A stretch of 64,000 nt of DNA from Portibacter marinus. Lineage in GTDB: Bacteria > Bacteroidota > Bacteroidia > Chitinophagales > Saprospiraceae. Positions 1 to 64,000 of the stretch are shown one piece after another. A program made the translations under genes and the position numbers. How positions within the stretch are numbered: the first letter of the stretch is position 1; each line of letters begins with the position of its first letter. The stretch is from the NCBI RefSeq assembly GCF_021533195.1, contig NZ_JAJNKB010000010.1:62001-126000 (forward strand). The letters run 5' to 3'. The notes under the pieces are model-generated. The model saw only the letters and a list, made by a program, of their open reading frames with translations, was not told where the DNA came from and did no database searches.

Positions 1-1
1 C

Positions 2-316
2 AATGACGCATTGATAGCGGAAAAATACCAAGGGATACGCCCAGCTCCAGGTTATCCCGCCTGTCCCGATCATACAGAAAAGCCTATCTTGTTTGATCTT
101 TTGAATGCGACTACTAATACCGGTATAATATTGACTGAATCCTATGCGATGTATCCAGCGGCATCGGTCAGTGGTTGGTTTTTTGCGCATCCCGAAGCCA
201 CTTATTTTGGAGTTGGAAACATAAATGAAGACCAGATAACCGATTATGCACGTAGAAAAGACATGTCTAAGAAAGAGATTGAAAAATGGCTGGCACCTAA
301 TTTGAATTATAAGTAG
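2..316 (+). CDS. metH: Methionine synthase MetH, C-terminal fragment (cut by window edge)
   Basis: This is the last ~104 codons of cobalamin-dependent methionine synthase, which methylates homocysteine using methyltetrahydrofolate. What is visible belongs to the C-terminal AdoMet-binding activation domain: the family block [16 protein letters not shown], then [16 protein letters not shown], a DYARRK stretch and the terminal WLAPNL. The frame is open to the left edge, so the gene begins outside the window and the TTG at 11 is only an internal leucine codon. It is a housekeeping gene and marks the chromosomal boundary of the glycan locus. Only 19 bp separate it from the Wzz-like gene, so read-through from metH is possible. 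Confidence 0.95.
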
Positions 317-335
317 CTGCTTTTTATATAAAACT

Positions 336-1439
336 ATGGAAGAACATAAAAAAGGAAAAGATGACGAGATTTCGATCAAAGAAATCATTGTTAAAATCAA
401 AGAGTACTTCTGGGAAATCGTTAGAAAATGGTGGCTAATTTTGATGAGTTCGATTTTGTTTGCAATTGCACTTGGATGGAAGGCCAAGAGAGTTCCTGAA
501 ACTTATCCTGCCTACCTTTCTTTTATGATCAATTCAGAAAATCCAAACTCTCTTAGTTCTGTTTCCGGGCTCCTGGGAACATTTGGTCTGGGAGGTGCAA
601 GTACAAGTGAATACAACCTTGACAAAATGATCCAACTATTGAAATCAAGGAAGATAAGTGAAGAAGTCTTTTTTAGCCGCATTGAAGTAAACAACCATCA
701 GGATTATATAGCAAATCACCTGATCAATCATCTCGATACTATTGACAGGTGGGAGGCTAAAAAAAGCATGTTTAAATTTGGACCTTATGAGGATCCTATC
801 GCAGATTTTCGATTTGAGAGTGATTCTATTCCCGCCTTCGCTTATTTAGAAAACAAAGCACTTAAACGACTTTTCACGAAAGTGATTGGAAGTGGTGATG
901 TTCCTGGATTATTATCTGGAAGTTATGATGAAATAACCAACATATTGTATCTAAGTTTTACCTCTCAAGATGAACAGCTTTCAATTAAAGTTGTCAAAGA
1001 GTATTATGAAAATCTAGCTGAATTTTATACTTTTCAATCAGTTTCCAAACAATTACATACCTACAAATTAATTAAGCAAAAGAGTGATTCGTTAGCTACA
1101 CTATTAGCAACCAAAGAATATCAATATGCTGATGCAATACAATCTAATCAAAGAGTATTTGCAGAAACAGATCGTCTCAATGAAGCAAGATTGCGAAGAG
1201 AAGTGGAGAAACTCAATGTGATGTATCTAGAAGCTACGAAAAATTTAGAAGTGGCTGATTTTTCTCTTAAAAACAAAACCCCATTTATACAAACTATAGA
1301 TTTACCAATTAGCCCGATCGACTCAGAATATGAATCATTTCCATGGGCAGTCATTAGAGGACTTATTTTAGGTGGATTTATAGGTATTCTGTTTGTATCC
1401 CTGAGGAAATTATACATGGATATCATGAATTATTCATAA
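336..1439 (+). CDS. Wzz-type polysaccharide chain-length determinant
   Basis: A 367-residue inner-membrane protein with the Wzz/PCP layout: a short cytoplasmic N-terminus, a first membrane helix at about residues 32-48, a large periplasmic domain with a charged, probably coiled-coil stretch at about 240-310, and a second helix at about 338-356. Such proteins set the modal length of polymers made by the Wzx/Wzy route. There is no fused BY-kinase domain and no adjacent Wza, so it is closer to O-antigen-type Wzz (PCP-1) than to a capsule tyrosine autokinase. It lies directly after metH and ahead of the regulatory pair, and fits the Wzy polymerase at 30255. Family assignment is firm; the exact polymer is inferred. 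Confidence 0.85.
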   Translation: MEEHKKGKDDEISIKEIIVKIKEYFWEIVRKWWLILMSSILFAIALGWKAKRVPETYPAYLSFMINSENPNSLSSVSGLLGTFGLGGASTSEYNLDKMIQLLKSRKISEEVFFSRIEVNNHQDYIANHLINHLDTIDRWEAKKSMFKFGPYEDPIADFRFESDSIPAFAYLENKALKRLFTKVIGSGDVPGLLSGSYDEITNILYLSFTSQDEQLSIKVVKEYYENLAEFYTFQSVSKQLHTYKLIKQKSDSLATLLATKEYQYADAIQSNQRVFAETDRLNEARLRREVEKLNVMYLEATKNLEVADFSLKNKTPFIQTIDLPISPIDSEYESFPWAVIRGLILGGFIGILFVSLRKLYMDIMNYS

Positions 1440-1446
1440 TTTTCTA

Positions 1447-1454
1447 TACATTTG
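1447..1454 (+). promoter_or_regulatory. Candidate Bacteroidota -7 promoter element
   Basis: The word TACATTTG fits the Bacteroidota -7 consensus TAnnTTTG and lies 35 bp upstream of the winged-helix regulator, in the only spacer between the Wzz gene and the regulator/UpxY pair. I see no clear TTG-type -33 box at the expected distance, so the call rests on one half of the promoter. Confidence 0.35.
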
Positions 1455-1464
1455 TATCGTTATT

Positions 1465-1481
1465 GAGTAATATTTTTACTC
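1465..1481 (+). promoter_or_regulatory. Small palindrome between promoter and regulator start
   Basis: GAGTAA, a 5-nt spacer and TTACTC form a perfect 6-bp inverted repeat ending 8 bp before the ATG of the winged-helix gene and followed by a short T-rich run. It could be an operator for autoregulation by the downstream protein or a weak terminator of the Wzz gene. The stem is short and AT-rich, so chance is possible. Confidence 0.3.
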
Positions 1482-1488
1482 GTTTTCT

Positions 1489-2025
1489 ATGATAGAAACA
1501 CTCATATCATCAAAAACCCGAATTAAACTGCTGCTCAAATTCTTTTTGAACAGCAACACGAAAGCCTATCTGCGTGGCTTATCTAACGAATTTGGGGAGT
1601 CTTCAAACGCGATCAGGGTAGAACTTAACAGGCTGGAAGATGCCGGCATGTTGAAATCGACATCAGTAGGGAACAAGAAGTTCTTTTCTGCCAACACTTC
1701 ACATCCATTATTTGGAGAGGTACATAACATTCTGATGAAATATGTTGGATTTGATCAAATCATAGAAAGGGTGGTCAGTCGATTAGGAGAAGTGGATCAG
1801 GTCTATGTTACAGGAGATTTGTCCAGAGGAATGAATAGTGAAATTATAGACCTTTTATTTATTGGCAATATCGACAAAAACTATCTCATAGAATTAATAG
1901 AAAAAGCGGAAGAATTTATCTCCAAGAAAATTCGCTACATCACCTACTCCCGTGAGGAAGCCGATAAAATAGACTGGGAAAAATTTAAGCCAAAACCATT
2001 GTTGCTTTGGGCAATAGAGTCATGA
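1489..2025 (+). CDS. Winged-helix regulator with nucleotidyltransferase-like domain
   Basis: A 178-residue protein. The N-terminal ~75 residues form an ArsR/MarR-like winged helix: SSKTRIKLLLKFFLN, then a recognition region in SNAIRVELNRLEDAGML and a basic wing. Residues ~95-170 resemble a minimal nucleotidyltransferase fold, with DLSRGMNSEIIDLLFIG in place of the usual GSxxRG...DxDLL motif; the acidic pair is not clearly conserved, so catalysis is doubtful. Genes of this type commonly sit just upstream of UpxY/NusG antiterminators in Bacteroidota polysaccharide loci, as here, where the stop overlaps the next ATG. The likely role is control of the glycan locus. DNA binding is inferred from the fold; no target is known. 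Confidence 0.8.
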   Translation: MIETLISSKTRIKLLLKFFLNSNTKAYLRGLSNEFGESSNAIRVELNRLEDAGMLKSTSVGNKKFFSANTSHPLFGEVHNILMKYVGFDQIIERVVSRLGEVDQVYVTGDLSRGMNSEIIDLLFIGNIDKNYLIELIEKAEEFISKKIRYITYSREEADKIDWEKFKPKPLLLWAIES

Positions 2026-2591
2026 GTAGTGGATTAACAACATATCAACAAAAGGAAAATCGGCTCGATGAAAAGGAGTACCGTTGGTTTGTGATCTATA
2101 CCAAGTATAAGACGGAAAAATACGTGGTCGATAAGCTAAAAAGAAAAGGCATCAATGCCTATTTGCCTTTACTTAGGTATACGAAAAAATGGACCAGGAA
2201 AATCAAGCACTATGAGGTTCCATTGATCAATTGTTATGTTTTTGTCCATATTACCAAACAGGAATATGTCCAGGTTTTAGAAACTGAATATGTATCTGGA
2301 TTTTTGAAAAATCGGGGCAACCTGAATGAAGTAAGAGAGGAGGAAATCGAGATGATGAGAAAAATAGTGGGCGAAAAGAACGATGTTATAGGAGAAGCAA
2401 TTACATTCGAGCCCGGAAAACCTGTGGAGATTATATCCGGAAATTTAACCGGATTGAAAGGTAAGTTGCTAGAAAAACAGGGTAAAAAAGAATTTTTAGT
2501 TGAGTTGGATAGTGTGGGATGGCAATTTAGAATGGTTATTGAAGAAGGAAGTTTGAGAACACTCGGAATGAAAGAAAGTCATTTTACTTAA
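2022..2591 (+). CDS. UpxY-type NusG-like transcription antiterminator
   Basis: A 189-residue NusG paralogue. The N-terminal NGN domain is clear (YRWFVIYTKYKTEKYVVDKL, then LPLLRYTKKWTRK and PLINCYVFVHI). A C-terminal KOW region follows (PGKPVEIISGNLTGLKGKLL). Proteins of this kind load on RNA polymerase early in long polysaccharide operons and suppress premature termination, which suits the ~48 kb gene array that follows. I start it at ATG 2022, which overlaps the preceding TGA (ATGA); the in-frame TTG at 2007 would make a longer overlap and is less likely. Family is confident; the recognised leader sequence is not identified. Confidence 0.9.
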   Translation: MSSGLTTYQQKENRLDEKEYRWFVIYTKYKTEKYVVDKLKRKGINAYLPLLRYTKKWTRKIKHYEVPLINCYVFVHITKQEYVQVLETEYVSGFLKNRGNLNEVREEEIEMMRKIVGEKNDVIGEAITFEPGKPVEIISGNLTGLKGKLLEKQGKKEFLVELDSVGWQFRMVIEEGSLRTLGMKESHFT

Positions 2592-2618
2592 TATGACAAT
2601 GTAGTTTACTGAAGTTTA

Positions 2619-2638
2619 GAAGGAGGTTTGTGTCCTTC
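2619..2638 (+). terminator. Weak hairpin downstream of UpxY gene
   Basis: GAAGGA, an 8-nt loop and TCCTTC give a 6-bp stem followed by ATTTTACTT, 28 bp after the UpxY stop. It may be a weak terminator or pause in the leader of the long operon. The T-tract is interrupted, so the call is tentative. Confidence 0.3.
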
Positions 2639-2724
2639 ATTTTACTTGTTGGCGGAGTGTAGAAAGATAAAATAATGATTTTTTAGGAGAGAGTTGTTGC
2701 GACTTATCAAAGGCGAAGCCGTGC

Positions 2725-2794
2725 CGATTTACGATTTGCGATTTGCGATTTGCGATTTGCGATTTGCGATTTGCGATTTGCGATTTGCGATTTG
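2725..2794. repeat. Tandem heptamer repeat (CGATTTG, 10 units)
   Basis: One imperfect unit (CGATTTA, 2725-2731) is followed by nine perfect head-to-tail copies of CGATTTG (2732-2794). The tract ends 13 bp before the degenerate start of the four-helix-bundle pseudogene. A 7-bp unit is not a codon multiple and lies in noncoding DNA, so its copy number can change by slippage. The rest of 2592-3324 holds the UpxY-side hairpin, the pseudogene and a second period-7 tract; I see no other gene there. Confidence 0.95.
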
Positions 2795-2807
2795 CGGAAA
2801 ATAGCAT

Positions 2808-3171
2808 TTGAATAAAGAGCAATTAAAAAAACGATTTTTCAATTGGGTTATCAGTTTTAGATGTCCTGAAACAAGTACCTTTTAATGAAGAATCTAAAGT
2901 TTTCAAGAATCAACTTATACGATCTAGCACATCTTCTGCTGTCAATTATCGCTCTGCTTATCGTGCAAAATCTACAAAAGATATGATCAACAAGCTTAAA
3001 ATTGTTGAGGAGGAACTGGATGAGTCGTTATTTTGGTTAGAATTGATCCATAACAGGTTTCCAGATATAGAAACTAAGAAAGAGTCTATCGAAAACAATG
3101 TACTTCTTTCAATAATTGTGAAGTCTATCAAAACATTGAAATCCAAATTACCCGTAAATCTAAAATCGTAA
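2808..3171 (+). pseudogene. Four-helix-bundle protein (S23/IVS family), frameshifted
   Basis: The 3' frame encodes a near-complete S23-type four-helix-bundle protein: FSIGLSVLDVLKQVP, then SSTSSAVNYRSAYRAKSTKD, INKLKIVEEELDESLFWLEL and a C-terminal lysine-rich helix ending at TAA 3169-3171. The expected N-terminus, LNKEQLKKRF, is in another frame beginning at TTG 2808. The two join only if one extra base is removed around the A7 and T5 runs at 2825-2840; as written each frame stops (TAG 2859; TAA 2824). I therefore call it a frameshifted relic, though a start at ATG 2983 could give a 62-residue fragment. The family includes proteins encoded in 23S rRNA intervening sequences and the Avd accessory protein of retroelements; its function here is unknown. 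Confidence 0.75.
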
Positions 3172-3296
3172 TTCTCAAAATTCATAAAGCACCAAAAAAC
3201 ATGAAGAATTACCTATTTAACACATTCACTTTTTAACTTTTTTAACCCCTGTTTTAAAAAATGAAAAACCGAAAATATGACATCTCAAATAATGCA

Positions 3297-3324
3297 AACT
3301 TTCAACTTTAAACTCTAAACAACA
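3297..3324. repeat. Degenerate period-7 tract before ugd
   Basis: Four consecutive 7-bp units, AACTTTC, AACTTTA, AACTCTA and AACAACA, run directly into the ATG of ugd. The same AACTTTA-like period-7 pattern follows the other four-helix-bundle locus at 46949-46985. It occupies the place where the leader of the long operon would be expected. Confidence 0.7.
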
Positions 3325-4638
3325 ATGAAAATTTCTGTCATCGGCACAGGTTATGTAGGGCTCGTTTCAGGAACTTGCTTTGCAGATACCGGGAATGAAG
3401 TAGTGTGTGTAGACATCGATGAAAACAAAGTAAATCGAATGAGAAATGGTGAAGTCCCTATTTTCGAACCGGGACTAGAACTCTTATTCGAGAGAAATAC
3501 CAAACAAGGTAGACTTAGTTTCACGACATCACTTGAAGAAGGCATCAAAGATGCTGAAGTGATTTTCCTAGCTTTGCCTACGCCTCCTGGAGAAGATGGT
3601 AGCGCAGACCTAAAATACATTTTGGGGGTGGCAGAAGACCTCAGTAAAATCATAACTGATTACAAAGTTATCGTTGATAAAAGTACCGTTCCTGTTGGTA
3701 CTGCCGAAAAAGTTCATGCTGCATTGGCTAGCAATCTGGATGAATCTCTTTTTGACGTGGTTTCGAATCCGGAATTTCTTAGAGAAGGTGTTGCAGTCGA
3801 TGATTTTCTTAAACCTGACAGAGTAGTGATAGGAACATCTTCGGAAAGGGCGAAAAAAGTCATGGACAGGCTATATGCCCCTTTTTTGAGAACCGGAAAC
3901 CCCATATATTTTATGGATGAACGGTCGGCAGAAATGACCAAGTATGCTGCAAATAGCTATCTGGCTACCAGAATTAGCTTTATGAATGAAATTGCCAATC
4001 TATGTGAGGAGGTTGGCGCAGATGTAAATGCTGTGAGAAGAGGAATGGGCAGTGACACTAGAATAGGAAAGCGCTTTTTATTTCCTGGTGTGGGATTTGG
4101 TGGATCGTGTTTTCCCAAGGATGTCCTGGCATTAAGTAAGACAGCCAAAGATCATGATTATGAGTTTAAAATTCTGAATTCCGTTTTAGATGTCAATGCT
4201 GTTCAACGTGAGCGAATCGCAGACAAAATCATTAACCATTTTGAATCACTTGAAGGAAAGACCATTGGCATTTGGGGATTGGCATTTAAACCTAATACGG
4301 ATGATATCAGAGAAGCTCCTGCGCTTTACACAATTGACAAATTATTAGCAAAAAGAGCTAAAATCAAGGCTTTTGATCCAGAGGCTATGGATAACATTCG
4401 TGAAATCTACGGAGATAAATTGGAGCTCGTCAACGACCAATATGAAGCCATAATAGATGCAGATGCATTGGCCATTATGACAGAATGGAGTGTATTCAGA
4501 ACTCCAAGCTTCAAGACGATGAAAAAAGTAATGAAAAGACCTATTATTTTTGATGGTAGAAACCTCTATGATTTAGATGCGATGAATGAAGAAGGATTTC
4601 ATTATGAAAGTATCGGTCGAGCCAAAATAACCTCATGA
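3325..4638 (+). CDS. ugd: UDP-glucose 6-dehydrogenase
   Basis: Oxidises UDP-glucose with two NAD+ to UDP-glucuronate in the cytoplasm. The 437 residues match the family: an N-terminal Rossmann motif MKISVIGTGYVGLVSG, a substrate-loop region (NPEFLREGVAVDDFLKPDRV), the catalytic-cysteine block FGGSCFPKD with Cys262, and a C-terminal NAD/UDP domain starting near KTIGIWGLAFKPNTDD. It is the first intact gene of the plus-strand array and overlaps the next gene by 4 bp (ATGA). It supplies uronic acid donors. It might also stand in for the missing WbpA (UDP-GlcNAc 6-dehydrogenase), but the sequence looks like a standard Ugd, so that is only an inference. Confidence 0.95.
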   Translation: MKISVIGTGYVGLVSGTCFADTGNEVVCVDIDENKVNRMRNGEVPIFEPGLELLFERNTKQGRLSFTTSLEEGIKDAEVIFLALPTPPGEDGSADLKYILGVAEDLSKIITDYKVIVDKSTVPVGTAEKVHAALASNLDESLFDVVSNPEFLREGVAVDDFLKPDRVVIGTSSERAKKVMDRLYAPFLRTGNPIYFMDERSAEMTKYAANSYLATRISFMNEIANLCEEVGADVNAVRRGMGSDTRIGKRFLFPGVGFGGSCFPKDVLALSKTAKDHDYEFKILNSVLDVNAVQRERIADKIINHFESLEGKTIGIWGLAFKPNTDDIREAPALYTIDKLLAKRAKIKAFDPEAMDNIREIYGDKLELVNDQYEAIIDADALAIMTEWSVFRTPSFKTMKKVMKRPIIFDGRNLYDLDAMNEEGFHYESIGRAKITS

Positions 4639-4901
4639 ATAAGAAACATGAATACGTAGAAGAATCACATCTACGAAGTATTGTCAAAGGAATAACATGG
4701 AGGATCATCGCATCCACCACCATTCTTCTCATCACTTATTTCACTACGGGAGAAATGGATACCGCTGTTAAAGTAGCTAGTATAGAGTTTTTTATCAAAT
4801 TGCTTCTATACTATCTCCATGAAAGAGCGTGGCTAATGTTGCCAAGAGGAACATTGAGAAGATGGATTGGTGTAAAGAAGAAAAAATCTGAGCAAACATG
4901 A
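4635..4901 (+). CDS. DUF2061 small membrane protein
   Basis: An 88-residue protein of the DUF2061 type: an N-terminal segment SHLRSIVKGITWRIIASTT, two short hydrophobic helices (about residues 24-37 and 46-60) and the family-typical HERAWL motif followed by a basic tail. Its function is not established; homologues are often encoded beside or fused to sulfate-activation enzymes or sugar-nucleotide genes. It overlaps ugd by 4 bp and precedes the aminotransferase by 37 bp, so it is probably co-transcribed. In a locus with several sulfotransferases, a link to sulfate metabolism is possible but not shown. Confidence 0.8.
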   Translation: MNKKHEYVEESHLRSIVKGITWRIIASTTILLITYFTTGEMDTAVKVASIEFFIKLLLYYLHERAWLMLPRGTLRRWIGVKKKKSEQT

Positions 4902-4938
4902 AACTTTTGAGCTTCGTTCCAATAAAAACTAGACGGTT

Positions 4939-6027
4939 ATGAACATTGAAATGGTCGACTTGAAAGGTCAATATCTTAAAATTAAATCGGAAATCGACCA
5001 GGCAGTGCTCGATGTCATCAATTCCACCAGATTTATTAAAGGTCCTGTGGTCAACAGATTTGAGAAAAACCTGGCAGAATATCTCCATTGTAAACATGTG
5101 ATAGGCTGCGCCAATGGCACAGATGCCTTACAAGTAGCCATGATGGCACTGGAACTACAACCTGGTGATGAAGTGATTGTTCCGGCTTTCACTTATGTAG
5201 CAACAGCAGAGGTAATAGCACTTCTCGGACTCAAGCCCGTCATGGTAGATGTCAATTTGGACGATTTCAATATCAAAGTGGATGAACTGGAACAATACAT
5301 CACCGAAAAAACAAAGGCTATAGTTCCAGTGCACCTATTCGGGCAAAATGCAGATATGGACGCTATTATGGCTATTGCCGGAAAACATGGTCTATTTGTA
5401 ATTGAGGATGCTGCACAATCCATTGGATCAGAGTACAAAGGTAAAAAATCTGGAACCATAGGACACATTGGCTGTACCTCATTCTTTCCAAGCAAAAATC
5501 TGGGCTGTATGGGCGATGGTGGCGCCCTGTTTACCAACGATGACGAATTGGCACTAAAAATTAGAATGGTAGCCAACCATGGTCAATCCAAGCAGTATCA
5601 CCACGCGCGAATTGGAGTAAACTCCCGCCTGGACGCCATTCAAGCAGCTATTTTAGATATTAAACTTAAGTATCTAGATGACTATGCTGCAGCCAGGCGT
5701 GATGCAGCAGACCTGTACGATCGTCTTCTGAAAAACATTGACATAACTACACCGTACAGAAATCCGGATAGCACTCATGTTTTTCATCAATATACATTAA
5801 AATCAGATCACAGAGATCAACTTAAAGAGCATTTGAAGGAAGCTGGAGTTCCACACAATGTCTATTACCCTATTCCGCTGTATAAACAAGAAGCCTTTAA
5901 AAATTGGAACGAAAATTTATACCTGGAAAATACAGAGAAGCTATGTGAATCGGTCATTTCACTACCCATGCATACTGAATTGACTCAAAGTCAGCAAGAG
6001 TATATAATAAATCAGCTTTTATCTTAA
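4939..6027 (+). CDS. DegT/DnrJ/EryC1-family sugar aminotransferase (WbpE-like)
   Basis: A 362-residue PLP enzyme that transfers an amino group from glutamate to a keto-sugar nucleotide. Family marks are GCANGTDALQVAMMAL near the N-terminus, VIPAF..TYVATAEV, EDAAQSIGSEYKGKKSGTIG and the PLP lysine in FFPSKNLGCMGDGGA (Lys186), then NSRLDAIQAAIL. Such enzymes in this setting make UDP-2-acetamido-3-amino-2,3-dideoxy-glucuronate (the WbpE step). The other steps are represented by the WbpB-like oxidase (16034), WbpD-like acetyltransferase (13142) and epimerase (14994). Class is certain; substrate is inferred from context. The gene has higher GC than the glycosyltransferase genes further in. Confidence 0.9.
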   Translation: MNIEMVDLKGQYLKIKSEIDQAVLDVINSTRFIKGPVVNRFEKNLAEYLHCKHVIGCANGTDALQVAMMALELQPGDEVIVPAFTYVATAEVIALLGLKPVMVDVNLDDFNIKVDELEQYITEKTKAIVPVHLFGQNADMDAIMAIAGKHGLFVIEDAAQSIGSEYKGKKSGTIGHIGCTSFFPSKNLGCMGDGGALFTNDDELALKIRMVANHGQSKQYHHARIGVNSRLDAIQAAILDIKLKYLDDYAAARRDAADLYDRLLKNIDITTPYRNPDSTHVFHQYTLKSDHRDQLKEHLKEAGVPHNVYYPIPLYKQEAFKNWNENLYLENTEKLCESVISLPMHTELTQSQQEYIINQLLS

Positions 6028-6032
6028 CTTTG
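6025..6032 (+). promoter_or_regulatory. Bacteroidota-type -7 promoter element
   Basis: TAACTTTG matches TAnnTTTG exactly, followed by CCTCTCGCAAAAA, a context I recognise as typical of strong Bacteroidota promoters. It overlaps the stop of the aminotransferase and lies in one of the few real spacers of the array, ahead of the PLP-enzyme pair. A TTG-type -33 box is not obvious. Transcription would begin near 6038-6042. Confidence 0.45.
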
Positions 6033-6205
6033 CCTCTCGCAAAAAATGCCACTAAGTCATTAATACTGAAATAAATAGAAATCTGAAAGAGGAATTAAAG
6101 GCCCTCAATCACGAAAAACTAATTAGTGATGGGGGAGATGAACGTATCGATTTACTCGAAAACGGTAAACACAAATACCATATAGCACCTTGTGATTATC
6201 AAGGT

Positions 6206-7510
6206 ATGTTTAGCAGAGGGTCTTGTACTTGTTCGAATTTAAATCCACAATCCGGAGCACTCTTAGGACAGTTTTGTGATTATATCGAACAGGAAGATTA
6301 TTCGACGATCCGGAAAACACAAAGCACTCGACTGAAAGAACTCTTAAATTTTAAAGGCCAGGATGCTTTTGATGTGGTTTTCGCTCCTTCAGGAAGTGAT
6401 CTGGCTTATCTACCTTCTATTATTTCTGAGATTTTACAACCCGGTAAAGAGCAATTGGTTTTGTTGACTTGTCCAGAAGAATTAGGTTCAGGTTCACAAA
6501 TGGCATTTTTAGGCAAATATTTTGGAGACAAGAACCAATTTGGAGAGCCCGTTGAGAAAGGAGAAGATATCAATCCTCATTACAACATCAGTTTGAGCCG
6601 ATTCACAGCACGTACGAAGGAGGGACATATTATCGACCATGCATCAAACATAAAACAGGAAATCGATAAGCACCCGAAAATGGCTAAAATTGGTGCGCTG
6701 GTCATCGGTAGTAAATCCGGAATTGAGGACGATATTAGCCTGATCCCCAAGATCGATAATAATGTCATGTGGGTGGTAGATTTGTGCCAGTTCAGGAACT
6801 CCAAGAAATTGGTAAATGAACTTTTGGACATGAATTGCATGGTCATGATTACTGGGTCCAAATTTTATATGGCACCACCGTTTTGTGGAGTGATGTTGAT
6901 TCCCAAAGCATATGCACGACTTGTTCAGCGATGTACCGTCGATCCCGAACTGGTGAAGGGCTTTGACAGGATATTCTCCTATTATGACTTTCCCGAAGCG
7001 TATGAAAATTTACGAAAATTTTTCCCTAAAAAAGAGAATCCCGGATTGACTTTAAGGTGGGAAATAGCGATCGACGAGATGGAGCGTTTTAATGCTATTC
7101 CAGTAGATGAGGTCAATAGCTTGCTTTATCGATGGAATGACATTGTCAATGAAGAAATAAAAGCAAGTAAGCATTTTGAGCTAATGCCCCATCAGGATCA
7201 GACCAATTCTACCATCATATCATTTAAAGTACGCCACCCTGACGGCGGGTATCTGGAATATGATGAACTCAGAAAGTTTTTCAAGTTTGTAGTGGAGCAG
7301 GATCATCACTGTTTTGATCGGTTCCATAAAGTGTTTTTTGGTCAGCCTGTCAGGTATGGTCACGGAGCCTTTATCAGACTAGCGCTGGGCAGTAACAATA
7401 TCTTTAACTTACTGAAGAGGTCCAAAGACGAACGATTTAAAAATGACCGAATTTTAGTCGATTTATTAGATCGCAAGGTTATAGAATTTGTGAATCGTGG
7501 GCATTCTTAG
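6206..7510 (+). CDS. Fold-type I PLP-dependent enzyme of unknown substrate
   Basis: At least 434 residues with aminotransferase class V-like features: APSGSDLAYL as the cofactor phosphate loop, an Asp in VVDLCQF (residue 192) to pair with the pyridine nitrogen, and the Schiff-base lysine in TGSKFYMAPPFCG (Lys219). I do not recognise the specific family. ATG 6206 is the first conventional start, but the frame stays open and protein-like for 50 codons upstream (ending in HIAPCDYQG) back to a TAA at 6053, so the true N-terminus is probably longer and may use ATT 6059. It is followed 87 bp later by a fold-type III PLP decarboxylase; together they may make an amine or amino acid for glycan decoration. 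Confidence 0.75.
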   Translation: MFSRGSCTCSNLNPQSGALLGQFCDYIEQEDYSTIRKTQSTRLKELLNFKGQDAFDVVFAPSGSDLAYLPSIISEILQPGKEQLVLLTCPEELGSGSQMAFLGKYFGDKNQFGEPVEKGEDINPHYNISLSRFTARTKEGHIIDHASNIKQEIDKHPKMAKIGALVIGSKSGIEDDISLIPKIDNNVMWVVDLCQFRNSKKLVNELLDMNCMVMITGSKFYMAPPFCGVMLIPKAYARLVQRCTVDPELVKGFDRIFSYYDFPEAYENLRKFFPKKENPGLTLRWEIAIDEMERFNAIPVDEVNSLLYRWNDIVNEEIKASKHFELMPHQDQTNSTIISFKVRHPDGGYLEYDELRKFFKFVVEQDHHCFDRFHKVFFGQPVRYGHGAFIRLALGSNNIFNLLKRSKDERFKNDRILVDLLDRKVIEFVNRGHS

Positions 7511-7597
7511 ATTAGATTGTGCAAAACTTTGCTAAAGGTTGATTTTGACGCACAAAGTGTGGAGCACTGATCAATGACAAATCCCATCTTATAGATT

Positions 7598-8788
7598 GTG
7601 GAAAGTAAAAGTACCATAAACACAAGTAATGAAGCACGATTACGAAGGTATTCTCCAAAGCAAATGAGCAGAATTACCTCTGATATTCTAGCGACACGAC
7701 CTATAGAAAGATCACTTTACGTCTATTCCCGTGAGCTATTGAATGACCGTCTTAATCATTTGAAATCTGTTTTTCCAGCAGGTACAAATCATGCCGTAGC
7801 CATTAAGTCTAATTCACACCCTGAGGTACTGGCAGAAATTACACAGCAGGGTTGTGGTTTGGAGGCAGCGTCATATGAAGAAGTATTGCTTGCAGCTCAG
7901 GCCAACTGCCCTTTTGATAAGATTGTTTTTGATTCCCCGGTAAAAACTGTTCAGGAAATAGAATCCTGCGCCAAAAATTATCCGGGAATGACCATAAATG
8001 CCAATTGCTTTGAAGAGTTAAATCGACTTAAAGGTATGATGGAGGTCAACGTAGGTATCAGGATCAACCCTTTGGTCGACATTGAATCTCCTGGTATTTA
8101 TAATGTAAGCCATACGGGTTCCAAATTTGGAATTCCCATTAGTCAGCGTTCGGAGATCGTGCAGTATGCTTTAAAGATGGATAACGTTAGTGGCTTGCAT
8201 ATTCATGCGGGATCTGAAATCGGCAGTAGGGTAAACCACATTAAAGCCATCAGCTCTGTCGTGCAAATAGCTGAAGAAATAGCGAGTAAGGGAAAAAAAC
8301 TCGAATTCATAGATATTGGAGGAGGTATCTCGGCTTCATTGGAAGGTCTTGAATCGTTTTTTCAAGCACTGATAGCTCATAGTCCGGAGATTCTGAATTA
8401 TCAGATCATTACTGAGTACGGTCGATTTGTTCAGACCCATTGTGCATTTGTAATTAGTAAGGTGGAATATTTACTTAGTCGGTCTGAAACAGATATTGCT
8501 TTGATTCACGTTGGAGCAGATTTATTTCCGCGCGAGATATACAGTTCCGCTCCGCCCCATCATGACTATTTAGTAATTAATCAGGAAGGTCAACTTAAGT
8601 TGGGAAATGAAAAGAAATACGATATAGGGGGACCATTGTGTTTTAGTGGGGATTTTCTAAAAAGGGGAATCGAACTTCCGGAAATAGATGCTGGAGATTT
8701 CATCATTATTACAGACGCCGGAGCGAATTCACTGAGCATGTGGAGCAGCCATTGTAGTCGCGAGGAGGTGGAAGTAAAGATTCTATGA
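7598..8788 (+). CDS. Fold-type III PLP decarboxylase (LysA/Orn/DAP/Arg decarboxylase 2 family)
   Basis: A 396-residue alanine-racemase-fold decarboxylase. Lys70 in HAVAIKSNSHPEVL is the PLP lysine; later come GSKFGIPIS, LHIHAGSE, the phosphate-binding FIDIGGGIS and GPLCFSGDFL, equivalent to the dimer-interface GPxCxSGD motif of diaminopimelate decarboxylase. The C-terminus has DAGANSLSMWSSHCSREEVEV where LysA has the Tyr-containing GAY..SM motif, so the substrate probably differs from meso-DAP. The start is GTG 7598; ATG 7664 is a shorter alternative. It pairs with the unknown PLP enzyme upstream and overlaps the next glycosyltransferase by 4 bp, tying it to the glycan operon. The product is unknown. 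Confidence 0.8.
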   Translation: MESKSTINTSNEARLRRYSPKQMSRITSDILATRPIERSLYVYSRELLNDRLNHLKSVFPAGTNHAVAIKSNSHPEVLAEITQQGCGLEAASYEEVLLAAQANCPFDKIVFDSPVKTVQEIESCAKNYPGMTINANCFEELNRLKGMMEVNVGIRINPLVDIESPGIYNVSHTGSKFGIPISQRSEIVQYALKMDNVSGLHIHAGSEIGSRVNHIKAISSVVQIAEEIASKGKKLEFIDIGGGISASLEGLESFFQALIAHSPEILNYQIITEYGRFVQTHCAFVISKVEYLLSRSETDIALIHVGADLFPREIYSSAPPHHDYLVINQEGQLKLGNEKKYDIGGPLCFSGDFLKRGIELPEIDAGDFIIITDAGANSLSMWSSHCSREEVEVKIL

Positions 8789-9990
8789 GCAAATTGTATA
8801 TCTTGACTGAGTCCTTCCCATATGGTAACGGTGAATCATTCTTGCAATCTGAACTTGAGATCATAGCTCCTTTTTTTGATCACATTATTTTATTACCTAA
8901 GAAAAAATACACCATAAGTAGAGAGATTCCAGTTAACTGTCAAATTGATGATAGATTAACATCCATAAACTTACGGTCACTAATAAAAGAGATGGTCATC
9001 AATTTTTTCTTTGTTAAGTACTTTAAAGACTTTTTCTTACAATATAAGAGTACAAGAGTTCGGCTGATTCGATCTCTCAGATATTTTTTCAAAATATGTT
9101 CTGAGGGCAAATCCATCTATAAAAAAATTAGAATTATAGATTCAACAGACAGTATCTTTTATAGTTATTGGTTAAAAAGCACAGCTTTTGCAGTTTCTCT
9201 ATTGGATAAAAAGATAAGAAAAGTTAGTAGAGCACATGGATCAGATATTTACACTCTGAAATATATTCATCCGTTGCATCACTTTATTGGAAAGAAACTT
9301 ATGATCTTTTCAGTTTCTAATGTTGGTAAAAAATATCTAGAAGAAACGTATCAAATACCACAACAGAGCGTAAAATTATCTCGACTTGGAACTACCAGGT
9401 TGTATCAACCTATATCTAATGATGTCTCTGGAAACCTAAAAAGACTGGTTTCTTGTTCTAACTGCATACCTTTAAAACAATTAGATAAGATCTTGATGGC
9501 TGTTACAGAGCTAGCTATGAAGAATCCAAAATTAAACTTTGAATACATTCATTTTGGAAGTGGTCCCTTACTGGAAGATCTGATTGAAAAAACTTACCAA
9601 TTACAGTTAAGTAATCTAAATGTGCACTATAGAGGGTTTCAAGCAAACGATCTTATTCAAAAATTTTATAGCGAAAACTACGTTAACGCTTTCATTAACT
9701 TCAGTACAAGTGAAGGTGTACCGGTTTCAATCATGGAAGCAATCTCCTATGGAATTCCAATTGTTGCATCAGATGTTGGCGGTAATACGGAAATAGTAAA
9801 TGAAGTTACTGGACATTTTTTAAGCCATTCTGCAAGCATATATGAATTAGCTGATATTTTAGATAAAGTAGTGGTTGCCAATAGTCATATTTATCAGAGA
9901 GCATTAATCATCGATTATTGGTCAGAAAACTACAATGCTCTGGTTAATTATACTGATTTTGCCAATAGACTAATACACCTGAATGACTAA
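8785..9990 (+). CDS. Glycosyltransferase family 4
   Basis: A 401-residue GT-B, retaining-type glycosyltransferase. The C-terminal Rossmann half carries the EX7E-type motif SEGVPVSIMEAISYGIPIVA, followed by DVGGNTEIV; the N-terminal half begins with the acceptor-side LYILTESFPYGNGESFLQSE. It presumably adds one sugar to the lipid-linked repeat unit at the cytoplasmic face of the inner membrane. ATGA overlap with the decarboxylase upstream and 8-bp overlap with the next glycosyltransferase. The DNA turns distinctly AT-richer here. Donor and acceptor cannot be told from sequence. Confidence 0.88.
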   Translation: MSKLYILTESFPYGNGESFLQSELEIIAPFFDHIILLPKKKYTISREIPVNCQIDDRLTSINLRSLIKEMVINFFFVKYFKDFFLQYKSTRVRLIRSLRYFFKICSEGKSIYKKIRIIDSTDSIFYSYWLKSTAFAVSLLDKKIRKVSRAHGSDIYTLKYIHPLHHFIGKKLMIFSVSNVGKKYLEETYQIPQQSVKLSRLGTTRLYQPISNDVSGNLKRLVSCSNCIPLKQLDKILMAVTELAMKNPKLNFEYIHFGSGPLLEDLIEKTYQLQLSNLNVHYRGFQANDLIQKFYSENYVNAFINFSTSEGVPVSIMEAISYGIPIVASDVGGNTEIVNEVTGHFLSHSASIYELADILDKVVVANSHIYQRALIIDYWSENYNALVNYTDFANRLIHLND

Positions 9991-11104
9991 AACGGTCTAT
10001 TATGTAACCATTAGAGACCTTTCGAAAGATAGATCACTTGGAGTTATTAAGAAGATAAAGGGGCAATTGAAAGCTTTTAAAGATTTGGGTGTTGATGCTC
10101 ATCTCATTTCATTGTATGACGAAGAAGTTCAGATAGATGGCAAAACAATAGGCTTTACAAAGCATTTAAGGAACAGGTTGGTCAAGCAATTCAAATCAAG
10201 TAGGTTTTTTAAAATTACTCGTAATAATGTGGCATGGCAATCGGACTCAATCCTTTATCTCAGGTTTTTGAAAGTGAATTATTCAGTAATTAGATTCTTG
10301 AGGTATTTAAAAAGAAAAAAATTCACTGTCGTTGTAGAATATCCCTCATATCCATATTCCGTAGAAGACAAAGGGTTAAAAGCTAAATATTATTCCTTAC
10401 TCGATCGCATTTTAAAGAAAACTTTCAATAAACATGTTGATTTAACGGTAAACTTCAATAACTTGAAGATCATAGAAAATAAGCCCTCAATACCTATCTC
10501 TAACGGAATACAGGTTAAACCCTTACCAAATTTATCTAACTGGGGCATTAAAAATCAAGAAATTCATCTAATAGGGGTTGCTAATATTTCATTTTGGCAT
10601 GGTTACGACCGAATAATCAAAGGTTTGGCTGAATATTACAAAAGTGATCATAATTCAAAGGTTTTTTTTCATGTTGTAGGAGATTCTTCAGAGAAGAAAA
10701 ACCTTGAGAAATTGGTAATAAAACTGAAACTTGAAGACCATGTTATTTTCCATGGGTTCCAATCCGGAACTTCTTTGTCAAGGTTAATAACTCAATCTAA
10801 TATTGGTGTTGGATCTCTTGGGTTGCATAGACTCAAATTGGATAGCACAAGTACATTAAAATCTAAAGAATACACCTTAAATGGTCTACCTATACTGGTG
10901 GATCCTAAGGACCCAGACTTCAAAAATGTTGATTTTGCTTATTTAATAAGTTATGATGAATCTATCATCGATATAAATGATGTTGTAAGGTTTTACAAAA
11001 AGCTTATTTCGAAAAATGAAAACAATCAATATATTCAGGATTTTGCTGTTAAGAATTTTAGTTGGACGGCAAAAATGCAAGAGGTACTTAAGTTTGCATC
11101 CTAA
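9983..11104 (+). CDS. Glycosyltransferase (GT-B, group 1-like)
   Basis: A 373-residue glycosyltransferase more divergent than its neighbours. The C-terminal half shows the GT4 arrangement: a start of the second domain at IHLIGVANISFWHGYDRIIKGL, a VVGDSSEK loop, VIFHGFQSGTSLSRLI and a donor-binding stretch SNIGVGSLGLHR with STLKSKEYTLNGLPIL in place of the canonical EX7E motif (one Glu is kept). It lies between another glycosyltransferase and a Wzx flippase, the next gene beginning immediately after its TAA. Specificity unknown. Confidence 0.78.
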   Translation: MTKTVYYVTIRDLSKDRSLGVIKKIKGQLKAFKDLGVDAHLISLYDEEVQIDGKTIGFTKHLRNRLVKQFKSSRFFKITRNNVAWQSDSILYLRFLKVNYSVIRFLRYLKRKKFTVVVEYPSYPYSVEDKGLKAKYYSLLDRILKKTFNKHVDLTVNFNNLKIIENKPSIPISNGIQVKPLPNLSNWGIKNQEIHLIGVANISFWHGYDRIIKGLAEYYKSDHNSKVFFHVVGDSSEKKNLEKLVIKLKLEDHVIFHGFQSGTSLSRLITQSNIGVGSLGLHRLKLDSTSTLKSKEYTLNGLPILVDPKDPDFKNVDFAYLISYDESIIDINDVVRFYKKLISKNENNQYIQDFAVKNFSWTAKMQEVLKFAS

Positions 11105-12496
11105 ATGTTAAATTTTGACTACAAATCATTTAGTCCTTTCAAGAAAAATTTCTTGATTATGTCTTCAGGGGCTTTTGCAAATTTTCTTATTGTCTTCATT
11201 CTTACTCCTGTACTAACTAGGATATTTTCGGAAGAACAATTCGGCGTATACTATCAGTATTTTTCGCTTGCTACAATTATTTCAACAATTATATTAGGAA
11301 CATACCCGGTGGCATTGGTCATCCCTAAATTGGAACGAGAGTTTCTTAAACTTCTTAAGTTAGTAATCGCACTTTCAATTATAGGTACATTAACACTTCA
11401 AATTGTTATTCTGATCGCTGGAGATAAATTTATGGCAGCTACTAATACTGAAAATATAGGTGAGCTTATTCATCTTTTGCCATTTTCTATGTTTCTCATT
11501 TGTATTTCACAGATTTGTAACTACTCTAATATTAGAGAAGCTTTGTTTAAAAAGAATTCGTCTTCTATGGTGGTGTGGAGTGGTAGCGAAAAGGGATCTG
11601 CTTTATTGCTATCACAAATATTAACTCCAAGTGCTATTGGTCTTGTTCTCGCAAATGTAGTCGGTAATATTGCGAGGATTTTTACATTACTATCATTTTC
11701 GCTCGTAAAAAAAATGAGAAACGTGTTTTCCATTTCTAATTTCGAGGTTTTTCAAAAAGCACGGGAATTTATTAAATATCCAACTAGAGTACTGCCATCC
11801 ACACTGATTAGTACGTTTACCTCGGACCTTCCCTTATATTTATTAGTAGGTAAGTTTGGCATAGCTGCAGTTGGATTTTTTGGAATGGCCAGAAATCTCT
11901 TGAATATTTCTTATAACCTGATAGGCCAAGCACTTGCTCCTGTATATTTTAAGGAAGCGGCATCACTTTATGTGAATGACAAAGCCCGACTTAAAGAATT
12001 GACAAAGAGTATATTTTTTAAATTGTTAGTTATTTCATGTCTAGGTTTTGGATTAATCTTTGGATTTGGTGACATTATTTTTAAAATTTTTTTAGGCGAT
12101 GAATGGCTAACTGCAGGTAAAGTTGCCGCAATCATCAGTGTATTTTACGTTTTCAAAATCATAAGCAGTCCTTTTTCGAATTTATTCAATGTAGCACACA
12201 AAGAGGACCAACTACTTATATTACAGATTGTTATTGCTATTTGTAGAATCCTTGGAATTTACATAGGTATATCCACTAGTCACTTGCTTCTTGCAATAGC
12301 TATTTATTCCTTCTCTAGTGTCATTGGATACGCCTTTTTTCTCAATTCCACATTTGCACTTTTGGATATCAATGCTATACCACTATTTATAAAATCAATA
12401 TTGATAATGGCCTTTATTTTTGGATGCTTTTACCTACTGAGGTTATTGATATCCAATTGGTTTTCATACTTTCAATATGACCTGCTTACAATATGA
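11105..12496 (+). CDS. Wzx-type oligosaccharide flippase (first copy)
   Basis: A 463-residue integral membrane protein with about 12 hydrophobic segments and the polysaccharide-biosynthesis/MATE-like pattern: FLIMSSGAFANFLIVFILTP at the N-terminus, an EEQFGVYYQYFS loop and a central ARNLLNISYNLIGQALAPV segment typical of Wzx. It would flip an undecaprenyl-diphosphate-linked repeat unit to the periplasm. A second Wzx is at 26565 while only one Wzy is seen. It starts with ATG directly abutting the preceding TAA and overlaps the methyltransferase by 4 bp. Confidence 0.88.
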   Translation: MLNFDYKSFSPFKKNFLIMSSGAFANFLIVFILTPVLTRIFSEEQFGVYYQYFSLATIISTIILGTYPVALVIPKLEREFLKLLKLVIALSIIGTLTLQIVILIAGDKFMAATNTENIGELIHLLPFSMFLICISQICNYSNIREALFKKNSSSMVVWSGSEKGSALLLSQILTPSAIGLVLANVVGNIARIFTLLSFSLVKKMRNVFSISNFEVFQKAREFIKYPTRVLPSTLISTFTSDLPLYLLVGKFGIAAVGFFGMARNLLNISYNLIGQALAPVYFKEAASLYVNDKARLKELTKSIFFKLLVISCLGFGLIFGFGDIIFKIFLGDEWLTAGKVAAIISVFYVFKIISSPFSNLFNVAHKEDQLLILQIVIAICRILGIYIGISTSHLLLAIAIYSFSSVIGYAFFLNSTFALLDINAIPLFIKSILIMAFIFGCFYLLRLLISNWFSYFQYDLLTI

Positions 12497-13152
12497 AAGG
12501 ACAAGAAAAAGAAAAAGCTATTGATGAGCAATTTTATTTCAGTGATGGCTACTTCAATCGTTCCCAAATTGATTCCTTGACGACACAACTCATATTAGTG
12601 CATGAGAAAAAACCCTCCAGAATATTGGAGATCGGTCCTGGTAATGGATTTGTTTCAGATTTTCTGAAAAAAGGTGGCTTTGAGGTTGTTACATTTGATA
12701 TAAATGAAAAGCTAAACCCAACAGTTGTAGGCGATTTAACAAAATTAAATCAATATTTTACTAAAAATCAATTTGATTTAATTTTATGTGCAGAAGTACT
12801 AGAACATTTACCATTTGATGAGTTTGAAGGCATAATTAAACAAATTTCTCAAATTTCTCAAAAGTGGGTAATCTTGACATTGCCAAACCGACATAAAAAT
12901 ATTCTTGATCTCAGTTTATCATTTAGAATACGAAACCAGCGCACAAAAAATCTTAATTTCCAACTAAGGTCACCCTCAAGAGGAGTGAAATGGGAAGGTC
13001 ATTTTTGGGAGATTAATTACAGCAAAGCAACTACTATCAAAGAAATTGAAAGAATTATTTCTAAATACCTTTATATAGATAAATCGTATCTCGAACCTAG
13101 AAATCGTTACCATCATTTTTTTGAATTACGTACAAAAGAAAATGAGCAATAA
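12493..13152 (+). CDS. Class I SAM-dependent methyltransferase
   Basis: A 219-residue protein with the class I fold: motif I ILEIGPGNGFVSDFL (about residues 41-55), an acidic residue ending strand 2 in VVTFDIN, and motif IV/post-IV LILCAEVLEHLPF typical of ubiE-like (Methyltransf_11/23) enzymes. It probably methylates a sugar hydroxyl or amine of the repeat unit. It overlaps the Wzx gene by 4 bp and the downstream acetyltransferase by 11 bp. Substrate unknown. Confidence 0.85.
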   Translation: MKGQEKEKAIDEQFYFSDGYFNRSQIDSLTTQLILVHEKKPSRILEIGPGNGFVSDFLKKGGFEVVTFDINEKLNPTVVGDLTKLNQYFTKNQFDLILCAEVLEHLPFDEFEGIIKQISQISQKWVILTLPNRHKNILDLSLSFRIRNQRTKNLNFQLRSPSRGVKWEGHFWEINYSKATTIKEIERIISKYLYIDKSYLEPRNRYHHFFELRTKENEQ

Positions 13153-13720
13153 GATACAAGTTCATCCTAGTTCATATATTGATGAAAACTGTTCTATCGG
13201 AGCAGGAACTAAAATTTGGCATTTTTCACACATTATGTCAGAAGCAGTAATTGGGGAGGATTGTAATATTGGACAGAATGTTGTCGTATCTCCTAAGGTA
13301 GTATTGGGCAAAAATGTTAAGGTTCAAAACAATGTTTCCATATATACAGGGGTCATATGTGAGGATAACGTTTTTCTTGGTCCGTCCTGCGTTTTTACCA
13401 ATGTAACCAATCCCAGAAGTGCCGTGAATAGGCGAGGGCAATACGAAAAAACAAAAGTCGGAAAAGGTGCAAGTATCGGAGCAAATGCAACCATCGTCTG
13501 TGGAAATGACATTGGCCGATATGCATTTATAGGGGCAGGCGCAGTAGTAACCAAGGAAATTCCTGATTATGCGCTTGTGGTAGGTAACCCGGCAAAGCAA
13601 ATAGGTTGGATGAGTGAATATGGCCATCGTTTACACTTCGATGAAAATAATCAGGCCATTTGCCCTGAAAGCGAAGAAGTCTATTTATTGATAGATGGGA
13701 AAGTAAGCAAACAAAGTTAA
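13142..13720 (+). CDS. Hexapeptide-repeat N-acetyltransferase (WbpD/WlbB-like)
   Basis: A left-handed beta-helix acyltransferase of 192 residues. The start of the family is well matched: VHPSSYIDENCSIGAGTKIW, then HFSHIMSEAVIGEDCNIGQN, NVSIYTGVICEDNVFLGPSC, TNPRSAVNRRGQYEKT and GNPAKQIGWMSEYG. These fit the enzyme that acetylates UDP-GlcNAc3N-uronate on the 3-amino group, following the WbpE step. I use ATG 13142, an 11-bp overlap with the methyltransferase; TTG 13121 would add seven residues. With the genes at 4939, 14994 and 16034 it completes a UDP-2,3-diacetamido-sugar uronate pathway. Confidence 0.9.
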   Translation: MSNKIQVHPSSYIDENCSIGAGTKIWHFSHIMSEAVIGEDCNIGQNVVVSPKVVLGKNVKVQNNVSIYTGVICEDNVFLGPSCVFTNVTNPRSAVNRRGQYEKTKVGKGASIGANATIVCGNDIGRYAFIGAGAVVTKEIPDYALVVGNPAKQIGWMSEYGHRLHFDENNQAICPESEEVYLLIDGKVSKQS

Positions 13721-13722
13721 AT

Positions 13723-14997
13723 TTGTCTGATTTAAAAGTTCTTCTAATTACTTACTACTGGCCGCCATCCGGAGGCGGTGGCGTTCATCGGTGGTTAAAA
13801 ATGAGCAGGTATTTTCCAGACTGCAACATTGACCTACACATCTATACACCCTCTAATCCAGAATATCCAGCCTATGATCCATCATTGGTAAATGAAATTG
13901 ATGATCGTTTGACCATTATCAAACATTCTATAAGAGAGCCTTATGCCATCTACAAGAAATTTACTGGTAAAAACAAAAAAGAAGGAGTCTATTCAGGCTT
14001 TATTAACGAAAAGAAATCCCTGGCACAATCCTTATCTGTCTGGATTCGAGGGAATTTGTTTATTCCAGACGCTCGAATGCTCTGGATAAACCCTTCCAGA
14101 CGATACCTGAAAAAATTACAGGTCAATAATAATTTCGACGTCATTATTTCGACCGGGCCCCCTCATTCCATGCATATGATCGCACATGGCGTCAAAAAAG
14201 AATTCCCTCAAATAAAATGGATTGCAGATTTCCGAGATCCATGGACCAATATAGATTTTTATGATCAACTAAAATTGACTTCATGGGCAGATCGCAGGCA
14301 CCGGCGAATGGAACAATTGGTTCTTAGTCAAGCAGATCGAATTGTTACTGTGGGTTTTACCATGGCCAAAGAATTAGAAGCGCTGGGTGCTGATCATGTA
14401 GATGTCATTACGAATGGTTTCGACCCATTGGATTTTGAAGAATCGGTTGAACTTGATCCTCAATTTACCATTATGCACCTTGGTTCAATGAATAAAGACA
14501 GAAATCCAAATGTTTTATGGAAAAGTCTATCTCAGTTACGGAAAGAAGAGTTCTACCCCAAGGTTAGGATCATTGGTAAAACAGATGTATCTGTAAAAAA
14601 TAGTTTGGCCGAATTTGGAGTAAGTGATCAGGTAGAACTAGAAGATTTTATCCCACATTCGGAAGCCGTAGTGGTCATGCAATCAGCGCATGTTTTATTA
14701 TTGGTGATCAATAATACACCTAATGCGGCAGGAATATTGACCGGAAAGGTTTTTGAATATTTGGGCTCCAAACGTCCTATTCTAGCCATTGGTCCTGAAA
14801 AAGGAGATGTAAAAGATTTATTACACCCATTTAATCACGCCTACTATATTTCATATGGTGAAGTTGATCAATGCACACAAATCATTAAAAAATTAATGAA
14901 AAACAATGCTCCTGCCGATGTAGAAGGGATCGAGCAATACAGCAGAAAACAATTGGCAATAGAATATTGTGAATTAATAGAGGAAGTATGCCGATGA
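13723..14997 (+). CDS. Glycosyltransferase family 4 (WPPSGGGGVHR type)
   Basis: A 424-residue GT-B enzyme. The N-terminus LLITYYWPPSGGGGVHRWLK is typical of a Bacteroidota GT4 subgroup, as are IISTGPPHSMHMIA and IADFRDPWTN; the second domain begins near FTIMHLGSMNKDRNP. The usual EX7E region is replaced by NNTPNAAGILTGKVFEYLGS. The start is probably TTG 13723, 3 bp after the previous stop. It lies among the diacetamido-uronate genes and so might transfer that sugar, which is an inference from position only. Confidence 0.87.
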   Translation: MSDLKVLLITYYWPPSGGGGVHRWLKMSRYFPDCNIDLHIYTPSNPEYPAYDPSLVNEIDDRLTIIKHSIREPYAIYKKFTGKNKKEGVYSGFINEKKSLAQSLSVWIRGNLFIPDARMLWINPSRRYLKKLQVNNNFDVIISTGPPHSMHMIAHGVKKEFPQIKWIADFRDPWTNIDFYDQLKLTSWADRRHRRMEQLVLSQADRIVTVGFTMAKELEALGADHVDVITNGFDPLDFEESVELDPQFTIMHLGSMNKDRNPNVLWKSLSQLRKEEFYPKVRIIGKTDVSVKNSLAEFGVSDQVELEDFIPHSEAVVVMQSAHVLLLVINNTPNAAGILTGKVFEYLGSKRPILAIGPEKGDVKDLLHPFNHAYYISYGEVDQCTQIIKKLMKNNAPADVEGIEQYSRKQLAIEYCELIEEVCR

Positions 14998-16037
14998 ATA
15001 AAAAAGTAATCGCCATCATTGGTGCGAGACCACAATTTATCAAACATTTTCCTTTGGAAATGGCCGCTTCTGACCATTTTAATCTGATGACGATTCATAC
15101 TGGCCAACACTATGATGAAAATATGAGTCAGGTTTTCTTTGATCAATTGGGTATGAAAACACCAGACTTTCAATTGTCTTTGGGAGGGGGGAGTCATGGC
15201 AAGCAAACCGGGCAAATGTTGATCGAAATAGAAAACATCGTCCTCAAAGAAGAGCCTGATGTCATCGTAGTTTACGGAGACACCAATTCTACACTAGCAG
15301 GTGCTCTTGTAGCTTCCAAGCTACACATAAAATTGGTACACATTGAAGCTGGCCTTCGCAGTTATAATAAAGCGATGCCGGAAGAAGTAAACAGGGTTTT
15401 GACCGATCACGTTTCTGATTTACTTTTGGTACCTAGCAAAACGGCAGTTAAAAATTTAAAAGCTGAAGGTATTGAAAAGGGTGTTTTCATGGTGGGTGAC
15501 ATAATGAAAGACCTGATTAGAATTAGTAGAGAGCGTGATGTCCTCTCATCTGACCAAATAGGGGATTATCTTTACGTAACCTTACATCGACCCTATAATG
15601 TTGACCACGAAGAAAGATTAAAATATGTTCTTGAATCACTGAAGCAATTGGGGAAGCAAGTCATCTTTTCTGTGCATCCAAGAACGCGCCAAAGTATTCA
15701 AGCATATCATATTCCCATCGGATCAAATATTAAATTAATTGACCCCCAACCCTATTTTAATAATCTATCGTTGCTCAGCGCATCAGATGGATTGATCACA
15801 GACAGTGGTGGTATGCAAAAGGAAGCCTATTGGCTTGAGAAACCTTGCATAACGATTAGAACTGAAACGGAATGGGTAGAAACTTTGGAAAGAGGAGCCA
15901 ACCAATTGCTTTTTGAAGATTTGGAGAAATTAAATGCACTCATTTCTAAAAAATCAAAGATTGTCTATGACTCCAACTTATATGGAGATGGGTATGCCGC
16001 AGATAGAATTGTTGGCGAGATAATGAATATACTATGA
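14994..16037 (+). CDS. wecB: Non-hydrolysing UDP-GlcNAc 2-epimerase family (WbpI/WecB-like)
   Basis: About 347 residues. Family landmarks are IGARPQFIKHFPLEMA, HTGQHYDENMSQVFF, VVYGDTNSTLAGALVA, VHIEAGLRSYNKAMPEEVNR, VTLHRPYNVD, FSVHPRTRQSI and ITDSGGMQKEAYWL. The enzyme inverts C2 of a UDP-2-acetamido sugar. Because the next gene is WbpB-like and the upstream region has WbpD, the substrate is likely UDP-GlcNAc3NAc-uronate (the WbpI reaction, giving the manno form) rather than plain UDP-GlcNAc; a second family member at 43522 could be the true WecB. ATG 14994 overlaps the preceding TGA; ATG 14988 is the alternative. Confidence 0.9.
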   Translation: MNKKVIAIIGARPQFIKHFPLEMAASDHFNLMTIHTGQHYDENMSQVFFDQLGMKTPDFQLSLGGGSHGKQTGQMLIEIENIVLKEEPDVIVVYGDTNSTLAGALVASKLHIKLVHIEAGLRSYNKAMPEEVNRVLTDHVSDLLLVPSKTAVKNLKAEGIEKGVFMVGDIMKDLIRISRERDVLSSDQIGDYLYVTLHRPYNVDHEERLKYVLESLKQLGKQVIFSVHPRTRQSIQAYHIPIGSNIKLIDPQPYFNNLSLLSASDGLITDSGGMQKEAYWLEKPCITIRTETEWVETLERGANQLLFEDLEKLNALISKKSKIVYDSNLYGDGYAADRIVGEIMNIL

Positions 16038-16999
16038 AGAAATACGCTCTGATAGGTGCTGCCGGATATATCGCTCCCCGGCATATGAAAGCCATTAAAG
16101 ATACAGGTGGTCAATTGATTGCCGCTTATGATCCCAATGATTCGGTAGGCATCATAGATTCATACTTTCCGGATGCTGCCTTCTTCACAGAATTTGAGCG
16201 ATTCGACAGACACCTGGAAAAGCTCAAGAGGAGAAAAGAAAAAGTAGACTACGTGGTCGTTTGTTCCCCGAATTACTTGCACGACGCGCATATTCGCTTC
16301 GGCTTGAGGTATGGGGCAGATGTGATTTGTGAAAAACCGGTCGTCCTGAATCCATGGAATATTGATGCACTTCAGGAAATGGAACAGGAAACTGGACAGC
16401 GCATATATAACATCCTGCAATTAAGATTACACGATAGCATTATTGATTTGCGTAACTTGGTTTCAAATGCACCTAAGGATAAAATATTTGAATTTGATTT
16501 GACATATCAGACCTCTCGAGGTCTTTGGTATTACACTTCCTGGAAAGGAGACGAATCTAAATCAGGAGGAATCGCAACCAACATCGGCGTGCACTTTTTT
16601 GATATGCTCGGATGGGTTTTCGGAGAGGTTCGAAACAATTTGGTGCACATACATACACACGATCGGGCTGCCGGCTATCTCGAGTTTGACCATGCACGGG
16701 TAAAATGGTTTTTAAGCATCAATTATGATACATTACCCGAAGCTGTAAAGGCAAATGGTCAACGTACTTATCGAAGTGTTACCATTGATGGAAGAGAGAT
16801 TGAATTCAGTCAGGGATTCACGGAATTACATACTAAAAGTTACCAGGATATACTGAATGGCGGAGGCTACGGTATAGAAGAATCAAGAAAAGCCATTGAA
16901 CTGGTACATGAAATTCGGCAATCTGATCCCATTGGACTTAAGGGTCATTATCATCCTTTTTGTGAGAAGAAATTAATTAAACATCCGTTTAAGAGGTGA
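16034..16999 (+). CDS. Gfo/Idh/MocA oxidoreductase (WbpB/WlbA-like 3-dehydrogenase)
   Basis: A 321-residue NAD-dependent oxidoreductase with KKYALIGAAGYIAPRHMKAI as nucleotide-binding start, YVVVCSPNYLHD, the family ICEKPVVLNP motif with its conserved Lys, and the GIATNIGVHFFDML region with the catalytic His. These match WbpB/WlbA, which oxidises C3 of UDP-GlcNAc-uronate to a 3-keto sugar for the aminotransferase step. ATGA overlap with the epimerase upstream and GTGA overlap with the membrane protein downstream indicate one transcription unit. Enzyme type is firm; substrate is by homology and context. Confidence 0.9.
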   Translation: MKKYALIGAAGYIAPRHMKAIKDTGGQLIAAYDPNDSVGIIDSYFPDAAFFTEFERFDRHLEKLKRRKEKVDYVVVCSPNYLHDAHIRFGLRYGADVICEKPVVLNPWNIDALQEMEQETGQRIYNILQLRLHDSIIDLRNLVSNAPKDKIFEFDLTYQTSRGLWYYTSWKGDESKSGGIATNIGVHFFDMLGWVFGEVRNNLVHIHTHDRAAGYLEFDHARVKWFLSINYDTLPEAVKANGQRTYRSVTIDGREIEFSQGFTELHTKSYQDILNGGGYGIEESRKAIELVHEIRQSDPIGLKGHYHPFCEKKLIKHPFKR

Positions 17000-17712
17000 T
17001 CAAAGACCTAGTTAACAGCCTGTTCGGGGATTTTAACAATCTCCAAAATGGTGTAAAGATACTGTTGCTGGCTCTTCTATTGACAGATGTGGCTTTTTTA
17101 ATCTTGCATGTATTTGCTGCATTTTATATGAGACATACTGATGATTTTGATTTCTATTTGATGACACGAGATCGTAGTTATGCGGAAGTATTTCAATATA
17201 TCAAAGAGTTTAAGATTGCACTTTTTCTATTCATGATGTCCCTCAATACAAAACAAGTGTTGTTTGCCATTCTGGGTTTGCTTTTTGTTTATTTGCTTGC
17301 AGATGACATGATGGGATTACATGAAGGAGCTGGCGTCTATTTCAAAGAGACTTTTTTAAGTCCGGAAGCAGGTAAGTTGCCAATGGTCGTTATTCAAGTC
17401 GTGTTCAGTTTTCTTGTCTTCATTATTTTTGCAATCTTAATATGGTTTTTTATTAAATCGGGAGTGGATTCGGAATATGAATTATTTTCAAAAAAGTTAA
17501 TGCTGCTGGTAGTCTTTTTGGCCATTTTCGGAGTGGGCATTGATTTTTTGCATTCATTATATAATCTGACGGACATAGATTCAGAGTATGTGAATCAAAT
17601 ATTGGCATTAATTGAGGATTGGGGTGAAATGTTGGTGATGACTGGAATTGTGGGGTATGTGTATGGGGTTGTGCTTATAAATAGCAATGTCCAAAAAAAA
17701 GTGATTAATTAG
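16996..17712 (+). CDS. Multispanning membrane protein of unknown function
   Basis: A 238-residue protein with about five hydrophobic segments (roughly residues 22-42, 87-103, 131-153, 168-186, 212-228). Polar residues recur at the membrane edges: LADDMMGLHEGAG (Asp103, Asp104, His109, Glu110), GIDFLHS (Asp183, His186) and EDWGEML (Glu207, Asp208, Glu211). Such paired Asp/His/Glu clusters could bind a metal or lipid phosphate, but I do not recognise the family and do not assign a reaction. GTG 16996 overlaps the upstream TGA by 4 bp, so it is translationally linked to the WbpB-like gene. It is not a typical Wzy or Wzx. Confidence 0.7.
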   Translation: MIKDLVNSLFGDFNNLQNGVKILLLALLLTDVAFLILHVFAAFYMRHTDDFDFYLMTRDRSYAEVFQYIKEFKIALFLFMMSLNTKQVLFAILGLLFVYLLADDMMGLHEGAGVYFKETFLSPEAGKLPMVVIQVVFSFLVFIIFAILIWFFIKSGVDSEYELFSKKLMLLVVFLAIFGVGIDFLHSLYNLTDIDSEYVNQILALIEDWGEMLVMTGIVGYVYGVVLINSNVQKKVIN

Positions 17713-17732
17713 AAATAGCGGAGAATACATTT

Positions 17733-18689
17733 ATGGGAAAAAAAGTTTTATTGACAGGAGGTGCGGGGTTTATTGGTTCTAATATTTTGGATGCAATGCT
17801 TCAAGATGACCGGATTTCATTTGTCAGAGTACTTGATAATTTATCTACAGGCAAACGAGGAAATATAGAAGAGTTCATGGACCAACCCAAATTTGAGTTT
17901 ATGTGGGGTGACATTCGCGAGTACAATACCTGTTATGACGCATGTAGAGATATGGACATGGTTTGTCATCAAGCGGCACTGGGGTCTGTGCCTCGGTCCA
18001 TTAAGCAGCCGGTGACAACTAACAATGTGAATATTGGAGGGACGTTAAATATCTTCACAGCCGCAAAGGATAGAGGAATTAAACGCGTGGTGTACGCCGC
18101 TTCCTCATCTACTTACGGAGATTCCAATGAATTGCCTAAGAGAGAAGAGAATATAGGTTCTCCTATCTCACCGTATGCAGTTACTAAATTGGTCAATGAA
18201 TTATATGCAAGCGTATTTGGAAAGCTGTATGAGATGGAGTTTATAGGATTGCGGTATTTTAATATTTTCGGTCCAAAGCAGGATCCGCATGGAGCCTATG
18301 CTGCTGTTATACCCCTGTTTTTCAAAGCGGCAATGGAGGAAGTGGCGCCGACTATTAATGGAGATGGTTCGTTTAGTCGGGATTTTACCTATGTGGAGAA
18401 CGCGGTGCAAGCGAACTTGCTCGCTTTATTCACAGAGGAAAAAAGCGCCTTAAATCAAATATTTAATATCGCATGTGGTCAAAGAACTTCTTTGAATGAC
18501 TTGTGGCAGTACATAACTTCAATAGCCGGGAAAAGCATTGAACCGGTTTATGGCCCTACGAGGGCAGGAGATGTACCACACAGTTTAGCCAGTATTGAAA
18601 AAGTAAAAACCACTTTAAAATATAAACCGGAAATTGATGTCAAAAGTGGATTGAATTTGACCTATAAATACTACCAGGACAATGGCTAA
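17733..18689 (+). CDS. NAD-dependent UDP-sugar epimerase (WbpP/GalE-like)
   Basis: A 318-residue extended SDR enzyme: TGGAGFIGSNIL cofactor motif, HQAALGSVPRSIKQPV, Ser/Tyr/Lys catalytic set in ASSSTYGDS and YAVTK, and RYFNIFGPKQDPHGAYAAVI. This pattern is that of WbpP/TviC-type UDP-GlcNAc(A) 4-epimerases, which prefer N-acetylated substrates. It would supply UDP-GalNAc or its uronate. It overlaps neuB by 8 bp and opens the sialic-acid-like block. Epimerase class is certain; choice of substrate is inferred. Confidence 0.88.
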   Translation: MGKKVLLTGGAGFIGSNILDAMLQDDRISFVRVLDNLSTGKRGNIEEFMDQPKFEFMWGDIREYNTCYDACRDMDMVCHQAALGSVPRSIKQPVTTNNVNIGGTLNIFTAAKDRGIKRVVYAASSSTYGDSNELPKREENIGSPISPYAVTKLVNELYASVFGKLYEMEFIGLRYFNIFGPKQDPHGAYAAVIPLFFKAAMEEVAPTINGDGSFSRDFTYVENAVQANLLALFTEEKSALNQIFNIACGQRTSLNDLWQYITSIAGKSIEPVYGPTRAGDVPHSLASIEKVKTTLKYKPEIDVKSGLNLTYKYYQDNG

Positions 18690-19695
18690 AACTTTTATAA
18701 TTGCTGAAATAGCTCAAGCCCATGATGGCAGTTTAGGAATTCTACATTCTTACATTGATGCTATATCCGAAACGGGTGTAGATGCTGTCAAATTTCAAAC
18801 ACACATTGCTGAAGCAGAAAGTAGCATCTATGAGCCTTTCAGAGTTAATTTCAGTTATGAAGATAAGACCAGGTTTGACTATTGGAAGAGAATGGGGTTT
18901 AGTTTCGAGCAGTGGTTTGAAATTAAAAATCATTGCGAAAAAGTGGGTTTGGAGTTTATCTCTTCTCCCTTCTCGCAAGAGGCCGTAGATCTATTGGAAA
19001 AATTAAATGTAAAAAGATATAAAGTAGGATCCGGAGAGATATCTAATTTCTTGATTCTTGAAAAAATAGCCAGGACTAACAAAGAAGTAATTCTTTCCTC
19101 GGGAATGAGCTCTTTTGAAGAATTAGACCGAGCAATAGAACATTTAGAAAAACATCACAACAAAATTTCTGTCCTGCAATGTACTACAGCCTATCCCACA
19201 CCCTATGAGAGATTAGGCCTTAATATCATTACTGAATTAAAAAAGCGATATCCAAATTATAAGATTGGTCTTTCAGAACATACAGGAGACATATATGCAG
19301 GTGTTGCAGGAGTAGCCTTGGGGGCTGAAATTTTAGAGTTTCACGCTGTATTTGATAAAAGAATGTTTGGACCTGATTCAACCTCCTCTCTTACGATCGA
19401 TCAGATATCGACCCTGGTAAGCGGGGTGAGGTCAATAGAAAAGAGTTTAAATAATCCAATTGATAAAAATGACTTAAAACCATTTACAAAGTTGAAGGAC
19501 ATTTTTGAAAAAACACTAGCCGTAAATAAAGATCTTGAAGTTGGTCATCAATTGAAATTTGAGGATTTGGAAGCTAAAAAACCTTCTGGTAGAGGTATCG
19601 GCGCCAACAGATATGAAGAGGTCATTGGTAGACGCATCAGCAAGTCATTAAACAAATGGGATTTTCTGACGGAAGATCATTTAATAAAAAATTGA
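18682..19695 (+). CDS. neuB: N-acetylneuraminate synthase family (NeuB)
   Basis: Condenses an N-acyl-mannosamine-type sugar with phosphoenolpyruvate to a nonulosonic acid. The 337 residues show a TIM-barrel domain (FIIAEIAQAHDGSLGI, DAVKFQTHIAEAESS, KVGSGEISNFLIL, ILSSGMSSFEELDRAI, CTTAYPTPYERL, GLSEHTGD) and a C-terminal SAF/antifreeze-like domain from about residue 270 with KKPSGRGIGANRYEEVIGR. It sits between the WbpP-like epimerase and neuC. No legionaminate or pseudaminate dehydratase/aminotransferase set is adjacent, so neuraminic acid itself is the simplest product. Confidence 0.92.
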   Translation: MAKTFIIAEIAQAHDGSLGILHSYIDAISETGVDAVKFQTHIAEAESSIYEPFRVNFSYEDKTRFDYWKRMGFSFEQWFEIKNHCEKVGLEFISSPFSQEAVDLLEKLNVKRYKVGSGEISNFLILEKIARTNKEVILSSGMSSFEELDRAIEHLEKHHNKISVLQCTTAYPTPYERLGLNIITELKKRYPNYKIGLSEHTGDIYAGVAGVALGAEILEFHAVFDKRMFGPDSTSSLTIDQISTLVSGVRSIEKSLNNPIDKNDLKPFTKLKDIFEKTLAVNKDLEVGHQLKFEDLEAKKPSGRGIGANRYEEVIGRRISKSLNKWDFLTEDHLIKN

Positions 19696-20846
19696 GTTTG
19701 AAGAATATTTGTGTAGTAGTTACGGCAAGGCCATCATATAGCAGGATAAAAACAGCTTTAACTGCAATCAAGAATCATCCGCAGCTTAATTTGCTGTTAG
19801 TGGTAGCTGCTTCTGCATTGCTGGACCGATATGGCACAGCCGTCAAATACATAGAAGAGGATGGTTTTAAAATAGACGCTAAAGTTTTCAATGTTCTCGA
19901 AGGTGAAAATCTAACAGCACAGGCCAAGACTACAGGTCTGGGAATCATTGAGCTGGCTTCAGTTTTTGAGCAATTAAAACCGGACGCTGTTGTAACCGTT
20001 GCTGATCGTTTTGAAACAATGTCTACAGCTATAGCTGCGAGCTATATGAATTTGCCTTTGATACACATTCAGGGAGGAGAGGTGACCGGAAATATAGATG
20101 AAAAAGTAAGACATGCCATCACTAAATTAGCTGATCTCCATTTAGTCGCTACTGAAAAAGCCAAAGAGCGGGTTATAAAAATGGGTGAAGATCCGAATAT
20201 GGTCTTTAATACCGGCTGTCCATCCATTGATCTGGCAGACATGGTTCTAAAAAACCCAAAAATTGACTTTGATTTATTTAAACAATACGGTGGTGTAGGT
20301 AAGATTAAAAATTGGGAACAAGGATACCTGGTCGTATTGCAACATCCCGTCACCACAGAATATCAGAAAAGCAGAGTTCAAATAGAGGAAACATTACATG
20401 CCATCTATGAACTTAATATTCCTACATTTTGGTTTTGGCCGAATGTAGATGCCGGTTCTGATGGTACATCGAAGGGAATCAGAAGTTTTAGAGAAAATCA
20501 TAATATAGACCATATCCACTTCTTCAAAAACATGGAAGGAAAAGACTTTCTTAAGCTATTATACAATTCAAAATGTCTGATAGGAAACTCAAGTGCCGGT
20601 ATAAGAGAGTGTAGTTATTTGGGAGTTCCAGTTGTAAATATTGGAAGTAGGCAAAGTGGAAGAGAACGAGGACAGAATATAGTTGATGTTGAGCATAATC
20701 GTGATAAAATAAAAGGAGCAATTAATCAAGCAATTTCAATGGTCAGGAAACATGACGACATTTATGGTGATGGTCAATCCGGTGATGAAATTGCACAGAA
20801 AATCGCCCAAATACAGATTGGGTATACGAAGCGGTTGACTTATTAA
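19692..20846 (+). CDS. neuC: Hydrolysing UDP-GlcNAc 2-epimerase (NeuC)
   Basis: Releases ManNAc from UDP-GlcNAc, the first step to sialic acid. Family signs are VVVTARPSYSRIKTAL, VTVADRFETMSTAIAASY, IHIQGGEVTGNIDEKVRH, VLQHPVTTEYQ, FWPNVDAGSDGTSKGIR and LIGNSSAGIRECSYLGVPV. I place the start at TTG 19692, overlapping the neuB stop as TTGA, because the family begins close to this residue; ATG 19656 would give a 40-bp overlap and a 12-residue unrelated extension. Together with neuB and neuA it forms a complete route to a CMP-activated nonulosonate. Confidence 0.92.
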   Translation: MSLKNICVVVTARPSYSRIKTALTAIKNHPQLNLLLVVAASALLDRYGTAVKYIEEDGFKIDAKVFNVLEGENLTAQAKTTGLGIIELASVFEQLKPDAVVTVADRFETMSTAIAASYMNLPLIHIQGGEVTGNIDEKVRHAITKLADLHLVATEKAKERVIKMGEDPNMVFNTGCPSIDLADMVLKNPKIDFDLFKQYGGVGKIKNWEQGYLVVLQHPVTTEYQKSRVQIEETLHAIYELNIPTFWFWPNVDAGSDGTSKGIRSFRENHNIDHIHFFKNMEGKDFLKLLYNSKCLIGNSSAGIRECSYLGVPVVNIGSRQSGRERGQNIVDVEHNRDKIKGAINQAISMVRKHDDIYGDGQSGDEIAQKIAQIQIGYTKRLTY

Positions 20847-20904
20847 AAATCTTAAGATTCATATTGCAGAAACACAGGATTTTTCAAGAGACATCCTGGA
20901 TGAA

Positions 20905-21798
20905 ATGGACGGTAAGTATACTTTGAGTACCGGACCTGTTTTGATGTCTGATTTAAAAAGCCTACTGGAAACTGTAGATGTTTTTTGGTTTAGACTTGCC
21001 TATAAAATTGATGAAAAGGTATTGACCAATCATACCCGTTGCAGGGTTTTGGCAACACCGGTCACTGGAATCGATCATATTGATGAAAATCTATGTAGAA
21101 AATACAATATTGAGATTGTTTGCTTAAGGGGAGAAACAGAATTCTTAAAAGAGGTTCGTGCCACCGCAGAACATACCATTTTCTTAACTCTCGCTTTATT
21201 GAGAAAAGGACTTTCATCCATTAGCAGTGTGCTGGCTGGACATTGGAAAAGAGATGATTTCAGGGGGTACGAAGTATATGGTAAAAAAGTAGGCATAATA
21301 GGAATGGGTAGACTAGGTCAAATTGTCGCTGCTTATTTTAAAGCAATGGGCTGCCATATACTATACTTTGACACCGCTGAAAGACAGAACCTCGAAGGTT
21401 TTCATGAAGTGAATAGCATGGAAAGACTCATAGAACTCTCAGACATTGTTTCACTTCATATTCCATACAATGAAAAGAATCACAAGGTGCTTGACAGTTC
21501 GATTTTAAAAAGATTTACTGGTTCAAAATGGTTGATCAATACAAGCCGAGGTGGTGTGATAGATGAAGAAGCGCTTGTCAATGTTCTAAAACATAGCCAC
21601 CTCGGTGGGTATGCCACTGATGTATTATATGGTGAACCGGATATTGCAAAAAATCCCCTTTTCATTTACGCAAAAGACCACGAAAACATCATAATTACTC
21701 CTCATATCGGTGGCAATACTTATGAATCTTTTAATAAAACAGAAAGATTTATCGCTGATAAAATTTATAGATGGGTAGGTAAAAATTATAATGTTTAG
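20905..21798 (+). CDS. D-isomer-specific 2-hydroxyacid dehydrogenase
   Basis: An NAD-dependent dehydrogenase of the SerA/PdxB-like superfamily: VGIIGMGRLGQIVAAYFKAMG as the Rossmann motif, LSDIVSLHIPYNEKNH, NTSRGGVIDEEAL with the catalytic Arg, and TPHIGGNTYE with the catalytic His. ATG 20905 is the first conventional start, but the frame is open and protein-like upstream (KNLKIHIAETQDFSRDILDE), which looks like the missing first beta strand; only ATT 20842, overlapping the neuC stop, is available as a near-cognate start. Its place between neuC and neuA suggests action on a hydroxy-acid or keto-acid linked to the nonulosonate, but no known sialic-acid step needs it. Confidence 0.85.
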   Translation: MDGKYTLSTGPVLMSDLKSLLETVDVFWFRLAYKIDEKVLTNHTRCRVLATPVTGIDHIDENLCRKYNIEIVCLRGETEFLKEVRATAEHTIFLTLALLRKGLSSISSVLAGHWKRDDFRGYEVYGKKVGIIGMGRLGQIVAAYFKAMGCHILYFDTAERQNLEGFHEVNSMERLIELSDIVSLHIPYNEKNHKVLDSSILKRFTGSKWLINTSRGGVIDEEALVNVLKHSHLGGYATDVLYGEPDIAKNPLFIYAKDHENIIITPHIGGNTYESFNKTERFIADKIYRWVGKNYNV

Positions 21799-22488
21799 AT
21801 GAATATACTTGGAATCATTCCTGCTCGAGGAGGTTCAAAAAGAATTTCTGGAAAGAATAAGAAATTACTAGGAGGCAAACCCCTGGTAGAGTATGCTATA
21901 CAGGCTGGCTTAGAATCTACATTAATAAATGAAATATTATTAACTTCTGACGATCTCGAAATACTTAAAATTGGCGAATCCTATCCTTCCATTATAAAAA
22001 GGGTAAGACCATTTGAAATCTCTGGTGATCAGGCACTCGCAATTAGTTACGTTCAGGATGCCTTAGCATATATGGAAACAGATTATGATATGATTGCCAT
22101 AATTCAGCCGAGCTCACCATTCACTACAGCGTTCGATATTGATTCTACAATAAAACTGTTGCAAAATTTCGAAAGTGCGGACAGCGCAGTAAGTGTAATG
22201 AAACTAGATCATGTTATTCAACCTGCGAAGATTAAGAAAATGGAAAATAAAGTTCTTATTCCATATTTTGAAAAAGAAAACAATCGTATGGCAGAACATG
22301 AATTACCTGAATTGTACGTGAGAAATGGATCAGTTTATGTGAGTAGAATATCCACCATTAAAAAGAATCGCATAATAGGTGATCACTGTCTGGGTTATGA
22401 AATGCCTCGAGAACGATCTCTAGATATCAATGATCCGATCGATTTTGAATTTGCAAAGTTTTTATTCAATAATTCACATGAAGGATAA
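21799..22488 (+). CDS. neuA: Acylneuraminate cytidylyltransferase (NeuA)
   Basis: Activates a nonulosonic acid with CTP to the CMP sugar. The N-terminal signature IPARGGSKRISGKNKKLL and GKPLVEYAI is diagnostic, followed by ILLTSDD, IAIIQPSSPFTT and a VRNGSVYVSR segment; 229 residues is the usual length for the single-domain enzyme. It starts right after the stop of the dehydrogenase and overlaps the methyltransferase by 11 bp. It supports a CMP-sialic-acid-like donor in the final glycan and so requires a CMP-dependent transferase, for which the gene at 23318 is a candidate. Confidence 0.92.
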   Translation: MNILGIIPARGGSKRISGKNKKLLGGKPLVEYAIQAGLESTLINEILLTSDDLEILKIGESYPSIIKRVRPFEISGDQALAISYVQDALAYMETDYDMIAIIQPSSPFTTAFDIDSTIKLLQNFESADSAVSVMKLDHVIQPAKIKKMENKVLIPYFEKENNRMAEHELPELYVRNGSVYVSRISTIKKNRIIGDHCLGYEMPRERSLDINDPIDFEFAKFLFNNSHEG

Positions 22489-23317
22489 AAAACATGGGAG
22501 CACTTCAGGTTGGGACGAAATATGGGAAACCCAGTTGGAGGAAAACCTGGATAATCCTATTTACACAGATGCTGAACCAACAGATATTCTTCAGTTCTGG
22601 CAAAGGGGCTACGCCAGTGATTTGATTTCACTAATAAAGGACAGGAATTATAATTCATTTTGCGAATTAGGGTCAGGGAGAGGCACTACGACCCTATATC
22701 TCGCGCAAAATGGATACCAAGATCTCACGATGGTAGATTTATCTGAAACAGGTTTTGAGGTTGCTAAGCATTCCTTTAAAAAATATGGTGTTCAACTTCC
22801 AAGACTGATTTTAGAAAATGTAGAAAATACTAGTTTTCATGATGAGTCATTTGACTGTATTTATAATATTGGTTTATTAGAGCACTTCTTAGACCCTACA
22901 CCAACATTGCAGGAAGCCTATAGACTTCTAAAAAAAGGTGGATTAATTTTTATGCCCATTGTACCCAAACAATCTTTAAAAAAATCGTATTTACAGAGAC
23001 TTTTTCTGAATCCAATAGGACTGGCAAAGTTTATCATAAAATCGATATATGGCAAGAAGTCTGAAAACAATAAAATCTTGAGAACGGATTATAATAAAGA
23101 ATACTATACCGAAATAAGTGCATCTCTTGGTTATCAAAATGTGCAGTGCCTGCCGTACAATCCCTATTGGAAAATAAATATCAATAAGGATTTAGAAAAA
23201 AAAATAACACTTCCTGTTTACAAATGGCATTATAATACATTTAAAAGGCATCAATCTCTGTCTTTTAAGACAAATCGCTTCTTCAATCTTTGTCTCCTCC
23301 TTATTGCAGAAAAGTAA
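22478..23317 (+). CDS. Class I SAM-dependent methyltransferase
   Basis: About 279 residues. Motif I FCELGSGRGTTTLYLAQNG, acidic strand-2 residue in TMVDLSETG, and IYNIGLLEHFLDPTPTLQEA identify the class I ubiE-like fold; a C-terminal ~100-residue basic region follows. The start is ATG 22478, 11 bp inside neuA, giving an N-terminus MKDKKHGSTSGWDEIWETQL. It probably methylates the nonulosonate or a nearby sugar. Substrate is not known. Confidence 0.83.
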   Translation: MKDKKHGSTSGWDEIWETQLEENLDNPIYTDAEPTDILQFWQRGYASDLISLIKDRNYNSFCELGSGRGTTTLYLAQNGYQDLTMVDLSETGFEVAKHSFKKYGVQLPRLILENVENTSFHDESFDCIYNIGLLEHFLDPTPTLQEAYRLLKKGGLIFMPIVPKQSLKKSYLQRLFLNPIGLAKFIIKSIYGKKSENNKILRTDYNKEYYTEISASLGYQNVQCLPYNPYWKININKDLEKKITLPVYKWHYNTFKRHQSLSFKTNRFFNLCLLLIAEK

Positions 23318-24709
23318 ATGAAAATAGATGTGGCTTATATGGTCTCTCATGGTTTTGCTGCAAGGATGGTGACACAAACCAATTTGCTGGGAAGGTTAGT
23401 AGAAAAAGGATTGGGAGTAGCACTCATCGCACCTGACTCTGACGATATAAATCTTAAAACATATTGTGAAAAATATGGCATTCACCTATATGAATTTCGA
23501 CCTAAGAGTAATTTCTGGTCTGATCATTACATGAAAGCAAGAGCTTACTTTCTGGAAGACATCAATAAAAATCCTGCCCTTTATGAAAAGTATATTTATG
23601 ATATCAGATCTAAACATAAATCAATCTATAGATGGTTAAGACCCCGTTTACTTAAAATTACTCATGACTTAAAGAAAAATTTTCCCGGCATTAAAAAATG
23701 GTATTCAGCAAAGGAGTCAACAATGCTGGAGTCGGAAATGGCATATGACCTTTTAAAGGAAATCAATCCCCAAACCGTCATATCTACATATCCGGTTAAT
23801 TTTTCTGAGAGCATGCTTTTGAATGCCGCAAGAAAACAAAGCATACAAACCGTGATCCACCTACTAAGTTGGGATAATATCACATGCAAAGGAAGATTTC
23901 CCCACCTTGCTGATAAATACATTGCGTGGGGCCCTATCATGAAAGAAGAATTAATGGAATTTTATAGCGTCAGTGAAGATGACATTTATGAATGTGGCGT
24001 TCCACATTTTGACATTCATTTAGATTCCAGATTAAATCCACATCCAGCACCATATCTGGAAGAATTAGGTTTGGATCGCAATAAGCCATATCTTTTTTTT
24101 GGAATGAGTTCTCCTAGATTTGCGCCACATGAAATAGACATTGTGGAATGGCTGGCTCAGAATGTTGAAGCTGACCAGTTTGGTACAGAAATGCAATTGA
24201 TAGTGAGGCCACATCCACAAAATGTTCAAGGGTCAATGGCAGATGAAAGTTGGTTGCCCAGATTAAAATCCCTGGTGAGTTCAAGAGTAGGAGTTGATTT
24301 TCCAGATTTAAATAAGAGTGATTTGCCCTGGTCTATGAGAGAAAATGATATGGATAGAATGTCAAACCTTCTTGCTGGATGTTCCGTATCTCTAAACTCA
24401 GGTAGCACGCTTTCAATTGATGCTTTAATGTGTGGAGTACCTGTGGTACTAACTTCGTTTGATGGAGACAAACAGCTAGAATACTGGAAATCAGCTAGAA
24501 GACTGATAGATTATACTCATCTTAGAAAATTAGTAGAACTAGGTGGGGTAAGTGTGGTGGAGAATTTCGAAGAAATGACTTTGGTACTTCATAGATATTT
24601 AGAGGATAGTAGTTATAATCAATCCAAAAGGAAGGAAACAATTAGAGCAGAATGTACTTTTCCCAATTCAACAACCAATTGTGTTGAAGTCATACAATCA
24701 TTTATTTGA
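23318..24709 (+). CDS. GT-B glycosyltransferase-like protein, candidate sialyltransferase
   Basis: A 463-residue protein without close recognition. The C-terminal half has a nucleotide-binding GT-B look: KPYLFFGMSSPRFAPHE, LIVRPHPQN with an HP pair (His299-Pro300), and LNSGSTLSIDALMCGVPVVL with a Ser-Thr pair (363-364). HP and S-S/T motifs occur in bacterial CMP-sialyltransferases and in CDP-glycerol phosphotransferase-like proteins; I do not find the N-terminal D/E-D/E-G motif, so the assignment stays open. It abuts the methyltransferase and lies within four genes of neuBCA. Capsule-type transferase is well supported, sialyl transfer only inferred. Confidence 0.6.
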   Translation: MKIDVAYMVSHGFAARMVTQTNLLGRLVEKGLGVALIAPDSDDINLKTYCEKYGIHLYEFRPKSNFWSDHYMKARAYFLEDINKNPALYEKYIYDIRSKHKSIYRWLRPRLLKITHDLKKNFPGIKKWYSAKESTMLESEMAYDLLKEINPQTVISTYPVNFSESMLLNAARKQSIQTVIHLLSWDNITCKGRFPHLADKYIAWGPIMKEELMEFYSVSEDDIYECGVPHFDIHLDSRLNPHPAPYLEELGLDRNKPYLFFGMSSPRFAPHEIDIVEWLAQNVEADQFGTEMQLIVRPHPQNVQGSMADESWLPRLKSLVSSRVGVDFPDLNKSDLPWSMRENDMDRMSNLLAGCSVSLNSGSTLSIDALMCGVPVVLTSFDGDKQLEYWKSARRLIDYTHLRKLVELGGVSVVENFEEMTLVLHRYLEDSSYNQSKRKETIRAECTFPNSTTNCVEVIQSFI

Positions 24710-25663
24710 ATGAAGGAACCTACCTTTTTAATTATTGGTGAAAGAAGAAGTGGAACAACGACTCTTGCCAGATGGATAGAAGATCATCCTGAAATTTATT
24801 TGAACCCCAAGATGGACCTCGGTTACTTCATAGATAGTGAATTAGTCGGCAGTAAAAAGTACCAAGAGGGAAAAGTTGATTATGAAATTTGGGGGGTAAC
24901 TCATTCAAGAGAAGAGTATCTGGATTTTTTCAAAAATGCAAATACTCACAAAGCAATTGGTGAAAAAAGTGCAGATTACTTTTTCTGGCATCAAAGCCAT
25001 CAAAGAATAAAGAACTATTTTCCCGACATTAAGCTCTTGGTCACTTTAAGAAATCCCATTGAACGAGCATGGTCTATGTATTGGAATGAGGTAGGAAAAG
25101 GTCGGGAATCTTTAAGTTTTTCTAAAGCAATCAGAGCTGAAAGTAAGCGAATTGAAAGTAGTGATTACGCAAGGGATCATCTTTCATATGTAACGAGGGG
25201 CTTCTATGATAGAAGTTTGCAAAAATTATTTGAGGTGTTTGATCCTCAAAATGTCTTGGTCACCATATTGGAAAAAGCAAAAATACACCCTTCATCTCAT
25301 TTGAAGTCTATTTATTCTTTTTTAGACGTAAATACGGATATCGGTTATTCTAATGTTGACAAGAAATACAATAGAAATTGGACTATGATTCAGAAACCTG
25401 TTTTGAACAAAGTTCCATTCTTCAAAAAGTTGGAGAATAAATACTTCTACACTGTAAATAAATTGTCATTGCTTTTATTCAGAAGAAATATCTACCGCAG
25501 AAGAAACTTTGTCAAAAAAATTTCAAAACCTTTTAGAAACTCTAAAGAAGATTTCATAATGAAGAAAGAAGATCGAGAATATTTAGAAAAAATTTATTCC
25601 CCTCACATCAAGGAGCTTGAAAAAATGCTTGATTTAGATTTAGGAGAGTGGTTAAAAAGATAG
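24710..25663 (+). CDS. Sulfotransferase (first of three)
   Basis: A 317-residue PAPS-dependent sulfotransferase. The 5'-phosphosulfate loop is IIGERRSGTTTLARWI (residues ~8-23) and the 3'-phosphate site is LVTLRNPIERAWSMYWNEVG, the standard pair for carbohydrate sulfotransferases. A basic C-terminal third (RRNIYRRRNFVKK) may contact an anionic glycan or membrane. It starts immediately after the preceding TGA and overlaps the PIG-L gene by 16 bp. It probably adds sulfate to a sugar of the repeat unit in the cytoplasm. No PAPS-synthesis genes are in the window. Confidence 0.88.
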   Translation: MKEPTFLIIGERRSGTTTLARWIEDHPEIYLNPKMDLGYFIDSELVGSKKYQEGKVDYEIWGVTHSREEYLDFFKNANTHKAIGEKSADYFFWHQSHQRIKNYFPDIKLLVTLRNPIERAWSMYWNEVGKGRESLSFSKAIRAESKRIESSDYARDHLSYVTRGFYDRSLQKLFEVFDPQNVLVTILEKAKIHPSSHLKSIYSFLDVNTDIGYSNVDKKYNRNWTMIQKPVLNKVPFFKKLENKYFYTVNKLSLLLFRRNIYRRRNFVKKISKPFRNSKEDFIMKKEDREYLEKIYSPHIKELEKMLDLDLGEWLKR

Positions 25664-26568
25664 TTACAAAATTTAAGCGGAAAATCGCCGAATTTATGGC
25701 AGCGGAAAGCTCCCAACACTTTCTAATTAAAAATTGGGATTCAATTAACGATATTTCTGTATTGGAAAAAATTTTTAGTACTGAATTCTTTTATAGAGAA
25801 ATGGAACCTGTCCAACCTAATTTAAGTCACTATAATAAGGTTTTACTAATTGCGCCACATCAAGATGATGAAAGTATCGGATGTGGAGGCCTTCTCCATA
25901 AATTAAAGAGACTAAATGCTGCCGTAACGATATTATACACAACGGATGGTGCACAAGATAATTTAGGAGTTTCAGCAAAGGAATCAGTTGAGGTAAGAAA
26001 TCGTGAATTATCAGAAGCCCTTAAGGGGCTGAAGGTACGAATTGAGAAATTAGATATTTCTAATCTTGAACCTAAATTGTCGTTACATCACATTAAGTCA
26101 TTGACTGATTTGATACAGACTTTACAGCCCGATTTGATACTGCTTCCCTGGTTTTTAGACATTCCTGTAAAGCACAGACTAACCAACCATATGCTATTGC
26201 TTTCAGATTCAATTATTTCTATAAGTGACCATTGCGAAATCTGGGGATACCAGGTCCATAACCACCTATATCCTAATATTGTGATTGACATTACAGACCA
26301 TGTAGATGACAAGTCCAGAATGATCGATTGCTTTAAGTCCCAAAATGTAAACTTTAAAGATTATAGGCATCTTACTATCGGTTTAAACGCCTACAATAGT
26401 AAATTTCTAAAGCGAGCAAATTACGCTGAGTTGTTTTTTGGAATGGACGCCCAAGGCTACTTATCTATAGTAAAAAAGTTTTACAGCGAGCATTTAAAGG
26501 AAATCTATCGAGGAGATCAACAGTATATACAGAATGTGATTTCTTTAGAAAAAGAAATTGATGAATGA
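25648..26568 (+). CDS. PIG-L family deacetylase
   Basis: A 306-residue zinc-dependent N-deacetylase fold. The metal/catalytic motif is LLIAPHQDDESIGCGG with His71, Asp73 and Asp74 (the family consensus is AHPDDE), followed by VTILYTTDGAQDNLG and VRNRELSEAL; a downstream HRLTNHMLL could give the third ligand. It may remove an N-acetyl from a hexosamine or nonulosonate in the lipid-linked unit. The start is GTG 25648 inside the sulfotransferase gene; the stop overlaps the second Wzx by 4 bp. Confidence 0.87.
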   Translation: MVKKIVTKFKRKIAEFMAAESSQHFLIKNWDSINDISVLEKIFSTEFFYREMEPVQPNLSHYNKVLLIAPHQDDESIGCGGLLHKLKRLNAAVTILYTTDGAQDNLGVSAKESVEVRNRELSEALKGLKVRIEKLDISNLEPKLSLHHIKSLTDLIQTLQPDLILLPWFLDIPVKHRLTNHMLLLSDSIISISDHCEIWGYQVHNHLYPNIVIDITDHVDDKSRMIDCFKSQNVNFKDYRHLTIGLNAYNSKFLKRANYAELFFGMDAQGYLSIVKKFYSEHLKEIYRGDQQYIQNVISLEKEIDE

Positions 26569-28052
26569 AAGGTGGAGCCATTTCAGCTCGATATATCTTT
26601 ATATCCAATATTCTTTCGAAAATTGTCCTATTTTTTGGAAGCATAATTTTAGCAAGGGTTTTATCCGTAGAAGACTTTGGTTATCTACTAACCTTAAATA
26701 TACTTTTTGGCTTCATTAATTTATTTTCCATAAGTGGATATGAGTTTTACTTCATACAAAACAAGGACTACCAAGGTGACCAAGAAATGGTGTTGCTGAG
26801 ACAGGTTTTTAATCTACGTATCATCCAATCAATTCTGCTGTTTATCATAACCAATGGAATTGCCTTCTATATATGGATTTACAACGATCCCGTTCTGGCG
26901 AAACTCTTATCTATATCTTCTTTTCTGTTTTTGATTGCCCTTATTTCTAAACCTGAAGAAGCTCAATTATCCAAATCACTGGATTTTAAAAGAATTTCTA
27001 TTTCGAGATTTGCAAGAGACGTAGGAGCCGCACTTTCAAAAATAGGTTTTGCTTTTGCAGGTTTAGGCCCACTTACTTTTAGTTATGGAAATTTAGTAGG
27101 CAATACTGTTTATTCTTTGATGATAAAGGCAAAACATAATTTATCATTATTGAGAAAAACAACATTTGCCGATAAGGTAGAAGAATACAGTAAGATTAGA
27201 AAGTTTGGTTTCAACTTATTCCTCAATACATCAGGCTCCTATTTTACGAAACAAGTAGATAAATTTTTCGTCGCATCTTACTTTGATAAAAACGTTCAAG
27301 GTAATTACCAATTCGCTAATAATTACGCTTCCTATACTTTTAATGCTGTTATTGCTCCTCAGACCAGTATGGTGCTGTCACTTATGGCTAAGAATAGAGA
27401 GCATACTCAATATTTACTAAAACTCTTTAAATATTATGGGGTGGTCGCTATTTTTCTCCTATGTCCTGTAATCCTATATGTCATAATATTTGCCAAGCAA
27501 CTCATTCCTCTTGTATTTGGAAGTAAGTGGGAAGGAGCGGTTTTTTTGTTTCAGATTTTCTCTATTTATTATCTACTCAAGGTTGTACTGTATCCCACGA
27601 ATGGAATCCTTACTTCAATGGGTAGACCTGATATCAAAGCCAGAATAACCATAATTTCATTTGTTATCACTATACCGATATTAATATATGTTTCCTTTAT
27701 GGGTTATCAAATAGCTACCTATGCAATTATTTTTGTAACAATTTCAACCATTTCAGATGGTCTGTGTGCATATAGAGGATTTCAACTGATGCAAGCTTCT
27801 TATTTTCGATTTTTAGGTGATAGACTTGTCCTTTTTTCTCGTCACATTGCACTAATAGTGGTTCTTACATTAATACTGACAGTATGCACTATTAATTATC
27901 TCAGTTTGATACTTGGCTTGTTAGCTACCGTGATTTCAACCTATTTAATACTATTTTTTAATTATGAAGCTTTTAGTATTTCACTCCAAACATTTATTAA
28001 GGAAAAGCGGATACTAAGGCTATTAGACTTAATTTTCTTACAAAAAACTTAA
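26565..28052 (+). CDS. Wzx/WzxC-type flippase (second copy)
   Basis: A 495-residue membrane protein with 12 or more hydrophobic segments. The N-terminus SARYIFISNILSKIVLFFGS, then ARVLSVEDFGYLL and a central FNLFLNTSGSYFTKQVDKFFVASYF, are typical of the WzxC/MATE-like exporter subgroup. It would translocate a lipid-linked glycan unit. Two divergent flippases in one operon suggest either two different units or a composite locus built from two donor clusters. It closes the neu block. Confidence 0.88.
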   Translation: MKGGAISARYIFISNILSKIVLFFGSIILARVLSVEDFGYLLTLNILFGFINLFSISGYEFYFIQNKDYQGDQEMVLLRQVFNLRIIQSILLFIITNGIAFYIWIYNDPVLAKLLSISSFLFLIALISKPEEAQLSKSLDFKRISISRFARDVGAALSKIGFAFAGLGPLTFSYGNLVGNTVYSLMIKAKHNLSLLRKTTFADKVEEYSKIRKFGFNLFLNTSGSYFTKQVDKFFVASYFDKNVQGNYQFANNYASYTFNAVIAPQTSMVLSLMAKNREHTQYLLKLFKYYGVVAIFLLCPVILYVIIFAKQLIPLVFGSKWEGAVFLFQIFSIYYLLKVVLYPTNGILTSMGRPDIKARITIISFVITIPILIYVSFMGYQIATYAIIFVTISTISDGLCAYRGFQLMQASYFRFLGDRLVLFSRHIALIVVLTLILTVCTINYLSLILGLLATVISTYLILFFNYEAFSISLQTFIKEKRILRLLDLIFLQKT

Positions 28053-28064
28053 TGAATCAAGTAT

Positions 28065-29126
28065 ATGAATAAATTATTGGTAACAGGTTCTTCTGGTTTG
28101 ATTGGCTCAGAAGTGGTAAGACATTTTAACCAGATTGGTTGGAAAATCTATGGTGTAGATAACAATATGAGGGCAGATTTTTTCGGCCCTAAGGGAGATA
28201 CCAGATGGAATCAAAATCAGTTATTAAAGAATTGTGATAACTTTGAACATATCGAATTGGATATAAGAAACAGAGCAGGAGTTCTCAAGCTTTTTGAAGA
28301 GCTTAGACCTACTCACATCGTCCATACAGCTGCCCAACCATCGCACGATTTAGCGGCTTCCAGACCTTTTGATGATTTTGATGTCAATGCTGTGGGTACC
28401 CTAAATTTACTGGAGGCATGCAGACAATTCTGTGGAGATTCACCATTTGCTCATATGAGCACCAACAAAGTTTATGGAGATGCGCCTAATTCATTGAACT
28501 TGGTTGAAAAAGAGTCCAGATGGGAATATGGGGATAAAGAATACTTTGATGGTATCAAAGAAAGTTTTACGATAGATCAATCAAAACATTCCCTGTTTGG
28601 CGCTTCAAAAGTAGCCGCTGACATAATGGTCCAGGAATATGGGAGGTATTTTAACTTACCTACATGTGCTTTACGTGGAGGTTGTCTAACCGGACCTAAT
28701 CATTCCGGAGTAGAATTACATGGATTTTTAAGTTATTTGATTAAAACGAATATAGTGGAAGGCGAGTATACCATCTTTGGCTACAAAGGCAAACAGGTAA
28801 GAGACAATATTCATTCCTATGATGTTGCAAAATTTATAGAAGCATTCTTTAATAACCCTGGATATGGTGAAGTCTACAACATTGGTGGAGGAAGAGCTAA
28901 TTCAACCTCTATATTAGAAGCATTTGATCGGGTCGAAGGGATTACAGGTAAGAAAATGAAGTATTCCTACAGCGAAAAAAACAGAGAAGGAGATCACATT
29001 TGCTACATATCAGATTTGTCCAAAATGAAAGAACACTATCCTGAATGGGATATTACGAAGCCTTTACAATTGGTCTTTGAAGAAATTGTGGACAGCTGGG
29101 AAAGAAGGTTAGCTGTGCATGGGTAA
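28065..29126 (+). CDS. NAD-dependent sugar epimerase, CDP-tyvelose/paratose 2-epimerase-like
   Basis: A 353-residue extended SDR enzyme. [20 protein letters not shown] binds [50 protein letters not shown] and [20 protein letters not shown] match RfbE-type CDP-paratose 2-epimerase relatives, including the GPNHSG signature. The neighbouring genes do not include CDP-glucose synthesis enzymes, so the actual substrate may be another NDP-sugar. It precedes a GT4 gene by an 8-bp overlap. Confidence 0.85.
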
Positions 29127-30258
29127 ATTGTTAATTGTCAGTTGGACTGTTCACCCTTGGCCCACAGGCTCCTCAGTGATCATCAATAATATAGCTTCTC
29201 AGTTCAAAAGAGAAGAGTTAATAATTCTTGGAGAGAAACCTCCGGCCAAACTAAAACACACTTGGCCAGATGACTATCCAGAGATAAAATATTTTGATGC
29301 AGAAATCAGTATATATGGTCGTGGTCAAAAATATCTTCAATGGTTCAAAATCAATAGACTTGTAAAAGTTATAAAACGCATCATAGAGAGCGAAGATGTA
29401 GATAAAGTCTTGTGCGTTTACCCCAATGACTTCTTTCTATATGCATCCTACAAGGTTAGCAAGCAAAAGCAAATTCCTTTTTACACTTGGTTTCACAATA
29501 CTTATTATGACAATGAAACCGGATTAAAAAAAATATTGGCTGGATGGTTACAACCTAAGGTTTTTCAACAATCAGAGAGAGTGATGGTGATGAGTGATGG
29601 CATGAAGCAGTTTTATGACAAGCAATATCCGCAATTGGAGAGCCATACATTGCGTCATGGATTTCCTCTTCCTCCACCTCCTAAAAATACATATTCCAGT
29701 AATTCCGATAAAACAACTTTTGTGTTTACAGGGTCATTAAACGAATCTTGCAGAGATGCTTCAGTGCGGTTAATGAAAGCCTTGATTAAATCACCTACAA
29801 ATGAAATTCATATTTATTCAGGAAACCCTAAAGCAAGATTTTCAGATTTAGGTATTTTAGGTGAAAATGTTATCTATCACGGATTCATTGAATTAGATCG
29901 GTTGTATGGCCAGTTACCCAAATATGACATCATGCTTTTACCGCATGGGTTTGACGGTGAAAGAACCACAGTTGAGTATGAAACCATATTTCCGACCCGA
30001 ACCATACCCTTGTTAAGGAGTGGGAAACCTATATTAGCCCATAGTCCGAAGGATGTATTCTTGACAAGCTTCTTAAATGAAAATGAATGCGCATTAAATG
30101 TAACTGTCAAGTCAGAGGCTGAAATATTAGATGCCGTGGAAAAGTTGCGAACGGATAAAATGTATGTTGATGAATTAGTTTCCAATGCACTTAAAACCAG
30201 TGAAATGTTTGAAATAGATCGAATTGCTTCAAGGCTTAAAATTTTAATTGACTTTTGA
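29119..30258 (+). CDS. Glycosyltransferase family 4
   Basis: A 379-residue GT-B enzyme: N-terminal [38 protein letters not shown] at the domain hinge, a donor domain beginning [17 protein letters not shown] and a variant donor motif [20 protein letters not shown], then [16 protein letters not shown] in place of the canonical EX7E stretch. It may use the sugar made by the epimerase directly upstream. Its stop overlaps the Wzy start as TTGA. Donor unknown. Confidence 0.83.
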
Positions 30259-31526
30259 GTATTTCGTACCATACCATCATTAAATGGTGCTTTGTCGCAT
30301 TGTCAATCATTTTCCTATGCAATCTAAATGGCGTTTTGAAAATGGCATTTGGAATCAATGCGCCACTTTCGCCATTAATTTTAGTCTTTTCCTTTATTAT
30401 CATTTCTTTGGGCGTATTCAACCTCAATGTTTCAATAAAAGACAACTACCTTATTGCTATTGTCTTATTTTTCTTATCATACTTAATAATAGGCTTCGCC
30501 TTTCTTCTTATCGATGATAGTTATTTACATCCAAAAACATCGTTAATAAAAATATACAGATCTTATATTTCGTCAATTATAATTATTGTAGCGTCTTTTA
30601 TAGCAACAAAATCTCTTATGCAAGCTGGAAAGCTCAGCTTTCTATTCAAGCTTTTACTATACACTTCACTTGTTTCAATTTTATTTATAATCATAGGAAA
30701 GGAGTTAGGTGTATATGATTACTTTCAATTTAGTCCTGTTGATTTTGATTCAAATAGAGATACAGGGTTATTTGGAAACCCCAATGAAACAGGAGCATTC
30801 TCAGTTTACTTTCTAGTAATAGTTTTATCTTGTTATAGTTATTTTTCTAAATACAATATATTGCTTATTCCTCTCATAGGATTAGCATTTTACGCCTGCT
30901 TTTCTACTTTTTCAAGAGCTTCAATTATCACGATTATACTCATTTTTGTATTCTATTTAATTTATCAATTAAAGAACATATCAAAGATTAATCTCGAACA
31001 TTTACCAAAGATTTCGCTATTCATCGTCTTTATTGCACTAGGAATCTTTTTAGTGTCAAAAAGAGTAGGCAATATGGTAGAAAACTTAAGTTATGGTCAG
31101 AGAACGAGGGTGATTCAAACTGTGAGTCTCTTGGAGGGCCAGATTAATAGAAAGACAACTTCTCACCGAAGTGATGTTTATGCTTTTGCTATCAATGAAA
31201 TTTTAAAAAGACCTTTATATGGATATGGAATTGGATCATTTCATAGATTAAAATATCTGCCTGGAAATCGAAAATACGGAGTACATAATACGCATCTACT
31301 TATTTATGGCGAAAGTGGAGTATTGCCCTTTCTCATTTTTATTTTGCTTTTTATTTCCTTGGGTTTAAAGGCCTTGTTTCATTCAAATTCAGCATTGGGT
31401 TTCTTTATTCTCGGTGTTTGCGTTGTGTATTTTGTCAATGTAGCTGGTACTGGACACAATGCCTTGGATGATAGAATATCAAATCTATTAATAGGAGTTT
31501 CACTCGCCTTTATTAAATTTAGATAA
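30255..31526 (+). CDS. Wzy-type O-antigen polymerase / O-antigen ligase family
   Basis: A 423-residue inner-membrane protein with about 10-12 hydrophobic segments and a long periplasmic loop containing the family motif region GNPNETGAFSVYFL, FSTFSRASIITI and, after the loop, RPLYGYGIGSFHRL with HNTHLLIYGESGVLPFL. The pattern fits the Wzy_C/O-antigen ligase superfamily; inside a synthesis locus with Wzx and Wzz, polymerase is more likely than WaaL ligase. TTG 30255 start in TTGA overlap. It is the only polymerase-like protein I find in the window, against two flippases. Confidence 0.87.
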   Translation: MSISYHTIIKWCFVALSIIFLCNLNGVLKMAFGINAPLSPLILVFSFIIISLGVFNLNVSIKDNYLIAIVLFFLSYLIIGFAFLLIDDSYLHPKTSLIKIYRSYISSIIIIVASFIATKSLMQAGKLSFLFKLLLYTSLVSILFIIIGKELGVYDYFQFSPVDFDSNRDTGLFGNPNETGAFSVYFLVIVLSCYSYFSKYNILLIPLIGLAFYACFSTFSRASIITIILIFVFYLIYQLKNISKINLEHLPKISLFIVFIALGIFLVSKRVGNMVENLSYGQRTRVIQTVSLLEGQINRKTTSHRSDVYAFAINEILKRPLYGYGIGSFHRLKYLPGNRKYGVHNTHLLIYGESGVLPFLIFILLFISLGLKALFHSNSALGFFILGVCVVYFVNVAGTGHNALDDRISNLLIGVSLAFIKFR

Positions 31527-31532
31527 GATCAT

Positions 31533-33416
31533 ATGTGTGGAATCGCAGGATTTATAGATTACAGTTCAAGTGTAAGTGACGAAGATTTAGTTAGAATGAC
31601 AGATTCTATTATTCACAGAGGTCCTGACAGTGCTGGATATAAAGTTTTTAACACATCTTTAGCTAAAGTTGGGTTGGGTCATCGCAGATTATCTATTATT
31701 GATATTTCCTCATCGGGAAGTCAACCAATGACAAAACATGGTTTAACAATAGTATACAATGGAGAAGTTTACAACTATAAGGAAATAAAGATAAAGCTAT
31801 TAAAAGCTAACTATAAATTCACTTCCACTTCTGATACCGAAGTCATTCTATCAGCATATGATTATTGGGGAGAAAATTGCGTTAAAAAGTTCACAGGAAT
31901 GTTTGCTTTTGCGATTTATGATCAAACAAAAGATCAGATATTTTTATGTAGGGATAGACCAGGTGCTAAGCCTCTATTTCTTTATAGAAAAGATAACATA
32001 ATCATGTTTTCTTCTGAATTAAAAGCCTTTCATAAATGTCAAGCATTCTATAAAAGTATAAACAAAGACGCTGTAAACCTATATTTTCAATACGGATTCG
32101 TTCCCAGTCCTATTACTATTTTTAATCATTGCACAAAGGTCAAACCTGGTTCTTATCTGATTATAAATCTAAAAAGTAGGGCAGTAAAAGAACACAGGTA
32201 TTGGGATCCGAATAAATATGTTACAAATGAAGGCTTAGCCTATAGTGAAAAACAACTACTTCCTTTGATAGAAGAAAAATTAGTAAAGGCTATCAATTAT
32301 AGAATGGTAGCTGATGTACCTGTTGGGGTGTTTTTGAGTGGTGGTTATGATAGTTCTTTAGTTACTGCCGTTTTACAAAGTGATCGCACTGAAAAGATAA
32401 AAACTTTTACTATTGGATTCCAGGACAAACGTTACGATGAATCCTCATACGCCAGGAAAGTGGCTGAATATTTAGGAACAGATCATTCGTCATACATTTG
32501 CTCAAAAAAGGATACTATTGAACTAATTCCTAAAATGGCCTCTATCTTTGATGAACCATTTGCAGATAGTTCAGCGATTCCTACTTTGCTTGTAAGCAAA
32601 TTAACATCTAAACATGTCAAAGTTGCAATTTCGGCTGACGGAGGAGACGAATTATTCGCGGGTTATAAAAGAAACACTCGATTTTTAGAGATTAGCAATT
32701 CACTTAATAGAATTCCTGGCAAACTTAAAAATTTATTAGCTCACTTGATTTCCGGTAGTCAGTCTTTAGGATTATATCCGGATGATCTGAATAGAAAACT
32801 GGAAAAAAGTAAAAATTTGCTTATCGATATTAGTCTCGCTAATATTTTCAACGAATATTCAAAAAACTTAACGGCTTCAGAAGCAAATTTCATTTCCAAT
32901 CATAAAGTAAAATATGATCCTCAATTGGTCCTAGGAGATCCTATTGAGTCGGATGATAACTTAAATAAAATGTTGAGTGTTGACTATCAATCTACTTTGA
33001 CAAATGATATGCTGGTAAAAGTAGACAGGTCTACAATGCACTACAGCCTGGAAGGAAGAGAACCATTGTTAGATCATGAGTTATATGAATTCGTTTCCTC
33101 AATACCCTCTGATCTTAAAATGAAAAATGGCACACTTAAGTATCTGCTGAAAGAAATAACGCATAAGTATATTCCCAAAGAAATCATGGATCGCCCTAAA
33201 AAAGGTTTTGGTATACCCTTAAATAGTTGGTTAAAAGATGATTTAAATGACATGGTGCATGATTATCTTAATACTAAGGCAATTGATAAGTTTGATATTC
33301 TTGATAGCAAAGAAGTACTAAGTAAAGTGAGGTTTCAAGAAAAGTATGGAAAAGAAAGAAACAATATCATCTGGTCAACTTTAATGTTTCAAATGTGGTG
33401 TGAAAAATGGCTTTGA
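31533..33416 (+). CDS. asnB: Asparagine synthase (glutamine-hydrolysing) family, probable glycan amidotransferase
   Basis: A 627-residue two-domain enzyme. MCGIAGF places Cys2 as the N-terminal nucleophile; HRGPDSAGY, GLGHRRLSIID and VYNGEVYNY complete the glutaminase domain. The synthetase half has GVFLSGGYDSSLV (pyrophosphate loop), SADGGDELFAGY and LPKKGFGIPL-like RPKKGFGIPL. In polysaccharide loci such proteins convert uronic acids to uronamides, which would fit the uronate pathway encoded here; free asparagine synthesis cannot be excluded. It overlaps the acyltransferase downstream by 10 bp. Confidence 0.92.
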   Translation: MCGIAGFIDYSSSVSDEDLVRMTDSIIHRGPDSAGYKVFNTSLAKVGLGHRRLSIIDISSSGSQPMTKHGLTIVYNGEVYNYKEIKIKLLKANYKFTSTSDTEVILSAYDYWGENCVKKFTGMFAFAIYDQTKDQIFLCRDRPGAKPLFLYRKDNIIMFSSELKAFHKCQAFYKSINKDAVNLYFQYGFVPSPITIFNHCTKVKPGSYLIINLKSRAVKEHRYWDPNKYVTNEGLAYSEKQLLPLIEEKLVKAINYRMVADVPVGVFLSGGYDSSLVTAVLQSDRTEKIKTFTIGFQDKRYDESSYARKVAEYLGTDHSSYICSKKDTIELIPKMASIFDEPFADSSAIPTLLVSKLTSKHVKVAISADGGDELFAGYKRNTRFLEISNSLNRIPGKLKNLLAHLISGSQSLGLYPDDLNRKLEKSKNLLIDISLANIFNEYSKNLTASEANFISNHKVKYDPQLVLGDPIESDDNLNKMLSVDYQSTLTNDMLVKVDRSTMHYSLEGREPLLDHELYEFVSSIPSDLKMKNGTLKYLLKEITHKYIPKEIMDRPKKGFGIPLNSWLKDDLNDMVHDYLNTKAIDKFDILDSKEVLSKVRFQEKYGKERNNIIWSTLMFQMWCEKWL

Positions 33417-33964
33417 TATCGAAAATTTTTAAACATTTAAGATTAAATATTACTAAGTATTTTATTCTGGCTACAAAAGGAACAATAGGATATGCAAAAT
33501 ACTTAGGAGTAAATGTAGGTAAAGACTGCAGAATTTATATTACTCGATTTGGGTCTGAACCATTCCTGATTTCAATAGGGGAACGAGTAACCATAACTGC
33601 AGGTGTTCGATTATTAACTCATAATGGTTCTACTTGGTTAATAAGAGATGAAAAGGGAAGAAGGTTTGACTACAAACCAATAAGTATTGGAAACAATGTT
33701 TTTATTGGTAATAATTCCATCATCATGCCGGGTGTCATTATAGAAGACAATGTGATTGTAGCGGCTGGTTCCGTTGTGACAAAATCAATACCTAAAGGAT
33801 ATATCGTTGGTGGTAATCCCGCAAAAAAAATAGGTTTATTTGAAGATTATCACAATAAAGCTTTGGCATCTTATCCTTCAGAAATAGATAAAAATAAACA
33901 TTCCTCTTACAAACAATCAATTTTAGAAATTGTGGATAAAATTCCAAAACCATTCTTAAAGTAA
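33407..33964 (+). CDS. Hexapeptide-repeat acyltransferase (CatB/maltose acetyltransferase-like)
   Basis: A 185-residue left-handed beta-helix protein. LGVNVGKDCRIYITRFGSEP, ISIGERVTITAGVRLLTHNG with the catalytic-type His, ISIGNNVFIGNNSIIMPGVI, DNVIVAAGSVVTKSIPKGYI and GGNPAKKIG are all family features. It probably O-acetylates a sugar using acetyl-CoA. It lies between asnB and a GT4 gene. The sugar acceptor cannot be predicted. Confidence 0.87.
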   Translation: MALISKIFKHLRLNITKYFILATKGTIGYAKYLGVNVGKDCRIYITRFGSEPFLISIGERVTITAGVRLLTHNGSTWLIRDEKGRRFDYKPISIGNNVFIGNNSIIMPGVIIEDNVIVAAGSVVTKSIPKGYIVGGNPAKKIGLFEDYHNKALASYPSEIDKNKHSSYKQSILEIVDKIPKPFLK

Positions 33965-33968
33965 TCCT

Positions 33969-35060
33969 TTGAAAATTTTATTGCTCATTGATAGTCTTGG
34001 GCCTGGTGGTGCGCAAAACCAACTTGTTCTGTTAGCCAAAACATTGAAAGCGAAAGGACACCTCGTCCATGTCTTCTATTATCACGATATTAATTTCTTT
34101 AAGGATCGCCTATCAGAAGGTGATATTAAAGTGTTTTTGTGTCAAAAAAAAAACAAATTAGGCCTAAACGTTATCCATGAATTAAACAAATTGGATAAAA
34201 CATATGGCTATGATGGCATCATATCTTTTTTAGATACCCCAAACTTTTACGCTTCAGTCTTGTCAGCGCTAAAAAAAGAAAGATTAAAAATCGTTGCTTC
34301 ATACAGGAGTAAAACTGAAATTGGAACACTCCCTTTTTTAAAAAAAATACAATACCATTTTATCAACAAAAATTCGACCTATCTGGTCTCCAATAGTATT
34401 CATGAAAGATTAAATTGGGTCAACACTAATCCTGTTCTAGCTAAAAAGTTTTATACCATCTATAACGGAATTGAATTCGATTCAGTAAAGGAAAAGAAGA
34501 GTTATAATAGCATTAAACGAATAATGATGGTTGGCAAATTGAGACCTTTAAAAAATGCTCAGTTAGTTCTTTCCATGCTTGAAAACAATAAGGTAGATGG
34601 CATTGAAATTCATTGGTTCGGCGGAACAGAATTTAACAATGATAAGATGAACTCACATGCTGAAAAATGTAAGAGTAGAGCAAAACGGTTAAAAATTAAA
34701 TGGATCTTTCATCAATCTACTCCTAAGATCAAGGAAAAGTATGCTGACTTTGACCTGCTTTTGCATCCAAGTCTATGGGAAGGACTGCCGAACGTTGTTT
34801 GTGAAGCAATGAGTGCCGGTCTGCCCGTGTTGATTTCCAATATTTTAGATCACCCTCATTTAGTCAATCACCATAAAGATCTTTTGTTCAACCCAGATGA
34901 TGTGTATGATCTGTACCAAAAGCTCAATAACCTACTTGGTTTAAGACCATCACAACTACAAGACATTGGGCTTACATTAAGAGCCCGTGCAAAAAATTTA
35001 TTCAATCCAGATCAAATGTCCAAGAAATATTTAACATTGATTTCAGGTGAAGCTAGTTAA
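33969..35060 (+). CDS. Glycosyltransferase family 4
   Basis: A 363-residue GT-B enzyme with a classic GT4 set: LLLIDSLGPGGAQNQLVLLA at the N-terminus, IYNGIEFDSV at the hinge, IMMVGKLRPLKNAQLVL starting the donor domain and FDLLLHPSLWEGLPNVVCEA with AMSAGLPVLIS as the EX7E motif. TTG 33969 start, 4 bp after the previous stop; its end overlaps the sulfotransferase by 14 bp. The DNA is strongly AT-rich in this part. Donor sugar unknown. Confidence 0.9.
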   Translation: MKILLLIDSLGPGGAQNQLVLLAKTLKAKGHLVHVFYYHDINFFKDRLSEGDIKVFLCQKKNKLGLNVIHELNKLDKTYGYDGIISFLDTPNFYASVLSALKKERLKIVASYRSKTEIGTLPFLKKIQYHFINKNSTYLVSNSIHERLNWVNTNPVLAKKFYTIYNGIEFDSVKEKKSYNSIKRIMMVGKLRPLKNAQLVLSMLENNKVDGIEIHWFGGTEFNNDKMNSHAEKCKSRAKRLKIKWIFHQSTPKIKEKYADFDLLLHPSLWEGLPNVVCEAMSAGLPVLISNILDHPHLVNHHKDLLFNPDDVYDLYQKLNNLLGLRPSQLQDIGLTLRARAKNLFNPDQMSKKYLTLISGEAS

Positions 35061-35835
35061 GCCCCTAGTCTTCATACATGTCGAAAAAGCTGGAGGAATC
35101 ACCTTACACAATATGTTCCACTATCATATTGATGGTTATATCTCCCCAAGTCCCAGATTCGGTCCCTATTTTACCGTCGATACTTTCAATTCTATTAAGA
35201 AATATATTTTTCCCCGGCCCAGCTCAATTGGAGGTCATCGATTACACCCTGAGTATAATTACTTTCCTGATCAATTTCTATTTTCTATCGTAAGAAACCC
35301 CATCGATAGATTGATAAGCCATTACAATTGGCATATATCTAAAAAGAAATATCAAAAAAGCTTTGATGATTTTATCTCTGAACCATATTTTAAAAACTTT
35401 CAAAGCTTTAGATTAACGGGCTCAAGAGATTATCATAAAGCCATTTCCATCATCAATGATAGGTATGGGTTTATTGGCATCTTTGAAGACTACGATTCTT
35501 CCATATCCATTTTATCAAATCAAATTTTCAATGACCCTTCATATCTTAAATATGAAAAAGCAAATGTGACTCCCGGGAGGGAAAAAGCGATCAGCAGAGC
35601 AGATCTGAGTGAAGATTACATTCAGAAAATTACTCAATATAATGCAACGGATATGGCCACTTATCAATATATCAAAGAAGTATTTTACAGCACTTACCAT
35701 AAAACTGGCCTCAGTACAATAAAGGATCACTTGAAATTAAATGAATGGGACCACATCAGGCGAAAGTTGAGCAATAAATATTTAGCGTATTTTCTGCAAC
35801 CATTATACGAAACAAAAGTGAAGCCGGGATATTGA
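35047..35835 (+). CDS. Sulfotransferase family 2-like (second of three)
   Basis: A 262-residue protein with the sulfotransferase family 2/heparan-type arrangement: FIHVEKAGGITLHNMFH as the phosphosulfate loop, GGHRLHPEYNYFPD and FSIVRNPIDRLISHYNWHIS as the 3'-phosphate motif. This family modifies hydroxyls of uronic-acid-containing glycans in eukaryotes, so its presence with ugd and a heparinase-like gene is suggestive. GTG 35047 start within the upstream glycosyltransferase; TTGA overlap with the next gene. Confidence 0.85.
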   Translation: MKLVKPLVFIHVEKAGGITLHNMFHYHIDGYISPSPRFGPYFTVDTFNSIKKYIFPRPSSIGGHRLHPEYNYFPDQFLFSIVRNPIDRLISHYNWHISKKKYQKSFDDFISEPYFKNFQSFRLTGSRDYHKAISIINDRYGFIGIFEDYDSSISILSNQIFNDPSYLKYEKANVTPGREKAISRADLSEDYIQKITQYNATDMATYQYIKEVFYSTYHKTGLSTIKDHLKLNEWDHIRRKLSNKYLAYFLQPLYETKVKPGY

Positions 35836-36926
35836 TCAATTCATCTAAAGTCAAGAAGAAAGTGATTTTCGTTGGATCATTTAAAAAAACTGGCTCTTCT
35901 GGAAATGTGGGTGGTCAAATGTTTGCTTGTAAATCATTGGTAAATAGTGATATCACTGAGAAGGTCGATTGGAAATTGGTAGATACTACCGCTGAAAGTA
36001 ATCTCAAAAGAAACACTTTGATAAGAATATTTAAAGCATTAAAAAGAATGCTGAAGTTTACATATCTGTTGATTAGATATGATATAGAATCCGTTCTGAT
36101 TTTTACTTCTTCAGGTTGGAGTTTCTATGAAAAGGGAATGATGATCAGAATTGCTCATTTATTCCATGCTCAAAAAATCCTTGCACCTCGTTCAGGTTTT
36201 ATCATAGACGATTTGCAGAGCAATCCAAGATTTAAAAATTTTGCAAGAACCGTTTTTAACAAATGCGATTATGTATTATGTCAGGGAGAATATTGGAAAA
36301 CTTTTTTCAAAAATCACTTCGAAATCCAGGATCACAAGCTAGTTGTCCTCAAGAATTGGATAGATTTTCATAAATACTCGCCTAGAAAAAAGATAAGAAA
36401 AGAAAAACATATTCAGGTCTTATTTTTAGGATGGGTCGACAAAAATAAAGGCATTTACGATCTCTTAGAAGCGGCAAAACACTTAAAGTCTGAACCTTTA
36501 AAATTCAATATCGCAGGAAATGGGAAAGAATTCGAAAGTGTTAGGGATTTTGTAAGAAATAATGACCTAAAGAATGTCAAACTATTAGGCTGGGTATTGA
36601 GAGAGGAAAAAATTAAATTGTTGGCAGATTCTGACGTATTGATATTGCCTTCTTATCGCGAAGGTCTTCCTAACGCACTGTTAGAAGCCATGTCTTCTAA
36701 ATTATTGGTTATCGCGTCTAATGTCGGTGCCATACCCGAAGTAATAGATGATGGCGAAAATGGCTTTCTGATTGAGCCAGGAGATGTCAGTAAAATTGTT
36801 GACAAATTGAAAACAATTATAGATAATCCAAGTATGGTAGAAGAAATGGGAGAGAAGGCACGGATGAAAATCGAGTGCGAACATTCTCAAAATTCAGCCA
36901 TAACAGTCATGAAAAAAATTCTTTAG
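35832..36926 (+). CDS. Glycosyltransferase family 4
   Basis: A 364-residue GT-B enzyme. GSFKKTGSSGNVGGQMFACK begins the acceptor half; the donor half starts IQVLFLGWVDKNKGIYDLLE and contains SDVLILPSYREGLPNALLEA with the two EX7E glutamates, then NVGAIPEVIDDGENGFLIEP. TTG 35832 overlaps the sulfotransferase stop. A 61-bp gap with no recognisable signals separates it from the beta-helix lipoprotein. Specificity unknown. Confidence 0.9.
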   Translation: MINSSKVKKKVIFVGSFKKTGSSGNVGGQMFACKSLVNSDITEKVDWKLVDTTAESNLKRNTLIRIFKALKRMLKFTYLLIRYDIESVLIFTSSGWSFYEKGMMIRIAHLFHAQKILAPRSGFIIDDLQSNPRFKNFARTVFNKCDYVLCQGEYWKTFFKNHFEIQDHKLVVLKNWIDFHKYSPRKKIRKEKHIQVLFLGWVDKNKGIYDLLEAAKHLKSEPLKFNIAGNGKEFESVRDFVRNNDLKNVKLLGWVLREEKIKLLADSDVLILPSYREGLPNALLEAMSSKLLVIASNVGAIPEVIDDGENGFLIEPGDVSKIVDKLKTIIDNPSMVEEMGEKARMKIECEHSQNSAITVMKKIL

Positions 36927-36987
36927 CTGAAAATCATAAAAACTGTTGTATCCATTCTTTTGATAATTTAAAATAAATGCAAGCCTC

Positions 36988-38586
36988 TTGAAATACAACT
37001 TTTGCATATGGTCACTCCTCCTGATATTGATTTCATGTAATAGTCGTACTCAAAATATATCTGAAATTCCAGGATACAGATCTGTTGAACATGACCGATT
37101 AGAAGAATCAACATACAAATTTCAGCCCATCCCTGATAATGCCACCTTGCGAAGGTACAAACATCGGACATTAGTGGTTACCCCCAATTTAGAATATGAT
37201 TCCTGGCGAGAACTTATCTTTAAAAATGATGAAATCGATCTTTTTTTAATCACACCTGGCGATTATTTGAAGTGGGGTCAACTAAGACCTCACAAATCCG
37301 GAGAATTAAAGGTCCCTAAGATATTCCATTATTATAATCCCAAATTAAAATCTAAAGCTCTCCACCCGGTTCAACTACAAAAGGATGAAGCCGCGATTCT
37401 TGAAAACTTCAACTTCAATGAAATCGCTAATTGGAAAATTTATGGCCTGACATTCAGTGGCAAGCAAGATCAAATTAATAATTTGAAAGGCGGTATAAGC
37501 AATTTAATCATAAATTCCTCTGACAGGATTACAATAGACTTTTGTATTATCGAAAATGTACTTCGCAGTGGTGCCATACGCATTTCTACATCTAATCATA
37601 CCGTTATTTCAAATTCAGTTATTCGGGATAAAGTAGAAGGCTTAAAAGGCGACAATGTGGGAATTTTAGTCGGAGCGGTAGAAAATCAAGTTTCATTAAA
37701 TACCAAAATTTATAATAATGAAATCATAAACTATACAGATGGTATTCAATTACTTTACTACACAACACCGTCGCGTAACAAACCAGTCACAGGAGAGTTA
37801 CCTGGAACATATATTGGATACAACGATATTTACATAACCCCCGATCTCTATCGTCAAAAAGAAAACAGACTCTTTTCTTGCGCTGAAAATGGAATAGACA
37901 TCAAAGTTGGAAGCTCTTCAAAAAATCCACTTCATTGGGTTACCATTGAAAATAACAATCTGTGGGGATTTAGGGATACAGATTCTTCTTGTTCAGGGAG
38001 TTCTAACGGAGAGGCCATTACGATTCATAGAAATGCTAAAAATGTTCTACTTAAAGACAATGTCATTTTTGATTCATCCAGAGGCGTCACTGTGGGATGG
38101 AAAAATAATAGATTTCCAGACGAGGAAGTAGACCTCATCACCATCTCTAATAACTTATTATTTGATTTCTACCACGCAGATGAAAAAAAAGATGGAATAG
38201 GTTTCATTTTATCTGGTAATACAAGATTAGTGAATAATACCCTTAAAGGTATAGATGTCCCACTCATTATTGAAAATAATAAAAAACGACATCAATTGGA
38301 TTACAATGTTTTTATAGGTACCCGAAGAGGCGCTTTTTATAATTTGAATAAATCAAGTGAATACAATTGCAATATATGGCTTGATTACAAGGCAAATGAC
38401 CTAAGATTTAAAATCCGGCCAAGAAACAAGATGGATAAAAACTCTGAATTGTCTCAATTCGAAAATTATTCTTTTCAAATCAAGAAATGGACAGATCCAC
38501 AGCTTAAAATCGCAACAAATGTGGCAGTAAATACCGCTCTGGAACAATGTGAGTGTCGAGTAGAAAAATCAATACCGATTAAATGA
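36988..38586 (+). CDS. Lipoprotein with right-handed parallel beta-helix (polysaccharide lyase-like)
   Basis: A 532-residue protein with a lipoprotein signal peptide (hydrophobic core, LISC lipobox, Cys17), so it is probably anchored in an outer or inner membrane facing the periplasm or outside. Residues ~145-430 show repeating short strands with many Asn/Ile pairs (for example FCIIENVLRSGAIRIST, IENNNLWGFRDTD, AKNVLLKDNVIFDSSRGVT), typical of pectate-lyase-like or chondroitinase-B-like beta-helices. It overlaps the two-domain oxidoreductase by 4 bp. It may be a lyase, epimerase or binding protein for the glycan; catalytic residues are not identifiable here. Confidence 0.75.
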   Translation: MKYNFCIWSLLLILISCNSRTQNISEIPGYRSVEHDRLEESTYKFQPIPDNATLRRYKHRTLVVTPNLEYDSWRELIFKNDEIDLFLITPGDYLKWGQLRPHKSGELKVPKIFHYYNPKLKSKALHPVQLQKDEAAILENFNFNEIANWKIYGLTFSGKQDQINNLKGGISNLIINSSDRITIDFCIIENVLRSGAIRISTSNHTVISNSVIRDKVEGLKGDNVGILVGAVENQVSLNTKIYNNEIINYTDGIQLLYYTTPSRNKPVTGELPGTYIGYNDIYITPDLYRQKENRLFSCAENGIDIKVGSSSKNPLHWVTIENNNLWGFRDTDSSCSGSSNGEAITIHRNAKNVLLKDNVIFDSSRGVTVGWKNNRFPDEEVDLITISNNLLFDFYHADEKKDGIGFILSGNTRLVNNTLKGIDVPLIIENNKKRHQLDYNVFIGTRRGAFYNLNKSSEYNCNIWLDYKANDLRFKIRPRNKMDKNSELSQFENYSFQIKKWTDPQLKIATNVAVNTALEQCECRVEKSIPIK

Positions 38587-40697
38587 AACAAATCATTCAA
38601 GACCTTAAAACCGGAAAAACCATATTAGAGGATGTTCCTGTGCCATCGATTAAAGAGGGACATGTTTTAATCAAAACCCACCGATCTTTAGTGTCACTTG
38701 GTACGGAGAAAATGTTGGTCGAGTTTGGTAAGGCAAATTATATACAAAAAGCCAGACAACAACCGGAAAAAGTAAAGCAAGTCATTCAGAAGATTAAAAC
38801 AGACGGTTTAAAACCTACTTTGGACGCCGTTTTTCGAAAACTTGGAGAACCATTGCCACTGGGTTACTGTAATGCTGGTCAGGTGATCGGGATAGGTAAA
38901 GGAGTTAAAGGCATCCAACTAGGTGATCGGGTAGTTAGTAATGGTCACCATGCTGAAGTGGTATGCATTCCAGAAAATCTCATTGCTAAAATTCCTGATA
39001 ATGTCAGCTATGAAGAAGCTGCTTTTACAGTTATTGGTGCCATTGCCTTACAAGGTATTCGATTAATTGCCCCATCATTTGGTGAAACGGTAGTGGTTAC
39101 AGGACTTGGTTTGATAGGTCTGATTGCTTCTCAAATTCTTAAAGCGAACGGTTGCCAGGTTATTGGTTTGGATTTTGACACTAAAAAAATAGAACTGGCA
39201 AAAAGTTGGGGAATTGCTGCCTACAATGCTTCAACCATCAATGTGGTAGACTCGGTTCTTGCAAGAACAGGTAACATAGGAGCGGATGCTGTTCTTATTA
39301 CCGCATCCTCAAAAAGTAATGATATCATCTCACAAGCGGCTCAAATGTCCAGACAGAGAGGGCGTATTGTGCTGGTCGGTGTGATAGGTCTGAATATGAA
39401 TCGAGCTGATATGTATGAAAAGGAGCTTACTTTTCAAGTTTCATGTAGCTACGGTCCTGGACGATATGATTACAACTATGAGAATAAAGGCCTGGATTAC
39501 CCAATAGGTTTTGTAAGGTGGACTGAAAAAAGAAATTTTGAAGCTGTGTTAAAAGCAATATCTGAAAAAAGCATCAACACCCTTCCTTTAATCACAGACA
39601 AAGTTCCACTTTTAGAATACCATCGAATCTATGGCGAAATGTCTTCCACTAAGTCGATCGCATCCATTCTGGAGTATACAGATAGTGTAGACACAGAAAT
39701 CTCAACAGTTAAAGTAAAAGACAATCCTTTTAATCCTTCTAAAGGAATAGTGGGCATCATCGGGGCTGGTAATTTCACGGCATCTATGATTGCACCTGTA
39801 TTAAGCAAATTAGGTGTTCAAATGAAATACATAGTCTCTTCAAAAGGGCTATCAGGGACTGTTTTAGCTAAAAAATATCAAATTAATTATTCATCGACTG
39901 AATATAGAGATGTGCTGGATGATCCTGCTTGCAATGCTGTTATTATAACGACTCGTCATGGCATGCATGCTGAAATGGTTATAAAGGCGCTACAGAAAGA
40001 CAAGCACGTTTTCGTAGAAAAACCTCTAGCGCTTACTTTTGAAGAAATCAATCAAATTGAGGAAGCATACAAAAATGCAAATTCTTCGCTGACAGTAGGT
40101 TTCAATAGAAGATTTTCTCCTTTTATTCAAAGTGCTAAGACCCAGTTAGGAAGCGCTGCAAAACCTATCAATGTTATCGCAACTATGAATGCTGGTGCCA
40201 TTCCTCAGGATCATTGGGTTCACGATTTAAATGAAGGTGGGGGAAGAATAATTGGAGAGGCATGTCACTACATAGATCTTATCACTTTTCTGACTGGTAG
40301 CCTTGTGGATGAGGTGGTCATGAACGCACAAGGTAAAAAACCTGGTGCGCAGACAGACAATGCAAGTATTTTACTGCGTTATGCGAATGGGTCACAAGGT
40401 GTGATTCATTACTTTTCCGATGGTAATAAGTCCTATTCCAAAGAAAGAATTGAAATATATGATCAGGGAAAGAATATCATCATTGATAATTTTAGAAGTA
40501 TTAAGTATTACGGATACCGTTCAAGAAATAGAAAAAAATCACAGGATAAAGGGCATTTTGAACAGTTTCGAAGGTGGAGTGAAATGATTCAATCAGGAGA
40601 TCAACATCTCATCCCATTTCATGAAATAATTAATACGAGTAAGGCTTCAATTGCTTGTGTTAAGTCTTTGCAGGAAAAAGTTTGGATTCAAATTTAA
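38583..40697 (+). CDS. Two-domain oxidoreductase (zinc-type dehydrogenase fused to Gfo/Idh/MocA)
   Basis: A 704-residue fusion. Residues ~1-360 resemble medium-chain dehydrogenases (GYCNAGQVIGIGKGVKGIQL, GDRVVSNGHHAEV, VVVTGLGLIGLIASQILKAN, GRIVLVGVIG). Residues ~385-700 are a Gfo/Idh/MocA unit (GIVGIIGAGNFTASMIAPVL, TTRHGMHAEMVIKAL, HVFVEKPLALTFEE, GGGRIIGEACHYIDLI). Such bi-domain proteins recur beside heparinase II/III-family genes in exopolysaccharide loci, as here, but their reaction is not established. Both cofactor sites look intact. It overlaps its neighbours by 4 and 16 bp. Confidence 0.88.
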   Translation: MKQIIQDLKTGKTILEDVPVPSIKEGHVLIKTHRSLVSLGTEKMLVEFGKANYIQKARQQPEKVKQVIQKIKTDGLKPTLDAVFRKLGEPLPLGYCNAGQVIGIGKGVKGIQLGDRVVSNGHHAEVVCIPENLIAKIPDNVSYEEAAFTVIGAIALQGIRLIAPSFGETVVVTGLGLIGLIASQILKANGCQVIGLDFDTKKIELAKSWGIAAYNASTINVVDSVLARTGNIGADAVLITASSKSNDIISQAAQMSRQRGRIVLVGVIGLNMNRADMYEKELTFQVSCSYGPGRYDYNYENKGLDYPIGFVRWTEKRNFEAVLKAISEKSINTLPLITDKVPLLEYHRIYGEMSSTKSIASILEYTDSVDTEISTVKVKDNPFNPSKGIVGIIGAGNFTASMIAPVLSKLGVQMKYIVSSKGLSGTVLAKKYQINYSSTEYRDVLDDPACNAVIITTRHGMHAEMVIKALQKDKHVFVEKPLALTFEEINQIEEAYKNANSSLTVGFNRRFSPFIQSAKTQLGSAAKPINVIATMNAGAIPQDHWVHDLNEGGGRIIGEACHYIDLITFLTGSLVDEVVMNAQGKKPGAQTDNASILLRYANGSQGVIHYFSDGNKSYSKERIEIYDQGKNIIIDNFRSIKYYGYRSRNRKKSQDKGHFEQFRRWSEMIQSGDQHLIPFHEIINTSKASIACVKSLQEKVWIQI

Positions 40698-42268
40698 CAG
40701 CTGGGGTGATATCCATTTCAAGATACTTCCATACCATCATTCATCTAAAACCTATTCAAATCTTTTATCAGTTATGGTATAGGATGAAGCCTGCATACAA
40801 GGTACCTGAGATACACGGAACGAGTATTAGCTTTAAATCAGAAATTTATTTTCAAAACCTGATACCTCACTCTTCCTCTAACCATAAACTATCATTTTCA
40901 TTTCTTAATCTGACTCACTCTTTTAGTGAGCGTGTCGATTGGAATTTTTCAAAATTTGGCAAGCTCTGGACCTATCATCTCAACTATTTTGATTTTCTGC
41001 TACAAAAAGATAGCAATCTTGAACATTCTATATCTCTGCTTACAGACTTTTATCAGAATTACTGCAATTTAAAAGATGGTCTCGAACCCTACCCCACCTC
41101 ATTAAGAATAATCAATCTTATAAAATTTGTAGGTGTTTATCATCTTAATATTCCATTGTTGGATAAACTGATCGCCTTAGATACCAAAAGATTGGAGAAA
41201 AATTTAGAATATCACCTACTTGCTAACCATCTTCTGGAAAATGCATTTGCCTTGATTTTCACTTCTTATTATTTAAAAGATGAAAGATTATATCAGAAAT
41301 CAAAAAAATTACTTCTCAAAGAATTAGAAGAGCAAATTCTAAACGATGGTGCTCACTACGAACGCAGCCCCATGTACCACCTAATCATTTTTAGACGACT
41401 TCTAGATCTCATTCTGCTATTAAATTTAAACCCGTGGAAAGGAAAAGAAATCCAAAATACATTAGAAGACTTTGCGGGAAAAATGCAAAGTTGGCTTACT
41501 CAAATGACTTTTTCTAATGGATGTCTTCCGCATTTTAATGATTCTGCTAGAAATTCTTCATTGACTCCCTTGGTATTAAATAAATACTTTAGTTCTCTAA
41601 AGATTAGAAAGCAAAATATAGCACTTTATTCTTCAGGTTTTCGGAAATTATCATCACCCGAAATGGAATGTGTGGTCAATGTAGGTAATATTACACCTGC
41701 TTATCAACCAGGACATGCTCATGCTGATTCACTTTCATTTGTTATGAATATAAGGAATAAACCCTTTATCGTAGACACTGGTATATCAACCTATGAGAAA
41801 AACAAAAGAAGGCATTCTGAAAGGTCAACGGCCGCACATAATACGGTGACCATTAAAGGTGAAAACTCAAGTGACGTATGGAGTGGCTTCAGAGTAGGTA
41901 AAAGAGCCAATACCCGTATCATCATTGCTTCTGATGATCATATTCAGGCAGAACATGATGGATTTAAAAAATTTAATATTATTCATCGAAGATCCTGGAT
42001 TAAAGAAATTGGTAGCATGAGAATCATCGATTTACTACGTGACTCGAAAATCCGTGGTTGTGCTACGTTGCACTTTCATCCAGATATCTCTATTGAGAAA
42101 GTGGAAAAGAAGCGTATCCTATTTGATGGGGCGTGTATAGAACTTTCAACAGATCAATTTAAAATAGAAGATTATCAGTTTGCCAGCGCATTTAATCAGC
42201 TTATAACGGCAAAATGTATCAAAGTCACTTTTTCAAATAAATTAGAAACACTAGTTAATTGGAATTAG
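40682..42268 (+). CDS. Heparinase II/III family protein (alginate lyase-like)
   Basis: A 528-residue protein without a signal peptide. The N-terminal half is an (alpha/alpha) toroid-like region (HLKPIQIFYQLWYRMKP, LWTYHLNYFDFLLQK, NDGAHYERSPMYHLI with Tyr/His residues). The C-terminal half matches the Heparinase_II_III domain: YQPGHAHADSLSFVMNIRN, VDTGISTYEKNKRRHSERST and AAHNTVTIKGENSSDVW. Polyuronate lyases have this fold. Its predicted cytoplasmic or non-classical location and its pairing with the two-domain oxidoreductase suggest a role in synthesis or proofreading rather than nutrient breakdown; that is inference. TTG 40682 start. Confidence 0.85.
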   Translation: MDSNLTAGVISISRYFHTIIHLKPIQIFYQLWYRMKPAYKVPEIHGTSISFKSEIYFQNLIPHSSSNHKLSFSFLNLTHSFSERVDWNFSKFGKLWTYHLNYFDFLLQKDSNLEHSISLLTDFYQNYCNLKDGLEPYPTSLRIINLIKFVGVYHLNIPLLDKLIALDTKRLEKNLEYHLLANHLLENAFALIFTSYYLKDERLYQKSKKLLLKELEEQILNDGAHYERSPMYHLIIFRRLLDLILLLNLNPWKGKEIQNTLEDFAGKMQSWLTQMTFSNGCLPHFNDSARNSSLTPLVLNKYFSSLKIRKQNIALYSSGFRKLSSPEMECVVNVGNITPAYQPGHAHADSLSFVMNIRNKPFIVDTGISTYEKNKRRHSERSTAAHNTVTIKGENSSDVWSGFRVGKRANTRIIIASDDHIQAEHDGFKKFNIIHRRSWIKEIGSMRIIDLLRDSKIRGCATLHFHPDISIEKVEKKRILFDGACIELSTDQFKIEDYQFASAFNQLITAKCIKVTFSNKLETLVNWN

Positions 42269-42317
42269 AATAGGGCTTTGCTGGAATTTTATTTAAAGCT
42301 TTAATGACAAACACAAC

Positions 42318-43529
42318 TTGAAAATTCTCTTTCTAACGGATAACTTCCCCCCTGAAGTAAACGCCCCTGCAAGTAGAACATATGAACATTGTAAAGAATG
42401 GGTCAAACTCGGAGTAGAAGTTACTGTGATAACATGTGCTCCAAATTTTCCAATGGGTAAGTTATATAATGGATACAAAAATAAAGCGATCCAAAAAGAA
42501 ACCATGGATGGAATTGAAGTGATAAGGGTCTGGTCATACATAGCTCCCAATAGTGGTTTTCTGAAGCGAATTCTTGACTTTGCGAGCTATGCAATCATGT
42601 CATTTATTGTGGGACTGTTCGTAAGATGTGATGTTATTATTGGAACTTCTCCTCAATTTTTTACAGCTATTTCAGCACGATGTTTAGCGTTTTTCAAATT
42701 AAAAAAGTGGATTTTTGAAGTGAGAGATATATGGCCGGAATCTATCGTGGCCGTAGGTTCCATGAAGAGATCTTCCAAATTGTTCAAATTCTTGCATTGG
42801 ATTGAAAAAAAGTTATATAGAAGTGCCTCTCTAATCATACCTGTAACAGACTCCTTCAAAGAGTACATCTCAAAATTCACAAATACATCTAAAATACATG
42901 TAGTTAAAAATGGTGTTGATCATGAATTATTCAAACCTATTCCTAAAAATAAGCAGCTTTTGCACCACCTTGGTCTTCAGGGAAAATTTATTGTTGGATA
43001 CATTGGAACCCTTGGAATGGCACATGCCCTGGAATTTATTGTTGAGTCCATAAACGATCCTAATTTATCAGATAAATTTCACTTTATTTTCCTCGGTGAT
43101 GGCTCTGAAAAATTAAAACTCATTAAAAGGTCGAAAGAATTGAAATTAAGCAATACTTCATTCTTGCCTTTTGTTTCCAAGGAAAGTATTCCTGACTATA
43201 TCAGTCTCCTCGATGTGGCTCTCGTAAATCTTCGAAAGGATGATACATTTAAGTCCGTAATTCCTTCGAAAATTTTCGAAAACGCAGCTATGCAAAAACC
43301 AATACTTCTTGGTGTTTCAGGAGAGTCAAAAAAGATAATTGAAAAATATAATGCTGGTTTATGCTTTGAACCAGAAAACAAGGCAGATTTCATTCATACA
43401 TTAGATAAAATGCTAAATCCGCATATTTATAAGGACCTGGTAATAGGTTGCCAAAAGCTTTCCAGTGATTATAGTAGAAAAAGACTTGCAGCCACCATGT
43501 TAAATCATATAAGCCATTTAAATGAATAA
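42318..43529 (+). CDS. Glycosyltransferase family 4 (WbuB-like)
   Basis: A 403-residue GT-B protein with the WbuB-type N-terminus FLTDNFPPEVNAPASRTYEH, then TCAPNFPMGKLYNGY, VWSYIAPNSGFLKRILDF, EVRDIWPESIVAVGSMKR, and VKNGVDHELFKP at the hinge. The donor domain has FIVGYIGTLGMAHALEFIVE and VIPSKIFENAAMQKPILLG. In this subgroup the usual EX7E is replaced by the KIFE motif, as here. WbuB relatives often transfer FucNAc or related aminosugars. Its stop overlaps WecB by 8 bp, so WecB may make its donor precursor. TTG start. Confidence 0.9.
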   Translation: MKILFLTDNFPPEVNAPASRTYEHCKEWVKLGVEVTVITCAPNFPMGKLYNGYKNKAIQKETMDGIEVIRVWSYIAPNSGFLKRILDFASYAIMSFIVGLFVRCDVIIGTSPQFFTAISARCLAFFKLKKWIFEVRDIWPESIVAVGSMKRSSKLFKFLHWIEKKLYRSASLIIPVTDSFKEYISKFTNTSKIHVVKNGVDHELFKPIPKNKQLLHHLGLQGKFIVGYIGTLGMAHALEFIVESINDPNLSDKFHFIFLGDGSEKLKLIKRSKELKLSNTSFLPFVSKESIPDYISLLDVALVNLRKDDTFKSVIPSKIFENAAMQKPILLGVSGESKKIIEKYNAGLCFEPENKADFIHTLDKMLNPHIYKDLVIGCQKLSSDYSRKRLAATMLNHISHLNE

Positions 43530-44601
43530 AATAGATATCATCGCCGGCGCACGACCTAACTTTATGAAAATAGGTCCCATCATACATGCTATTCACCGGT
43601 TTAATGAAACTGCTTCGACGCCCATCGAATACCGCCTTATCCACACTGGTCAACACTACGATAAAAAAATGTCTGAGGACTTTTTCGAACAGCTGAACAT
43701 CCCTGAACCACATATCAATCTGGGCGTTGGATCCGGGACTCAAGCTGAACAGACAGGAAAAATCATGCTTCGATATGAAGAAGCCATCCAGGATTGGAAA
43801 CCTGAACTGTGCATTGTCGTGGGAGATGTAACCTCTACCATGGCTTGCTCCATCACCGCTAAGAAGGAAGGTGTTAAAGTGGCTCATGTAGAAGGTGGTA
43901 TCAGATCTGGCGATGAGTCTATGCCGGAAGAAATTAATCGAATGGTAACCGACGCTATTACCGATTTTTTCTTCACCACTTCTGAGGTTGCTAATCAAAA
44001 CCTCAAGGATCTGGGACACGCTGATGAAAAGGTTTTTTTTGTGGGAAACACCATGATCGACTCCTTATTAGGGAATTTGGAAAGACTTAAAGATCCTGAA
44101 CTGGAATTAACGAAAGGAAAATACCTCGTTATGACACTTCATCGACCTTCTAACGTAGATGCAATGAAAAACCTTGGTGATCTACTGGGGCTCATTAACG
44201 AGAACATTAAAGACCATAAAGTACTTTTCCCTATGCATCCCAGGACGAAGAAAATGTACGACCAACTGAACATGAATTATGATCAACTCGTTATCACCGG
44301 TCCAATGCCTTATTTAGAATTTATTCATGCTATAAAACATTCCATGGGTGTCATCACGGATTCTGGCGGCATCACCGAAGAAACTACTGTGCTGGGTATT
44401 CCTTGCATGACTTTGAGAGACTCGACTGAACGTCCTGAAACAGTAACGATCGGTACCAATGAAATTGTGGGTACCAATCCGAAGAACATTCTTCCTTATT
44501 TAGAAAAGCTTCTTTCAGGTCAATGGAAGAAGGGTGAAATACCAGAACTTTGGGACGGGCAAACAGCGAAGCGGATAGTACAGATTATTTCAAAATTATG
44601 A
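43522..44601 (+). CDS. wecB: Non-hydrolysing UDP-GlcNAc 2-epimerase
   Basis: A 359-residue epimerase interconverting UDP-GlcNAc and UDP-ManNAc. IIAGARPNFMKIGPIIHAI, HTGQHYDKKMSEDFFEQL, GDVTSTMACSITAKK, VAHVEGGIRSGDESMPEEIN, MTLHRPSNVD, FPMHPRTKKM and ITDSGGITEETTVLGIPC are all present. It is the second family member in the window and the closer match to classical WecB. GC content is higher than that of the surrounding glycosyltransferases. ManNAc made here might be oxidised to ManNAcA by a dehydrogenase, but no WecC is adjacent. Confidence 0.93.
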   Translation: MNKIDIIAGARPNFMKIGPIIHAIHRFNETASTPIEYRLIHTGQHYDKKMSEDFFEQLNIPEPHINLGVGSGTQAEQTGKIMLRYEEAIQDWKPELCIVVGDVTSTMACSITAKKEGVKVAHVEGGIRSGDESMPEEINRMVTDAITDFFFTTSEVANQNLKDLGHADEKVFFVGNTMIDSLLGNLERLKDPELELTKGKYLVMTLHRPSNVDAMKNLGDLLGLINENIKDHKVLFPMHPRTKKMYDQLNMNYDQLVITGPMPYLEFIHAIKHSMGVITDSGGITEETTVLGIPCMTLRDSTERPETVTIGTNEIVGTNPKNILPYLEKLLSGQWKKGEIPELWDGQTAKRIVQIISKL

Positions 44602-44605
44602 TCCG

Positions 44606-45307
44606 TTGCTGAAGTCTGTTGACTATTCCTGGCTGGATTTTGAAAAGCTGATCACTGAGGTAGCAAAAGATGACAAAATCTCCTCTGTTCTTGAGATAGG
44701 CGCAGGAGCAAACCCTTTCTTTTCGGATCAACAAGTCGAGGCGTTAAAACTCGAGTATACCATTCTTGACATAGACCCGCTAGAGCTTCAAAAGGCTACG
44801 ACTGCAAAATCAACCAGAGTTGTTCATGATCTTAGTATAGAGCCCCTCTCACAGAAATTCGACCTGATTTTCTCCCAAATGCTACTTGAGCATCTTAATG
44901 ATCCAATGTCTTTTCATCAAAATATCTTGTCCATGATGAAACCCGAAAGTATAGTCTGTCATTTCTTCGCTACAAAATACGGACTTCCCAGCTTGCTGAA
45001 TCTCCTACTTCCCTCTCGGCTTTCGAATTTCATAGTTTATAAGCTACAGAAACGCGATCCCATTGATCATGGAAAATTCAAAGCTTATTATAAAAAATGT
45101 ACTGGACCTCTTAAATCGACAATTAGTTGGTTTGATTCCATAGGCTACAAAGTCCTCTCCTTTGATGGCTACCTGGGTCACAGTTACCTCGGCAGCATTA
45201 AATGGCTACATGAAATAGAAAAGTTATACTGTCTCATTATCAGAAAGATAAATAATCCGTACTTTTCTTCTAATGCTATTTTAGTCATGAAATCAAAACA
45301 GAAATAA
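44606..45307 (+). CDS. Class I SAM-dependent methyltransferase
   Basis: A 233-residue methyltransferase-like protein: SSVLEIGAGANPFFSDQQVE as motif I, YTILDIDPLELQKA for the acidic strand 2, and FDLIFSQMLLEHLNDPMSFH as motif IV with the ubiE-type LEHL. The C-terminal basic region is long. TTG 44606 start, 4 bp after wecB. It is the last clearly glycan-biosynthetic gene before a sugar-transport pocket. Substrate unknown. Confidence 0.82.
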   Translation: MLKSVDYSWLDFEKLITEVAKDDKISSVLEIGAGANPFFSDQQVEALKLEYTILDIDPLELQKATTAKSTRVVHDLSIEPLSQKFDLIFSQMLLEHLNDPMSFHQNILSMMKPESIVCHFFATKYGLPSLLNLLLPSRLSNFIVYKLQKRDPIDHGKFKAYYKKCTGPLKSTISWFDSIGYKVLSFDGYLGHSYLGSIKWLHEIEKLYCLIIRKINNPYFSSNAILVMKSKQK

Positions 45308-45310
45308 CAA

Positions 45311-46549
45311 TTGAACGCGAAAACAGTCATTAAAACCCGCCTATCCATCATGATGTTCCTCGAATTCTTTATCTGGGGGGCCTGGTTCGTCACTTTAGGT
45401 ACTTTCCTTTTTAATAATTTGGGGGCCAATGGAAGCCAAACGGCCATGGCATTCTCTACTCAATCCTGGGGTGCCATCATTGCACCTTTTATCATCGGAC
45501 TCATAGCCGATCGGTTCATCAATGCAGAAAAAATTCTGGGCATTCTTCACCTTCTTGGTGCTTTTCTGATGTATCAAATGTATAATAGCACTGATTTTAC
45601 CAGCTTCTATCCCTATGTTCTGGGTTACATGATCGCTTATATGCCCACTTTGGCATTGGTGAATAGTATTTCTTTTAATCAAATGGAAGATCCGGAAAAG
45701 GAATTTTCATTGATACGGGTTTGGGGTACCGTAGGCTGGATATTAGCTGGTCTTTCCATCAGTTTTTTATTTCATTGGGATTCACCCGAACAAATAGAAC
45801 AAGGGCTACTCAGAAATACATTTCTCGTGACCGCCATAGCATCTGCGGTTCTTGGCCTCTACAGCTTTACCCTCCCGAAAACGCCTCCTAAGTACGATAA
45901 AAAGGACAAGGTTGACCTGGGAACTATATTGGGCCTGGATGCTCTGAGGTTACTGAAAGATCGCAACTTCTTGATCTTCTTTATTTCATCTGTTTTAATT
46001 TGTATTCCACTGGCTTTTTATTATCAGACGACCAATCCTTTTTTAGCAGAGATCGGGGTTAATAATCCAACAGGGAAAATGGCCATTGGTCAGGTATCCG
46101 AGGTCATATTTATGTTGCTCTTACCGGTATTCTTTAAGAGATTTGGATTTAAAATTACCATTTTAGTTGCCATGTTGGCCTGGGTAATCAGGTATATCCT
46201 TTTTGCCTACGGTAATGCTGGTGAGCTGGCCTTCATGTTGATCATTGGCATCGCTTTGCACGGTATATGCTATGATTTCTTCTTTGTTTCCGGCCAGATA
46301 TATACCGACTCAAAGGCAGGCGAAAAAGTAAAGAGCGCTGCTCAGGGATTAATCACTTTGGCAACCTATGGAGTGGGTATGTTGATAGGATTCTGGGTCG
46401 CCGGAAAAATCACCGATTACTATCTTTTAAGCGAAAGTGTACATAATTGGCAAGGTGTATGGCTCTTACCAGCGGCTTTTGCTTTACTTGTAATGATATT
46501 ATTTTCTATATTTTTTAGAAATGAGGAGGTGAGGTATAAGGAGGAGTAG
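45311..46549 (+). CDS. MFS transporter, nucleoside:H+ symporter/LacY-like
   Basis: A 412-residue transporter with about 12 hydrophobic segments. The start RLSIMMFLEFFIWGAWFVTL and the SWGAIIAPFIIGLIADRF loop are typical of the NHS (nucleoside/xanthosine symporter, NupG-like) family widespread in Bacteroidota, where members often import sugars or nucleosides. IRVWGTVGWILAGLSISF holds the family Arg/Gly motif. TTG 45311 start. It is in the same direction as the glycan genes, and with the downstream sugar isomerase suggests uptake and breakdown rather than polymer synthesis. Confidence 0.88.
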   Translation: MNAKTVIKTRLSIMMFLEFFIWGAWFVTLGTFLFNNLGANGSQTAMAFSTQSWGAIIAPFIIGLIADRFINAEKILGILHLLGAFLMYQMYNSTDFTSFYPYVLGYMIAYMPTLALVNSISFNQMEDPEKEFSLIRVWGTVGWILAGLSISFLFHWDSPEQIEQGLLRNTFLVTAIASAVLGLYSFTLPKTPPKYDKKDKVDLGTILGLDALRLLKDRNFLIFFISSVLICIPLAFYYQTTNPFLAEIGVNNPTGKMAIGQVSEVIFMLLLPVFFKRFGFKITILVAMLAWVIRYILFAYGNAGELAFMLIIGIALHGICYDFFFVSGQIYTDSKAGEKVKSAAQGLITLATYGVGMLIGFWVAGKITDYYLLSESVHNWQGVWLLPAAFALLVMILFSIFFRNEEVRYKEE

Positions 46550-46590
46550 TTAGATGTTAGTTGCTAGATGTAAGTTTTGAGTTTTGAGTG
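46549..46590. repeat. Degenerate period-7 tract running into a gene start
   Basis: Six consecutive heptamers, GTTAGAT, GTTAGTT, GCTAGAT, GTAAGTT, TTGAGTT and TTGAGTG, begin at the MFS stop codon and run into the start of the four-helix-bundle gene; the last unit supplies its TTG start. The reverse complement of the tract at 46949-46985 has a similar GTTnnAn pattern, so the pair looks like inverted flanks. Confidence 0.7.
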
Positions 46591-46932
46591 ATTATAAACA
46601 ATTAAAAGTATGGCAAAAGGCTCATCTGAATTCGATAGATATATACGAGGCTACAAAACAATTTCCTAAGGAAGAAATGTATGGGTTGACTAGTCAATTG
46701 AGAAGGGCGTCTGCTTCCGTTGGGATCAACTTAGTAGAAGGACAAGCCAGAAACACAACGAAAGACTTTTTGAGGTTTATATATAGCTAGAGGCTCTAAT
46801 CAGGAAGCAAGCTATTTACTTTTACTAGCCAGAGATTTAGAATATTTATCGGAAGAAACTTTCATTCGATTGCAAGAAAAGAATATAGAGGTAAATAAAA
46901 TGCTCAACGGTCTGATTAAATCTCTGCAATAA
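46584..46932 (+). pseudogene. Four-helix-bundle protein (S23/IVS family), frameshifted
   Basis: The N-terminal part reads SDYKQLKVWQKAHLNSIDIY, MYGLTSQLRRASASVGINLV and EGQARNTTKDFLRFIY, matching the S23/four-helix-bundle family closely. The frame then ends in TAG at 46788-46790, while another frame continues the same family as IARGSNQEASYLLLLARDLE and ends in LNGLIKSLQ at TAA 46930-46932. Adding one TA to the TATATA run near 46778-46784 restores a single ~117-residue protein, so a dinucleotide slippage is the likely lesion (or a sequencing error). The start TTG 46584 lies inside a period-7 repeat. The remainder of 46550-46987 is repeat; I see no other gene. Confidence 0.82.
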
Positions 46933-46948
46933 AAAAATCTAGCTAAGT

Positions 46949-46985
46949 ACTTTCAACTCAATACTTATAACTTAAAACTTTAAAC
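46949..46985. repeat. Degenerate period-7 tract before the sugar isomerase
   Basis: Five in-phase units, ACTTTCA, ACTCAAT, ACTTATA, ACTTAAA and ACTTTAA, plus AC, end 2 bp before the ATG at 46988. The unit resembles the AACTTTA pattern ahead of ugd (3297-3324). It follows the second four-helix-bundle pseudogene as the first tract follows the other. Confidence 0.72.
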
Positions 46986-46987
46986 AT

Positions 46988-48040
46988 ATGCAAACAATCA
47001 AAGGACCCGCCATTTTTCTAGCACAATTCATGGATGACCATCCTCCTTTTAACTCTTTAGACGGTTTATGTCAATGGGCAGCAGACCTAGGCTACAAGGG
47101 AATACAAATTCCGACAGGAGAGTCTCGACTGATGGACCTTAGTCTGGCAGCTGAAAGCCAAACTTATGCCGATGAGCTTAAAGGGAAAGTGAACGGTTAC
47201 GGCTTAGAAATCACCGAGCTATCTACGCACTTGCAAGGTCAACTTGTCGCAGTACACCCTGCATATGATCTTATGTTTGACAATTTTGCGCCCGATGACT
47301 GTAAGCGAAATCCTCAAAAGCGCACGGAATGGGCAATCCAACAAGTGAAAGATGCAGCGATCGCCAGCCGAAGATTAGGGCTCAATGCACATGCCACCTT
47401 TTCAGGAGCTTTGCTATGGTATGCAGCCCATCCCTGGCCACAAAGACCAAAAGGATTGGTTGATCTCGGATTTAAAGAATTAGCCCATAGGTGGTTACCG
47501 ATACTGGATGTATTTAAGGATAATGGTGTCGCCTGTTGCTATGAAATACATCCTGGTGAAGATCTACATGATGGTGTAACCTTTGAGCGATTTCTGAAAG
47601 AAACCGACCATCATGAAGCAGTGAGTATTCTATATGATCCCAGTCATTTTATACTACAGCAATTGGACTATCTAGAATACATAGACCACTATCATGAATT
47701 CATCAAAGCATTTCACGTCAAAGATTCTGAGTTTAACCCTACAGGAAAGAAAGGCGCTTTTGGTGGTTACCTGGACTGGAGTGAAAGGGCTGGAAGGTAC
47801 CGATCACCAGGTGATGGTCAGATCGACTGGAAAACCATCTTCTCGAAACTTACCCAATACGGACGCGATGTGTGGGCTGTCATGGAGTGGGAGTGTTGTA
47901 TCAAGAGTCCGGAACAAGGTGCCAGAGAAGGAGCACCTTTCATTGCCAGCCACATCATCGAAGCAACAAAAAAGGTTTTCGATGATTTCGCAGGTGGAGA
48001 ATTTGAAGATTCGGAATTAAGATCAATGTTGGGGTTGTAA
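46988..48040 (+). CDS. Sugar phosphate isomerase/epimerase family (TIM barrel)
   Basis: A 350-residue xylose-isomerase-like TIM barrel. Likely metal ligands are Glu in CCYEIHPGEDLHDG, Asp in SILYDPSHFILQQL, His in IKAFHVKDSEFNP and Glu in WAVMEWECCIKSPEQG, the usual E-D-H-E set. LGLNAHATFSGALLWYAAHP and the long GKKGAFGGYLDWSERAG insertion are typical of a Bacteroidota subgroup often placed with MFS transporters and Gfo/Idh oxidoreductases. It probably interconverts or cleaves an oxidised sugar in the cytoplasm. ATG 46988 follows a period-7 repeat directly. Confidence 0.88.
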   Translation: MQTIKGPAIFLAQFMDDHPPFNSLDGLCQWAADLGYKGIQIPTGESRLMDLSLAAESQTYADELKGKVNGYGLEITELSTHLQGQLVAVHPAYDLMFDNFAPDDCKRNPQKRTEWAIQQVKDAAIASRRLGLNAHATFSGALLWYAAHPWPQRPKGLVDLGFKELAHRWLPILDVFKDNGVACCYEIHPGEDLHDGVTFERFLKETDHHEAVSILYDPSHFILQQLDYLEYIDHYHEFIKAFHVKDSEFNPTGKKGAFGGYLDWSERAGRYRSPGDGQIDWKTIFSKLTQYGRDVWAVMEWECCIKSPEQGAREGAPFIASHIIEATKKVFDDFAGGEFEDSELRSMLGL

Positions 48041-48142
48041 ATTAGATTTGCGACGTACACTTTGAATTTTAACCTGAGTAACATTTTATTGATTCATTTT
48101 TGGCTGTTCATTCTAAAGTAGCCCTATTTAAAAATCTTTATT

Positions 48143-48877
48143 ATGCTAAAATTTGCAGAACATACCGCTCATTTAGTTTCCTGGATTCCTGAAGGACACC
48201 AAGAGGTGCTTTACCTAAGTCCAAATGCGATCATGAAAGAGGGTGAAGCCATCAGAGGTGGTGTTCCCATTTGTTGGCCGTGGTTTGGACCACGACAAGG
48301 CAAACCATCCCATGGTACAGCGAGAATCAGTCCCTGGCAAAGAAAGTCTGAAAACAAATTCAAATTGTTCACTAATGAAGCAACACTTACCTTGCTGGTG
48401 GAGGAAGACGGGCCAACATTGACCTTAACCCTTATCACTAAAAACACGATGTTTCGTACCTTTGAGGTCACTCAAGCATTACATACTTATTTTCAAGTAG
48501 GAAATATTCATAAGATCAGTATTCACGGACACGAGGAAAATGCTTACTACGATAAAGTCTTGAACGAACATCAACAGCAAAAGGGAACCTTAATTTTCAA
48601 TGGGGAGACAGATCGCATCTACTTGACAGCTAAACCATCCATTATAAAAGATCCTATTCTTAAAAGGGAGATTACCGTGAGCAAAGAAGGATCAGGATCC
48701 ACAGTGATTTGGAATCCGGGAGCAAAAAAATCACGAGAGATCAAAGACCTGCCTGACGATGGATTCGAGCAATTTGTATGTGTAGAAGCTGCGAATACAC
48801 ATCTGGATCCAGTAAAAATCAAACCTAATGATGAGTATACTATTAAGCAAAAAATATCCATTAATTCATCGAAGTGA
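48143..48877 (+). CDS. D-hexose-6-phosphate mutarotase (aldose 1-epimerase family)
   Basis: A 244-residue galactose-mutarotase-fold protein of the YeaD type. Key blocks are GEAIRGGVPICWPWFGPRQG and SHGTARISPWQR with the conserved His and Arg, ALHTYFQVGNI with the second His, and FVCVEAANTH with the catalytic Glu. It interconverts anomers of hexose 6-phosphates. A 102-bp spacer separates it from the isomerase; a TAGATTTG word at 48043-48050 could be a promoter but no -33 box is seen. The stop overlaps the next gene as GTGA. Confidence 0.9.
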   Translation: MLKFAEHTAHLVSWIPEGHQEVLYLSPNAIMKEGEAIRGGVPICWPWFGPRQGKPSHGTARISPWQRKSENKFKLFTNEATLTLLVEEDGPTLTLTLITKNTMFRTFEVTQALHTYFQVGNIHKISIHGHEENAYYDKVLNEHQQQKGTLIFNGETDRIYLTAKPSIIKDPILKREITVSKEGSGSTVIWNPGAKKSREIKDLPDDGFEQFVCVEAANTHLDPVKIKPNDEYTIKQKISINSSK

Positions 48878-50001
48878 CAAACAATAATTATTACATCGCC
48901 ATTATGGCCGGAGGGATTGGATCCAGATTTTGGCCTGCATCCACTGTAGATCATCCAAAGCAATTCCTGGATATTCTAGGAGTAGGAAAATCATTGATCC
49001 GACTGACATTTGAGCGCTGCATTGAACTGGTTTCTGTGGAACAGATTTTGATTGTGACCAATATTCGGTATAAATCGCTGGTGAAAAAACATTTGCCTGA
49101 GCTGCCTGAGCAAAACATCTTATGTGAGCCATCAATGAATAATACCGCACCTTGTGTTGCTTATACTGCACTTCATATTAAAGCGATAAATCCCGATGCG
49201 GTATTTGCGGTATTACCGTCTGACCATGTGATCTTGAAGGAGACCGAATATCTGAAGAAGTTGAGTGCCGCTTTTGAGTTTGCTGCTGCCCATGAAGCCA
49301 TTGTGACACTAGGCATTCAGCCGACCAGGCCGGATACTGGTTACGGTTATATCGAAACGAACAAAAGCTCGAAGCTCGATCTTGATGGTAAGCACTTAGA
49401 ACGCTCAGCTCCCCCACAGGCAGCCTCTCAGCTCTCTGATCAAAATACTCCTCTTCCAGTTCAATCTTTCCGTGAGAAACCTGATCGCAAAACTGCACAA
49501 CAGTACCTGGCGGCTGGAAACTACTATTGGAATGCTGGCATGTTTGTATGGAGTTTGAAGACTATTTTAAACGCCTACGAAAAATATGCAGCAGATATCT
49601 TGAAAACACTTTGTGAAGAAGAACAAAAGTTTGGAACCGCAGATGAGCAAGATTACATTGACGAAGTCTACCCTAAGACTTCTAAAATTTCAGTGGACTA
49701 TGCCATTTTGGAAAAGGCTACCAATACCTATGTCATTCCTTCTGACATTGGCTGGAGTGACTTGGGAACCTGGAATAGCCTTCATGCATATTTAGAAAAG
49801 GATGAAAACGGAAATGTGATTCAAGCTCGTAAATATCATGTCACAGAAACTAAAAATACCTTTATTAGGGCTCAAAACGAACGAGTCGTGGTTTTAAAGG
49901 GTTTGGATGACTTTATCGTAGTAGACGAACCTGGAGCACTTTTGATTTATCCGAAAAAGGGTGAGCAAGAGATCAAAGCAGTAGTAAAGAAGCTAAAATA
50001 A
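48874..50001 (+). CDS. Mannose-1-phosphate guanylyltransferase (ManC-like)
   Basis: Forms GDP-mannose from mannose 1-phosphate and GTP. The nucleotidyltransferase signature IAIMAGGIGSRFWPASTVDH with PKQFLDILG is clear, followed by FAVLPSDHVI, TLGIQPTRPDTGYGYIET, FREKPDRKTAQQYLAAGNYY and WNAGMFVWSL. 375 residues is the single-domain length without the isomerase half. Between the YIET and FREKP motifs there is an Ala/Pro/Gln-rich stretch (codons ~49366-49461) longer than usual. GDP-mannose may feed mannosyl residues or, via enzymes not in this window, GDP-fucose for the GT11 enzyme at 57558. GTG start. Confidence 0.9.
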   Translation: MTNNNYYIAIMAGGIGSRFWPASTVDHPKQFLDILGVGKSLIRLTFERCIELVSVEQILIVTNIRYKSLVKKHLPELPEQNILCEPSMNNTAPCVAYTALHIKAINPDAVFAVLPSDHVILKETEYLKKLSAAFEFAAAHEAIVTLGIQPTRPDTGYGYIETNKSSKLDLDGKHLERSAPPQAASQLSDQNTPLPVQSFREKPDRKTAQQYLAAGNYYWNAGMFVWSLKTILNAYEKYAADILKTLCEEEQKFGTADEQDYIDEVYPKTSKISVDYAILEKATNTYVIPSDIGWSDLGTWNSLHAYLEKDENGNVIQARKYHVTETKNTFIRAQNERVVVLKGLDDFIVVDEPGALLIYPKKGEQEIKAVVKKLK

Positions 50002-50006
50002 AAATG

Positions 50007-50026
50007 GTAAAGTCTTTGTACTTTAC
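50007..50026 (+). promoter_or_regulatory. Hairpin immediately upstream of a glycosyltransferase start
   Basis: GTAAAGT, a 6-nt loop and ACTTTAC form a perfect 7-bp stem in the 31-bp spacer between the ManC-like and GT4 genes, 6 bp before the TTG start. No T-tract follows, so it is not a classical terminator; it could modulate translation or RNA processing. Confidence 0.35.
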
Positions 50027-50032
50027 AAAAGA

Positions 50033-51205
50033 TTGAAAAACAAGAGAAAAATAATACTGGTCTCCAATACTTCATGGAGTCTTTACAATTTCAGATTAGG
50101 GCTAATCCGTGCCTTGACCAGAAAAGGTTTTGATATAACTGTGGTAGCGCCACGAGACAGATTTACTTCTAAACTTATTTCCGAGGGTATCACTTACAGA
50201 GAAATATTCATCAAAAATTATAGTATTAATCCCATCGACGATCTGAAAATTATATTCCAATTGTCGAAAATATACAGAACTATTCGTCCTCAACTCATTT
50301 TTCATTATACAATCAAACCAAATATCTACGGGAGCATCGCGGCCTTTTGGCATCGAATTCCTTCTATATCCATTACAACAGGATTAGGTCACTTATTTGA
50401 ATTTAAGAATTTCATGATCAGGTGGATTACCGTTTTTCTTTATCGATTTGCTGCATACGTCAGCAAAGAGCTTTGGTTTTTAAATGAAAATGATCGGGAT
50501 GTTTTTGTTTATAAGCGAATCGTTCGTTCCAAAAAAGCCAGAGTTCTAAAAAGTGAAGGCATTAATACTGAATGGTTTTCACCCAAAAAGAATAAAAGCT
50601 TTCAGGGTGTACAAAGATTTCTTTTTGCCGGTCGATTAATTTGGGATAAAGGAATACGTGAGTTTGTTGAAGCAGCTAAAATAGTTAGATCCAGACATCC
50701 GAGAACGAGATTTGAAATGATAGGATTTATAGATTCTTCAAATCCTAAGGCTGTTAGCTACGATGAAATTGCAGAGTGGCAAAAGCAGAAAATAATTAGA
50801 TATCTAGGAGAAACTTCAGATATCAGGCCAGTCCTGCAAAGAGCCTCATGCTTAGTATTCCCTTCGTTTTACAGGGAGGGCATTTCAAGAATTTTAATGG
50901 AGGCCGCCGCAATGGAAACTCCAATTATTACAACCGATAATGTAGGCTGCAGAGATCTTGTAGATGATGGAGTTAATGGTTTTATTACTAAACCGAAGAG
51001 TGTAGAAGATCTAGTCCATAAAATTGAGCTGTTCTTAGCGCTTTCAGAAGAGGATAAAATTGTGATGGGTAAGCTTGGGAGAAAAAAAATGATCAGACAA
51101 TATGATGAAAGTCTTATCATCAATGAATATATGGAGGTCATTCATTCTTTTCTCCCAAACCAACCTAAATCAGAATCCCAATCTAAAAACTATAGGCTAC
51201 ATTAG
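50033..51205 (+). CDS. Glycosyltransferase family 4
   Basis: A 390-residue GT-B enzyme. ILVSNTSWSLYNFRLGLIRA, IIFHYTIKPNIYGSIAA and ISITTGLGHLFEFKN characterise a subgroup of O-antigen GT4 enzymes; the donor half has FLFAGRLIWDKGIREFVEAA, and FPSFYREGISRILMEAAAME carries the EX7E motif, followed by DNVGCRDLVDDGVNGF. TTG 50033 start. It is the last gene of the plus-strand array; its last 23 bp overlap the convergent TonB receptor gene, so there is no room for an intergenic terminator. Confidence 0.9.
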   Translation: MKNKRKIILVSNTSWSLYNFRLGLIRALTRKGFDITVVAPRDRFTSKLISEGITYREIFIKNYSINPIDDLKIIFQLSKIYRTIRPQLIFHYTIKPNIYGSIAAFWHRIPSISITTGLGHLFEFKNFMIRWITVFLYRFAAYVSKELWFLNENDRDVFVYKRIVRSKKARVLKSEGINTEWFSPKKNKSFQGVQRFLFAGRLIWDKGIREFVEAAKIVRSRHPRTRFEMIGFIDSSNPKAVSYDEIAEWQKQKIIRYLGETSDIRPVLQRASCLVFPSFYREGISRILMEAAAMETPIITTDNVGCRDLVDDGVNGFITKPKSVEDLVHKIELFLALSEEDKIVMGKLGRKKMIRQYDESLIINEYMEVIHSFLPNQPKSESQSKNYRLH

Positions 51206-53408
51206 CTCTGAAGAAAAATGGAGCACCTGGAGTAAAGTGTAATTCCTCCACAGGTACACTTTCATTTCTCAGCCTTGATTCTGTGGCAAACTGTGCTTCA
51301 TTCCATTCAGTATTAAACAGGTTTTCTATGTTAAAACCCAAAGTAACCTGACCAATCCGATAGCTCATATTCAAATCCATGACTAAATAACCTAATGCTG
51401 TTATCGAAAAGTCTTCATTTGCAGGCCTATCACTGATATATCGATATTGCAGCCCTCCTTGCAGCCCGTTAAATGATTTGTAGTTGAGCCCTCCAGTTGC
51501 CGTAAATGAGGGCGCAAGAGGAATATAATTTTCTCCTTCGGCTTCTACAGACCGAGCATGGGTATAGGTAATATCTGAATTAAAGAAAACTTCATCCACA
51601 ATCTGGTATCTCATGCCAAATTCAATGCCTCTACGATTGGTTCTACCACTTGGCTCCACGATCCCTGCATCTCCTACGTATACAAATTCTTGTTCCAAAA
51701 ATAAATACCAGAGAGCTGTATTGATCCAAAGTCTTTTTATCGGTTTCCATGTAGTCCCCAAGTCGATCCCGTAGGCTGGAGGTAGTATTTCCAAACCATC
51801 TTTAACAACAACAGCTCTAGTATCATTCGAGTGAAAACCTATTCCAGATTTCAGGTACAATTGAAGCGTAGGTCCAGGATTATAGATCACATTTAATTTA
51901 GGAGAAACTATTGCATTAGAGGCTTTTTCAGAGCTATATGCCGTACTGAGACGGTCTACATAATGACTATTAAAATAATCAAATCGAAGTCCTGGATTAA
52001 TCATAAATGGTCCAAAGTCAAATTCCGCATTGGCAAAGGAATAAAAGTTGGTTTCATTTACATCTCCGAAAGCGACCCTCTCCCTCAATGTCTTCCTATT
52101 TATCGTCCACGATAATTCGTTATCATCTATATCATCATGTCTAACTCCCACCCCAAAATTGAGTTCAATGTCACCAAAACTATTGTCAATGGTCTGAAAA
52201 AGACTGGATTCTAATCCATATATTTCTCTATCCTCATGTTGTCTGATTTGATCTCCGTTAACAGGGTCCTCCAGAAAAAATGTAAAGTTGGAAAACAGTT
52301 CAAAATCATACTTGACATAGTATGACTTGGTTTTTACGAAACTGTTCATGCCAATAATTTTCGTATAATCCAATAAAACGTTGGTTCTCGCAGTATTCCC
52401 CCCTTCGGTATCGTCTACTGCTCCAAATCTTGATATCGTTCCGTTTTCAACCAGTCTTTGCGGAATTTGTCCAGAGGCATCCCATTTACTTTGGAACCGA
52501 CTGAAAAGTAAAGAAAGCCTGTTTCCTGAATTGAAAGTTTGATTGTATTTCGCCATCACATTTAACCGGGAAAAATTCTGAGGACTTTCAAACGGACCAT
52601 CACTCAACAAATACTCAGAGGCGACATAAGCGTTCTTGTTTTTCTCTGAACCTAAAATATCGAACAATCCGAAAAATCTCGATGTGTTGAATTGACCATA
52701 CTCTACACCAACTTTACTTTCATCGATCTTATCCTTTGTTTTGAAAGCTACGTAACCAGCAGTATTAAAATTACCTTGATCAGCATAATATGGACCTTTT
52801 CCAAAATCAATTTGGTCAATGGTTTCAGGAATTACAAAATGCAGATCTGCATATCCCTGACCATGTGCATGTGACACCATATTTACAGGCATACCATCTA
52901 CTGATAACGTAATATCAGTTCCATGATCGATATCAAAGCCCCTCAAAAAAATCTGCTCTGCTTTTCCTCCACCTGCATGTTGGCCAATAAATAATCCTGG
53001 AACCTTTCTCAAAATTTCCTGAGAAGAACTAACTGGGTCAACGCTAAGGTCTATATTTGCTACCTGGTAAGGTGTTTTAACTGAATTAGATATATAAACC
53101 TGATCGAGCTCGAAATATTTAGGCTTCATCTTGATTTCTACTTCTCGCTCAAAATCCTCATCCGTGACGATGTGCTTAGCAGTGGCAAAACCTAAGTAGC
53201 TGAAATGAACTGTGTCTCCTACTTCTGCACCTTTTAAAATAAAATTTCCTGAAATATCAGAATGACTATGAATATTTTTTTCTGAAGTGAAAATGTAAGC
53301 TTCTACAATTGGTTCTCCAGATACTGAATAAATACTTCCTGTAATATCTTGACTTATAACATTTAAAGAAATCACAGAAAGTATTACAAAAAGAATTGAT
53401 TTTCTCAT
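51183..53408 (-). CDS. TonB-dependent outer-membrane receptor
   Basis: A 741-residue receptor with a signal peptide (MRKSILFVILSVISLNVISQ), a carboxypeptidase-regulatory-like domain at about residues 20-85, a plug domain around 110-225 (EILRKVPGLFIGQHAGGGKA, LRGFDIDHGTDITLSVDGMP) and a beta-barrel ending in NVAYSF. The plug contains a His-rich NMVSHAHGQGYADLHF motif. No SusD partner is present, so glycan uptake is less likely; with the His-rich small protein 31 bp upstream, a metal or metal-chelate substrate is a reasonable inference. It runs opposite to the glycan operon and overlaps its last gene. Confidence 0.9.
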   Translation of the reverse strand: MRKSILFVILSVISLNVISQDITGSIYSVSGEPIVEAYIFTSEKNIHSHSDISGNFILKGAEVGDTVHFSYLGFATAKHIVTDEDFEREVEIKMKPKYFELDQVYISNSVKTPYQVANIDLSVDPVSSSQEILRKVPGLFIGQHAGGGKAEQIFLRGFDIDHGTDITLSVDGMPVNMVSHAHGQGYADLHFVIPETIDQIDFGKGPYYADQGNFNTAGYVAFKTKDKIDESKVGVEYGQFNTSRFFGLFDILGSEKNKNAYVASEYLLSDGPFESPQNFSRLNVMAKYNQTFNSGNRLSLLFSRFQSKWDASGQIPQRLVENGTISRFGAVDDTEGGNTARTNVLLDYTKIIGMNSFVKTKSYYVKYDFELFSNFTFFLEDPVNGDQIRQHEDREIYGLESSLFQTIDNSFGDIELNFGVGVRHDDIDDNELSWTINRKTLRERVAFGDVNETNFYSFANAEFDFGPFMINPGLRFDYFNSHYVDRLSTAYSSEKASNAIVSPKLNVIYNPGPTLQLYLKSGIGFHSNDTRAVVVKDGLEILPPAYGIDLGTTWKPIKRLWINTALWYLFLEQEFVYVGDAGIVEPSGRTNRRGIEFGMRYQIVDEVFFNSDITYTHARSVEAEGENYIPLAPSFTATGGLNYKSFNGLQGGLQYRYISDRPANEDFSITALGYLVMDLNMSYRIGQVTLGFNIENLFNTEWNEAQFATESRLRNESVPVEELHFTPGAPFFFRANVAYSF

Positions 53409-53439
53409 GTTTGTAAACTTTAGAATGAATAATATTTTT

Positions 53440-53826
53440 TCAGACTAAAGCAGGATTTGGAGGTGGTAACAGAACTTCTCTATGAAAAATAGAGAAAATC
53501 TTTTGATAAAAAAAGCAATGCTCAGTAAATACCCGTTGAATAATATCGACATTGCAATCTGATTTAAAAATCTTATTATTCTTGATTGTCAAATCTGTAT
53601 TTACATGTTTGTTTTTAGACTCTTTATCATTATCAGATTGCTTTAATATCTTATGCGAGTGCCCAACTTCATTGCTATCGTGGTTGTGAAAGTGGTATTC
53701 CCCTAAAATAATATCATCTGCATGGCTTGTTAGATGGTACAATTCAATTGTAACCGGAGAAAATGTAGCAAAAAACATGACCGCTATCAAAATATAAGCA
53801 AGAACTTTCTTTTCTTCGGATTCCAT
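53440..53826 (-). CDS. Small His-rich membrane or exported protein
   Basis: About 128 residues. A single hydrophobic segment (VLAYILIAVMFFATFSPVTI) is followed by a His/Asp-rich region (YHLTSHADD, EYHFHNHDSNEVGHSHK) and a C-terminal part with CNVDI and EHCFFYQ cysteines. The pattern suggests a metal-binding periplasmic protein, co-transcribed with the TonB receptor. I prefer ATG 53826 because a near-consensus promoter word (TATCTTTA on the minus strand) lies only ~5 bp from the alternative ATG at 53850. Family not recognised. The 138-bp divergent spacer to the gene at 53989 probably holds both promoters. Confidence 0.65.
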   Translation of the reverse strand: MESEEKKVLAYILIAVMFFATFSPVTIELYHLTSHADDIILGEYHFHNHDSNEVGHSHKILKQSDNDKESKNKHVNTDLTIKNNKIFKSDCNVDIIQRVFTEHCFFYQKIFSIFHREVLLPPPNPALV

Positions 53827-53988
53827 ATAGGCTTTTGGACCATTAACCATTAATTAAAGATATAAAATATATATTGGCAAAACTTGTTCATTTATTGTAA
53901 AGAAACTATAACCTAAATACGAAGGGTATATCAATGAAAGTTTTCTAAAGGAAACAATTTTAATGCTCTATCATCATTAAATAATAAA

Positions 53989-56151
53989 ATGTCGAAAGCT
54001 GTATTCTTATTTCCGATAATTATTCTCTGCTCTCAGTTACACTCACAAAACATTTTCGATACCCATCGATCAGTCAAGATGTACGCTGAAGTAGTGGCTG
54101 ATACAGCTTTGCAAATTAATTGGATACATGATCCTGAAGGATTTCGATATGAACTTTACAGAAAAACGTTGGATGATCAATCGTGGGGAGAACCTTTGAT
54201 GGTGAGCGACGGTAGTGAAACCTCTTATTTAGACCAGCTTGTGCCTATTAACCAAATTATAGAATACAGAGTCATAAAATTTGTTGACACGTTAGTGGGA
54301 TATGGATATCTATACTCTGGTATTGAATATCCAATTTCGCCATCCATTAGTCCTGTCTTGCTTGTGATCGAAGAAAAAACAATGGCAAATATTAGTGATG
54401 TGATCCGTGGATTTGTAGACGCTCTTGAAGCAGATGGATTTTATACAGAATCGATAGTAGTTAAAAATAGCGCCTCTGCCATAGCAGTTAAGGAGTCTAT
54501 TTTAGAAACCGCTAAATCAATGTCAAAAATTCATTCCATCATTCTATTAGGTGATGTGCCTGTTCCACACTCAGGTAATATAAATCCCGATGCTCACACT
54601 GATCATAAAGGTGCATGGCCAGCTGATTTGTACTACGGAGATTTGGATGGTATGTGGACCGACACGTTGGTAAGTAATACCAGCTCTGAAAATGATAGAA
54701 ACCATAATGTTCCAGGTGACGGTCGATTTGATCAGTCCTACATTCCGAGTGACATAGAAATAGCTGTTGGACGCATAGACTTTTCTGAATTGGATGTATT
54801 TGAAAAAAATGAATATGAACTCCTTGAAGACTACATACTCAAAAATATCAAATACAGGAAAGGTGAATATCAGCCTAGAAGGAAAGCAATAGTAAAAAAC
54901 ACAAACCCATGGAATGGTGGACTTGGTCAAAACGGCATTAGAAATTTTAGTGCTCTGGTATCACTCGATAGTATTGTTTATCAGGAATGGAATGATGCGT
55001 TTACAAATTCTTATCTCTGGTATTATGGTGGCGCAAGTGGCTCTTATACGAGCGGCACAGGTCTGGGAAACAGTTCCACTTATGCAGAAAAGGACTTTTT
55101 GGTGACCTTTACTGGTTTTTTTGGATCCTATTTCGGAGATTATGATTACCCAAATAATTTCCTGCGATCAATATTAGCCTCTGGTGACGTACTTGCAACC
55201 AACTATACTGGTGCTCCAAATTGGCATTTCCATCCAATGGCTATGGGATTTCCTCTAGGTTATATTACCAGGCTTTCTCAAAACAACTCATCTATCTATG
55301 AAGCTGGTTATTTTCCAAGGTCCATACACAGCAACCTTCTTGGTGACCCTACCTTGAAATCATTTGTTTCTGTTCCTCCTCGCAATTTAGAATATTCTCA
55401 AGATGGGGGTATAATCAGTATAAATTGGGAACCTCCTTTCAATGAAGATGTATTGGGTTACTTCATATATAGAAAGGGCGATTATGAAAAAAAATACACC
55501 CTCATAAATGATCATCCCATTTCCTCAAACAGTTTTATGGATTCATGTGTATACTTAGACGATTTAAATGTCTCCTATCTAATAAGAAGTGTAGATCTTG
55601 TTACATCTCCCAGCGGGACTTTTCGAAATCTAAGCAGTGGAGCCCATATTTTTATCGATACCGTCCAACCCTATAATGTAAAAGCCGATTTTTCCTATAC
55701 TTTGAACGACAACATTTTACACCTTATTAATTCATCACAAAACGCTGATCAAATTACATGGACACTACCAGACGGAAGCACCTCGACACAAGATGAAATC
55801 TTTATTCCTTATGATTCTTCTATGGAATTTGAGGTCACATTGGAAGCTTCGAATTTATGTCATGCTAATACAAAAACTGAAAAAATTGTTCTTTCTAGTT
55901 CAGATGAAATTGATAGAAAAGATACTGCCTTTTTGTATCCAAATCCTGTCCAAAAGGGTGGCACAATAACAACAATTGAATACTTCAAGGAATATCAATT
56001 AGAAAGTTCATCGGGGAATCTTGTAGATCAAAAAGTGTTCGAAACGCCAAATAATCAGATCATTTTAAATAATCAGATATCAGCGGGCACCTATATTTTG
56101 ACAATTGTTACAAAAAAAGGCGCTCAAAAATATACGCTAATCATCCTATAA
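53989..56151 (+). CDS. Secreted C25-like protein with T9SS sorting tail
   Basis: A 720-residue exported protein: signal peptide MSKAVFLFPIIILCSQLHSQ, an FN3-like domain (~25-115), then a gingipain/C25-like region (~120-460) recognisable from VLLVIEE, SIILLGDVPVPHSGN, PSDIEIAVGRIDFSELD and the closing NLLGDPTLKSF, a further FN3-like domain, a PKD-like segment and a Por-type C-terminal sorting domain (FLYPNPVQKGG to the end, residues 648-720). Where C25 peptidases carry their catalytic Cys the sequence reads FTGFFGSYFGDYD with Ser380, and the GHG position reads YYGGASGS, so it may be an inactive homologue. T9SS would place it on the cell surface. It converges with the FkbM gene, overlapping 6 bp. 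Confidence 0.82.
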   Translation: MSKAVFLFPIIILCSQLHSQNIFDTHRSVKMYAEVVADTALQINWIHDPEGFRYELYRKTLDDQSWGEPLMVSDGSETSYLDQLVPINQIIEYRVIKFVDTLVGYGYLYSGIEYPISPSISPVLLVIEEKTMANISDVIRGFVDALEADGFYTESIVVKNSASAIAVKESILETAKSMSKIHSIILLGDVPVPHSGNINPDAHTDHKGAWPADLYYGDLDGMWTDTLVSNTSSENDRNHNVPGDGRFDQSYIPSDIEIAVGRIDFSELDVFEKNEYELLEDYILKNIKYRKGEYQPRRKAIVKNTNPWNGGLGQNGIRNFSALVSLDSIVYQEWNDAFTNSYLWYYGGASGSYTSGTGLGNSSTYAEKDFLVTFTGFFGSYFGDYDYPNNFLRSILASGDVLATNYTGAPNWHFHPMAMGFPLGYITRLSQNNSSIYEAGYFPRSIHSNLLGDPTLKSFVSVPPRNLEYSQDGGIISINWEPPFNEDVLGYFIYRKGDYEKKYTLINDHPISSNSFMDSCVYLDDLNVSYLIRSVDLVTSPSGTFRNLSSGAHIFIDTVQPYNVKADFSYTLNDNILHLINSSQNADQITWTLPDGSTSTQDEIFIPYDSSMEFEVTLEASNLCHANTKTEKIVLSSSDEIDRKDTAFLYPNPVQKGGTITTIEYFKEYQLESSSGNLVDQKVFETPNNQIILNNQISAGTYILTIVTKKGAQKYTLIIL

Positions 56152-56829
56152 TATTTTCCAATTCTCCCATAGAAAAGGAAATTGATAGGTCGTGTAATGA
56201 GTCTTTTGTAGTTGACTTTGAATCTCGTACATTCTTTTTTTCGCATTAGGCATAAAGTGATGAAATTGGACCTGTATTTGTTTAATTTTATTAATTAATC
56301 CAGAGCTGATCAAATATTCTAAGAGTTCATACTCCCCTCCTTCGATATTGATTTTCATCAAATCAACCTCATCTATTTTTCTTTGATCTATAAACTCAGA
56401 GATGCCCTTTAAGTTTGCAATTATGGATTTATTTCCACATTTATAAACGGAGGTAGAATCTTTGTCTATCCCTAAAGAAATCTGCTGATCCTTCGGTGCC
56501 AAACCAAAACAGTAAACTTCTATATCTGGGTTTAATTCAAATCTTTCTTTAATCTGATTACAAAAGCTGGGATTGGGCTCGAAAACAAGCATTTTGCATC
56601 TATATCTACTATATATATCACTTGCCCATTGACCTTCGTAACCTCCCAAATCCAATACCAGGCTATTCTTACCAAGATCAGGGTAGGTGTAACGATAATT
56701 TCTGGACTTATTTTCTTCTTTCCATTTTCTCAATATCTCCGTCCATTCTTTATCCTGGCGCTGCATAGCTTTACCAAGTTTCATTACTCTCTTACCAGAG
56801 GCAACCAGAACTCTACTTAAAAGTTTCAT
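56146..56829 (-). CDS. FkbM-family methyltransferase
   Basis: A 227-residue SAM-dependent O-methyltransferase of the FkbM type: SLVLDLGGYEGQWASDIYSR (motif I), MLVFEPNPSFCNQIKERF (strand-2 acid), and DLMKINIEGGEYELLEYLI, the family's K-N/D-IEG motif. FkbM enzymes methylate hydroxyls in macrolides, glycans and glycolipids. It is the last gene of the minus-strand NRPS/glycosylation cluster and overlaps the sulfotransferase-like gene by 4 bp. It probably tailors the cluster's product. Confidence 0.88.
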   Translation of the reverse strand: MKLLSRVLVASGKRVMKLGKAMQRQDKEWTEILRKWKEENKSRNYRYTYPDLGKNSLVLDLGGYEGQWASDIYSRYRCKMLVFEPNPSFCNQIKERFELNPDIEVYCFGLAPKDQQISLGIDKDSTSVYKCGNKSIIANLKGISEFIDQRKIDEVDLMKINIEGGEYELLEYLISSGLINKIKQIQVQFHHFMPNAKKRMYEIQSQLQKTHYTTYQFPFLWENWKIL

Positions 56830-57557
56830 TTCTTTCGTCTATGTAAATATTGCTTAAATTTTCTAGCCAGCTCAATTTTAGAAATTAGATAGTGAAACAA
56901 AGTTCTTCTATAAATTTTATATCGAAATGGGAAGTAATGCGTTTGTTTCTCCAAAATTAAGGGTTTTGGAATGGCCTTTTGTTGCTCAATAAATGCTTCG
57001 TAGGATTGACAAAGCAAGTGAACAGTTTTAGTAGTGGTATCCTCCAATTTAGACTTCCTTTCTCTTAAAGGAGGAAAGTCACTGATGAAATCGTTGGGGA
57101 CTTGTAAGAAATTTTGGATAACTTCTAAATTTTCAAACAGCGTTTCGTATGAAAGAAAAAGTGATTGGTGTGCTTGAAATCTGGAAAACCAATTGGTAAA
57201 GTGATCTTGCAAATGAAGGATATCTCTCTTTTTTTGGGCATATTCCTCAATGGTCATGTCTATATCCAAAACCGGATTGTCAGGAATGTATTTTCTGAGA
57301 AGCAAGCTTTGGGTAGTTTGATACTTTCTCCTAAAAAGAGATAAGGTTGCTACCACTGGATCACCATAAATGTAAATCACTTTAAGATCAGGACAATTTA
57401 GGGGCGGCAAAAACATATGTTTGTATCCATCCGTATTATCTGGACAATTACATACGAGCCACTTTGAAAGTTCTTTTATCAATAAGGTTGTGCCTACCCC
57501 ACCTGAAGATACAATCAGGCAATCTAAATGTTTTCGTATGTATAGTGGGTTTTTCAA
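56826..57557 (-). CDS. Sulfotransferase-like protein (third of three, divergent)
   Basis: A 243-residue protein with a P-loop-like start LIVSSGGVGTTLLIKELSKW corresponding to the phosphosulfate loop, and VIYIYGDPVVATLSLFRRKY where the 3'-phosphate motif RxPxxRxxS would lie, then LSYETLFENLEVIQNFL, which is usual for sulfotransferases. The 3'-phosphate motif is degenerate (GDP in place of RNP), so activity needs caution. It abuts the fucosyltransferase gene directly. Its place suggests sulfation of the fucosylated or peptide product. Confidence 0.65.
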   Translation of the reverse strand: MKNPLYIRKHLDCLIVSSGGVGTTLLIKELSKWLVCNCPDNTDGYKHMFLPPLNCPDLKVIYIYGDPVVATLSLFRRKYQTTQSLLLRKYIPDNPVLDIDMTIEEYAQKKRDILHLQDHFTNWFSRFQAHQSLFLSYETLFENLEVIQNFLQVPNDFISDFPPLRERKSKLEDTTTKTVHLLCQSYEAFIEQQKAIPKPLILEKQTHYFPFRYKIYRRTLFHYLISKIELARKFKQYLHRRKK

Positions 57558-58436
57558 TTATAAGCGTATCCAGTCTTTATGTACTAAATCATCTGTGATG
57601 ATAGAATCATCTGTAAACCACTTTTTAGGCGCTACAACTATTTTATTGGAATAATTGCTCAGATACGCTGCCCAATAAGCAAATGAGCTGTTTGGTATAA
57701 TAAAGTGCTTACATGATTTCATTAAGTTTAAATAATTTTCAAACTTTTTTCCTTTATGCGAGTGATCGACAATGGTATTTTTATCTAAAAATCCAAAATT
57801 CTCTCGACACCAATTGATATCATCCGAAAAGATAAAAAAGCTTGGTGAATCGACATTTTCCTGCATAAATTTTACTCCTTTCTTAAAGTAGGATAAATCT
57901 GTAGCATTTAAAACTTCGTTTTTTAAAAAATCTGTTCTTCTTACGTTGAGACAAATTGAATTACTATCAATAATATCATGGTAAAGTTTCGTCGAATGGT
58001 CAATGACCTTCTCTCTGAACGTAAAGTCTGCTCTTAAATCATCCTCTATTGCATCAAAATAGCGGTGACTTTGCCACCAACCATCATACAATACCTCATC
58101 TCTCGGGTTTTCATAAAGTTCCTGATCAAAATGAAAGAATCGTTCTTTGAAAAAAGTATTTTGCCATTGAACGTATTTCATGATCAGGCCTGAAATTCTA
58201 GCATTTTTAATTCCATGAAGTGAAGAAATGATGTTTCTGTTTATATCAAATTGTGGTTCTAGTCTAAATACATCCAGATCATAATTTCTATAGACAAATC
58301 CTTTCTGCTTTCTTCTGTTCAATAGTGAACTTAGATCATACTTCACGTCAGTAGACAGTTTTTTGGCCATTGCTTGACCGAAGGCATATTGAAACATCTG
58401 ATTCCCTAAACCACCTTTGAGCCTGACTTTAATCAT
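57558..58436 (-). CDS. Alpha-1,2-fucosyltransferase (GT11)
   Basis: A 292-residue GT11 enzyme. The N-terminal KVRLKGGLGNQMFQYAFGQA is the family hallmark; SICLNVRRTDFLKNEV carries the conserved Arg-Arg-x-Asp (HxRRxD-type) donor site, followed by FFIFSDDINWCRENF and FIIPNSSFAYWAAYLSNY. It transfers fucose from GDP-fucose to a hydroxyl. ATGA overlap with the GT1-like gene upstream indicates coupled translation. GDP-fucose synthesis genes are not in the window, but the ManC-like gene gives its precursor. Confidence 0.93.
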   Translation of the reverse strand: MIKVRLKGGLGNQMFQYAFGQAMAKKLSTDVKYDLSSLLNRRKQKGFVYRNYDLDVFRLEPQFDINRNIISSLHGIKNARISGLIMKYVQWQNTFFKERFFHFDQELYENPRDEVLYDGWWQSHRYFDAIEDDLRADFTFREKVIDHSTKLYHDIIDSNSICLNVRRTDFLKNEVLNATDLSYFKKGVKFMQENVDSPSFFIFSDDINWCRENFGFLDKNTIVDHSHKGKKFENYLNLMKSCKHFIIPNSSFAYWAAYLSNYSNKIVVAPKKWFTDDSIITDDLVHKDWIRL

Positions 58437-59785
58437 ATTGTTTCAGTGATATAATGGAGTTCTAATTGATCAATCAACTTGGTTAAAGATTGTTTTTGCT
58501 TTTGAAGTAAATACTCTTTCTGAAATTTTAAAACATTATTTTGAAAGTTCTCGTCGCTGAGTAATTTGCGAATTTTCTTTTTGATTTGATCATCACTTTC
58601 GGTATTGCGATCACCTCGCAATCCTACCTGGTGATACTGTATACGCGCAGCGCATCCATTTTGATCGGAACGACCTCCTGAATAAACCAACATTGGTACT
58701 CCAAAATGAATGCATTCATTGATGGTGTGAATTCCCCCATGATTTATCGAGATATCAGCATATCGGAGGGCTTTGATTTGAGGTAAAAAGTTGAATACAA
58801 ATACATTTTGGGGCAAGCTTGCCCTTAATTTATAGTCCAGATTACTAATGCCTATAAATAGTGACCATTCAGGCTGTGATCTGAAAATAGAAACTAGTTT
58901 GTTGAAGAATGCGGTATTCTCCGAATTTAATGTACTAAATGTGCCAACTATGATTTTCTGACCTTTTGCTTTTTGATCTTCTATTAATGTTATGAAATTC
59001 TTCTCGAAAATTTGTTCTTTTCTCTCTTCAAATACCATGGGGCCAATATAGAAGAGATTGGGCCTTTTCTCATGAGGAAACTCAAGGCCTTCTAGGGTCA
59101 TGGAAAAAACTGGTAATTGGTCGTAGTGGAAAATACCTGGCCAGAAATCCAACTCAATGAATTTTCTTGGAAAACCCATATTTCTGGCCATTCGTTTCAA
59201 TACTGTCCTTCGATCCGTCCCAAAAGATAACCATTTCTTCATCCAGTTCATTTTTCTTCTTTCCTCAGCAAGATTATCCCATTCCTTCTCGATGGCGTCA
59301 AGATTCTCCTTATTCGGAATAGTAGAAGTCAATAGGTAAGGTAAGCCTTTAGATCTCCAGATGGAAAACCACTGAGATAATAAAATCACTCTTTGTTTTA
59401 GTGCATAAGCTGAAATAATAAACTCATGGAGTTCAATATCGATTATAATAGCATCAAAATTATGCCTACTTATATATTCAATAAACTTATCGGGATAGAC
59501 CGCAATGTAGGCGTCTCTTCTTCTTTTACGAAAAAATAGAATGCTAAAAAGCAAGGTTCCTATTTTTCCCATTTTTTGGAAGGCCGGGGACGTTTTGGGA
59601 ACTGTATTAACTTTTATCTCTGGAAATTTAACAAATTCAAATCCATTCAACTCATAGAAATTGCTTTTGTCTCTGACAGCTCCTGCAACAATAGTATTTC
59701 CTTCATTCTGCAACCTTTTGCAAAGTTCTAGACTAGCATTGCTTATCCCAGTTAAACCGGAAGTGATACATAAAATGTGAGCCAT
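58433..59785 (-). CDS. GT1-like glycosyltransferase (MGT/UGT type)
   Basis: A 450-residue GT-B enzyme of the UGT/macrolide-glycosyltransferase type: ILCITSGLTGISNASLELCK at the N-terminus, an FYIGPMVFEERKEQIFEK hinge, KIIVGTFSTLNSENTAF, VFVFNFLPQIKALRYADISI and the PSPG-like donor motif NHGGIHTINECIHFGVPMLV followed by DQNGCAARI. This class usually glycosylates small natural products rather than polymer repeats, which fits the adjacent NRPS gene 2 bp upstream. Aglycone and donor are unknown. Confidence 0.87.
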   Translation of the reverse strand: MAHILCITSGLTGISNASLELCKRLQNEGNTIVAGAVRDKSNFYELNGFEFVKFPEIKVNTVPKTSPAFQKMGKIGTLLFSILFFRKRRRDAYIAVYPDKFIEYISRHNFDAIIIDIELHEFIISAYALKQRVILLSQWFSIWRSKGLPYLLTSTIPNKENLDAIEKEWDNLAEERRKMNWMKKWLSFGTDRRTVLKRMARNMGFPRKFIELDFWPGIFHYDQLPVFSMTLEGLEFPHEKRPNLFYIGPMVFEERKEQIFEKNFITLIEDQKAKGQKIIVGTFSTLNSENTAFFNKLVSIFRSQPEWSLFIGISNLDYKLRASLPQNVFVFNFLPQIKALRYADISINHGGIHTINECIHFGVPMLVYSGGRSDQNGCAARIQYHQVGLRGDRNTESDDQIKKKIRKLLSDENFQNNVLKFQKEYLLQKQKQSLTKLIDQLELHYITETI

Positions 59786-59787
59786 AA

Positions 59788-62700
59788 TTATTCTGCGAGC
59801 AATTTCATTAATGTATTTTCAATATACTTTGAAAATCTGTAGATTGTATGCTCTCTTAAAATACTGACTACTGGTAGCTCTAGGTCTAATGTTGAGTTTA
59901 CCTTGACAACTGTTTTAATTCCAGTCAGGGAATCACCTCCCAGACTGTAAAATGAATCATGTAAACCTATTTTATTTTGATTTAAAACATCACACCAGAT
60001 ATCATGGACAATCATCTCTATTTCAGTGGTAGGTGGCTCTACCTGTAATTCTGGTTTCTTCACTTTGTTCTTCGTGATGAGCACGAGCTGCTTTCTATCT
60101 ATTTTACCACTTAGGTTAAGTGGCATATCTTCCTCGAAAACGACATATGAAGGAACCATGTAATGAGGAAGCCTTGCTTGCAGATAATTCAGAATTTCTT
60201 TTTCTGATAAGTTTTCTGATGCAACAATGACAGCTGATAAATACTTGATGTCATCATCATTAATAAGAACAACTGCGGCCTTTTCTATTTTAGGGACACT
60301 TAACAAAACATTTTCTATTTCCCCAAGTTCCACACGATTACCTCTCAATTTCACTTGAGAGTCACTCCTTCCCGAATATATAATATTGCCATCGCTTAAC
60401 CAGTAGCCCTCATCTCCAGTGTTATAAAATTTATGACCATTGAATTCTTTTAAAGTAACAAAGCTTTTATCGGTAAGCGAGCTATTTTTATAGTACCCTT
60501 CAGCTAATTGTGCTCCACCAATAAATATGTTTCCTTTTTCACCAATTGGCGCTTGTTGCAAATCAGAATTCAAAATTCGAATCTGAGTATTATAAACCGG
60601 CTTGCCTATAGGGATGCTGGTTGAAAATTGCTTTCCAGGGTAAACCTGTAATGCAGTAACGTCAATTGCGGCCTCAGTGGGGCCATATAGGTTATGAAGT
60701 GTGCAATAAGGCAAAAGTGATTTGAATTTTTCTACATGTTCAGGCTTCAGTGCTTCACCAGAACAAACGACTTGTCTTAAAGTAGGACATGCACCTTCTT
60801 TCAACGTCAGTAAAAAAACCTCTAACATAGAAGGCACAAAGTGAATTATTGTAACACCAAATTTTTCAATGAGATCAATAAGATAAGAGCTGTCCATTTG
60901 GCCATTTGGCTTTGCCAGCAACAAGGGGACACCTGTCATTAGTGGTAAGAAAAGTTCCCATACAGAAACATCAAAACCGATACTTGTTTTATGTAAGATC
61001 AGATCTTTTTCCGGATTTAGTTGATGATAGTCTCTTGCCCAATAAAGTCTATTCATGACCGCAGCCATTCTGTTCATAACTCCCTTGGGACTCCCCGTAG
61101 AGCCTGAAGTATATATGATGTAGAATAAATTCCCTGCATTCGACTTATTGATAGTTGCACTATCTTCACTTTCAGATAAAACTTGACTGACGGACAGTGT
61201 ATTAACCTCTGCATCCATTGAGGAAATGATATTTTCATTGACAAAAATGCCAGACAAATCAGACTCCCGGTAAATTTGATTTATTCTCTGTAGAGGTAAA
61301 TTCGTATCTAATGGGACATATGCAGCGCCACTTTTAACAGTGCCAAGAAGTGTGATGATCAATTCAAAGGAACGATCTAAACAAACTCCTATTCTACCAC
61401 CCTGTTCAGGGCATATTTGCCTGGAAATAAAATGAGCTATCTGATTAGATTGCAAATCTAAATCTCTATAAGTGTATTTCTTTCCTTCAAAGATTATTGC
61501 TGTTTTGTGAGGATGATCATTGACCAGCGTTTCAAATTCGTCAATGATACTTTTAGTAGTCGCTAACTCTTTTGTAGTTCTATTAAATTCATCAACCAAC
61601 TTAAGATCTTCAATTGAGATACTACTTATTTTTGCAGCTCCCTCAGAATCTAATATGTTTTTTAGCAGGGTGTTGAAGGCGTGGATAAACATCAAACGGT
61701 GTGACTCATCAAAAATTTGTTCTGAAAAGTCAATGGTGATTTTTGGAACTGTTTCATCATTGAAATTATATACTTGTATTTTGACCGCATGACCTGGATC
61801 ACAAAAGCCACTATCCAACCATTCAGATTTCATAGAAATCGTTTCACTATGATAAAACTTAGTGGTTATAAAATTGAAGACCGAATTAAATTTTTTAAGT
61901 AATTCCACTGAGCTTGCGTCATGTATACTATTCTTTAGAATATCATTTGATTCGATTTTACATTTATTAAAGACCTCTGAAAAACTGTCTTTTTCTTGTA
62001 ATTCAACTTTTAAAGGAAATATTTTTAAAAACGGTCCTACCGTATTCTTTTGTTTTATGTCCGTTCTACCATGAAAAGGCGTACCTACGACAGGGATATT
62101 TGTTCCTGTAAATCTTCCAACTAAAATATGAGTGATGCTAAGAAAGAAAATGTAAAGTGACTGTTCGTAGGTCCAAGATTTAAAATCATCATGCTCTAAA
62201 AGTCTTTTTATTTCGTCAACTTGTTCAATGGTGAGATTAATGTGTACTCTATGCGTTTTGTTGATGAAATCCTTAAAAATTCTGCCAAAAAAAGGGTTAG
62301 GTAAAGGCAATTTCTCCAGCTTCTGTTTCCATAAACCAGGTGGGTTTGAATTCTTATTTTCTGTGCGATTTAAATACTCCTTGAACTCAAATAGTTTGGG
62401 TTCATCATCACTTCCCTTAAGTAACTCCTCATATCTTTCACAAACATTCTTTTGGAGTAAGGCAAAGGACCAACCATCAGTGATTAGATGATGTATTTTA
62501 AAATACCAAATTTTAGATTTTGAATCACTTTGTAAAATAGCAGTTTTATATAAAGACTTCTTGGGATCAAATGGACGTCTGGTTTCGTCAATCATCCATG
62601 CCTCTGGGTCTACCAGGCTTTCTTGTATCTCCACATCAGGCAATTGATCGGAGAAATACGCTTGCTCTACATTGTGAAACCTCATATTTAGGACATCACA

Positions 62701-62859
62701 GTTCCTTATTGTATTAAACAAAGCTTCTGTGAATGTATCAATGTCTACATGCTCATCCAGATAAAATGCAAAGGCCATGTTGGAATGTGGAGACTCCAGG
62801 TTCAATTGATGACCTGCCCATATGAGTTGTTGGGTATTTGATGGTTTGTAAGCGTCCAA
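59788..62859 (-). CDS. Nonribosomal peptide synthetase module (C-A-PCP), serine-like code
   Basis: A 1023-residue single module. Condensation domain (~1-440) with HHLITDG at 123-129; adenylation domain (~450-920) with YTSGSTGSPKGV, NLYGPTEAAID, YNTGDEGYW, and SGKIDRK near the end; carrier domain (~940-1015) with LGGDSLTG, Ser977 for phosphopantetheine. No thioesterase, epimerase or reductase domain follows. Reading specificity positions against the GrsA template gives D-V-W-H-V-S-L-I-D-K, very close to the serine code DVWHLSLIDK, so L-serine is the best guess. It sits between a stand-alone ACP and a GT1-like gene; the C domain probably accepts an acyl or aminoacyl chain from that ACP. Confidence 0.93.
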   Translation of the reverse strand: MDAYKPSNTQQLIWAGHQLNLESPHSNMAFAFYLDEHVDIDTFTEALFNTIRNCDVLNMRFHNVEQAYFSDQLPDVEIQESLVDPEAWMIDETRRPFDPKKSLYKTAILQSDSKSKIWYFKIHHLITDGWSFALLQKNVCERYEELLKGSDDEPKLFEFKEYLNRTENKNSNPPGLWKQKLEKLPLPNPFFGRIFKDFINKTHRVHINLTIEQVDEIKRLLEHDDFKSWTYEQSLYIFFLSITHILVGRFTGTNIPVVGTPFHGRTDIKQKNTVGPFLKIFPLKVELQEKDSFSEVFNKCKIESNDILKNSIHDASSVELLKKFNSVFNFITTKFYHSETISMKSEWLDSGFCDPGHAVKIQVYNFNDETVPKITIDFSEQIFDESHRLMFIHAFNTLLKNILDSEGAAKISSISIEDLKLVDEFNRTTKELATTKSIIDEFETLVNDHPHKTAIIFEGKKYTYRDLDLQSNQIAHFISRQICPEQGGRIGVCLDRSFELIITLLGTVKSGAAYVPLDTNLPLQRINQIYRESDLSGIFVNENIISSMDAEVNTLSVSQVLSESEDSATINKSNAGNLFYIIYTSGSTGSPKGVMNRMAAVMNRLYWARDYHQLNPEKDLILHKTSIGFDVSVWELFLPLMTGVPLLLAKPNGQMDSSYLIDLIEKFGVTIIHFVPSMLEVFLLTLKEGACPTLRQVVCSGEALKPEHVEKFKSLLPYCTLHNLYGPTEAAIDVTALQVYPGKQFSTSIPIGKPVYNTQIRILNSDLQQAPIGEKGNIFIGGAQLAEGYYKNSSLTDKSFVTLKEFNGHKFYNTGDEGYWLSDGNIIYSGRSDSQVKLRGNRVELGEIENVLLSVPKIEKAAVVLINDDDIKYLSAVIVASENLSEKEILNYLQARLPHYMVPSYVVFEEDMPLNLSGKIDRKQLVLITKNKVKKPELQVEPPTTEIEMIVHDIWCDVLNQNKIGLHDSFYSLGGDSLTGIKTVVKVNSTLDLELPVVSILREHTIYRFSKYIENTLMKLLAE

Positions 62860-62865
62860 AATATT

Positions 62866-63102
62866 TTACTTGTTTCTCAATATGTAATCCTCAATTGCTC
62901 TTACCGTTCTGAAATTTTCGATAGTCATATCTTGTGGAGTCACATTGACTTGATAATGCTCTTCCACAAAATTGATGAGCTGCATCATCCCCATAGATTC
63001 GATAAAACCAGTGCTTAGCAAATCGTCTTCTTCTTCTATCGTTACACCCTGAATACCTCCCAGTAATGTCTCTTGTATAAAATCTATTATTTCTTTTTTC
63101 AT
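62866..63102 (-). CDS. Stand-alone acyl/peptidyl carrier protein
   Basis: A 78-residue carrier protein. DLLSTGFIESMGMMQLINFV has the phosphopantetheine Ser (Ser36) in the G-F-I-E-S-M context typical of DltC-like and free-standing carriers. Four-helix pattern and acidic surface fit. It overlaps the upstream adenylation gene by 4 bp and ends 6 bp before the NRPS gene, so it likely receives the residue activated by that free-standing A domain and passes it to the condensation domain. The alternative overlapping frame at 62891-63130 is not coding. Confidence 0.9.
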   Translation of the reverse strand: MKKEIIDFIQETLLGGIQGVTIEEEDDLLSTGFIESMGMMQLINFVEEHYQVNVTPQDMTIENFRTVRAIEDYILRNK

Positions 63103-64000
63103 TCAGGCAGTTTAAGATCTTTGCGATCAATTTTACCAGTTGCTGTTCTTGGGAAATCTTTTACGATATAAAACTCTTGTGGAATGGAGTATAACGGAAT
63201 CATTTTCCTTAATTCACTAACAATCATGTTTGTTTCAATAGCTTTATTCTGATAGGTTTTAATCAATGCTATTAAGCGTATTTCATCTTCTTCGTGTAAA
63301 AAGCACACGCTTTCTTCTATGTCTTTAATTTGATTAATGGCACTTTCTAAATCACCAATTTCAATTCTATAACCTCTGTATTTGATCTGGTGATCTTTCC
63401 GACCTTTGAAGTGAAGTATTCCCTTTTTATCTTCAAAAACCAGATCACCAGTCTTGTAATATTTCTTAACATAACCACCCTCCATTTGTTCTAAGTACAT
63501 AGATCTATTTGTTAATTCTGGTTTGTTCCAATAACCAGCCATTAGTGTAGAGCTCCGGATGAGTAGTTCACCTACTTCGCCGCTTTCACAGACTTGATCC
63601 ATTTCATTCAAGATTTTGTATTCTGTGTTTTTCCACACCATGCCTATTGGAATTGGGCTTTTTCCAGAAGGAATCTCATTCAAATTGTAGTAGGTGCATT
63701 GGTTGGTTTCAGTTGGTCCATATATGTTACTAACTTTTACGTTTTTAAAATACAACATCCACTTTCTAAGCTTTTGGGGGTTAAATGGTTCTCCTGCATA
63801 TAACAACCATCTCAATTTTTTGAATTTCATTTCAAAAAACTTTTCATATGACATCATCTGAATAATAGCTAGCGGCACAGAATACCAGATGGTCACAGCT
63901 TCTTTTTCAATAAGTTCTGTTAAAAGCTGTGGAAATATAACTTCTGCATCTGTAGCAATGATGGTTGTGGCTGCCATATAAACAGCGGTAAAATAACCTA
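63099..64000 (-). CDS. Free-standing AMP-binding/adenylation domain (N-terminus outside window)
   Basis: The visible ~300 residues are the C-terminal part of an amino-acid adenylation enzyme (DltA-like organisation): KLRWLLYAGEPFNPQKL, SNIYGPTETNQCTYY, YYKTGDLVFEDKKG, KGRKDHQIKYRGYRIEIGDL and the A10 lysine motif TATGKIDRKDL. The frame stays open to the right edge, so the Met at 63977 is internal. The readable specificity positions (Tyr, Leu, Ala, Ile, Gln, Cys by alignment) match no code I know; the first three lie outside the window. It should load the ACP encoded just after it. Confidence 0.9.
   Translation of the reverse strand, partial: GYFTAVYMAATTIIATDAEVIFPQLLTELIEKEAVTIWYSVPLAIIQMMSYEKFFEMKFKKLRWLLYAGEPFNPQKLRKWMLYFKNVKVSNIYGPTETNQCTYYNLNEIPSGKSPIPIGMVWKNTEYKILNEMDQVCESGEVGELLIRSSTLMAGYWNKPELTNRSMYLEQMEGGYVKKYYKTGDLVFEDKKGILHFKGRKDHQIKYRGYRIEIGDLESAINQIKDIEESVCFLHEEDEIRLIALIKTYQNKAIETNMIVSELRKMIPLYSIPQEFYIVKDFPRTATGKIDRKDLKLPE

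Follow-up and report, generated by a model that had tools for sequence, protein, structure and literature searches.

The Portibacter marinus locus described here is predicted to make, export and re-import a glycosylated nonribosomal metallophore of the pyrrole-Ser-His type, binding copper or, less likely, nickel, and to encode the matching uptake system; the probability of this reading was put at about 0.6. A metallophore role is likely and copper is the probable metal, as judged from gene set, domain order, adenylation (A) codes, conservation, receptor orthology and an invariant histidine, together with a domain fold predicted in a relative. The locus lies at the right-hand end of the stretch of DNA analyzed (the window; 64,000 nucleotides, positions 62,001 to 126,000 of contig NZ_JAJNKB010000010.1).

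Gene content of the cluster

Analysis of the window confirmed the position of seven minus-strand genes, with overlaps or gaps of a few bases between neighbors. The end of the window cuts both the A gene and the cluster itself. The original prediction had proposed to look for a release enzyme and a transporter to the right, and extension in this direction revealed a release domain and an ABC exporter, as well as a dehydrogenase, a HupE/UreJ_2 permease, a second nonribosomal peptide synthetase (NRPS2) and a PPTase. The exporter, permease, NRPS2 and PPTase form a divergent plus-strand arm.

Features of the cluster and adjoining genes (window coordinates; those marked L002 equal window coordinates minus 56000)
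Feature	Coordinates	Strand	Evidence
TonB-dependent outer-membrane receptor	51186..53408	-	Plug and CarbopepD_reg_2 domains
Small His-rich membrane-type protein, 136 aa, adjoining receptor	53440..53850	-	
Weakly C25-like gene, between receptor and operon	53989-56151		
FkbM methyltransferase, tailoring	56146..56829	-	Methyltransf_21 1.4e-12 (Pfam); TIGR01444 56.7 bits, above cut-off 37.7
Sulfotransferase-like protein, tailoring	56826..57557	-	Sulfotransfer_1 4.1e-6 (Pfam), weak and partial, residues 49-145 only
GT11 (fucosyltransferase-type, predicted) glycosyltransferase	57558..58436	-	Glyco_transf_11 7.9e-29, full length (Pfam)
GT1-like natural-product glycosyltransferase	58433..59785	-	EryCIII-like_C 5.9e-10, UDPGT 2.6e-8 (Pfam)
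NRPS1, C-A-PCP, predicted Ser	59788..62859	-	Pfam domains; code DVWHVSLID
Carrier protein for prolyl/pyrrolyl (predicted)	62866..63102	-	PP-binding 3e-6 (Pfam)
Stand-alone, probably proline-specific adenylation enzyme	63099..64000, runs on to 64643	-	AMP-binding 1.7e-83 (Pfam); code DILYLAIQC
Dehydrogenase, prolyl-carrier type	L002 8653-9789	-	NCBIfam PigA 366 (cut-off 500), RedW 323 bits (cut-off 650); PDB 4irn 360 bits
ABC exporter	L002 9893-11683, first Met 10025	+	MsbA/PglK-like matches, below cut-offs (NCBIfam)
HupE/UreJ_2 permease	L002 11695-12912	+	Pfam 3.2e-47; His23
NRPS2, C-A-PCP-C-PCP-TE	L002 12925-18405	+	code DSALIAEVW
PPTase	L002 18412-19104	+	ACPS 2.2e-17

The description of the C-A-PCP module as lacking a release domain was correct for NRPS1 and not for the cluster, since domain searches placed a thioesterase on NRPS2 (at about 68925-74405); its motif GTCFS carries Cys1658 where Ser is usual. 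The carrier protein, the GT1-like and GT11 glycosyltransferases and the FkbM methyltransferase were borne out by their Pfam matches and, for FkbM, by TIGR01444; the putative sulfotransferase is possible on its weak match. As had been anticipated, the literature searched (open-licence PMC text) held no description of a pathway with this set, of the cluster or of a pyrrole-X-His metallophore.

Predicted starter unit, core peptide and tailoring

The free-standing A domain is present as predicted, but its reading as a general acyl or aminoacyl activator was revised: because a dehydrogenase of the prolyl-carrier type adjoins the window, the domain reads as part of a proline-to-pyrrole starter. In the PDB, the dehydrogenase was closest to the prolyl-ACP dehydrogenase 4irn (AnaB), followed by 6cxt (284 bits) and the L-prolyl-PCP dehydrogenases 5zw0 and 6af6 (265 and 263 bits), with other rows at 229 bits or less. 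Within the host genome, the PigA model scored two other dehydrogenases at 255 and 236 bits, compared to 366 bits for that of the cluster; of 14 control genomes, 6 had ordinary dehydrogenases that matched the model at 1e-60, all of them short of the cut-off. The A enzyme is probably proline-specific, its code being near that of PltF and fitting the code for proline. The L-proline--carrier ligase 6o6e (227 bits) was not its first match in the PDB sequence search, where the closest sequences were not prolyl enzymes and other NRPS A domains scored like or above 6o6e. Among relatives, 64 of 75 starter codes fit the pattern D..Y....C (11 deviate), and the carrier protein occurs in 49 of the 50 loci that span at least 20 kb.

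The starters PltF/PltL/PltE, PigI/PigG/PigA and RedM/RedO/RedW likewise have an A enzyme, a carrier protein and a dehydrogenase side by side. The cluster dehydrogenase is most like these starter dehydrogenases and 4irn, yet it scored under the PigA and RedW cut-offs, and, unlike them, the present starter feeds a Ser/Asn-His NRPS line. AnaB performs a two-electron oxidation and stops at pyrroline. The enzyme of the cluster could also stop there, so that its predicted product is pyrrole-2-carboxyl or at least pyrroline.

The serine of the original prediction agreed with the NRPS1 code. The proposed small acyl- or aminoacyl-serine core, however, was too short, as the predicted core continues to histidine and has its own release domain. 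The code DSALIAEVWK is assigned to His in a passage of PMC12283262, and DS.L.AEVW was found in 53 of 56 readable A domains labeled NRPS2 in relatives. The three exceptions were read as position-2 domains: two lie in fused planctomycete proteins, and the third (L090) is on a contig that breaks off. In these fused proteins, of loci L100 and L114, the His code comes second, after a different one. Wherever the code of the last activating module was readable, it was that for His. Position 2 is variable (Asn in 40, Ser in 13 and another residue in 8 of 61). A core peptide of pyrrolyl-Ser-His is fairly secure as a prediction from A codes and domain order; an extra residue from the A-less C-PCP unit of NRPS2 is possible.

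The predicted order sets a nitrogen donor in first place and His in third, an arrangement of the ATCUN type. ATCUN is the X-X-His motif that binds Cu(II) and also Ni(II), and pyrrole-X-His copies its donor pattern. Since position 2 varies while starter and His are kept, the conserved part of the peptide is what ATCUN needs. The predicted cluster peptide would share the donors of ATCUN peptides through its invariant third-place His and differ in being NRPS-made, with pyrrole in place of the terminal amine; pyrrole nitrogen must shed its proton before metal binding. In the proposed route, the A enzyme would load proline onto the stand-alone carrier protein, the dehydrogenase would oxidize the carrier-bound prolyl group, NRPS1 would add serine and NRPS2 histidine, and the Cys-type thioesterase would free the peptide. 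The pyrrole nitrogen, two amide nitrogens and the His imidazole nitrogen would then offer a 5-5-6 square-planar N4 set.

The glycosyltransferases, sulfotransferase and methyltransferase would decorate this peptide, perhaps with the serine hydroxyl as starting point for glycosylation. The GT1-like protein was nearest to macrolide-type NCBIfam models, all below cut-offs (MGT 66.6 bits, cut-off 260), while GT11 and the sulfotransferase-like protein had no NCBIfam match. Relatives of GT1 were found in 20 of 80 related loci, among them one from an acidobacterial MAG and flavobacterial ones, in which they lie towards NRPS2, and glycosylation as a feature of Saprospiraceae was therefore dropped. Relatives of GT11 (49-53% identity) occurred in three of the 80 loci (L052, L056 and L064), and BLAST at E 1e-3 detected no relative of the FkbM or sulfotransferase-like genes in any of the 80.

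Proposed uptake genes and the probable metal

A TonB receptor gene lies 2.7 kb to the left of the seven-gene operon; it had not been tied to the cluster before. The receptor of a relative's cluster (L040) showed 57% identity to the window receptor (900 bits), as against 40 bits for the second-best receptor of that genome. By this sequence comparison, the window receptor is orthologous to the cluster receptors of relatives and belongs to the cluster, and it is predicted to import the metal-loaded product. No solved structure matched it in the PDB sequence search at 1e-10, and of the NCBIfam models TonB-siderophor scored it highest, at 96.9 bits, below the cut-off of 223.5. A copper-receptor model was rejected, as it was not listed for the window receptor and was weak in L040 (34.5 bits, cut-off 472). 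Among the 50 loci with a length of at least 20 kb, 33 had a TonB gene and 17 had none within the fetched stretch; for non-Bacteroidota clusters, a profile search of the fetched stretches added none beyond BLAST. In a plug-domain search covering ten genomes, some of whose contigs were not placeable, the L101 genome had two matches, and to the extent that mapping was possible both lay away from the cluster.

In 23 of 80 relatives, the gene for a member of a family of small His-rich proteins is found no more than 400 bases from that for the receptor; the 136-aa protein of the window could not be shown to be homologous to this family (sequence score 1.2 bits, profile E 0.015). No convincing shared regulatory site of the Fur, Zur or copper type was seen in 43 intergenic regions. 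AT-rich words stand out there, the 8-mer AAAATTGC occurring in 10 of the 43 regions compared to 1.1 in mononucleotide shuffles.

HupE was present in 48 of these 50 longer loci (at least 20 kb), and the host genome holds three HupE_UreJ_2 genes in 5.19 Mb. All 64 HupE proteins compared have a His at the presumed mature N-terminus after a signal-peptide-like stretch, and in 63 of them the residue before it is A, S or G, with the cleavage site read by eye; this His is the only invariant column across 43 periplasmic domains of relatives. A PDB sequence search with the domain profile gave no useful match. The domain of a relative (L068), standing in for that of the present HupE, was modeled with a pLDDT of 94.4, and its first structural match was Cu-bound Ang-1 (9GCE; Foldseek E 5.9e-7; Z 12.1, rmsd 3.6 over 140), followed by zinc-bound ZrgA and PA4063.

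The Ang-1 domain binds Cu2+ with a Kd of 74 nM and Ni2+ with 220 nM, and N-terminal-His HupE proteins are also known elsewhere, according to PMC12537917. Such anglerase-HupE proteins share with the HupE of these clusters the signal peptide, the N-terminal His domain, the HupE/UreJ-2 membrane part and the predicted fold. They are reported for Pseudomonadota (Ang-1) and Actinomycetota (Ang-2) in a paper whose main text contains no siderophore or NRPS, whereas the present HupE genes lie in NRPS clusters, mostly of Bacteroidota. In the proposed system, the ABC protein would export the product, the TonB receptor would import the loaded complex, and the periplasmic domain of HupE would accept Cu(II), with Ni(II) as the less likely metal.

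HupE was earlier assigned to nickel permeation, and ATCUN sites also bind Ni(II). A metallophore for iron, zinc, nickel or cobalt, which for nickel overlaps with the main reading, is a less probable alternative: a passage of PMC11247825 attributes Ni import to HupE/UreJ proteins, zinc proteins were the next-best folds, and the best receptor model is a siderophore family. Against this, the best structural match was the copper-bound form of a domain that prefers Cu2+, and no catechol, hydroxamate or hydroxy-acid enzyme was present among the Pfam and NCBIfam matches of the window's cluster, which was therefore kept apart from the chelator classes described so far.

Distribution, alternative functions and significance

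Comparison of gene order showed that most of the 80 related loci fetched, with flanks seen to about 10 kb or to contig ends, carry the core set, and relatives have receptor orthologues inside the cluster. By title, about three quarters are from Bacteroidota, with others from cyanobacteria, Planctomycetes, Acidobacteria and Proteobacteria; carriers include Neolewinella persica DSM 23188, Algibacter luteus, Hyunsoonleella jejuensis and Leptolyngbya PCC 7375. ABC relatives were near only 18 of the 80. The 64 of 395 genomes of a phylum sample that matched at E 1e-90 do not give the prevalence of the cluster, since only three matches exceeded 600 bits (the own genome, G462 and G446), three, one from G277 and two from G497, scored 360-442 bits, and the remainder, at most 338 bits, were taken as other acyl-CoA dehydrogenases.

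Neither of the two further genomes searched within the genus gave a match to the cluster, which is accessory there. This would also suit a pyrrole-containing glycopeptide antibiotic or signal with the exporter and metal genes as resistance or bystanders, as would the macrolide-type affinity of the GT1-like enzyme and the use of pyrrole starters in antibiotics and pigments. We consider such a product rather improbable, because a TonB receptor and HupE beside the core in many genera suit uptake better than killing, and the His code seen in the last module wherever readable suits a ligand.

The suggestion that a surface glycan or glycolipid receives an aminoacyl or peptidyl decoration drew on the flanking polysaccharide genes; the Wza/Wzz genes that follow the GT1 gene in several Saprospiraceae, the spread of GT1 relatives and the MsbA/PglK-like ABC protein would agree with it. 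As a main role it was demoted and is now thought very improbable, since Wza-type genes lie near 4 of the 80 loci compared to 65 for HupE within the same flanks. That unrelated genes adjoin by chance, as the C25-like gene parting receptor from operon might hint, is hardly credible when largely the same core set recurs across phyla.

Under the preferred reading of a copper metallophore, the cluster resembles those of nonribosomal peptide metallophores with TonB receptors in uniting NRPS, exporter and receptor in one neighborhood, and differs from them in having none of the usual chelator enzymes among its matches. Methanobactin and chalkophomycin, the latter with an N-hydroxypyrrole, are copper chelators (chalkophores); in contrast to the present product, they are a RiPP and a hybrid NRPS-PKS compound with a diazeniumdiolate. 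In a study from 2026 that mined genomes for peptide metallophores (PMC12971057), the main text has no mention of pyrrole, HupE, copper, nickel or Bacteroid-. A search keyed on known chelating groups is expected to miss such clusters.

At slightly less than even odds, we propose a multi-phylum class of nonribosomal copper metallophores, in which a pyrrole-X-His mimic of ATCUN would deliver Cu(II), by way of a TonB receptor, to a HupE permease with an N-terminal His. Where position 2 is Asn, the A domain would hold an inserted AANH/PP-loop domain that turns an amide of the chelator into an amidine or thioamide, and the P. marinus cluster would represent a glycosylated Ser branch. If true, this would provide a physiological setting for the recently described anglerase-HupE proteins. 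Copper acquisition by bacteria is poorly known outside a few models, and here one cluster offers a testable chemistry, receptor and permease, with named strains as carriers.

Organization and distribution of the cluster

The seven genes of the original prediction, combining adenylation, carrier, NRPS and tailoring functions, were confirmed by ORF positions and Pfam/NCBIfam domains to be present and as tightly packed as claimed. The window, positions 62001-126000 of contig G000:C1, was extended to the right (L002, window coordinates minus 56000), which revealed the whole A gene, for a stand-alone adenylation enzyme, followed by a dehydrogenase gene and a divergent arm. In L002, no stop codon interrupts the exporter frame from 9893 onwards, and its first Met, a possible start, is at 10025. 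Surface-polysaccharide-type genes flank the cluster on both outer sides (by eye; few were checked against the library).

Features of the window and its rightward extension (window coordinates)
Feature	Position	Strand	Description
Surface-polysaccharide locus	1-51000	plus	large; includes sulfotransferase-like, NeuB/NeuC-like and heparinase-like proteins (ORF list, by eye)
TonB receptor	51186-53408		
Protein between receptor and operon	53989-56151		weakly C25-peptidase-like, T9SS-type tail (both below cut-offs)
NRPS1	59788-62859	minus	C-A-PCP
PCP	62866-63102		
A gene	63099-64643	minus	514 aa
Acyl-CoA dehydrogenase	64653-65789	as A gene	378 aa, behind A gene
ABC exporter	65893-67683	opposite to dehydrogenase	
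HupE/UreJ_2 protein	67695-68912	as ABC exporter	
NRPS2	68925-74405	as ABC exporter	1826 aa, C-A-PCP-C-PCP-TE
PPTase	74412-75104	as ABC exporter	

The dehydrogenase was matched at E 1e-80 in 26 of 248 Saprospiraceae genomes, the window's included, and in neither of the other two genomes of its genus. Twenty of the 25 other regions were fetched and, with gaps at contig ends, carry largely one common gene set: one arm with a TonB receptor, often an ornithine-cyclodeaminase-like (OCD-like) gene, dehydrogenase, A, PCP, NRPS1 and often the glycosyltransferase GT1, and a divergent arm with ABC (lacking in some), HupE, NRPS2 and PPTase. Wza-type genes lie directly behind GT1 in four of these regions (L026, L027, L028 and L031), with Wzz too in three.

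A one-genome-per-species scan yielded 128 relatives. Of the best 80 of these 128, roughly one in four has a title that places it outside Bacteroidota (among cyanobacteria, planctomycetes, or acidobacterial, proteobacterial and other MAGs, whose titles can err), and several of the 80 duplicate contigs of the 20 Saprospiraceae regions. Genes were labelled by best BLAST hit at 1e-5, by which A and NRPS labels may swap, in stretches ending about 10 kb from the match. The patterns used were taken from Saprospiraceae copies, so divergent variants may have escaped. The counts among the best 80 of 128 (in brackets, among the 50 of at least 20 kb) were A gene 77 (49), PCP 71 (49), NRPS1 68 (47), HupE 65 (48), NRPS2 61 (49), TonB 53 (33, one of them, in L124, at only 28% identity), OCD-like 50 (34), GT1 20 (15), PPTase 20 (19) and ABC 18 (6); loci that are not of Saprospiraceae type seldom have an ABC relative. 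One of the 50, the Saprospiraceae MAG contig L102 (20.7 kb), has the dehydrogenase alone of the core set. In 14 loci (e.g., L070:7992-9632), the dehydrogenase gene has near it a gene for a conserved protein of some 545 aa; the one tested had no Pfam match.

Starter unit, peptide core and tailoring

The best NCBIfam models for the dehydrogenase were PigA (366 bits, cut-off 500) and RedW (323 bits, cut-off 650). Two further dehydrogenases of the window's genome reached 255 and 236 bits with PigA. In a control with 14 well-studied genomes, six gave PigA matches at 1e-60, never above cut-off. A PDB sequence search placed the prolyl-ACP dehydrogenase 4irn first (360 bits), then 6cxt, called a butyryl-CoA dehydrogenase (284 bits), and L-prolyl-PCP dehydrogenases (265 and 263 bits), all other rows being at or below 229. 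The A enzyme has the specificity code DILYLAIQC, compared with DLLYLALVC, which we take to be the code of PltF. Its PDB matches are not proline-specific: linear gramicidin synthase leads (385 bits over two stretches) and the prolyl ligase 6o6e follows behind it and others (227 bits). From sequence, dehydrogenase, A enzyme and carrier protein read as a proline-to-pyrrole unit, in which oxidation may end at pyrroline.

Code positions, in GrsA numbering, were located by motif and then transferred by profile; counts cover L045-L124 plus the window, excluding the overlapping L025-L044, and are confined to rows in which at most one position is missing. The starter pattern D..Y....C, its last column set by a fallback rule, was found in 64 of 75 A enzymes; six of the 11 exceptions read DP.FLSIQC. 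The 61 NRPS1 codes comprised 40 that we take as Asn, 13 likewise as Ser (the window's among them) and 8 others. For NRPS2, 53 of 56 readable A domains showed DS.L.AEVW. DSALIAEVWK is assigned to His in a survey of 2051 A domains, 14 of them His domains (PMC12283262). The remaining three NRPS2-labelled domains we read as probable position-2 domains: in L100 and L114 one protein runs from another code on to DSALIAEVW, which supports the order position 2 to His, and in L090 the contig stops. Codes and module order together predict a core of pyrrolyl-X-His with X variable, and for the window likely pyrrolyl-Ser-His. A fourth residue is possible, since the window's NRPS2 has an additional C-PCP without its own A domain. 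Its thioesterase carries the motif GTCFS (Cys1658), also found in the NRPS2 of the five relatives in which the pattern search picked up a TE (L031, L033, L037, L039 and L044). In 16 loci (e.g., L109:1914-2714), the pieces of a split NRPS2 have beside or between them a protein of some 268 aa whose weak resemblance to methyltransferases stays below cut-offs.

In 36 of the loci L045-L124, Asn-type NRPS1 has an AANH/PP-loop domain inserted between A and PCP (for instance L068:15722-16717). Its SGGKDS motif occurs in 36 NRPS proteins of the best 80 of 128 loci, all Asn by code, and in none of the 13 Ser-code NRPS1 proteins. The insert has 332 residues with seven invariant Cys (24 aligned sequences). 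Its model (pLDDT 87.5) best matched the N-acetyl sugar amidotransferase 8wex (302 residues, Z 20.6, rmsd 4.3, E 1.5e-11), followed at Z 12-14 by NAD-synthetase-, nitrile-synthetase-, LarE- and TtuA-type enzymes. These matches, with the precedent of CtaC, an AANH protein described in PMC6772006 as installing thioamides on a carrier-bound peptide, make amidine or thioamide formation a fair guess for the chelator of the Asn branch, the window excluded.

In a midpoint-rooted FastTree phylogeny of the dehydrogenase, the window groups with 11 tips titled Saprospiraceae, Lewinellaceae or Neolewinella (12 tips; local support 0.997), and L052, L056 and L064 of this group combine a Ser code with GT1 and GT11. 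GT1 relatives, present in 20 of the best 80 of 128 loci, lie beyond NRPS2 in flavobacterial copies. The window's FkbM and sulfotransferase had no BLAST relatives at 1e-3 in these 80 loci; a sulfotransferase lies within the set in 7 of the 20 Saprospiraceae regions. By this distribution, glycosylation is recurrent, and fucosyl-, sulfo- and methyl-tailoring look local.

Uptake, HupE and the predicted metallophore

Orthology ties the window's TonB receptor to the receptors that in relatives lie inside the cluster or at its edge: the copy in L040, a Saprospiraceae region, scores 900 bits against it, versus 40 bits for the runner-up in the window's genome. Receptor family models gave it no clear assignment. 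In 17 of the 50 loci of at least 20 kb, 13 of the 17 being titled outside Bacteroidota, no TonB lies within the stretch retrieved, and a search of ten of the genomes concerned placed no receptor at the cluster. In 23 of the best 80 of 128 loci, a His-rich small protein lies within 400 bases of the receptor; the window too has one, its homology to that family being unproven. The family (about 150-200 aa; 23 loci of L062-L123, e.g., L106:17136-17612) gave no Pfam match for the one member tested.

The combination of exporter, importer and permease with a peptide whose third residue is His points to a ligand that is secreted and recovered. In ATCUN peptides, X-X-His with a free N-terminal donor, Cu(II) or Ni(II) is held by the N-terminal nitrogen, two amide nitrogens and the imidazole, and a pyrrole-2-carbonyl in position 1 keeps the 5-5-6 ring sizes of this chelate. 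The cluster product is thus predicted to be a metallophore, with a probability of about 0.75; counting against it are the loci without TonB, the scarcity of ABC relatives in loci not of Saprospiraceae type and the unclear result of the receptor family models. Searches of open-licence PMC text found no account of this cluster.

Copies longer than 380 aa gave a HupE set of 64 proteins, the window's and those of 63 of the 80 loci. His23 of the window's HupE is invariant in all 64 and follows a signal-peptide-like stretch (cleavage by eye); the preceding residue is A (53), S (8), G (2) or P (1). It is the only invariant column across 43 periplasmic domains from relatives. For an AlphaFold2 model of this domain from L068 (pLDDT 94.4), the top match was 9GCE, in which the Ang-1 domain from a HupE/UreJ-2 protein has Cu bound (E 5.9e-7 by Foldseek; Z 12.1 and rmsd 3.6 over 140 aligned residues). 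Ang-1 binds Cu2+ with a Kd of 74 nM and Ni2+ with 220 nM, as given in PMC12537917. The metal is not fixed by fold alone, as zinc-binding ZrgA (Z 9.7) and PA4063 (Z 8.8) rank next. No copper regulator was found, nor a copper site in 43 intergenic regions, which counts against copper. Given a metallophore, the balance leans somewhat towards copper as the metal that the cluster would serve to acquire.
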